Shown here: piece by piece, positions 1 to 28,079 of the stretch | How positions within the stretch are numbered: position 1 is the first letter of the stretch | Layout: the number at the start of each line of letters is the position of its first letter | Source of the DNA: Planctomycetales bacterium | Lineage (GTDB): Bacteria; Planctomycetota; SZUA-567 | Direction of reading: 5' to 3' | Assembly: GCA_025997475.1 (NCBI GenBank) | Contig: BNUQ01000023.1 | Span: 1 to 28,079, forward strand | Length of the DNA stretch: 28,079 nt | The notes under the pieces: generated by a model | Seen by the model: only the letters and a program-made list of their open reading frames with translations | Told to the model about the DNA's origin: nothing | Database searches by the model: none | Program-made: the position numbers and the translations under genes

Positions 1-245
1 CGTCGAGATAAATGACCGGCGTTTCCGGCGCTTTATGCGCCAATAAATCGGTGATTTTTTCGACAAATTCGCGTTGCGCCTGCGGGTCGGCGTTGCCCGG
101 CACCAAGACCGTGTGCTTATACACGAATGTCGAGCGCGAGGATAATTTTGATGCGGTCGGCGTAGCGCTTGGACGGCTCCAACCGATGACGGGAGGCGAG
201 TTCCTGGCGCTGTTCGACGGTGAGAAAGTTAGCGATGGTTTTCAT
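1..245 (-). pseudogene. IS630-family transposase remnant (partial, internally deleted)
   Basis: Read on the minus strand, an ATG at 245 opens 42 codons (MKTIANFLTVEQRQELASRH..., then RYADRIKIILALDI) that resemble the N-terminal helix-turn-helix region of IS630-type transposases. A TAA at 119-117 stops this frame. In the next frame, from about 124 to the window edge, the sequence reads YKHTVLVPGNADPQAQREFV... and ends APETPVIYLD. This resembles the start of the IS630 DDE catalytic region, where a PGKAD-like motif precedes FLDAVHP. The two parts are directly abutted and out of frame, so roughly 100 residues between them appear to be deleted. The rest lies beyond position 1. The family call rests on recognised motifs and not on an alignment. 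It lies about 100 bp from the CRISPR array and is probably inactive. Confidence 0.6.
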
Positions 246-348
246 ACGTTATTTTTTATCTTTTGTCAGCACCAAAGCAATCTTTTCCCCAAAAAATAAT
301 TCGCTATGGGGTATACAATTATAAGTCCATTCGGTCTGCAAATACTTG

Positions 349-1239
349 ATTGGAACTTGTGGACAGTCGCCGCCCAGATACAATTTTTCCGCCGCCGCTT
401 TCTCCGCTTCGCATTGGAACTTGTGGACAGTCGCCGCCCAGATACAATACGCGCCGGTGAACGCACGGGTGAACGCGCATTGGAACTTGTGGACAGTCGC
501 CGCCCAGATACAATGCCTCTGCCGCCTCTGCCACCTCTGCCCACATTGGAACTTGTGGACAGTCGCCGCCCAGATACAATGGCTATTGCCAAAAGCCGGT
601 GAACGCGCTAATTGGAACTTGTGGACAGTCGCCGCCCAGATACAATGAATGAGTGCGAGGATACAAATGCAATCGCATTGGAACTTGTGGACAGTCGCCG
701 CCCAGATACAATCTCTCTTATCGTGATAGTGGCAAAGATTGCATTGGAACTTGTGGACAGTCGCCGCCCAGATACAATATAGGCAAACGAGAAAGCTGAA
801 GGCACCGATTGGAACTTGTGGACAGTCGCCGCCCAGATACAATCTTTGTTCTCGGCGATGCAAACCCACGTGTATTGGAACTTGTGGACAGTCGCCGCCC
901 AGATACAATTGCCCGCATTGAGTGAAGAAACAATCTTGATTGGAACTTGTGGACAGTCGCCGCCCAGATACAATATCCTCGCAGATGGAGAGTTTCCCCT
1001 CTCTATTGGAACTTGTGGACAGTCGCCGCCCAGATACAATTCGAGGAGTTTATGGCGAGCCAAAAAATTTATTGGAACTTGTGGACAGTCGCCGCCCAGA
1101 TACAATGACCTCCGCCATTTCCCGCGTTGCCGCTATATTGGAACTTGTGGACAGTCGCCGCCCAGATACAATAAACAAACAAAAAGCCCCGCCATCCGGC
1201 GGGATTGGAACTTGTGGACAGTCGCCGCCCAGATACAAT
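349..1239 (+). CRISPR. Type II-C CRISPR array, 14 repeats and 13 spacers
   Basis: Fourteen copies of a 36-bp repeat start at 349, 413, 479, 545, 611, 677, 743, 808, 874, 939, 1005, 1071, 1137 and 1204. Each begins ATTGGAACTTG and ends CCCAGATACAAT, and I saw no variant copy. The 13 spacers are 28, 30, 30, 30, 30, 30, 29, 30, 29, 30, 30, 30 and 31 bp. The strand is set by the tracrRNA at 6059, whose anti-repeat is complementary to the plus-strand repeat, so crRNAs are read left to right, towards the cas genes. Every repeat ends in TACAAT with TTGTGG 16 bp upstream, so each spacer could be transcribed from its own repeat-borne promoter, as shown for Neisseria meningitidis II-C. Because no repeat is degenerate, the leader end cannot be told from the repeats. 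Confidence 0.98.
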
Positions 1240-1324
1240 GCTCTTGCGGTAATCAATTGCCAATAAAGAAGTTATGGTGATTGCGACTTCCAGAAATGAC
1301 GATTGATGCGGCGGGACGGCAACG

Positions 1325-1390
1325 AAAAAATCGCGTTTTTTTCACGGGTTGCGCGCTTCAACCAGTGAAAAAACGCGATTTTTTTTTTTA
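1325..1390. terminator. Bidirectional terminator between array and cas2
   Basis: A long inverted repeat has a left arm at 1325-1345 (A-run, TCGCG, T-run, CAC) and a right arm at 1365-1386 (GTG, A-run, CGCGA, T-run), with one bulged base. It is extended inwards by GGTTG/CAACC around a 7-nt loop. There is a T-run after the stem on the plus strand and an A-run before it, so it can end array transcripts from the left and cas transcripts from the right. This fits the convergent arrangement of array and cas operon. Confidence 0.85.
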
Positions 1391-1774
1391 GAACAACAAC
1401 AATTGCTCCGGTTGCTTTTCCAACGGCGTCTTTTCTTTGCCCCAAAAAATTTCTTGCTTGCCGAATTGCCGGTCGGTTACCATCAGTAACCGCACTTGTC
1501 CGTCCGGCGGTAAATTTTTCTTGATAAAATTCCGCTCCGCCTCGCTCGACTCCTCGCTTCGATAATATCGCGCGTAAACCGAATACTGCAACATATCAAA
1601 CCCCTCGTCCAATAGCATTTTGCGGAAACGCGCGTAATCGCGGCGCTCCGCGCTGGTCAAGACCGGCAAGTCAAACAACGCAAACAGCCACACCGCTTGA
1701 TACTCCGATAAAACCGGACGCGGCGGCGAATGCCGCGAGACCGGCGTCCGCTTATTCCGGCTCCCTTTCCGCAT
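1388..1774 (-). CDS. cas2: CRISPR-associated endonuclease Cas2
   Basis: A 128-residue protein that partners Cas1 in the spacer-integration complex. The ferredoxin-like core is clear: LFALFDLP with the conserved aspartate at about residue 35, then RRDYARFRKMLLDEGFDMLQYSVYAR split over the first half, and LPPDGQVRLLMVTDRQF in the second. It is about 20 residues longer than the usual 100-110 because of a basic N-terminal tail (MRKGSRNKRTPVSR). The start is supported by GGAGG six bases before the ATG, although this places it 23 nt inside the end of cas1. Last gene of the cas9-cas1-cas2 operon. A downstream start is possible but has no comparable ribosome binding site. Confidence 0.95.
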   Translation of the reverse strand: MRKGSRNKRTPVSRHSPPRPVLSEYQAVWLFALFDLPVLTSAERRDYARFRKMLLDEGFDMLQYSVYARYYRSEESSEAERNFIKKNLPPDGQVRLLMVTDRQFGKQEIFWGKEKTPLEKQPEQLLLF

Positions 1775-2741
1775 CGTTATCCTCCACGTCGATATTCATA
1801 CTGTCCGCGAATAACGGCGCGCGCAAATACGGTAAATATAACTCTTCGTTTTCGCCTAAAAGAATTTTCGCCAACGAACCGGTAAGTCGCGCCAATAAAT
1901 CAAACAGCGTCCGCCGTTCCCGTCCGACCTGCAACGCGCTACTCATCTCAAAAATTAACGTATTCTTAAATTTGGCGTTCAGCCGCGGCTTTTCATTTGC
2001 CGCCAAGTCGCGGCAATGGAGCGCGACAATGCCGTCAACTAACGGGCGAAACGGCTCCATTAAATCATCGGCGAGGCAGTAAGTATCGTAGCGGTTATGG
2101 TGATAAATCCCCAATCCGGGGTGCAAGCCCGAACCGGCAATCGCCCGCGCGGTTACGGCGCGAAGAACGGCGTAGCCGTAATTTAACAGCGCGTTTTCGT
2201 CGTCATTTTCGCGTTGGCGGATAAACGGCGCCGCGCGCGGCGCGAAAATATGTTTCCAATATCGCGCCGCCGCTTGCGCCTCGTAATTTTCCGGGTCGCC
2301 GGATTTAACTTTCGCGGACATCGCCGATAGCCCGGCGTCGTTGCCGGTTAAGTCGCGCAACAACGCTCCCTGATTATGGATTTTGGCTTTGACGATTTTT
2401 TGCCATAGACGTTTGCGGAGCGGCAACGGCGCGGCGGCTTGCGCACGAAAACGTTCCGCTTGAGTAACATTGCCGGTCAGCGGCAAAAACATTCCGACCG
2501 GCAGATGTTTGTCGTCGCAGACCACGACGCCGCAACCGGATTTTGCCAAACCCGCGAGCGCCGGCGCGGAAACGGTGATGCGGTCATTCGCGAAAACCAC
2601 CGCGTCTAAATCGGCAAACGGAATTTTCACCGGCGCCGGTTTGGTGTCGCCGCTCATTCGCCGTTCTAAACACAATCGTTCAGACTCGGCGTGTAGATAA
2701 ACGCCTTCGTCGGTGATGTCGATAAAGCGATGGTCAGTCAT
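1752..2741 (-). CDS. cas1: CRISPR-associated endonuclease/integrase Cas1
   Basis: A 329-residue integrase that, with Cas2, inserts new spacers. The metal-binding residues can be placed: Glu154 in YEAQAAARYWKHIF, His214 in GIYHHNRYD and the acidic pair Asp225-Asp226 in LADDLMEPFRP. The helix NALLNYGYAVLRAVTARAI lies between the first two. The spacing Glu to His of 60 residues is normal for the family, and the DDLMEPFRP form is typical of type II Cas1. Its ATG overlaps the last 8 bases of cas9 (ATGACTGA), with AAGGA upstream, which suggests translational coupling. Length is normal, with no sign of damage. Confidence 0.97.
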   Translation of the reverse strand: MTDHRFIDITDEGVYLHAESERLCLERRMSGDTKPAPVKIPFADLDAVVFANDRITVSAPALAGLAKSGCGVVVCDDKHLPVGMFLPLTGNVTQAERFRAQAAAPLPLRKRLWQKIVKAKIHNQGALLRDLTGNDAGLSAMSAKVKSGDPENYEAQAAARYWKHIFAPRAAPFIRQRENDDENALLNYGYAVLRAVTARAIAGSGLHPGLGIYHHNRYDTYCLADDLMEPFRPLVDGIVALHCRDLAANEKPRLNAKFKNTLIFEMSSALQVGRERRTLFDLLARLTGSLAKILLGENEELYLPYLRAPLFADSMNIDVEDNDAEREPE

Positions 2742-5700
2742 TGGCAGTCCTTATTTCACCGAGCGGGGTGATAATGATTTTTTGGATTTTTCGCGCAAAT
2801 AATGCGCCTTTCGACTGAATACGAATCCACCGTTTAATCGTTTGTCCTTTGCCTTCGGCGATAATATCTTTTTGCTTTCGTGCATCTTTATTTTCTGAAA
2901 AATCCAAAACGCCATCGCTCACACAACGACACACAAAGACATCGCGTTGTTTGTTATCGTCAAGTAGCGTTACCAATTCTCCCGCGCTTAATGAAAACAA
3001 AAATTTTCGACTCGCGCCGTGGTCGCGCTGAATTACCGGCTGTTTATTTTTCTTACGGTGATACGCCTCCAACATCGTTACCACCTTCCACTCGCGTTCA
3101 ATTTCTTTGCCGTCGGCGCCTAACACCGCGACAATTTCCGCGTGATGATTGTTGCCGGTGATGACGTGGCGTTGCCGCTCGGCTTCGCCGATAGATACAA
3201 CTTTTTGCTTAAAGCGCGTGCGTACGCGGCGAATCGGTATTTTGCGCCCGTCTTTGGCGGTGAGATATGGCGCGGAATTTTCTAAAAGTTTCGGGTCGGG
3301 CTTGGGCAAGCGATTAAATGCCGTTTGCACCGCTAAACGCACTGCCGGGTCGATAATCGTTTCATTCGAGAGAATATCTTTCGCGGAAAGTTTATGCACC
3401 GGCACTCGCGCGGTCGTGAAGATTTTTTCTTTGCCTTTTTCGTCGGTTTCCACGCGCTCGCCGTAATAAGTCGCTTCGTGCAACGCGCCGCTGACACGGC
3501 GCGACACGCGACGGGAAACGTTGATTTCGCCGGTTCGCGCCCGCACTTCTTCTAAGAATCCCGCCCACGGTTCGGTGATGGCGCCGAACCGCCGGCGCCG
3601 TTCGGACAATGCCCGCACCGCCGCTTCGGAAAGCGTTTGCATCGCGCGGCGGTCGGTCAACGCGGTAACGACGGCGTCTATCGCATGATGGCGATGGTCG
3701 TCGCGATTCTTTTTATCGCCGCCGTCATTCAAGACGCGATTCAATCCCCATTCGGCGCGTAGAAACGCGGTAACGCCGCCTCGCGCCGCTTGAATTTTTC
3801 GCTTCGCGTCGGCGCCGTAAAGCAAGCCCAAATACTTTTGCGCTTCTTTGGCGGCGTAAGCGGTATCATTGAGTTGCTGAGTCGAGAAGTCGTCAAGTTG
3901 CGGGTCGTCTTTCGCTAATAAGCGTTGCACTTTGAGATTAAATTTACCGCCCGGAAATTTTTGCGCGCGCAATTCGATTTCGTACCAACGTTGCGCATCG
4001 TGTCCGAATGCTTGATACGGCGTGCGGTTGCCTTTGGCTTGGTTGCAAGCGCGGCAAGCAATCGTTTTGTTGAGATATGAATTATCGAGCGAAATACTGA
4101 ACGGAATAATGTGTTCGACTTCAATGCCGCCGCCGGTAAATTCGCCGACACTGATTATTTTTCCGCAATACGGGCATTGTTTATTTGCCTCTTTATACAG
4201 TAACATTTTGTCGATGTCGTCGCGGTTAGGTTCGCTAATCCCGACTTCGTCAAGTAAGGATTTACCGGCGCCCGCTCGTTTATCTTCTTGGTCGCGATTC
4301 TTTTTCCAAATTTGTTCCCGCGCCTTACGGTTCTTGCGCAGTTCCCGCGCCAATTCAATACGGATTACCGCCGGTTTGCCGTAACGGGCAGTCAGCGCGT
4401 TCACCACGCGCCGTAGTTCGGTGAACACTCGCGCCACCGTCGGATTGCGCAACGCCGGCAACGCATCCGCAACCGTAGGTAGAACGTCCGCCGCGCTATC
4501 GGCGGCGCGGTCGCCGTAAAGCGGTTTTACCAAATCGCCGTATCTTTCGCCCTTTTCCAGTTCCGGCAAAAACTTGGCAAGCGCCTGCCGCGACAACGCG
4601 CAATAGTCGTCCTCCAAAACCAATTTCTTAAATTTCTCCGCCATCTCCGCGGTCAGCCCCCATTTTTCGCACCCGTGCTTGGCTAAAATTTCGTCTTGCC
4701 GAGTAACGCGCAAATCGTCAATCACCGCGTCTTTGTCGTTAGCGGATAGTTGGCGCCAACGTTCGGCGCCAAAAATTTTCACCAATTTCGCCGCCGTGCG
4801 ATTGCCGATGAATTTTTTCTCGCCGCCCGCTTCGTAATTGAATTGGGTGGTTTTCGGCTGTCCTAACAATTCTTTCGCCTTGATAAAAGTCAAATCGCCG
4901 TTGTTCTCCAACTGCTCGACAATTATTTTTCGTTCATCGGCGGTTAATGCCCGCATTTTCAGGTCGTTCTTAGTTTGGATTTCGGTGTTGTTGAGTTGTT
5001 GCAAATAGCGAAAACGTTGCGCGGCGAGTAACGCCCACGGCGCCCGTTTGCGCCCTTTCTCAAACTGACATTCGCCAATCAAATTCGCGGCGGATTGCAA
5101 CGGGCGTTGCCGAAAAATCGCGCGGTGAATTTTGCGCTTTAATTCTCCGGTAAGGATACCGGGATGAAATTCGGCTTGTTTTTGCCAGATTTGCTCGAAC
5201 TCGGATTCATACATTGCCCGCGCAGTCCACCGTCCGCGAATCCGCTCCTCGTCGGGAAAGCGCAAAAATAATTCGCCGAGCGTGCGGCAATGTTGCGCCG
5301 ACATCTTGTCGTCAAGTTCTTTAATTCCCGCTTTAACCTTGCCTAATTCCTCTTTCTTTTTCTTGTCGTCTTCGCCGTCCTCGTGTTCGTCCTCGATGTC
5401 GATTTTACGATTGCTGAGAAAACCGCGCCGTTGCGCCAAATGAAATAACGCTCGTCCCACCGCGAACGGCGACAATTTTTTATCCAACGCCGCGGCGCGA
5501 AGCCAATACATTAGCCGCGTCATCAACAATTTTTCCTCGCCCGTTTCGACCAACGCCGCCGCTTCACGCTGTAATTCTTGGTCAAGGTCTTTCAACGCCT
5601 GATAGCGTTCGCGGGGGCGTTCGACTCGCGCGGCGCCGGCGCGGTCAACCCAAAACTTATTGCCTTCGGCGCGGGCTTCCAACGCGGCGTTTTTTAGCGG

Positions 5701-6000
5701 CGGCAACAATCCCGCCGCTCGCAATCGCAAATAAAGAAAATCCAAACGCCGCGCCGCGCGATTATGCTGACGGCGAATCTGCCGCGCCATTCGGCGGGCA
5801 ACGCCGCGCGATTCTTCTTTGCCTTTTTCGAGTTCGCCATCGGAACCGGCTTCGAAAATCCGCGCGCCCAAATTAAGCAAACCCGTCGGCGTGAATTGCC
5901 CGTTGTCTTCGGCGACCGTAACCGCCGCCCAACCGACCGAATTACTGCCGAGGTCAAGACCTAACACATACGGATTGGCGAGAGTTGCGGCGTTTGTCAT
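2734..6000 (-). CDS. cas9: CRISPR-associated endonuclease Cas9, type II-C
   Basis: RNA-guided DNA endonuclease of 1088 residues, in the compact II-C size range. RuvC-I is VLGLDLGSNSVGWA with Asp16. The arginine-rich bridge helix follows (ARRMARQIRRQHNRAARRLD). RuvC-II is IRIELARELRKNRK with Glu549. The HNH domain has CPYCG at about 609, catalytic His630 in EVEHIIPFS, and CRACNQAKGN, so a zinc-type CxxC pair brackets the active site. RuvC-III is HRHHAIDAVV with His772 and Asp775. All catalytic residues are present, so it should be an active nuclease. A highly charged insert (DIEDEHEDGEDDKKKKEE) lies in the recognition lobe and SRRV is duplicated near the C-terminal part. I chose the ATG at 6000 because AAAGGAG sits 6 nt upstream. 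An in-frame ATG at 6036 would add 12 residues without a ribosome binding site. Confidence 0.98.
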   Translation of the reverse strand: MTNAATLANPYVLGLDLGSNSVGWAAVTVAEDNGQFTPTGLLNLGARIFEAGSDGELEKGKEESRGVARRMARQIRRQHNRAARRLDFLYLRLRAAGLLPPLKNAALEARAEGNKFWVDRAGAARVERPRERYQALKDLDQELQREAAALVETGEEKLLMTRLMYWLRAAALDKKLSPFAVGRALFHLAQRRGFLSNRKIDIEDEHEDGEDDKKKKEELGKVKAGIKELDDKMSAQHCRTLGELFLRFPDEERIRGRWTARAMYESEFEQIWQKQAEFHPGILTGELKRKIHRAIFRQRPLQSAANLIGECQFEKGRKRAPWALLAAQRFRYLQQLNNTEIQTKNDLKMRALTADERKIIVEQLENNGDLTFIKAKELLGQPKTTQFNYEAGGEKKFIGNRTAAKLVKIFGAERWRQLSANDKDAVIDDLRVTRQDEILAKHGCEKWGLTAEMAEKFKKLVLEDDYCALSRQALAKFLPELEKGERYGDLVKPLYGDRAADSAADVLPTVADALPALRNPTVARVFTELRRVVNALTARYGKPAVIRIELARELRKNRKAREQIWKKNRDQEDKRAGAGKSLLDEVGISEPNRDDIDKMLLYKEANKQCPYCGKIISVGEFTGGGIEVEHIIPFSISLDNSYLNKTIACRACNQAKGNRTPYQAFGHDAQRWYEIELRAQKFPGGKFNLKVQRLLAKDDPQLDDFSTQQLNDTAYAAKEAQKYLGLLYGADAKRKIQAARGGVTAFLRAEWGLNRVLNDGGDKKNRDDHRHHAIDAVVTALTDRRAMQTLSEAAVRALSERRRRFGAITEPWAGFLEEVRARTGEINVSRRVSRRVSGALHEATYYGERVETDEKGKEKIFTTARVPVHKLSAKDILSNETIIDPAVRLAVQTAFNRLPKPDPKLLENSAPYLTAKDGRKIPIRRVRTRFKQKVVSIGEAERQRHVITGNNHHAEIVAVLGADGKEIEREWKVVTMLEAYHRKKNKQPVIQRDHGASRKFLFSLSAGELVTLLDDNKQRDVFVCRCVSDGVLDFSENKDARKQKDIIAEGKGQTIKRWIRIQSKGALFARKIQKIIITPLGEIRTAND

Positions 6001-6049
6001 TTTTTCTCCTTTCGCAAACGGACTTGCTTTAAGCATATATTTTCACACA

Positions 6050-6175
6050 ATCGTTGCCATTGTATCTGGGCGACGATTGTCCAACTTTTTCCAACAAGGA
6101 CTTTCTGTTCGCGCGCAACGCCCCATGGGGCGACCGTAATCCCCACGCCGCCTAAAAGCGAGTGGGGATTTTTTT
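6050..6175 (+). ncRNA. tracrRNA with anti-repeat and terminator
   Basis: The anti-repeat at 6059-6095 starts ATTGTATCTGGGCG and ends TTTTTCCAAC. It is complementary to the array repeat over most of its length: 14 perfect pairs at the repeat 3' end, then pairs broken by a G:U, a C:A and an internal bulge around repeat positions 8-11, the usual bulged duplex of type II systems. Next come a hairpin with a CGCCCC/GGGGCG stem (6119-6132) and a terminator stem AATCCCCAC/GTGGGGATT (6138-6146 and 6162-6170) followed by T's. TATATT at 6036-6041 could be its -10 box, giving a start near 6048. It is divergent from cas9 and both promoters must share the short gap. The 5' end is estimated. Confidence 0.9.
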
Positions 6176-6176
6176 A
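6138..6176 (+). terminator. Rho-independent terminator of the tracrRNA
   Basis: A 9-bp stem AATCCCCAC/GTGGGGATT with a 15-nt loop is followed directly by a run of T's at 6169-6175. It forms the 3' hairpin of the tracrRNA and separates the CRISPR locus from glgC. Confidence 0.85.
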
Positions 6177-6320
6177 TCGAACCGCCTCCGCCACATTCAT
6201 CAATTTTTCACTCTTATTTCGCATTTCGTCCGGCGCGGACTCTGGAATCGCGGATTGCCGCTTCTACAATACCGCGCCGTCAATGCAATTTTTTTCCTTT
6301 TTTTTCGCGGGAGGTAAATT

Positions 6321-7598
6321 ATGAAAAACACCATCGCGGTTATCCTCGGCGGCGGTCAGGGCAACCGTCTGTTCCCACTCACCAAAGAGCGCAGTAAGCC
6401 CGCCGTGCCGATTGCCGGCAAGTATCGGCTCATCGACGTGCCGATTTCCAACTGCATCAACTCCGGCATTATGCGCATCTACGTCCTCACGATGTATCAG
6501 TCGGCGTCGCTCAACCAGCACATCTCCAAAGCGTATCGGTTCGATTCGTTCTCGCACGGCTTCGTCGATATTTTGGCGGCGGAACAAACCCGCGGCGGCG
6601 GCACGTGGTTCCAAGGCACCGCCGACGCCGTCCGTCAAAGTTGGGCGCACATCACCGACCGCGGCAGTCCCGACAGCCGCATCTTGATTCTATCCGGCGA
6701 CCATCTCTACAAAATGAACTATCGCGAATTTGCCAAAGTCCACGCCGACGCCAAAGCCGATTTCTCCATCGCCGTCCAGCCGGTTACGCGCAAAGAAGCG
6801 CCGGAACTCGGCTTGCTCAAAACCGACGCCAGCGGGCGCATCGTGCAGTTCGCCGAAAAGCCGAAAACGGCGGAAGAATTGGACGCGATGACGGTTGACA
6901 CCACCGTCTTCGGCTTGACGGCGGAGCAGGCGAAAGAGCGCCCGTTCCTCGCGAGCATGGGAATTTACCTCGGCGAGCGCGCCGTGATGAGCGCGATGCT
7001 CGGCAACGACACCTCGAAAACCGACTTCGGCAAACACCTGATTCCGCAGGCGATTAAAGACCGCCACGTGCAGGCGTATTGCTTCAACGACTACTGGGCG
7101 GACATCGGCACGATTGGCGCGTTCTACGACGCGAACATCGACCTCGTCAATCCGTTGCCGAAATTCAACCTGTTCGACCGCGACGCCCCGCTTTACACGC
7201 ACCAGCGTTACTTGCCCGGCGCGAAATTAAACCGCGGGTCGGTCGAGTGTTCGCTGTTGTCGGACGGCGCGATTATCGAAGACGCCTTGGTGCGCAATTC
7301 GGTGGTCGGCTTGCGGCAAATCGTGCGCACCGGCGCGGTGATTGAGAGTTCGGTGCTGATGGGCGCGGACTACTACCAATTAGACCGGCAGGACGGCAAA
7401 CCGAGCATCGGCATCGGCAAAGACGCCCACTTGCGGCGCACCATCGTTGACAAAAACGCGTCGATTGGCAACGGCGTGCAATTGGTCAACAACAACGGTG
7501 TGAATCACTACGACGACCCCGAAGAGCGCTTTTTCGTCCGCGACGGCATTACCATCGTGGTCAAAAACGCGGTCATCCCCGACGGGTTGGTGTTTTAG
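6321..7598 (+). CDS. glgC: Glucose-1-phosphate adenylyltransferase
   Basis: Makes ADP-glucose from ATP and glucose 1-phosphate, the committed step of bacterial glycogen synthesis, in the cytoplasm. 425 residues, full length. The N-terminal nucleotidyltransferase domain has GGGQGNRLFPLT at 10-21, KPAVPIAGKYRLIDVPISN, SGDHLYKMNY with Asp127, and FAEKPKT with Glu179-Lys180 in the sugar-phosphate site. The C-terminal left-handed beta-helix is visible as the series GAIIEDALVRNSVVG, GAVIESSVLMGAD and ASIGNGVQLVNN. GGGAGG lies 6 nt before the ATG. The INSGIMRIYVLTMYQSASLNQH region follows the plant/cyanobacterial/PVC form of the enzyme. No glycogen synthase or branching enzyme is nearby, and a heptamer inverted repeat follows the stop. 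Confidence 0.96.
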   Translation: MKNTIAVILGGGQGNRLFPLTKERSKPAVPIAGKYRLIDVPISNCINSGIMRIYVLTMYQSASLNQHISKAYRFDSFSHGFVDILAAEQTRGGGTWFQGTADAVRQSWAHITDRGSPDSRILILSGDHLYKMNYREFAKVHADAKADFSIAVQPVTRKEAPELGLLKTDASGRIVQFAEKPKTAEELDAMTVDTTVFGLTAEQAKERPFLASMGIYLGERAVMSAMLGNDTSKTDFGKHLIPQAIKDRHVQAYCFNDYWADIGTIGAFYDANIDLVNPLPKFNLFDRDAPLYTHQRYLPGAKLNRGSVECSLLSDGAIIEDALVRNSVVGLRQIVRTGAVIESSVLMGADYYQLDRQDGKPSIGIGKDAHLRRTIVDKNASIGNGVQLVNNNGVNHYDDPEERFFVRDGITIVVKNAVIPDGLVF

Positions 7599-7611
7599 TT
7601 GAGAGCAACTG

Positions 7612-7743
7612 AATTAACAATTAACAATTAACAATTAACAATTAACAATGGCGGAGTTTGACGACTAAAAATCGCAGAGCGAAATTTTAATAATCAATCC
7701 TTCAATTGTTAATTTTTAATTGTTAATTGTTAATTGTTAATTT
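7612..7743. repeat. Heptamer inverted-repeat element A (AATTAAC x5 / GTTAATT x5)
   Basis: The left arm at 7612-7646 is five perfect tandem copies of AATTAAC. The right arm at 7708-7742 is five tandem copies of the reverse complement GTTAATT, one with a single change. The arms can pair into a stem of about 35 bp around a 56-nt core that starts GGCGGAGT (7650) and contains CGCAGAGCG. It starts 14 bp after the glgC stop. It is the cleanest of seven such elements in this window. It could act as a terminator hairpin, but this is not shown. Confidence 0.9.
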
Positions 7744-7811
7744 CGTCGTTGCCCCTGCCGACAAATAATGTCATTAACAACTGCGCGTCCCTCCCCAATT
7801 AACGGTGTCCC

Positions 7812-9824
7812 GTGAAAGCCCTCGCCCAAAAATTATTGCCGCTGACCTTATTGCTCGCCGCTTGCGGCGACCCGACCGACGCCGCGCGCGAAGCGCCGAA
7901 CAGCCGGTGGGTTGACCGCATCAATCCGAGCGACGCGGCGCGGCAACGGCGCGTGGGGCTTGCCGAAGGCGCGCGGGTTTATTTTGTCGCCGAAATGGAC
8001 GGGCGACGGTTCAGTTCCGGCTACACCACGCGGACGCGGAGCGTCTATAACGGCGTCCCCGCCCTCGTTACCGAAACCGAACAGCGCTATGAAATGTTAG
8101 GTCTGTCGCAACAGCGGTTGCAACAAGTCGATTACCGCAAGGTAATCGCCAACGCCGCGACGGGCGAGTCGTTGTATCTGACGGAAAACGTGGAGCGCGA
8201 CGGCGCGATGGAAACCCGCACCATCACCATCGACCGCGGGCGGGCGTTGTTTCGCACGTTGGACCGTCCCGAACAAAATTCCGAGATGGCGGTGCCGAGC
8301 GGCGTGTTGTTCGCCGTCACGCCGGACTGGATTTTGGCGCAAAAGCCGCAGGTCGGCAAAAAATACAGCGCGGCGATTCTTGACCGGAGCGAATTGCAAA
8401 TCGTCGCCGAAGAGGTCGAAATTCGCGACTTCGGACCGACCGACGTGTTGGGCGCGTCGCTCAATGTTTGGACGGTCGATATTCGGCGCGGCGAAAATTC
8501 GTTGCCGACGCGAATGATTTTTACGCAGGACGGCGCGCTCGTCAGTATGCAAAGCGACAATCTGAAAATGCGCATCGTGCCGCAACCGGAAGCGACGCTT
8601 GACTACGTTAAAATGGAGTCGGTGCGCTCGATGCCGGTTACGTTTCAATTGCCGGCGTGGGACAATTTCAACGCGCTGACCTATCGCCCGACGCCGGCGG
8701 AAAAGTGGCGCGAACTGTTGCCGGACGACGACCGTTATCAAAAATTCGACGGCAACGAACTGAAATTATTAAAAAACACGCCGGCGGTCGGGGACGCGAC
8801 TTTTCCGCTGGCGGTGCCGCCGGAATTGTTGCCGTTCTGCCGGCGCGGCGAAAACGTTTATCCCGACGAGCGGGAAATCGCCGACCGCGCGAAAGATATT
8901 GTCGGCGGCGAAAACCGCGTGTTGTCGGCGGTGGCGATGCTCGCGGGCTGGGTTTATCAAAACATCGCGCTCGACGAGTTTGAGCGCGACGACAGTCCGC
9001 TGACGACGATGCAACGGCGCGCCGGCGACGCGGCGCGGCAGGCGCGGTTGTTTGCCAGTTTGGCGCGGTCGCTGAATTTGCCGACGCGGTTGTGCGGTGG
9101 TTTGCTGATTATGCGCGACAACGCGACGCGCCACGTGTGGTGCGAAGTCAACATCAACGGGCGCTGGTTGCCGGTGGACCCGACGGTCAATCGCGTCGGC
9201 TTGCCGGCGGGTTATGTGTTGACGGAAGTCGAGCAGGACGGCAACGGCGTGCTGGCGAGTCCGTTCGCGTGGGCGATGCGCGACGGCGGCATCGGTTTGG
9301 AATTTGTGTCGGCGACGAAAAATTACACGGCGCCGGACGGCAAGACCGCGACGTTTGAATTGTTCCCGGAAGTCAAGAAAACTTACGTGGCGGTCGAAGG
9401 CAATTGGATTGCCAATTTGTATTGGGGCTTCTCGATTGTGAAGCCGGAAAATTGGCGCGGCAACATCAATTTGCAATCGGTTACGGTGGCGAGCGACGGC
9501 GACGAGGCGGTCATAAAAATCGAAGCGTTAAACAAGGTCTTCCCCTGCACGAAAGCGCAATTGGAAATGGTCGTCGGCAGTTTGCAGAGCGCGTTGAGCG
9601 GCTTCAAACTGTTAAGCAGTGATTTGGCGCGGTTCGGGGCGCGGCGCAATCCGGCGATGTATGCGGACTTTATCGCGTTGCAGGAAGGCGCGCGCCGCCG
9701 ATGCCAAATTTACGTCATTCCGCTCCGCGGCAGAAGTTACCGCGTAATGGTCTGGGCGCCGGCGGACGATTTCGAGAAATGGGAAACCGTCCTCAAAGAA
9801 ACGCTGGCGACGATAAGCATGTAG
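7812..9824 (+). CDS. Lipoprotein with a transglutaminase-like domain lacking the catalytic Cys
   Basis: 670 residues, GTG start (the only start after an in-frame TAA at 7800), no clear ribosome binding site. The N-terminus has a lipoprotein signal with lipobox LLAAC, so it is probably anchored in a membrane and exported. Residues 1-340 show no family I recognise. Residues about 380-470 match the transglutaminase-like core: AGDAARQARLFASLARSLNL, then TRHVWCEVNINGRWLPVDPT. His441 and Asp456 of the Cys-His-Asp triad are in place, but the cysteine of the usual GDC motif is Ala407 (GDA). It is therefore probably a non-catalytic, binding or structural version. The C-terminal 150 residues look like a separate globular domain. 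The role is unknown; it has no clear operon partner, since repeat elements lie on both sides. Confidence 0.75.
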   Translation: MKALAQKLLPLTLLLAACGDPTDAAREAPNSRWVDRINPSDAARQRRVGLAEGARVYFVAEMDGRRFSSGYTTRTRSVYNGVPALVTETEQRYEMLGLSQQRLQQVDYRKVIANAATGESLYLTENVERDGAMETRTITIDRGRALFRTLDRPEQNSEMAVPSGVLFAVTPDWILAQKPQVGKKYSAAILDRSELQIVAEEVEIRDFGPTDVLGASLNVWTVDIRRGENSLPTRMIFTQDGALVSMQSDNLKMRIVPQPEATLDYVKMESVRSMPVTFQLPAWDNFNALTYRPTPAEKWRELLPDDDRYQKFDGNELKLLKNTPAVGDATFPLAVPPELLPFCRRGENVYPDEREIADRAKDIVGGENRVLSAVAMLAGWVYQNIALDEFERDDSPLTTMQRRAGDAARQARLFASLARSLNLPTRLCGGLLIMRDNATRHVWCEVNINGRWLPVDPTVNRVGLPAGYVLTEVEQDGNGVLASPFAWAMRDGGIGLEFVSATKNYTAPDGKTATFELFPEVKKTYVAVEGNWIANLYWGFSIVKPENWRGNINLQSVTVASDGDEAVIKIEALNKVFPCTKAQLEMVVGSLQSALSGFKLLSSDLARFGARRNPAMYADFIALQEGARRRCQIYVIPLRGRSYRVMVWAPADDFEKWETVLKETLATISM

Positions 9825-9827
9825 AGG

Positions 9828-9914
9828 GCAATTAACAATTGTTAGCGGAGTGATTGTCAAAATTGCGCGAAGCGAATCTGAAAATCAAATCCCGAAATTT
9901 TTAATTTTAGAGTT
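9828..9914. repeat. Heptamer element B (degenerate)
   Basis: Starts 4 bp after the preceding stop codon. Only about one and a half AATTAAC units remain on the left and TTTTTAA-like units on the right. It shares the core with the other elements: AGCGGAGT (9844-9851), GCGCGAAGCG (9865-9874) and GAAAATCAAA. It looks like an eroded member of the family. Confidence 0.6.
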
Positions 9915-9957
9915 GTTTCCCAGCGCGGCGGCTCTACTTCAATAACGCGGCGGCTCC

Positions 9958-10091
9958 ATTCAATTGCCCCGCCCTTTAGCGCGTGGTCGGCGGGCAAAAA
10001 AAAGAAAGGGATTTGGTCCCCAATAAACCATTCGGCTAAAGCCGGTCATTTTCTAACGCTATCCCCGCCCTAAAGGGCGTGACAATTGAAT
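9958..10091. repeat. MITE-like element with inverted terminal repeats
   Basis: The left end ATTCAATTGCCCCGCCCTTT (9958 on) and the reverse complement of the right end (to 10091) agree at 18 of the first 20 positions and continue with TAG. The 134-bp element contains two more small palindromes, CGGCTAAAGCCG and GCCCTAAAGGGC. It has no coding capacity. The size and terminal inverted repeats suit a non-autonomous mobile element, but a target duplication was not clear. Confidence 0.55.
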
Positions 10092-10151
10092 AGAACATTA
10101 CCAAACGATATTTCTCCGTGTCCTCCGCGCCTCCGTGAGAAACAAAAAAAA

Positions 10152-10174
10152 GGTTGTCGAAAATTTCGATAACC
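10152..10174. promoter_or_regulatory. 23-bp palindrome upstream of gpsA
   Basis: GGTTGTCGAAA and TTTCGATAACC form an almost perfect palindrome (one mismatched pair), ending 19 bp before the gpsA start codon. It could be an operator or a small hairpin in the leader. There is no direct evidence for a function. Confidence 0.4.
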
Positions 10175-10193
10175 CTAAACCGGAATCAACGCT

Positions 10194-11195
10194 ATGTCGA
10201 ACGAAATTCACAACATCACGGTCTTAGGCGCGGGCGCGTGGGGAACGGCGCTGGCGCGGGTCGCGAGCATCCGCACGCACAACGTTACGTTGTGGGGACA
10301 CGACCGCGCTCATCTGGAAACGATGCGGCAAACGCGGGAAAATCAAAAATATCTGCCCGGCGTGTCCCTGCCGCCGCTGATGAATTACGAGCCGGATTTC
10401 GCGCGCGCCGTCGAAAATGCCGAACTGCTCATTTGCGCGATTCCGACGATTTATTTGCGCGCGGTGCTGGCGGAGCAACGCGGCACGGTCGGCGCCGAGG
10501 TCGGCGTCATTTCCGTAACCAAAGGCATCGAACAGGAAACGCTCAAACGCCCGACGGAAATCATCTCCGAATGTCTCGGCAGTAAGCGTCTCGGCGTGTT
10601 GTCGGGACCGTGCCACGCCGAAGAAGTGGGGCGCGATTGCCCGACCACGGCGGTCGTCGCGGCGAACGACGAGCGGTTGGCGCAGACCACGCTCGCGGCG
10701 TTGATTTTGCCGATGTTCCGGCTGTATCTCGGCAACGATATGTTGGGAATGGAAATCGCCGGCGCGTTGAAAAACGTGGTGGCGCTGACCGCCGGCGCGT
10801 GTTTGGCGCTGGACTTGGGCGACAACGCGATTGCGGCGATGTTGACGCGCGGCTTGGCGGAAATGACGCGGCTCGGCGTGGCGTTGGGCGCCGACCCCAA
10901 GACGTTCGCGGGCTTGGCGGGCTTGGGCGATTTGGTCGCGACGTGTTTTTCCAAACACAGCCGCAATCGCCAATTCGGTTACGACGCGGTGAAAAACAAC
11001 TCGAAAAATTTTGCGCTGACCTCGCGCCACTCGGTCGCCGAGGGATATTTTTCGGCGAAATCGGCTTACGACTTGGCGCAACGCCTCGGCGTGGAAATGC
11101 CGATTGTGCAACAAATCAATCGCGTGCTCTTCGCGGATTACGACCCGCGCCGCGCCGTGTTGGAACTGATGACGCGGGAAACAAAAAAAGAGTAA
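10194..11195 (+). CDS. gpsA: Glycerol-3-phosphate dehydrogenase [NAD(P)+]
   Basis: Reduces dihydroxyacetone phosphate to sn-glycerol 3-phosphate for phospholipid synthesis, in the cytoplasm. 333 residues, normal length. Rossmann motif GAGAWGTALA at 12-21. The family blocks SVTKGIE, SGPCHAEEV, ALKNVVALTAG (catalytic Lys193), GDNAIAAMLTRGLAEM, GLGDLVATCFSKHSRNRQFG and VEMPIVQQINRVLF are all present in order. The SGPCHAEEV form, instead of the more common SGPSFAEEV, is seen in some PVC-group enzymes as far as I recall. The start is supported by the position of the Rossmann motif; the ribosome binding site is weak. It ends just before heptamer element C, facing the flagellin gene. Confidence 0.96.
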   Translation: MSNEIHNITVLGAGAWGTALARVASIRTHNVTLWGHDRAHLETMRQTRENQKYLPGVSLPPLMNYEPDFARAVENAELLICAIPTIYLRAVLAEQRGTVGAEVGVISVTKGIEQETLKRPTEIISECLGSKRLGVLSGPCHAEEVGRDCPTTAVVAANDERLAQTTLAALILPMFRLYLGNDMLGMEIAGALKNVVALTAGACLALDLGDNAIAAMLTRGLAEMTRLGVALGADPKTFAGLAGLGDLVATCFSKHSRNRQFGYDAVKNNSKNFALTSRHSVAEGYFSAKSAYDLAQRLGVEMPIVQQINRVLFADYDPRRAVLELMTRETKKE

Positions 11196-11208
11196 TTAGA
11201 GAAAAATT

Positions 11209-11320
11209 TGAAAGTTGAGAGTTAAAAGTTGAATAGTGAAATTATTTTGAAAATGCGCGAAGTGAATCCAACCTTGAAACTCCATAATTTTTAATTCGTA
11301 ATTTTTAATTTTTAATTGTT
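11209..11320. repeat. Heptamer inverted-repeat element C
   Basis: The left arm at 11209-11243 has five 7-bp units (TGAAAGT, TGAGAGT, TAAAAGT, TGAATAG, TGAAATT). The right arm at 11286-11320 has five units (AATTTTT, AATTCGT, AATTTTT, AATTTTT, AATTGTT). The core contains GCGCGAAGTG (11255-11264). It fills the gap between the convergent gpsA and flagellin genes, so it may serve as a two-way terminator. Confidence 0.8.
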
Positions 11321-11323
11321 TTC

Positions 11324-12391
11324 TCACGCGCCGATTAGCGCCAAATAATCGCCGGCGTGTTGGTTTAAGGAATGAATCCCGCGCGTCGTTGCTTGCGATA
11401 AAATTTGCGCCGTGGTGTATTCGGTCATCGCCAGCGCGAAATCGGTGTCGGTCAGTTGACTTTCGATTTTCATCACGTTTTCAAGCGTCCCCGCCAACAC
11501 GTTGATATTGGAATACAACCCGTCCTGTTGCGCGCCAATCGCGGCACGGGAATGCGCCACTTCGGTAATCGCCTGCTCCACCACGGCGATTGCCGCTTCG
11601 GGATTGACATTCAACGCCGCCTTGCCGCCGCTAAATAAATCCGCAAGCGAATAAGCGTCCGGCGACGGCGCGCCTAACGCCAATGCCGGAAATTCCCCGC
11701 CCAATTTGCTGACGCCAATCTCGCCGTTTTTGTTGGGCGCAAGCAACGCGCCGCCGCTCGCCGCGTCCAAATCCTCGGTCGCGATTTCCGCCGCTCCGGC
11801 GTCCGCCGGTGTCGCGTCAGTTTCCGCCGCCGCGCTCGCGCTCAATTTGCCGCCGGCGATTTTTTCCGCCAAATCCGCGGCGGAAATTCGCCCTAATTTT
11901 TCCAAGCCGACGCTCGGCAATTCATAACTGTCGCCGCCGCCGCTGTTCGCGAGTTGTAAATCGCCGCCGCCACTGCCGTTGAGCAAATTTTTTCCGGCGT
12001 AAGCGGTCGTCTCGGCGATTTTTTGAATGGAACTTAAAATGCCGTTCATCGCGATTTGATTGGCTTCGATTTGTGATTTTGAAGTGATACCGTGGTTGGC
12101 GGAAGCGAGCGCAAGTTCGCGCGCGCGGTTGAGCGGACCGGCGATGCTCGCGAGCGCGCCGTCCGCGACGCTCAACCTATTGACGGTTTCTTCGCTGTTT
12201 TGCAAGGCGCGTTGCGTGCCGGCAATTTGACTTTTCAGCGCGTCCGCCATCACCATACTCGCCGGCGCGTCGGCGGCGGCGTTGAGACGCGAGCCGGTCG
12301 AAAGTTCCTGCAACGCTTTATTTGCGCGATGCGAATTTTTTTCTAACGCGTTAATCGCGCCGAGCGTGGCGCGGGTAATGTTGCCCAACAT
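11324..12391 (-). CDS. Flagellin
   Basis: Filament subunit of the bacterial flagellum, exported by the flagellar type III apparatus. 355 residues. The N-terminal D0/D1 region is typical: NITRATLGAINALEKNSHRANKALQ followed by ELSTGSRLNAAADAPASMVMAD. The C-terminal D1/D0 region contains ALAMTEYTTAQILSQATTRG and ends SLNQHAGDYLALIGA. Between them lies a variable, alanine-rich domain of about 150 residues. I chose the ATG at 12391 because GGGAGG lies 5 nt upstream; an earlier in-frame ATG at 12439 has no such site and would spoil the conserved N-terminus. A sigma-28-like promoter lies upstream. No other flagellar gene is in the window. Confidence 0.92.
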   Translation of the reverse strand: MLGNITRATLGAINALEKNSHRANKALQELSTGSRLNAAADAPASMVMADALKSQIAGTQRALQNSEETVNRLSVADGALASIAGPLNRARELALASANHGITSKSQIEANQIAMNGILSSIQKIAETTAYAGKNLLNGSGGGDLQLANSGGGDSYELPSVGLEKLGRISAADLAEKIAGGKLSASAAAETDATPADAGAAEIATEDLDAASGGALLAPNKNGEIGVSKLGGEFPALALGAPSPDAYSLADLFSGGKAALNVNPEAAIAVVEQAITEVAHSRAAIGAQQDGLYSNINVLAGTLENVMKIESQLTDTDFALAMTEYTTAQILSQATTRGIHSLNQHAGDYLALIGA

Positions 12392-12413
12392 AAAGACCTC
12401 CCTGAACGGCACC

Positions 12414-12434
12414 GGCGGATAATCCGTATCCGCC
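12414..12434 (-). promoter_or_regulatory. Hairpin in the flagellin 5' leader
   Basis: An 8-bp perfect stem (GGCGGATA/TATCCGCC) with a 5-nt loop lies between the predicted transcription start (near 12460) and the ribosome binding site at 12397-12402. It could affect translation or mRNA stability. A function is only inferred. Confidence 0.45.
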
Positions 12435-12466
12435 CGCAATCACTCGCTTCAACTCGTATCCGGGCA

Positions 12467-12494
12467 TTATCGGACGCTGAAAGCGCATCTTTAA
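12467..12494 (-). promoter_or_regulatory. Sigma-28 (FliA)-like promoter for flagellin
   Basis: On the minus strand TAAAGATG (12494-12487) and TCCGATAA (12474-12467) are separated by 12 bp. The enterobacterial sigma-28 consensus is TAAAGTTT-N11-GCCGATAA, so 6/8 and 7/8 bases match with spacing one base too long. Its position about 75 bp before the flagellin start codon is suitable. Confidence 0.55.
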
Positions 12495-12495
12495 T

Positions 12496-12608
12496 GAAAA
12501 ATTGAAAGTTAAGAGAGTGGAGTTTTATTTTTAAATATGCGCGAAGCGCAACTTCTGCTTTTCCCTTTCAACTTTCAACTTTTAACTTTTAACTTTTAAC
12601 TTTTCCCT
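12496..12608. repeat. Heptamer inverted-repeat element D
   Basis: The right arm at 12567-12608 is TTTCAAC x2, TTTTAAC x3 and TTTTCCC. The left arm from 12496 is a weaker set of units related to AAAGTTA. The core has GCGCGAAGCG at 12540-12549. The right arm runs into murJ, whose stop codon at 12591-12589 lies within it. Confidence 0.8.
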
Positions 12609-14277
12609 CTCCCCTCTTTTTCCGCCAACGCGCGAAGAAATTCTCGTAATCCTCGGCGCAGAACGTCGAAGCGAAGATGCCATACGCCGCGATGCCGCCG
12701 GCGACGCCGGCGACGACGCGCTCCAAACGGTAAATAAATTCCGGTCCGTAAGGCACGCTCCGCACGATGTAATAGGTTACCACCGCCATCCCGACCGCCG
12801 AAATCAACATTCCGAAAGTTCCGCTTTTACTTTTGCCGTTTTCCGTATCGGCGACCGGCGGCAGTTTTTTCGCCAGCGCCCGCCACAAGCGGAGCGCGTT
12901 CAAACACGCGCACAGCATCGTCGAAAGCGCCAAACCCGCCTCGCCCAAATGCGGACTTAATCCCGCATAGTCAAGATGATAATACTGACGATATAAATCC
13001 GGCGCGAACGGCAATAATAAATTGCCGACCAAATTGACGCCCACCGTTTGCAGGGCGATACGCACCGGCGTGCGGTAATCGCCGAGCGCGTAAAACGCGC
13101 GGGTGAACAGATGAATGGCGCCGAACAGCGGCAACGCCGCCGCCAAGCAAACCAGCACCGCCGTCGTCCGATACACCGCCGCGTCCGTAAAACGCAAGTC
13201 CGGCGCCTGATACAAACATTCGACCAACGGCTTCGCCAACACGATTAAACCCGCCGCCGCCGGCAACATAATAAACCCCAAACGGCGGAGCGATTCCGTA
13301 ACCGTTTGCCGCAAGCCGGCGAGGTCGTTTTTCGCCGCCAGCGCCGCCAACGTCGGAAACGCCGTCGTCGCCGCCGCCAAGGCGAACACGCCCAGCGGCA
13401 ATTGCATCAGCCGGTTGCCGAGAAATAAATACGTCGTCGCGCCGGCGGCGGCAAAACCAAAATAACCGAGCGACAAACCATACGCGAGCAAATTATCCAA
13501 CAGCGAATTCAGTTGCACGACGCCCAAGCCGACCGCCGCCGGTAAAAAATTGTGCCAGATTTTTTTAAGCGTTGCATCGACGGCAAACGTCGGTTTCAGC
13601 CCCACGCCGCGCGCGCGAATGACCGGATATTGAATAAGCAGTTGCGCCGCGCCCGCCGCCGTAACCGCCGTCGCCGCCAACTGCGCAAGCGTTACCAACT
13701 GGTCGGCGGTCAGGTTATTGGCGAATTCGCCGCCGCGATAAGTCGCCGCCAAAACCACGCCGATAATAAAAAGATTGAGCAAACACGACATCGCCGCCGG
13801 TAACACGAACACTTTAAGGCACTGCAAAATCGCGCCGAGAATCGCCGAACAGCAAATCAGCGCGGCAAACGGCAAAGTGACGACCAACAGAATTAGCGTC
13901 AAATGCCACTGCGCGCCGATGTCCGCGAGCGACGCGGCGAAGAAACAGCCGAGCGAGCCGAGGAGCGTGATGCCGCCGACGCCGACGAGTAGCCAAGTGA
14001 CGACGGCGCCGGCGAGACGGGCGCGTTGCGAATTATCGGCGCGGACAAATTCGGGGATAAACGCGGCGGTGAGCGCGCCTTCGCCGAGCAGATTGCGGAG
14101 CAGATTCGGGAGCGTGAACGCAAAATAAAAAGCGTCGAGCATCCACGCGGCGGCGCTGAAACACCACACCAACGCCACGTCGCGGAGCAACCCCAATACG
14201 CGGCTGACCATAATCGTCAAACTGACGAACAGCGATTGCCGCGCGAGCGTCGCCGCGGAGGAAATTTCGGAGGACAT
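12589..14277 (-). CDS. murJ: Lipid II flippase MurJ (MviN)
   Basis: Moves lipid II across the cytoplasmic membrane during peptidoglycan synthesis (MOP exporter superfamily). 562 residues with about 14 hydrophobic segments. The N-terminal signature is clear: SRVLGLLRDVALVW, AFYFAFTLPNLLRNLLGEGA and TAAFIPEF. Later blocks such as GNRLMQLPLGVFALAAATTAFPTLA and RAFYALGDYRTPVRIA are also typical. The C-terminal tail is hydrophilic and ends KRGEGKVKS. The last four residues and the stop are encoded by heptamer element D. There is no clear ribosome binding site; the start is chosen because the first transmembrane block follows at the usual distance. It lies downstream of the coiled-coil gene on the same strand, separated by element G. 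Confidence 0.93.
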   Translation of the reverse strand: MSSEISSAATLARQSLFVSLTIMVSRVLGLLRDVALVWCFSAAAWMLDAFYFAFTLPNLLRNLLGEGALTAAFIPEFVRADNSQRARLAGAVVTWLLVGVGGITLLGSLGCFFAASLADIGAQWHLTLILLVVTLPFAALICCSAILGAILQCLKVFVLPAAMSCLLNLFIIGVVLAATYRGGEFANNLTADQLVTLAQLAATAVTAAGAAQLLIQYPVIRARGVGLKPTFAVDATLKKIWHNFLPAAVGLGVVQLNSLLDNLLAYGLSLGYFGFAAAGATTYLFLGNRLMQLPLGVFALAAATTAFPTLAALAAKNDLAGLRQTVTESLRRLGFIMLPAAAGLIVLAKPLVECLYQAPDLRFTDAAVYRTTAVLVCLAAALPLFGAIHLFTRAFYALGDYRTPVRIALQTVGVNLVGNLLLPFAPDLYRQYYHLDYAGLSPHLGEAGLALSTMLCACLNALRLWRALAKKLPPVADTENGKSKSGTFGMLISAVGMAVVTYYIVRSVPYGPEFIYRLERVVAGVAGGIAAYGIFASTFCAEDYENFFARWRKKRGEGKVKS

Positions 14278-14291
14278 AATTTTTTACCCGT

Positions 14292-14399
14292 GGGCAGTGG
14301 ACAGTGGTCAGTGAGCAGTTGGCAGTGAAATGGTGGGCAAAGAGTCGGGAATAAAAATGCTCTTACTGTCCACTGCTCACTGTCCACTGCCCACTGCTT
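14292..14399. repeat. Heptamer inverted-repeat element G (NNNCAGT x5 / ACTGNNN x5)
   Basis: The left arm at 14292-14326 is GGGCAGT, GGACAGT, GGTCAGT, GAGCAGT, TGGCAGT. The right arm at 14365-14399 is ACTGTCC, ACTGCTC, ACTGTCC, ACTGCCC, ACTGCTT. The core of 38 nt does not resemble the other elements, but period, arm length (35 bp) and inverted layout are the same. It fills the gap between the coiled-coil gene and murJ, and the former ends inside the right arm. Confidence 0.88.
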
Positions 14400-16095
14400 T
14401 CCGCAGTTTTTCTTTGAGGAAATTTTTGCTCGCGGCGGACGCTTCTTTGACGCTCGCTATTTCGTCGCGCAACGCCGCGAGTTGCCGCGTCAATTCGTCG
14501 TTGCGCCGTTGCTCGGCGTCGCGCCGTTGTTCGTCGCGCTCGTCGCGCCGTTTTTGCGCCGCCGCTTCCGTTGCGTCTTGCGTCAGTTCCTGCCGCAACG
14601 CCTGCAATTCCGCGTCGTGGCGGTCGCACGCCGCCGCCAATTCCGCGCGGACTTCGTTCCGTTGTGCCGCCGCCGCGCCGAGTTCGGCTTGCGCCGCTTC
14701 CAACGCGGCTTGCAACGCCGCGTTTTTTTCGCGATAAAAATTTTTCGTCGCGACGCTCGCCGCGCTTTGCTCCTGCATTTGCGCCGCCGTCGTTTCCCAA
14801 CGGCGCAAATGGTTGACCTCGTTTTCAAGCGCCTGCCGGCGGCGCGTCGTTTCCTGAAAAGTCGCCGTCAATTCGCGCAACGCCGCGCGTTCGCCGTCCA
14901 ATTCCGCCTGCCGCTCGCGCTCGCGCTCGGCTTCTTTTTGCCGGTTGGCGGCGAAGCGGTTTTCGTTCTCGGCGAGGAGCGCCGTCGCGGTTTCCAAGTC
15001 AAACCGCAAACGCTCAATTTGCGCGCGCCGCGCCTCTTTTTCGCGCTCGGCGCTCGCGCTCTGTTCGCGCAGTTGCGCCTGTAACTCTTCGATTTGAGTG
15101 AGCGCCGTCTGCCGCGCCCGCGCCGTTTCCTTTTCATTTTCTTGCCATTGCGCCCGCGTCGCGTCCCCGTCGCGCGTCGCCTGCCGCAATTCGTCAAGCA
15201 ACTGCAAACGGTCTTCGCGGGCGCGCGCCAGCGCGGTGAGAAAATCCCGCTCCCGCCGCTCGGCGGTCGCGAGTTCGGCGGCGGCGCGATGATTTTCGGC
15301 GGCGAAATCGGCTTGCAGGGCGCGGGCTTTTTCGCGGTCGGCGGCGCTTTGCCGTTCGGCGGCGGCGAGTTGACGGCGATGTTTTTCCTTCTGCCGCAAA
15401 AGTTCGGCGAGTTCTTCGTTGAGCAACGCGATGCTCCGGTCGCGTTCGGCAAGTTGCGCGGCGGCGGCGGTCAAATCGCGCGCCAATTGCTCGCGCTGTT
15501 GCGCGAATTTTTCCACGGCGGCGCGATGCTCGGCGCGCCATTGCGCCAATTCCGCGCCGGTCGCGGTCGCCTCGCGCTCGGTCTGGGCGAGGATTTTTTG
15601 CGCGGCGTCCGCGGCGTTCCGCGCCGCTTGCAATTCCTGTTCGCGGCGGCACCCATCGTCCCGCAATTCCGCCGTTTCTTTTTGCCGTTGCGCGATTTCC
15701 TTTTTCGCCGCGAGCAGTTCGGCGGCGACCGCGTCGGCGGCGCGCCGTTCTTGTTGGGCTTGGGCGCGTTGTTGCTCGGCGAGCGTCAGCCGTTCTTTTT
15801 CCTGTTTGATGAAGCGGTCGCGCTCTTGTTGGACTTGTTCCTGCAAGGCGGCGGCGCGGCGGCGGAGCGCGGCGATTTCATCTTCGCCGCGCGCGCGCGC
15901 GGCGACTTCGGCGGCGAGCCGCGTTTGCCCTTCGCGCTCCTGCCGTTGCGCGTGCGCGGCTTGTTGTTGAAAATGGTCGGCTTCGACGCCGGCGGCGCGG
16001 AGACGTTCGGCGACCCGTTCCCGGTCGGCAAGCAAAGCGTCGCGCTCTTGGCGCAAGTCGTCTAATTCGTCCAACAGGACGGCGAGGTCAGTCAT
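14377..16095 (-). CDS. Long coiled-coil protein, function unknown
   Basis: 572 residues, almost entirely Ala/Arg/Glu/Gln/Leu with heptad patterning, for example LLDELDDLRQERDALLADRE near the N-terminus, and no membrane segment or signal peptide. This indicates one very long alpha-helical coiled coil, probably cytoplasmic and structural or a scaffold. I do not recognise a specific family; SMC-like ATP-binding motifs are absent. The extreme composition gives long open frames on other strands, which I take to be shadows. The last residues (AVGSGQ) and the TGA stop are encoded inside heptamer element G, so the original C-terminus may have been replaced. It precedes murJ on the same strand with a 99-bp gap. 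Confidence 0.7.
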   Translation of the reverse strand: MTDLAVLLDELDDLRQERDALLADRERVAERLRAAGVEADHFQQQAAHAQRQEREGQTRLAAEVAARARGEDEIAALRRRAAALQEQVQQERDRFIKQEKERLTLAEQQRAQAQQERRAADAVAAELLAAKKEIAQRQKETAELRDDGCRREQELQAARNAADAAQKILAQTEREATATGAELAQWRAEHRAAVEKFAQQREQLARDLTAAAAQLAERDRSIALLNEELAELLRQKEKHRRQLAAAERQSAADREKARALQADFAAENHRAAAELATAERRERDFLTALARAREDRLQLLDELRQATRDGDATRAQWQENEKETARARQTALTQIEELQAQLREQSASAEREKEARRAQIERLRFDLETATALLAENENRFAANRQKEAERERERQAELDGERAALRELTATFQETTRRRQALENEVNHLRRWETTAAQMQEQSAASVATKNFYREKNAALQAALEAAQAELGAAAAQRNEVRAELAAACDRHDAELQALRQELTQDATEAAAQKRRDERDEQRRDAEQRRNDELTRQLAALRDEIASVKEASAASKNFLKEKLRKAVGSGQ

Positions 16096-16174
16096 AGCGG
16101 CACTCGTTAATTTTTTCGTAAAGGCGCGTATCTTATCCGAACGGCGGCAAAACGAAGCGGATTTTTTGCGCGTT

Positions 16175-16256
16175 GCTTGCGCGAAAAGATAATCAATAGA
16201 GAATAAATTTGAAAATCAAACTCCACGATTTTTAATTTTTAATTTGTAATCGTTCT
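16175..16256. repeat. Heptamer element E (right half only)
   Basis: The right arm at 16227-16254 is GATTTTT, AATTTTT, AATTTGT, AATCGTT. A core with GCGCGAA (16179) and TTTGAAAATCAAACTCC (16208 on) matches elements B and F. No left arm is visible. It lies upstream of the plus-strand gene at 16285, between divergently transcribed genes, so it is not a terminator there. Confidence 0.65.
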
Positions 16257-16284
16257 TTCCGCCGGTCGTCATAAGGAGAAACCG

Positions 16285-17271
16285 ATGAGTGAAAATTATT
16301 CGCAATTGCCGGCGGCGTTGGCCTCGCCGGCGCGCTTGCCGCAAAAAAAATGGTTTAACCCCCTCTTTGTCGGCGCGTTAATTTTAGCGATTGTCCTTGC
16401 GGCGCTGATTCTCCACAACGAGCATCGCGAACGCTCCGCCTTGCACCTGTTGCCGCTCGACACCGACGCTTATTTTCTCGCGCCGCTGGCGGACACGCCG
16501 ACCGCCGACCGCGCGTTGTGGGACAAATTATGCGCGTCGTTTTTCGGCGAACTGTCGCCCGCCGACCGCGCGATGCTGACGGCGTCCGTTACCCATTACG
16601 GCGTCGCGCGACTGCCGCAGGGCGAGGCACTAATCGTCAAATGCGGCAATGCGTGGGACGTGAAACGGTTGTTCACGGCGGCGCGGTTCGCGGCGCAACC
16701 GTCGGGTTCGCCGAACAGTTACACCCTGACCGTCGGCGGCGACACGCTGGCGTTCGCGCTGTTGAAACCCTACGCCGTTTTCGCGCCGAACCGCGACGCG
16801 GTCGCGACGGTGGTTGACTGTTGGCGCGAGGGGCAAAAATCGCTCGGACAAGTCGCGCCGAAATTTCATTACGCCAATCGCGCCGAATTTTACGCGCGTC
16901 CGCACCGGTCGTTGTTTCCCGATAATTTCCGCGAACTGTGGCGCGTGGCAAGCGACCTGCCGGAAAATTCCGGCTGGTTCGGCGAAATCGAATGGCGCGG
17001 CGACAGTTTTGTCGCGCAAGGCGCGGTGGTGAATTTACTGCCACCGGCGCCGGCGCCCGGCTTCTGGCATTATTTGTGGTGGACGTTCGTTATTATCGTC
17101 GCCGTCGTCATCGGTCTGCCGGTGTTGTTCTTGCTGACGGTGTTCGGCTTGGCGGGCTGGTTTCATTTCACCTCGAAATGGCGCGGCATAAAATCGCCGC
17201 CGGTCGTGCCGGAACTGCCGCCGCTTTCGCCGGAATTGCAAGAAGATTTGAAGAGCAGAGTTGAAAGTTGA
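16285..17271 (+). CDS. Two-TM protein of unknown function
   Basis: 328 residues. One transmembrane helix at about 24-44 (NPLFVGALILAIVLAALIL) and a second, long hydrophobic stretch at about 262-290 (WWTFVIIVAVVIGLPVLFLL and on). The roughly 215 residues between them contain no motif I know and would be periplasmic if the N-terminus is inside. The C-terminal tail is proline-rich (PPVVPELPPLSPELQ). AAGGAG lies 6 nt before the ATG. The last codons and the TGA stop fall in the first unit of heptamer element F. It lies in the same orientation as the SPFH-GYF gene 190 bp downstream and may work with it at the membrane, but this is only a guess. Confidence 0.75.
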   Translation: MSENYSQLPAALASPARLPQKKWFNPLFVGALILAIVLAALILHNEHRERSALHLLPLDTDAYFLAPLADTPTADRALWDKLCASFFGELSPADRAMLTASVTHYGVARLPQGEALIVKCGNAWDVKRLFTAARFAAQPSGSPNSYTLTVGGDTLAFALLKPYAVFAPNRDAVATVVDCWREGQKSLGQVAPKFHYANRAEFYARPHRSLFPDNFRELWRVASDLPENSGWFGEIEWRGDSFVAQGAVVNLLPPAPAPGFWHYLWWTFVIIVAVVIGLPVLFLLTVFGLAGWFHFTSKWRGIKSPPVVPELPPLSPELQEDLKSRVES

Positions 17272-17416
17272 AAGTTTAGAGTTGCGAGCGCACGAAGCGC
17301 GGCGGGAAAAATTCCCCGCTACGGAGGGCGGAATGATTGGTCAAAATCTCGCGAAGCGATTTTTGAAAATTAAACTCCGCCGTTTTTAATTTTTAATTCT
17401 TAATTTTTAATTGTTC
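17258..17416. repeat. Heptamer inverted-repeat element F
   Basis: The left arm at 17258-17285 is GAGTTGA, AAGTTGA, AAGTTTA, GAGTTGC. The right arm at 17382-17416 is GTTTTTA, ATTTTTA, ATTCTTA, ATTTTTA, ATTGTTC. The core is itself palindromic: GGCGGAAT (17327-17334) and ACTCCGCC (17374-17381) flank TCGCGAAGCGA, which folds as a 4-bp hairpin with a GAA loop. It gives the best view of the family core. Confidence 0.82.
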
Positions 17417-17462
17417 TTTCTGTTATTTCACAAATTCACACCGCCAAACGAGAGGAGAACCA

Positions 17463-18614
17463 ATGGGCATTTTCGACGCAATTAAAGAGAAGGCGTTAGG
17501 GCAATTTATCGACGTGATTGATTGGGTGGACGACGCGCGCAACACGCTCGTCTGGAAATTCCCGCGCGGCGACAACGAAATCAAAAACGGCGCGCAACTG
17601 ATTGTCCGCGAAAGCCAAGCCGCCGCGTTTTTGCACGAGGGCGAACTCGGCGACGTGTTCGGACCGGGGCGCGTGCAACTGACGACCAGCAACATTCCGA
17701 TTTTGACCACGCTCAAAAGTTGGAAATACGCCTTCAACGCGCCGTTTAAGTGCGACGTGTATTTCATCAACACGCGGCAGTTCACCGACCAAAAATGGGG
17801 CACGCAAAATCCGATTATGCTCCGCGACGCCGAGTTCGGTCCCATCCGTCTGCGGGCGTTCGGCTCGTATGCGTTTCAAATCACCAAAGAGGGCGCGGGC
17901 AAATTTATCCGGCAGATGGCGGGCACGACCCCGGATTTGCAAACCGAGGAAATCGTCGGGCAATTGCGCAACATCATCGCGGCGCGTTTCGCCGACGCCC
18001 TCGGCGAGGCCAAAATTCCGGCGCTCGACTTGGCGGCGCAATACAACGAAATGGGCGATTTTCTCCGCGCCAAAATGCAACCGGATTTCGACGAATACGG
18101 CATCACGCTGACGAAGTTTTTGTTGGAAAACGTGTCGTTGCCGCCGGAAGTCGAACAGGCGCTCGACAAGCGGACGCAGATGGGCATTTTGGGCGACCTC
18201 AACAAATACACGCAATTCCAAGCCGCGAACGCGCTCGGCGACGCCGCGAAAAATCAGGGGATGGCGGGTAATATGATGGGAATGTTCGCCGGAATGAATC
18301 TCGGACAAATGACCGCGGGCAATCTCGGCGCCGCGCAAGCGGCGGGCGCGCCGCAAGCCGCCGTCGGCGCGGGCGCGGGCGTTCCGCCGCCGTTACCCGG
18401 CGCGACGCCGGCAATCAACTGGTTTGTCGGGATAAACGGGCAACAGCAAGGACCGTTTGACACGGCGAATTTACAGACGCAAATCGCCGCCGGTAAAATT
18501 GCCCGCGACACGCTGGTCTGGCACGCGGCACTCTCCGGTTGGACGAAAGCCGGTGAACTCGCCGACCTCGCGCCGGCGTTCGGCAACGTCCCGCCGCCGT
18601 TGCCGGGGGCGTGA
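17463..18614 (+). CDS. SPFH-domain protein with C-terminal GYF_2 domain
   Basis: 383 residues. The first 270 match the YdjI/virion-core-like SPFH family: MGIFDAIKEKALGQFIDVID, then NGAQLIVRESQAAAFLHEGE, VFGPGRVQLTTSNIPILTTL and SFAF-type strands around FGSYAFQITKEGAGKFI. A Met/Gly-rich linker (MAGNMMGMFAGMNLGQ) and a proline run (PPPLPG) lead to a C-terminal GYF_2 module at about 322-375: WFVGINGQQQGPFDTANLQ and LVWHAALSGWTKAGELADL. GYF modules bind proline-rich peptides; the protein ends in PPPLPGA itself. SPFH proteins form membrane-associated oligomers. Ribosome binding site GAGGAG 5 nt before the ATG. The exact role is unknown, and no membrane helix is present. Confidence 0.85.
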   Translation: MGIFDAIKEKALGQFIDVIDWVDDARNTLVWKFPRGDNEIKNGAQLIVRESQAAAFLHEGELGDVFGPGRVQLTTSNIPILTTLKSWKYAFNAPFKCDVYFINTRQFTDQKWGTQNPIMLRDAEFGPIRLRAFGSYAFQITKEGAGKFIRQMAGTTPDLQTEEIVGQLRNIIAARFADALGEAKIPALDLAAQYNEMGDFLRAKMQPDFDEYGITLTKFLLENVSLPPEVEQALDKRTQMGILGDLNKYTQFQAANALGDAAKNQGMAGNMMGMFAGMNLGQMTAGNLGAAQAAGAPQAAVGAGAGVPPPLPGATPAINWFVGINGQQQGPFDTANLQTQIAAGKIARDTLVWHAALSGWTKAGELADLAPAFGNVPPPLPGA

Positions 18615-18653
18615 ATTTTTCAATAAACCGGAAATAAACCGGTTCGCCCAAAG

Positions 18654-18687
18654 TATTTGCCGTCGGCGTTCGCCGACGGCAAATACG
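18654..18687. repeat. Perfect 15-bp hairpin between convergent genes
   Basis: GTATTTGCCGTCGGC (18654-18668) and its exact reverse complement (18673-18687) are separated by the 4-nt loop GTTC. It lies between the convergent SPFH-GYF and RDD-Maf genes. There is no T-run on either side, so it is not a standard intrinsic terminator; a REP-like element or a 3'-end stabiliser is possible. Confidence 0.75.
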
Positions 18688-18740
18688 GGCAACGCCAATG
18701 ACTAAACCGCTCTATTCAACGGCCACGCGTTATAGCGCTA

Positions 18741-20918
18741 TTATTTCTCTTCCCCGTTATCGAGCGCCGCCAACATTTCCTGCACGTTTTCGAGCGGCAA
18801 ACCAATCACATTCGACACACTGCCGTAAATCGCCGTTACAAATTCGCCGGCGGCGCCCTGCACCGCATACCCGCCCGCGCGGTCTTGCCACTCGCCGGAT
18901 TCGATATAATTCTCAATATCCGCGTCCGTCAACTCCCGCCAATGCACCTCGGTCATCGCGAAATCGGACACCTCCCGATTCTGCGCTTTGTCGATGATGA
19001 CGACCGCCGTGTTGACCAAATGTTTCGCGCCGGAGAGCGTCCGCAACATTCGCCGCGCGTCGTCCGCGTCGCGCGGTTTGCCGAAAATTTCGTGGTCTTG
19101 GGCGACCACCGTGTCCGCGCCGATGACGAGCGCCGCGCGCGAGGCGTCTATCGCCACTCGCGTCGTTTTCGCCCGCGCCAGCGACATCGCGATTTCCGCC
19201 GCCGACATTTTCAGGTCAAACTTTTCGTCGATATTCGCCGGCGCGACGGCGAAGTCGGTGTGCCGCAAGAGCAAGCCCAGTAAGTCGCGCCGTTGCGGCG
19301 ACTGACTGGCTAACACGATTTCCCGCCGCCGATACGGCAGATAATACGCCACGACCGTGCCGGCGGCGAGGTCGCCGAGCCGTTGCGTGCGGCGCGTCAC
19401 GCACACCGCAACGAGCGCGACTAAATACCACAAATTTAAGCCGCCGAACGACAGCGGGAAAAAATCGACGCCGCGCAACAAGTTGCGGATGAGAATTTGT
19501 CGCTTATACGGCTTGCCGCCGTCGAGGGCGCGGACGCGCATCTTGAACAGCGCCTTGCCGGGCGTCGTGCCCCAGAACATTTCGGCGAGCGCGCTATACA
19601 CCACATTCGCGCCGAGCCAAATGAAAAACACCGGCATCGAAAACGCCAGCGTGATTTCGCCGAGCGTCAGCAAATAACCGACGGGCGCGGCTAAACAAAC
19701 GCCGCCGTCCACCGCAAACGCCAGCGTCCGGTCGGACAGCCGCGCCAAACCGCCGATGCGAATGAGGCGAAGCGCCGTCAGCGTGGCGGCGGCTTCGTGG
19801 TTGCCGCCCGCCGCGTCGCTCGCGGCGCGTTTTTCGACGTGGCGCATCGCCCAGCCGCGCAACAAAAACATCGTCAGCAAAACGCCGCACATTCCCCACA
19901 ACAAAATCCGCGTCCACGCCCATTCGTCGCCGGCTCCGCCCGCGAGCGGCGTGGCGACGACGCGCCCCAAATCGTCGGGGAATTTCGGCGCGCGAATAAA
20001 ATGGATGCCGTTCCAACTCGACCGCGCCACCGTCAACCCGTCCGCGCCCGCCGCGAGCGTCAGCGCCAGCGGCGGCGTTTGATACACGGCGTCGGCAAAC
20101 GGCGCGAGCGCAAGTTGCGTCCAGCGCCCGTTTTCATATTGCGACAAAGAAATTTTACGGTCGCTCTCCTGCGCCAATAAAATTCCGTTGCCCGCCGGAC
20201 ACACGGCAAAAATTCCGTCTTGGTCGTTGCGCGGCGGCGCCGGTAAAAATTCCCAAGCGTCGTCAACCAGCATCGCGGCTTGCCAACCGGCGAGAACTTT
20301 ATCGCCGCCGCCCGGTCGCCACGCGAGCAATAATTTCCCGTCGCAAGTGGTCATCTCCAAGCGCGGCGACGGACGGAAAAACGGCAACGCGAGCGCGGTC
20401 TTTTCCCAGCGCGGCGCCGTCGCGTCTTCCGGCGCCGGACGCAAGCGATACAACGCGAGTTGCCGCGCGGCGTCGGCGGCGAGCGCGTAAAAATCGCCGT
20501 TCGCGACGACGGTGGCGGCGAATAACGTCAGGTCGTTTTGCGGCGGCACGAGCGCGATGGGCGGGGCGCGGTCCACGCAGGCGAAAATCGCGCCGTCGGC
20601 AAAGACCAGCGTCAGCGCGGCGGGCGAGGCGTCGAGGACTAAATTGCGGGAGATGCGGCGACCGTCGGTCGCGCTGGCGGCGGACAGCGCCGCGGAGCAA
20701 GCGGCGACGACGCGCCCGTGATACGCCGGCGACGGCGAGCCGGACGCGGCGAACAGCGACGAGTCGTAAATGACGAAAGTGCCGTCGGCTTGCCGGTCGT
20801 TGACCACGACTTTGACGCCGTCCGGCAAGGCGGCAAGCAACGCGACGCGCGGATAAATTTCGCCGCAACCGCTCGCCCACACCGCCGCCACCGCCAGAAT
20901 AAAAACGAGTTTTTTCAT
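18741..20918 (-). CDS. Fusion: lipoprotein-like region, RDD membrane domain and Maf nucleotide pyrophosphatase
   Basis: 725 residues in one frame. The N-terminus is a signal sequence ending in a weak lipobox (AVWASGC). Residues up to about 330 look like a beta-rich, possibly propeller-like exported domain. A membrane helix follows (ILLWGMCGVLLTMFLLRGWA). Residues about 385-530 are an RDD domain: LARLSDRTLAFAVDGGVCL, then FWGTTPGKALFKMRVRALDG and RTQRLGDLAAGTVV. From 532 to the end is a complete Maf domain: IVLASQSPQRRDLL (from Ile534), IGADTVVAQDHEIFGKP, LSGAKHLVNTAVVI, and DRAGGYAVQGAAGEFV with GSVSNVIGLPLENV. Maf proteins hydrolyse nucleoside triphosphates and act in the cytoplasm. There is no linker between RDD and Maf. 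An internal GTG start at 19316 could also give a free Maf. Confidence 0.85.
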   Translation of the reverse strand: MKKLVFILAVAAVWASGCGEIYPRVALLAALPDGVKVVVNDRQADGTFVIYDSSLFAASGSPSPAYHGRVVAACSAALSAASATDGRRISRNLVLDASPAALTLVFADGAIFACVDRAPPIALVPPQNDLTLFAATVVANGDFYALAADAARQLALYRLRPAPEDATAPRWEKTALALPFFRPSPRLEMTTCDGKLLLAWRPGGGDKVLAGWQAAMLVDDAWEFLPAPPRNDQDGIFAVCPAGNGILLAQESDRKISLSQYENGRWTQLALAPFADAVYQTPPLALTLAAGADGLTVARSSWNGIHFIRAPKFPDDLGRVVATPLAGGAGDEWAWTRILLWGMCGVLLTMFLLRGWAMRHVEKRAASDAAGGNHEAAATLTALRLIRIGGLARLSDRTLAFAVDGGVCLAAPVGYLLTLGEITLAFSMPVFFIWLGANVVYSALAEMFWGTTPGKALFKMRVRALDGGKPYKRQILIRNLLRGVDFFPLSFGGLNLWYLVALVAVCVTRRTQRLGDLAAGTVVAYYLPYRRREIVLASQSPQRRDLLGLLLRHTDFAVAPANIDEKFDLKMSAAEIAMSLARAKTTRVAIDASRAALVIGADTVVAQDHEIFGKPRDADDARRMLRTLSGAKHLVNTAVVIIDKAQNREVSDFAMTEVHWRELTDADIENYIESGEWQDRAGGYAVQGAAGEFVTAIYGSVSNVIGLPLENVQEMLAALDNGEEK

Positions 20919-21289
20919 AATCGACCTGTTCGATAGCCAAGAGTGAACAATTTTTCGTGTCTAATTTTTCGCTTCGCCGGGAAAAATGACGAAGCCGTAC
21001 CGAGAGTATTGCGAGGAATTTTGACGCGGCGGAACGGAAGATTTGCCGAAAATTTGCCGCGAATTGGTTGTCGAACGGGTCTAACGGTGCGGGATTGTAT
21101 CGGCGGCGGTAAAATACGAAATGGCGGGCGGCGCTCAAACCGGCGAGGTCACACGCCGCCCAAGAGCCGAGCGAGCATTATTTTCAATCGCGGCGGTCGG
21201 CGGCGTTCACCGCTGACGGGGCAATTCGCGCAAGTCGCAGTCCACGCGCGGAAAGGTCGCACCGACGGCGATACAACGCGCCTAAATGC
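20919..21289. other. 371-bp region without a recognised gene
   Basis: Lies between the RDD-Maf gene start and tRNA-Val. I see no convincing coding region or RNA fold. A GATACAAT box at 21093-21100 on the minus strand could be a -10 element for the gene to the left. An open frame on the plus strand from 20943 runs through the tRNA and is not a gene. Confidence 0.5.
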
Positions 21290-21366
21290 TGGTGGACGAT
21301 ATTGGACTCGAACCAATGACCTTCTGCTTGTAAGGCAGACGCGCTAACCGACTGCGCTAATCGTCC
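21290..21366 (-). tRNA. tRNA-Val (anticodon TAC)
   Basis: Full cloverleaf on the minus strand: acceptor GGACGAT/ATCGTCC, D stem GCGC/GCGC, anticodon stem TCTGC/GCAGA with loop CTTACAA, T stem ATTGG/CCAAT with loop TTCGAGT, discriminator A and an encoded CCA. 77 nt including CCA. Confidence 0.96.
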
Positions 21367-21427
21367 GATGGCGGGAAGGGTTGACCGATGCTTGGCGCGC
21401 GCCAAAAACGCGAGCGCGAAAAAGGTG

Positions 21428-21502
21428 TGGCTACCCCGGAGGGACTCGAACCCCCGAAAACAGAACCAAAATCTGTTGTGTTACCAATTACACCACGGGG
21501 TA
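21428..21502 (-). tRNA. tRNA-Gln (anticodon TTG)
   Basis: Full cloverleaf on the minus strand: acceptor TACCCCG/CGGGGTA, D stem GTGT/ACAC, anticodon stem ACAGA/TCTGT with loop TTTTGGT, T stem GGGGG/CCCTC with one wobble and loop TTCGAGT, discriminator G and an encoded CCA. 75 nt including CCA. It lies 61 bp from tRNA-Val and the two may be co-transcribed. Confidence 0.95.
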
Positions 21503-21692
21503 ACTTTTGGAGGGCGCATTGTAGGATTTCGCCGCCGCGTTTCAATTTATATTTTCCTAATTTTTATGCCTTCGGCATTTATCGAGAAAACGCCGTTTGC
21601 CGCGTCCGCCGTCATTGACGAATAAATTTTCAGCGGAAAAATGCCTGCTCAATTTTAGGCGGATAACGTTTTTCTTTTTACGGGAGAAAATT

Positions 21693-22283
21693 ATGCGGTG
21701 GGCAAAATTGGCGTTGGCGGCGGTTTGCGGTTTGGTGGTTATTTTCAACGTGTTCGGCGCGGCGGCAAACGACGCGGCGACCGCGGCGACCGCGGCGACG
21801 CCGGCGGGCAACGGCAAAATTTTAATCGCGTATTATTCTTATTCCGGCAACACGGCGACGCTCGCGCGGGAAATTCAGAAGCAAGCGGGCGGCGACTTGT
21901 TCGTCATCACGCCGGTCAATCCTTATCCGTCCAACTATCGGGAATGTTTGACGCAAGCGAAATTAGAAATTGACGGCGGCGTCAAACCGGAGTTGCGGGC
22001 GAACGTTGCCAACCTCGCGCAATACGACACGATTTTTGTCGGCACGCCGAATTGGTATGGCGGGGTTACGCCGCCGGTCACCGCGTTTTTAGCGGCGAAC
22101 GATTTGACGGGTAAAAAAGTGATTCCGTTTTGCACGCACGGCACCGGCGGCGAGCAAAATTGTTTGACCGGCATCGCGGCGCTGACGCCGAATTCCGACC
22201 ACGCCGTCGGTCTCGCCGTCGCGGGCAATCGCGTAAAAGGCGCAAGCGTCGCCGTCGCGGAATGGTTGCAAAAAATCCGTTAA
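21693..22283 (+). CDS. Exported flavodoxin-like protein
   Basis: 196 residues. An N-terminal signal peptide (KLALAAVCGLVVIFNVFGAAA) is followed by an Ala/Thr-rich spacer and a flavodoxin fold. The FMN phosphate loop is YYSYSGNTATLA at about 49-60, and later loops are TPNWYGGVTPPV and FCTHGTGGEQN. The NPYPSNYRECL segment is typical of the flavodoxin_4 family. A signal peptide implies it works outside the cytoplasm, so it is unlikely to be the electron acceptor of the NifJ enzyme encoded nearby. I chose the ATG at 21693 because GGGAG lies 6 nt upstream and the signal peptide starts there; an earlier in-frame ATG at 21597 adds 32 unlikely residues. Confidence 0.87.
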   Translation: MRWAKLALAAVCGLVVIFNVFGAAANDAATAATAATPAGNGKILIAYYSYSGNTATLAREIQKQAGGDLFVITPVNPYPSNYRECLTQAKLEIDGGVKPELRANVANLAQYDTIFVGTPNWYGGVTPPVTAFLAANDLTGKKVIPFCTHGTGGEQNCLTGIAALTPNSDHAVGLAVAGNRVKGASVAVAEWLQKIR

Positions 22284-22303
22284 TTTTCACAGGGGATAAA
22301 TTT

Positions 22304-22552
22304 ATGCTGACGTTATCGCTTCCTCAAGAAATGGATTCTCGATTGGCTTCGTTGGCAAGCAATGCCGGCAGAACCAAAAGCGATTTTGTTGTGGACGCGC
22401 TGAGCGCTTATTTCGAGGAAATTAGCGACGCCGAATTAGCCGAAACCGCGTTGTCGCGATTTTATACCGCCAACGAAAAAGCGATTCCGTTGACGGAAAT
22501 GGAGCGGCGGCTTGGCTTGGCAATGCCGTCGTTGACGATGGATAGAGTATAG
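22304..22552 (+). CDS. Ribbon-helix-helix antitoxin-like protein (orphan)
   Basis: 82 residues. The N-terminal half follows the CopG/RelB-type ribbon-helix-helix pattern: MLTLSLPQEMDSRLASLASN (beta strand and helix 1), then GRTKSDFVVDALSAYFEE (helix 2), with the AELAETAL helix. The C-terminal LTEMERRLGLAMP resembles the toxin-binding tail of RelB-like antitoxins. A RelE-type toxin would be expected directly downstream, but the next gene is an ATPase 88 bp away, so it is an orphan antitoxin or a regulator of that gene pair. AGGGG lies upstream of the ATG. A longer frame opening at 22130 overlaps the flavodoxin gene and is not used. Confidence 0.8.
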   Translation: MLTLSLPQEMDSRLASLASNAGRTKSDFVVDALSAYFEEISDAELAETALSRFYTANEKAIPLTEMERRLGLAMPSLTMDRV

Positions 22553-22640
22553 ATAATTTATGGCGTTTGATTTTTATATTTTTGTGATTGTTAAATAACG
22601 AACTTCATCTTTGCCAATTTTGAATGAAAGGTATTTGGTC

Positions 22641-23636
22641 ATGGCTATTAATCGAGTGGAAATAAATGATTTTTTAGCGTTTCGCGGCGGGTTTGCGGTG
22701 GACTTTTGTTCTGGCACTAATGTTGTCATCGGCAGTAACGGTACTGGAAAAACAACGCTGCTGAAAGTGATGTATGCCGCAAGTAAGTACAGACGTGCTA
22801 AACTTATGGATACATCTATGAAAATGCTTCTGCGTCATTTTGACCGAGTGGAAGGCGTAGAAAATATCGGGAAGGACGTGGTAAGGGTGTCGTTTGATAA
22901 CCGGGTTGTAGAGTATGATATAGTTTCCCCGCGAGAAGAACGAGAAGAAAGTGTTCGCGTAACACCACGCGGGGAAAAAGCAACGCCATCAGTATTTATT
23001 CCTGCGGCTGAAATGTTGTCTCACTCCAAGGGATTTCTGGCTCTATGCTATGAAAGAATGATGCCTTTTGACGCCACGCAAATTGACATCATAGCCAAAG
23101 CCGAACTGGGTGAAGCCAATGAAGTATTGCCACTTTGTCAAAAATTGCTCGACATAATAAGTAGAGTCATTGATGGAAAAGTTATCTATGAAAATGATGC
23201 CTTTTATGTGCAAAAAACTTCCGGTAAAAAAATTTCGTTTCCTTTTGAGGCGGAAGGTTTTCGTAAATTCGGGTTGTTATGGAAATTGCTCCGTAATGGA
23301 CTGTTGGAGAAAGGGACAATTCTCTTTTGGGACGAGCCGGAAGCCAATATCAATTCCGAATTAATTCCCGTTTTGGTGGATGTTTTGCTCGAACTTTCTC
23401 GCAACGGCGTACAAATTTTCGCCGCGACCCACAGTGAAATGTTGGCAGATTATTTTGCGGTGCGCCGGGGTAAAAGCGACCAAGTGAAATTTTATTCGCT
23501 CTACAAAGACCAAAAGTCGCAACAAATTAGAGCCGCTGTTGACGACCGTTTCGATTTGCTTGACCATAATTTACTGACCAAACAATCTGTCGCGCTCTAT
23601 GAAGAAGAATTGATGAAAGGATTGTCCAATGGCTGA
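22641..23636 (+). CDS. AAA/ABC-type ATPase (AAA_15/AAA_21-like)
   Basis: 331 residues with the layout of SMC/OLD-like ABC ATPases found in many defence systems. N-terminal NRVEINDFLAFRGGFAVDF, Walker A GSNGTGKT at 31-38, signature-like EGFRKFGLLWKLLRNG, Walker B TILFWDEPEANIN with Asp231-Glu232, and the switch histidine 264 in AATHSEML. No coiled-coil arm or nuclease domain is present; the next gene could supply one. I chose the ATG at 22641; a TTG at 22611 would add 10 residues. Base and codon use is AT-richer than the flanking genes, a sign of transfer. The last 8 bases overlap the following gene, so the two are translationally coupled. Substrate and effector are unknown. Confidence 0.88.
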   Translation: MAINRVEINDFLAFRGGFAVDFCSGTNVVIGSNGTGKTTLLKVMYAASKYRRAKLMDTSMKMLLRHFDRVEGVENIGKDVVRVSFDNRVVEYDIVSPREEREESVRVTPRGEKATPSVFIPAAEMLSHSKGFLALCYERMMPFDATQIDIIAKAELGEANEVLPLCQKLLDIISRVIDGKVIYENDAFYVQKTSGKKISFPFEAEGFRKFGLLWKLLRNGLLEKGTILFWDEPEANINSELIPVLVDVLLELSRNGVQIFAATHSEMLADYFAVRRGKSDQVKFYSLYKDQKSQQIRAAVDDRFDLLDHNLLTKQSVALYEEELMKGLSNG

Positions 23637-24132
23637 ATGCTTTCCAGAGGAAGGAATGAGCGGTATGAGATTTATCCGTGACGATGCGTTTCATATTAAA
23701 ATCTCGTCGGCATATAGAAGTGTCGGTGAAGGTATTAAGTCCGTTGAATTTATCCGAAAGAAAGACGACGCATTATTATTTGTAGAGGCAAAGACATCCT
23801 TTGCTAATCCACAAAATCCAGAGAGTATGGATAAGTTTAACTCGGAAATCAACGATATTTGCGATAAATACCTCCATTCGCTTAATTGGTTGGCTTCTGT
23901 AAGAATGGGCGTGAATCGCGATAAACTACCGGACTGTTTTAGTGTGGCGGGAGAAATTTCATTAGTATTAGTTTTGGTAATCAGAACGTTTAAGACCGAA
24001 TGGTGCAAACCGATAAATGCAAAATTACAGCAAAAATTGCCTTCTTACTTCCGTAAAATTTGGCGTCCCAAAATTTTTGTCGTCAGTTACGACTATGCGA
24101 TAAAGCAGGGACTTGCTATTGCCAACCATTAA
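23629..24132 (+). CDS. Small protein with PD-(D/E)xK-like motif, partner of the ATPase
   Basis: 167 residues, no family I can name. Residues 40-57 read EFIRKKDDALLFVEAKTS: an acidic residue (Glu40), then Asp46/47 and a hydrophobic strand leading to Glu53-Ala-Lys55. This matches the D-(x)n-ExK core of PD-(D/E)xK nucleases in order and spacing, but the evidence is one motif. The rest is alpha/beta with a basic second half. Its ATG overlaps the ATPase stop (ATGGCTGA). A start at 23665 (MRFIRDDAF) preceded by GAGGAAGGA is also possible and would keep the motif. It shares the AT-richer composition of the ATPase gene. Together they look like an ATPase-effector pair. Confidence 0.6.
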   Translation: MAECFPEEGMSGMRFIRDDAFHIKISSAYRSVGEGIKSVEFIRKKDDALLFVEAKTSFANPQNPESMDKFNSEINDICDKYLHSLNWLASVRMGVNRDKLPDCFSVAGEISLVLVLVIRTFKTEWCKPINAKLQQKLPSYFRKIWRPKIFVVSYDYAIKQGLAIANH

Positions 24133-24196
24133 CGAGAATCGCAGTGTCATTAGTTAGTTTTTTTCACCCTATTTCTCTTTTTAAGGAGGTCTGGTT

Positions 24197-27100
24197 ATGT
24201 CAAGAAAGATGCAAACGATGGACGGCAACAATGCCGCGGGGCACGTCTCTTACGCCTTCACCGAAATCGCCGCGATTTACCCGATTACGCCGTCGTCGGT
24301 GATGGCGGAAGTTACCGACACGTGGTCGGCGGGCGGACGCAAAAACATTTTCGGCGACCCGGTTAAACTCGTCGAAATGCAGTCCGAAGCCGGCGCCGCC
24401 GGCGCGGTGCACGGCTCGCTCACCGCCGGCGCCCTCACCACCACCTACACCGCGTCGCAAGGTCTGCTGTTGATGATTCCGAATATGTATAAAATCGCCG
24501 GCGAACTTCTGCCCAGCGTCATTCACGTCTCGGCGCGCGCGCTCGCGTCGCACGCGCTCTCGATTTTCGGCGACCACAGCGACGTCTACGCCTGCCGCCA
24601 AACCGGTTACGCGATGCTCTGCGCCACCAATCCGCAAGAAGTGATGGATTTGGGCGCCGTCGCGCACCTCGCGACGCTCCGCGCCCGCGTGCCGTTCCTG
24701 CACTTTTTCGACGGCTTCCGCACCTCGCACGAAATCCAAAAAATCGCTATTTGGGATTACGAGACGCTGGCGAAATTGGTCGATAAAGACGCGATTCAGG
24801 CGTTCCGCGACCGCGCGCTCAATCCCCATCATCCCGTCCTGCGCGGCACGGCGCAAAACCCCGATATTTTCTTCCAAGCCCGCGAAGCGTGTAACAAATA
24901 CTACGACGCCACGCCCGCCATCGTGCAGGAAGAAATGAACAAAATCAATCGGGAAATCGGCACCGACTACAAACTGTTCAACTATTACGGCGCGCCGGAC
25001 GCCGAACACGTGATTGTCGCGATGGGAAGCGCCGCCGACACGATTGAAGAAACGATTGACTATCTCCGCGCCCGCGGCGAAAAAGTCGGCTTGCTCAAAG
25101 TCCGCCTGTATCGTCCGTTCGCGGTGGACGCCTTCATCAGCGCCCTGCCCTACACCGCCAAACAAATCACCGTGCTCGACCGCACCAAAGAACCGGGTTC
25201 GCTCGGCGAGCCGTTGTATCTCGATGTCGTCGCGGCGTTGCGCCAAGCCAATCGCTTTACGCACGTGCCGGTCGCGTCGGGGCGCTACGGTTTAGGGTCG
25301 AAGGACTTCAATCCGGCGGACGTCATCGCGATTTATCGCAACAAAGGCAAAATGCGCTTCACCTCCGGCATCGAAGACGACGTTACCAATCTGTCGCTTA
25401 CGATTACCGAAAACCCGGACACCGCCGCCGAAGGGACGACCTCTTGCAAATTCTGGGGACTCGGCTCCGACGGCACCGTCGGCGCGAATAAGAACAGCAT
25501 CAAAATTATCGGCGACCACACCGATAAATACGCGCAAGCGTATTTCGCCTACGACTCCAAAAAATCCGGCGGCATCACCGTGTCGCACTTGCGCTTCGGC
25601 AAGTCGCCCATCAAGTCCACGTATTTCATCAGCAAAGCGCAGTTTGTCGCCTGCCACAATCCGTCTTACATCGACAAATACGATATGGTGCAAGACCTCG
25701 TGCCGGGCGGCGCGTTCCTGCTGAACTGTCAGTGGGACGAAAAAGAACTCGCCGCGCGCCTGCCGGCGAACGTCAAGCGTTACATCGCCAAAAACAACAT
25801 CAATTTCTACATCATCGACGCCATCGACATCGCGCGGAAAATCGGTTTGGGCAATCGCGTCAGCACCGTTTTGCAGTCGGCGTTCTTCACCATCGCCAAC
25901 ATCATTCCCGCCGCCGAAGCGCTGAAATATATGAAAGACGCGGCGACGAAATCGTTTAAGAAAAAAGGCGACGACGTGGTGAAAATGAATCACGACGCAA
26001 TTGACGCCGGCGCTCAGGCGGCGAAAAAAATCAGCGTGCCGGCGGAATGGGCGACGGTGAGCGACGACGCGGGCGCGCCGAAAATTACCGGCGACCGGCA
26101 GGAACTCGTCGATTTCGTCAAAAACATTCAGCAACCGGTCAACGCGCAAAAAGGCGACAAACTGCCGGTTTCGACGTTTGTCGGAATGGCGGACGGGACG
26201 TTCCCGCAAGGTTCGGCGGCGTATGAAAAACGCGGCATCGCGGTTGACGTGCCGGAATGGCAAGCCGACAAATGTATCCAGTGCAACCAATGCTCGCTGG
26301 TCTGTCCGCACGCGGTCATTCGTCCGTTGGTGTTGAACGACGCCGAAGTCGCCGCCGCGCCGCAAGGGCTGAAAACGAAAGACACAATGCAGTTGCCGGG
26401 GACGAAATACACGATGGCGGTGTCGGTGTTGGACTGCTCCGGTTGCGGCGCGTGCGCGAACACCTGTATCGCGAAAGAAAAAGCGTTGGTGATGCAACCG
26501 ATTGACAGTCAGCGCGACCAACAGGCGGTGTTTGATTATCTCGTCAGTAAAGCGGTGTCCGACAAACCGGAAGTGCACGAGAAATTCAAAGAGACGACGG
26601 TCAAGGGTTCGCAGTTCAAACAGCCGTTGTTGGAATTTTCGGGCGCGTGCCAAGGTTGCGGCGAAACGCCTTACGCGAAGTTGATGACGCAGTTGTTCGG
26701 CGACCGGATGTATATCGCGAACGCGACGGGCTGTTCGTCGATTTGGGCTGGCTCGGCGCCCTCGACGCCTTACACGGTCAACAAATGCGGACGCGGTCCG
26801 GCGTGGGCGAACTCGCTCTTTGAGGACAACGCCGAATTCGGTTTGGGGATGTTCTTGGCGCAGGATGCGCTCCGCGCTCGCGCGCAGGGGATTCTGCAAA
26901 CCATTGCCGGCGGCAACGCGCCGGACGCCATCAAAGCGCTCGTCAAAGAATACTTCGACACGGACAAGGACGGCAAAGCGAACAACGCGGCGGCGTGCAA
27001 GTTGGTCAAAGCGATTGAGGCGCTGGATTGCGATTGCCCGACGCGCGCGGAATTGCTGAAACTGAAAGCGTATATCGGCAAGAAGTCGAACTGGATTCTG

Positions 27101-27763
27101 GGCGGCGACGGCTGGGCGTATGACATCGGTTACGGCGGTTTGGACCACGTGCTCGCGAGCGGCAAGAACGTCAACGTGTTGGTGTTCGACACCGAAGTGT
27201 ATTCCAACACCGGCGGGCAGGCGAGCAAATCCACCAACATCGGCGCGATTGCGCAGTTCGCGGCGGCGGGTAAAGACGTGAAAAAGAAAGACCTGGCGGG
27301 CATCGCGATGCAATATGGCTATGTGTATGTGGCGCAGGTGGCGATGGGCGCCGACCAGAACCAGTGTTTGAAGGCGTTCGCGGAAGCGGAAGCGTATGAC
27401 GGACCGTCGCTGATTATCGCGTATGCGCCGTGCATCAATCACGGGATTAAGGGCGGGCTGACGGTGGCGCAGAAAGTCGAGAAAGACGCGGTGGCGGCGG
27501 GCTACTGGCATTTGTTCCGGTTTAATCCGGCGCTGATTGCCGAGGGCAAAACGCCGTTCTCGCTCGACAGCAAGGCGCCGAGCGCGAGTTACGAGGAGTT
27601 CATTATGCGCGAAGTGCGTTACAATTCGCTGATGCGCGCCAACCCCGACCGCGCGAAAGAGTTGTTTGCGACGGCGACGAAAAACGCGGCGAAACGCTAC
27701 GAAGGACTTGCCGGCTTGGTGGAGTATTACAAGAAAGAATACGAAACCGCGCCAACGGCGTAA
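24197..27763 (+). CDS. nifJ: Pyruvate:ferredoxin (flavodoxin) oxidoreductase
   Basis: Converts pyruvate and CoA to acetyl-CoA and CO2, passing electrons to ferredoxin or flavodoxin; a central enzyme of anaerobic metabolism, cytoplasmic. 1188 residues, the normal length for the single-chain homodimeric form. Domains in order: pyrimidine-binding (GNNAAGHVSYAFTEIAAIYP with PITPSS), domain II-III, two 4Fe-4S clusters from Cys693 (CIQCNQCSLVCPHA) and Cys747 (CSGCGACANTC), a third cluster motif GACQGCGETPYAKL, and the TPP-binding GDGWAYDIGYGGLDH at about 970 with NTGGQASKSTNIGA. AAGGAGG lies 7 nt before the ATG, the strongest ribosome binding site in the window. GC content returns to the level of the other core genes. 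Confidence 0.97.
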   Translation: MSRKMQTMDGNNAAGHVSYAFTEIAAIYPITPSSVMAEVTDTWSAGGRKNIFGDPVKLVEMQSEAGAAGAVHGSLTAGALTTTYTASQGLLLMIPNMYKIAGELLPSVIHVSARALASHALSIFGDHSDVYACRQTGYAMLCATNPQEVMDLGAVAHLATLRARVPFLHFFDGFRTSHEIQKIAIWDYETLAKLVDKDAIQAFRDRALNPHHPVLRGTAQNPDIFFQAREACNKYYDATPAIVQEEMNKINREIGTDYKLFNYYGAPDAEHVIVAMGSAADTIEETIDYLRARGEKVGLLKVRLYRPFAVDAFISALPYTAKQITVLDRTKEPGSLGEPLYLDVVAALRQANRFTHVPVASGRYGLGSKDFNPADVIAIYRNKGKMRFTSGIEDDVTNLSLTITENPDTAAEGTTSCKFWGLGSDGTVGANKNSIKIIGDHTDKYAQAYFAYDSKKSGGITVSHLRFGKSPIKSTYFISKAQFVACHNPSYIDKYDMVQDLVPGGAFLLNCQWDEKELAARLPANVKRYIAKNNINFYIIDAIDIARKIGLGNRVSTVLQSAFFTIANIIPAAEALKYMKDAATKSFKKKGDDVVKMNHDAIDAGAQAAKKISVPAEWATVSDDAGAPKITGDRQELVDFVKNIQQPVNAQKGDKLPVSTFVGMADGTFPQGSAAYEKRGIAVDVPEWQADKCIQCNQCSLVCPHAVIRPLVLNDAEVAAAPQGLKTKDTMQLPGTKYTMAVSVLDCSGCGACANTCIAKEKALVMQPIDSQRDQQAVFDYLVSKAVSDKPEVHEKFKETTVKGSQFKQPLLEFSGACQGCGETPYAKLMTQLFGDRMYIANATGCSSIWAGSAPSTPYTVNKCGRGPAWANSLFEDNAEFGLGMFLAQDALRARAQGILQTIAGGNAPDAIKALVKEYFDTDKDGKANNAAACKLVKAIEALDCDCPTRAELLKLKAYIGKKSNWILGGDGWAYDIGYGGLDHVLASGKNVNVLVFDTEVYSNTGGQASKSTNIGAIAQFAAAGKDVKKKDLAGIAMQYGYVYVAQVAMGADQNQCLKAFAEAEAYDGPSLIIAYAPCINHGIKGGLTVAQKVEKDAVAAGYWHLFRFNPALIAEGKTPFSLDSKAPSASYEEFIMREVRYNSLMRANPDRAKELFATATKNAAKRYEGLAGLVEYYKKEYETAPTA

Positions 27764-27800
27764 GCGAGCGCGTTTGCGTTTAGCGTTATGAGCAATAAAC

Positions 27801-27838
27801 TTGCCCGCCGTTGATTTTTCAGCGGCGGGCAATTCTTT
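27801..27838 (+). terminator. Terminator hairpin after nifJ
   Basis: A 10-bp stem TTGCCCGCCG/CGGCGGGCAA (27801-27810, 27823-27832) with a 12-nt loop is followed by the weak T-tract TTCTTT. It lies 37 bp after the nifJ stop. Confidence 0.7.
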
Positions 27839-27856
27839 GGTAAAATACGAGTAAAA

Positions 27857-28079
27857 ATGCCATACACCACGACTGAATCGCTTCCGCCGGAACCGCTACG
27901 CCTTCTTGAAGACGCGGTCGAATATATCGCCGGTAACGCGCCGCGCCGGATAATTCGTCCGGCGCTTAAAACCGCGGATTTTGCGTTGTATAACGACGAC
28001 TGTTTGGCAGTGATGGCGAGATTCCCCGACAATTATGTGGATATGATTTTCGCCGACCCGCCTTACAACTTGTCGAATG
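27857..28079 (+). CDS. Site-specific DNA methyltransferase, N-terminal part (cut by window edge)
   Basis: The frame starts at ATG 27857 and runs off the window after 74 codons. It begins MPYTTTESLPPEPLRLLEDA and ends with LYNDDCLAVMARFPDNYVDM followed by IFADPPYNLSN. DPPY is the catalytic motif IV of amino-methyltransferases (N6-adenine or N4-cytosine), and its position near the N-terminus indicates the beta class; DPPYNLSN resembles adenine methyltransferases such as the DpnA/CcrM-like group. A TGG-TAAAAT extended -10 box at 27838-27846 lies just upstream, giving a very short leader. Whether a restriction enzyme follows cannot be seen. Confidence 0.85.
   Translation, partial: MPYTTTESLPPEPLRLLEDAVEYIAGNAPRRIIRPALKTADFALYNDDCLAVMARFPDNYVDMIFADPPYNLSN

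Follow-up and report, generated by a model that had tools for sequence, protein, structure and literature searches.

A 28,079-nucleotide stretch of the Planctomycetales assembly GCA_025997475.1 (hereafter the window) carries seven places between its genes, elements A to G, in which units of 7 bp are repeated. What are these elements, and how do their arms change? A sequence-only reading had proposed one family of arrays made or converted by a mechanism that copies in 7-nt steps, to be sought near a reverse transcriptase or RAYT-type transposase. We analyzed the source genome (84.6% complete) together with a genome of the same genus, G001. Both assemblies are fragmented (169 and about 100 contigs, respectively), and their identity is ~93% over the DNA aligned here.

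Elements in the window

All seven intergenic places were present at the stated coordinates, and they contain every one of the 8 period-7 tracts detected in the window (Table 1). Outside them the same detector found one period-6 tract and two period-9 tracts; tracts of period 5, 8, 10, 11 or 12 numbered zero in the window. As proposed, the units differ although period, inversion and arm length are conserved, and the arms of element B survive only as remnants. The labels E, F and G, however, had been shifted. The NNNCAGT arrays assigned to G belong to E (14290-14397), an element with two arms rather than a right arm alone, and F is the one reduced to a right arm and half a core. TTTTTAA right arms, assigned to C, E and F, were confirmed in C and F but not in E; the actual set is C, F and G.

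Table 1 Features of elements A to G in the window.
Feature	Position	Strand	Description
A, left arm	7612..7649	+	5.4 x AATTAAC; TRF, 100% matches
A, core	7650..7703	+	GGAGTTT... with TCGCAGAGCGA hairpin
A, right arm	7704..7742	-	5.6 x AATTGTT/AATTTTT, inverted; TRF
B, left-arm remnant	9829..9841	+	CAATTAACAATTG
B, core	9845..9894	+	with GCGCGAAGCG
B, right-arm remnant	9895..9912	-	
C, left arm	11204..11233	+	AAAGTTG type; TRF, 78% matches
C, core	11234..11284	+	with GCGCGAAGTG (11255-11264) and AAACTCC
C, right arm	11285..11317	-	TTTTTAA type, not complementary to left arm; TRF
D, left-arm remnant	12502..12516	+	TTGAAAGTTAAGAGA
D, core	12517..12558	+	GTGGAGTTTTATTTTTAAATATGCGCGAAGCGC..., kind seen with GAGTT arms
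D, right arm	12565..12604	-	CTTTCAA/CTTTTAA; TRF
E, left arm	14290..14327	+	CAGTGGG type, 5.4 units; TRF
E, inner stretch	14339..14364	.	AAAGAG...GCTCTT
E, right arm	14365..14397	-	inverted CAGT type; TRF
F, half core	16208..16226	+	TTTGAAAATCAAACTCCAC
F, right arm	16228..16250	-	TTTTTAA type; TRF
G, left arm	17259..17284	+	AGTTGAA type; runs over the stop codon of open frame 16285-17271; TRF
G, second palindrome-bearing stretch	17288..17328	.	GGGAAAAATTCCCC
G, core	17327..17381	+	GGCGGAATGATT...GCGAAGCGATT...AAACTCCGCC
G, right arm	17383..17412	-	TTTTTAA type; TRF

Folding was examined for the seven window elements, and the genome-wide tally below refers to arm class only. Complementary hairpins over the full length were formed by just two of the seven, A (z of -10.7) and E (z of -7.1). 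In C and G, the heptamers of the left arm (AAAGTTG or AGTTGAA type) differ from those of the right arm (TTTTTAA type). Element D was marginal (z -1.7; 9/200 shuffles equally good), B, C and F folded no better than shuffles, and G at full length gave z -0.8, with 46/200 shuffles folding as well.

The great stability of hairpins A and E would suit functional gene-end structures kept by selection, such as bidirectional terminators, mRNA-protecting hairpins or three-frame stops. The elements also lie near or over the upstream stop codon (median distance a few nt in tandem gene pairs), and in another genome, G003, the single example encloses a terminator-like hairpin. Against such a function, B, C, F and G fold no better than chance, the contents of the sites turn over (see below), and the elements show no orientation bias, 165 being in tandem, 37 in divergent and 33 in convergent positions compared with 392, 77 and 73 intergenic regions. 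In addition, three-frame stops occurred in 52% of arms and in 59% of unit-permuted arms. We therefore regard selection for gene-end function as quite unlikely.

Abundance, polarity and shared core

Tandem heptamers are genuine and genome-wide. In the 868 kb sampled, 382 period-7 tracts were detected, whereas each other period from 5 to 13 gave 1-33. Intergenic DNA held 349 such tracts, compared with 0 in ten order-2 Markov runs and 0-4 in ten order-5 runs; these simulations tallied tracts, not inverted pairs, and pairing was assessed in a separate test. Rarity in the genome and similar 7-bp autocorrelation in inverted pairs of random sequence had been named as grounds against the earlier reading, and neither refutes it. 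The heptamers are mainly intergenic, with 32/273 elements lying mostly within genes predicted by our own script.

In the pairing test, 100/117 adjacent tract pairs shared their unit in the inverted sense, compared with 14.8% of random pairs. Polarity was also strongly fixed: among 284 two-arm elements, 253 were RY, 3 YR, 17 YY and 11 RR. Hence, the purine strand is directed inward in 253 of them, which are convergent arrays on opposite strands. Both arms belonged to one class in 116/137 elements of the source genome and 131/149 of G001, so that terminal inverted repeats are present. By our grouping there are six unit classes, mostly AT-rich. The main units are AATTAAN, GAGTTNA and AAAGTTR; the GGGA class is a minority, and the G-rich, quadruplex-type GGGANTN is not the rule among heptamers here. 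The unit spectra are species-specific, as seen from the counts in the source genome and G001 for AAAGTTG (61 vs 6), AAGAATT (27 vs 0), AAAAATT (24 vs 81) and AAAAGGG (4 vs 28). In the AATT class, the match between an arm and its own partner exceeded that of all 1000 permutations in both genomes. The match was modest in the GAGTT class of the source genome (5/1000 permutations as high) and did not exceed chance for GAGTT in G001 (849/1000) or for AAAGTT in the source genome (165/1000). Identical neighbouring units formed blocks in the source genome (0/200 shuffles as low), and the unit order of G001 gave no slippage blocks (143/200 shuffles as low).

The elements are laid out as a heptamer array on the left, a core of ~40-60 bp and, on the right, a second array in inverted orientation. 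Elements of the two main arm classes share an imperfect palindrome, GGARTTW...GCGAAGCG, as their core. The GCGAAGCG-like motif was found in 44/58 AATT and 29/30 GAGTT elements of the source genome and in 66/78 and 41/47, respectively, of G001. In the AAAGTT class, which is expanded in the source genome, the motif detected the shared core in 1/24 elements, or about 3 by eye; in the others, similar arms enclose diverse middles, which does not fit simple copying of one element. In the best 25 paralogous pairs, a few of which are overlapping contigs of one assembly, similarity spans arms and core and mostly stops in or at the arm ends. Furthermore, AGAGC occurred within 16 bp of 62/618 outer ends compared with a background of 0.4%, and 45 of these motifs abut the array. 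The seven places are best read as belonging to a population of short hairpin elements that is dispersed across the genome.

The terminal inverted repeats, the AAGAGC-like outer ends and the dispersed copies with a shared core are features of ordinary MITEs mobilized by a DDE transposase, here with heptamer-rich ends. However, no target-site duplication signal was seen: flanking direct repeats of 1-6 bp were at chance level by shuffled pairing (n=284), and at 7 bp 3 were observed vs 0.6. Although duplications may have been eroded, we consider DDE-type MITEs very unlikely.

Similar arms in other lineages and candidate enzymes

In another family and in Oscillospiraceae MAGs, arms of like architecture occur around different cores. 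They enclose the terminator-like hairpin in G003, CTTTAGC/GCTCTACGAGC hairpins in G016 and two hairpins in G396. The recurrence of one design around different cores, in two families of a single order as well as in Oscillospiraceae MAGs, suggests that the process is shared and not a quirk of one lineage.

One alternative is passive growth. Any hairpin near a gene end would tend to acquire heptamer arms as the polymerase slips and palindromes are corrected, with no transposition involved, and the 7-nt unit would reflect the polymerase footprint. This would account for like arms around the different cores of G003, G016 and G396, for the diverse middles of the AAAGTT class and for arm lengths that differ by multiples of 7 where the orientation is kept (see below). 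A report on Xanthomonas (PMC4692102) cites the polymerase footprint as a hypothesis for heptamers. On the other hand, the shared core, the common outer AGAGC motif and nested copies point to dispersal of whole units, and slippage alone predicts neither a single polarity (253 vs 3) nor similar heptamers across phyla. Hence, passive growth seems somewhat unlikely.

We also searched for enzymes. The linked reverse transcriptase suggested earlier was not found: RVT_1 matched nothing in the source genome (84.6% complete) or in G016, and in G001 it gave a single weak match. The transposase-family search covered PF01797 (Y1). Y1 genes numbered 2 in the source genome, 1 in G001, 5 in G039 and 2 in G404; G016 had a weak match in two pieces of one frame, and none were found in G003 (one element), G396 and G397. 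They were also found in G004, G006, G007, G011 and G012, all without the (AATTAAC)3 pattern; a scan of these negative relatives for any period-7 repeat covered single stretches of G004, G006 and G007. The presence of Y1 transposase is thus not consistent across element-carrying genomes, and the proposed RAYT link is not supported. One Y1 gene of the source genome is flanked by other palindromes.

Alternatively, dedicated machinery might add ARTKNNN-type heptamers to 3' ends, such as those of breaks or hairpins, from a template that differs between species and fixes the unit. Once such ends are joined, their arrays would converge with the purine strand facing inward, much as in fused telomeres. 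The fixed polarity (RY also in 4/5 adjacent pairs each in G016 and G396), the similar arms on diverse middles in the AAAGTT class, the species-specific unit spectra genome-wide and the absence of target duplication are consistent with this, as is the place near G000:C9:21028, where an element of the source genome occupies the position of ~2.3 kb with open frames in G001. But the RVT_1 search gave no more than the weak match in G001, no candidate enzyme was found, the arrays mix unit types and are not copies of a single template, and common descent explains the polarity equally well, all of which makes it most unlikely. In a broader version, which we hold to be improbable, heptamer arms of a common form (A-A/G-T-T/G and three variable bases, with the purine strand inward) would all come from one dedicated, horizontally spread machinery that writes or rewrites 7-nt repeats on hairpin or break ends in unrelated bacteria. 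If true, it would explain the abundance of heptamers in bacterial intergenic DNA.

Changes at orthologous sites

Among 78 comparable sites, 69 retained heptamers in G001, and 18 showed disjoint unit classes. No clean empty site was seen among the 78; an insertion event is therefore not demonstrated by them. Of 27 alignable cores, 18 lay the same way and 9 were flipped. The core of A is among the latter: its G001 ortholog is the reverse complement, identical at 52/54 positions, compared with 13/54 in the forward sense. Flips at inverted repeats can arise from misassembly, although arms of ~40 bp are short to have this effect.

Of the changes in arm length by at least 4 nt, 13/34 overall were multiples of 7 (p ~5e-4), with 12/23 at same-orientation sites (p ~2e-5) and just 1/11 at flipped sites. 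The proposed change in 7-nt steps was thus borne out as a tendency. Conversion of units in place, the other part of that proposal, is weakly supported: among 18 same-core, same-orientation sites, C2:2294 is the sole clear case of a whole-arm unit change with the core kept, and two others changed partially. By eye, the other class changes accompany a change of core, that is, whole elements are replaced or nested. Nesting was seen by eye at the E site, where G001 has an AATT-type element within the inner stretch, and at others. In G001, the B site holds a CAGT-type array and other palindromes, the F site a different palindromic repeat, and the site of the right arm of D only a remnant.

Taken together, we tentatively favor, at close to an even chance, nested, non-autonomous MITE/REPIN-like hairpin elements whose arms are altered by 7-nt slippage and arm recombination. 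Transposition itself and its enzyme are inferred, as are slippage and recombination as the agents of change. The elements would have settled in intergenic sites long ago and would insert into one another, with the arms acting as hypervariable terminal inverted repeats. Slippage of copying by 7 nt may make arrays longer or shorter and propagate new unit types. Recombination between the arms, or re-copying of the hairpin by itself, may turn the core around and, in the AATT class, keep the arms matched. Through ectopic exchange and nested insertion, a site could stay fixed while whole elements there change class. The source genome and G001 offer dozens of orthologous sites with arm-length change, core flips and class replacement, which makes the process measurable and testable in a laboratory strain.

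Relation to known systems

The STRR heptanucleotides of cyanobacteria are tandem heptamers between genes, and we know of no description of them as paired arms around a core. REPINs are short, intergenic, non-autonomous hairpins in many copies, and the elements here likewise have a short hairpin core in many intergenic copies. The GGAG of the core lies 5' of the hairpin, and GGAG is a tetranucleotide of REP guides. Unlike the REPIN/RAYT system, the elements bear heptamer arms, and a Y1 gene is not consistently present.

Foldback transposons such as Drosophila Galileo (PMC3573991) resemble the elements in their long, internally repetitive, length-variable terminal inverted repeats. Galileo-type elements are larger and eukaryotic and have a known P-superfamily transposase, whereas no enzyme was identified for the heptamer elements; Galileo copies exchange arm sequence among themselves.

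Paired inverted heptamer arrays with changing units had been thought undescribed. The P6b stem of the Nostoc trnL intron (PMC4476775) is built from 7-nt repeats that belong either to class I (TDNGATT) or to class II (NNTGAGT), and class II was replaced by class I repeatedly. That is a single locus in a group I intron, whereas hundreds of mainly intergenic loci are involved here. The TAACTGA repeats known from Beggiatoaceae, cyanobacteria and Bacteroidetes (MacGregor 2015, PMC4679880) are likewise intergenic tandem heptamers, patchy across phyla, and their indels between two strains are mostly 7-nt increments; however, they are direct repeats (the main genome has 169 sets plus one indirect repeat), most of which lie immediately upstream of a start codon.

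Paired inverted arrays had in fact already been reported: the GGGAATC heptamer arrays of two Xanthomonas genomes include 70 and 75 convergent pairs (Rehm et al. 2015, PMC4692102). Like the elements here, they are intergenic tandem heptamers near the upstream gene in convergent pairs on opposite strands, vary in length and sequence among related species and generally lack association with mobile elements. They belong to a single G-rich unit class of G-quadruplex interest, in contrast to the six, mostly AT-rich classes here. The two main classes flank a common core, and at orthologous sites cores are inverted, elements nested and classes replaced.

Heptamer tracts in the intergenic DNA of two related genomes

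The genome that contains the window is a draft of 2.39 Mb in 169 contigs. It was compared with a same-genus genome, G001, whose GpsA is 98% identical to that of the window; among named records, the window's GpsA matched two Planctomycetota MAGs best (identities of 43% and 42%), followed by an Oscillospiraceae MAG (43%), and the organism is accordingly taken here to be a probable planctomycete. About one-third of each genome was sampled. The sample of the window's genome comprised 43 stretches including the window, with two placed to cover array matches, two to cover genes of Y1 (a RAYT-like transposase, PF01797), and the remainder picked by contig number. The G001 sample includes a 2,811-base contig reading as N and a few overlapping contig ends. 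Genes (620) were called with a home-made codon-usage script and no standard tool.

In the 868,079 bp examined of the window's genome, 382 tracts of period 7 were found, together with 5, 19, 2, 33, 1, 5, 19, and 1 tracts of periods 5, 6, 8, 9, 10, 11, 12, and 13, respectively. The corresponding 722,690 bp of G001 yielded 432 tracts of period 7 versus 5–48 for other periods. Intergenic DNA accounted for 349 tracts in the window's genome, against 0 (order 2) or 0–4 (order 5) in simulated intergenic DNA. A sequence-only reading had named seven repeat-bearing places (A–G) in the window and had considered that they might be rare or might arise by chance in DNA of the same composition; neither was borne out. 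All seven places exist, but the labels of that reading for E–G were shifted by one, and the arm complementarity that it described for C and G failed, as different units are used. Overall, of the 542 intergenic regions of 20 bp or longer in the window's genome, 232 contained an element.

Architecture of the elements

A complete element consists of a left heptamer array, a core of approximately 40–60 bp, and an inverted right array. Tract pairs less than 200 bp apart shared units in the inverted sense in 100 of 117 cases in the window's genome and 128 of 165 in G001, compared with 15% and 14% of random pairs, respectively. Under our grouping of the arms into classes (AATTAAN, GAGTTNA, AAAGTTR, CAGTGNN, AGTTGGT, and GGGAANA), both arms belonged to the same class in 116/137 elements of the window's genome and 131/149 of G001. 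The purine-rich strand ran inward from both sides in 253 of 284 two-arm elements; the polarity was opposite in 3 and mixed in 28.

The AATT and GAGTT classes have a common imperfect-palindrome core with a GCGAAGCG-like centre, which a motif count located in 44/58 AATT and 29/30 GAGTT elements of the window's genome and in 66/78 and 41/47, respectively, of G001. In the AAAGTT class, the motif search located the core in 1 of 24 elements and visual inspection in about 3; the middle regions were diverse. Among the 25 best paralogous pairs listed, the match covered arms and core, and divergence mostly began inside the arms or where they end. Of 618 outer ends, 62 had the motif AGAGC within 16 bp (background, 0.4%), and at 45 it directly adjoined the array. 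GCGAAGC is a DNA mini-hairpin of unusual stability.

As single-stranded DNA, elements A and E folded along their whole length (z −10.7 and −7.1, respectively). The fold of D was marginal, and those of B, C, F, and G were no better than shuffles. In both genomes, the fit between the two arms of AATT elements exceeded that in all 1000 permutations; for the other classes tested, the permutations reaching the observed value numbered 5 (GAGTT, window's genome), 165 (AAAGTT, window's genome), and 849 (GAGTT, G001) per 1000. An Rfam search returned two tRNAs and otherwise sub-gathering matches alone. Complete elements look like foldback elements.

Change at orthologous sites

The aligned DNA of the two genomes had a mean identity of 92.8% (154 matches with a minimum of 250 bp and 85% identity). 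Of 273 elements in the window's genome, 83 had an orthologous place in the G001 sample and 190 lacked one; 80 of the 83 could be extracted, and 78 distinct ones were compared. Heptamers were kept in G001 at 69 of these sites and absent at 9, and no clean empty site was seen among the 78. The unit classes were disjoint at 18 of the 69 heptamer-keeping sites, 5 of the 18 being the one-base step between AAAGTT and GAGTT, which were scored as separate classes. At 27 sites with alignable cores, the orientation was kept in 18 and flipped in 9. Element A is flipped: of the 54 positions of its core, 52 agreed with the G001 core when the latter was reverse-complemented and 13 when it was read forward. 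At E, the window has a CAGT element, and in G001 CAGT arms surround a nested AATT element; the sites of D, F, and B in G001 are occupied by a remnant, another palindromic repeat, and a CAGT array, respectively. Element C falls outside the comparison because the G001 contigs part there.

Near G000:C9:21028, a contig position in the window's genome (G000), an AAAGTT element lies opposite approximately 2.3 kb of G001 contig C13 holding GGGA arrays and two open frames, 647 and 134 aa long, that on visual inspection resemble a sulfatase and a kinase. Genes may have been either lost or gained at this heptamer site.

Steps of seven and turnover of units

Among 36 arms at same-orientation sites, the length was unchanged in 7. 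The proposal that arrays are copied in 7-nt steps held in part: length changes of at least 4 nt were exact multiples of 7 in 12 of 23 cases at same-orientation sites (p = 2 × 10−5) but in 1 of 11 at flipped sites, giving 13 of 34 over all sites (p = 5 × 10−4). In the window's genome, identical units adjoined more often than in shuffled orders (619 switches vs 691 expected; 0 of 200 shuffles as low), and G001 showed no such excess (834 vs 828 expected). Unit change in place with the core kept was clear at one site, C2:2294, and partial at C5:33024 and C3:27802. The two species differed in their repertoire of units: counts in the window's genome and G001 were 61 and 6 for AAAGTTG, 24 and 3 for AAAAGTT, 27 and 0 for AAGAATT, 24 and 81 for AAAAATT, and 4 and 28 for AAAAGGG; those of AACAATT were similar (111 and 117).

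We tentatively propose, at a little short of an even chance, that these are dispersed hairpin elements whose arms would vary by 7-nt slippage and arm recombination. The rarity of multiples of 7 at flipped sites, the folding of G over its entire length, and the arm-partner test of the AAAGTT class count against the simplest form of this proposal.

Search for a mobilizing agent

No target-duplication signal was present at element flanks. RVT_1, the reverse transcriptase domain, had no match in the window's genome or in G016, a genome of the same order but another family, and one weak match in G001 (G001:C14:19927-20277; 30.1 bits, within a 1026-aa open frame). Y1 genes were found both with and without heptamer arrays across genomes. 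A linkage to a RAYT or reverse transcriptase was therefore not upheld. The transposase search covered the Y1 family, and for these reasons the elements are not classified here as either MITEs or REPINs.

One Y1 gene of the window's genome (G000:C10:25583-25924; records L135 and L141) lies within an AATT element, flanked by its own CCCCACGCTTTAGCGTGGGG palindromes, and also within a further repeat with the ends GTGTTACGCG...CGCGTAAC. The 900-bp flanks displayed for the second Y1 gene of this genome and for that of G001 were free of period-7 tracts. Heptamer arrays resemble landing pads on which other elements settle.

Genomic context

Elements occurred in 165 tandem, 37 divergent, and 33 convergent regions, such regions numbering 392, 77, and 73, respectively; there was thus no bias, and a role as terminators of gene 3′ ends was rejected. 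In tandem gene pairs, elements are situated near the stop codon of the upstream gene. A unit length of 7, indivisible by 3, allows three units to close all reading frames; a stop-codon trap as a selected property was nevertheless discarded, since unit-permuted arms closed all frames more often than actual arms (59% vs 52%).

Occurrence in other bacteria and earlier descriptions

Exact (AATTAAC)3 occurred at 168 places in the window's genome, 96 in G001, 1 in G003, and none in the other 13 genomes of the family, and in 5 of 392 genomes of the phylum; the read-backwards control of such searches is uninformative for AATTAAC, a unit nearly equal to its own reversal. Stretches from five family genomes free of (AATTAAC)3, 91,066 bp in total, had no period-7 tracts. 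At 80 named GpsA loci of other bacteria (1.32 Mb), tracts of periods 7, 6, 9, 8, and 5 numbered 7, 5, 3, 1, and 0, respectively; the abundance is therefore not universal.

G016 had 23 period-7 tracts in 180 kb versus 0–2 of other periods, with the same inverted-arm design around different cores. The pattern AATTRAC ×3 occurred at 37 and 6 places in G396 and G397 (the genomes behind Oscillospiraceae MAG records L014 and L015) and at 11 in G404 (Prevotellaceae record L080), and at none in the other 11 of 14 genomes checked. The inverted arms of the two Oscillospiraceae genomes (AATTGAC, CAGTTGA, and CAGTGGA) surround cores of other kinds, two hairpins being present in G396. Inward purine polarity was seen in 4 of 5 adjacent pairs each in G016 and G396, where 6 of 20 and 4 of 5 stretches, respectively, had been chosen for containing a pattern match. 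In the arrays displayed from G404 (L263 and L266), several AATTAAT/AATTAAC arrays clustered in one direction without inverted pairs.

The sequence-only reading knew of no precedent for paired inverted heptamer arrays, which was wrong: Rehm et al. (2015; PMC4692102) describe convergent heptamer-array pairs in Xanthomonas, arranged as the paired elements here, and cite polymerase-footprint slippage. Other papers report that heptamers outnumber all other intergenic tandem repeats and have no known function (2018 survey; PMC6344855), and describe a stem of 7-nt repeats with repeated class replacement (PMC4476775), TAACTGA arrays (MacGregor 2015; PMC4679880), and heptanucleotide elements of Geobacter metallireducens, of which 49 have four units, with five units at 15 sites (PMC2700814). 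Among open-licence full texts, none that we found describes elements with heptamer arms in which cores flip or unit classes are replaced at orthologous places between genes, nor the combination of several interchangeable arm classes, conserved core, core inversion, nesting and replacement at fixed sites, and the same design around other cores in other lineages. The repeat type itself is known, and the elements here are probably a further variant of it.

Neighbouring features of the window

Features accompanying the heptamer elements in the window
Position	Feature	Remark
349-6036	CRISPR array with cas2, cas1, and an 1100-aa Cas9-like frame	36-bp repeat ATTGGAACTTGTGGACAGTCGCCGCCCAGATACAAT
9952-10096	Copy of a second palindromic repeat family, CAATTGCCCCGCC...GGCTAAAGCC...	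Adjoins element B
18741-20918	RDD and Maf domains joined in one 725-aa frame	
21290-21502	tRNA-Val and tRNA-Gln genes	Minus strand
22611-24132	AAA_21/AAA_15 ATPase frame (341 aa) overlapping a 167-aa small frame without Pfam match	

The second palindromic repeat has similar, recurring copies in both genomes, and an Rfam search with the window copy gave a sub-gathering microRNA match alone. The CRISPR locus is predicted to be a compact type II system. By analogy, the ATPase and small-frame pair recalls, and may be akin to, some two-gene defence or toxin–antitoxin loci.
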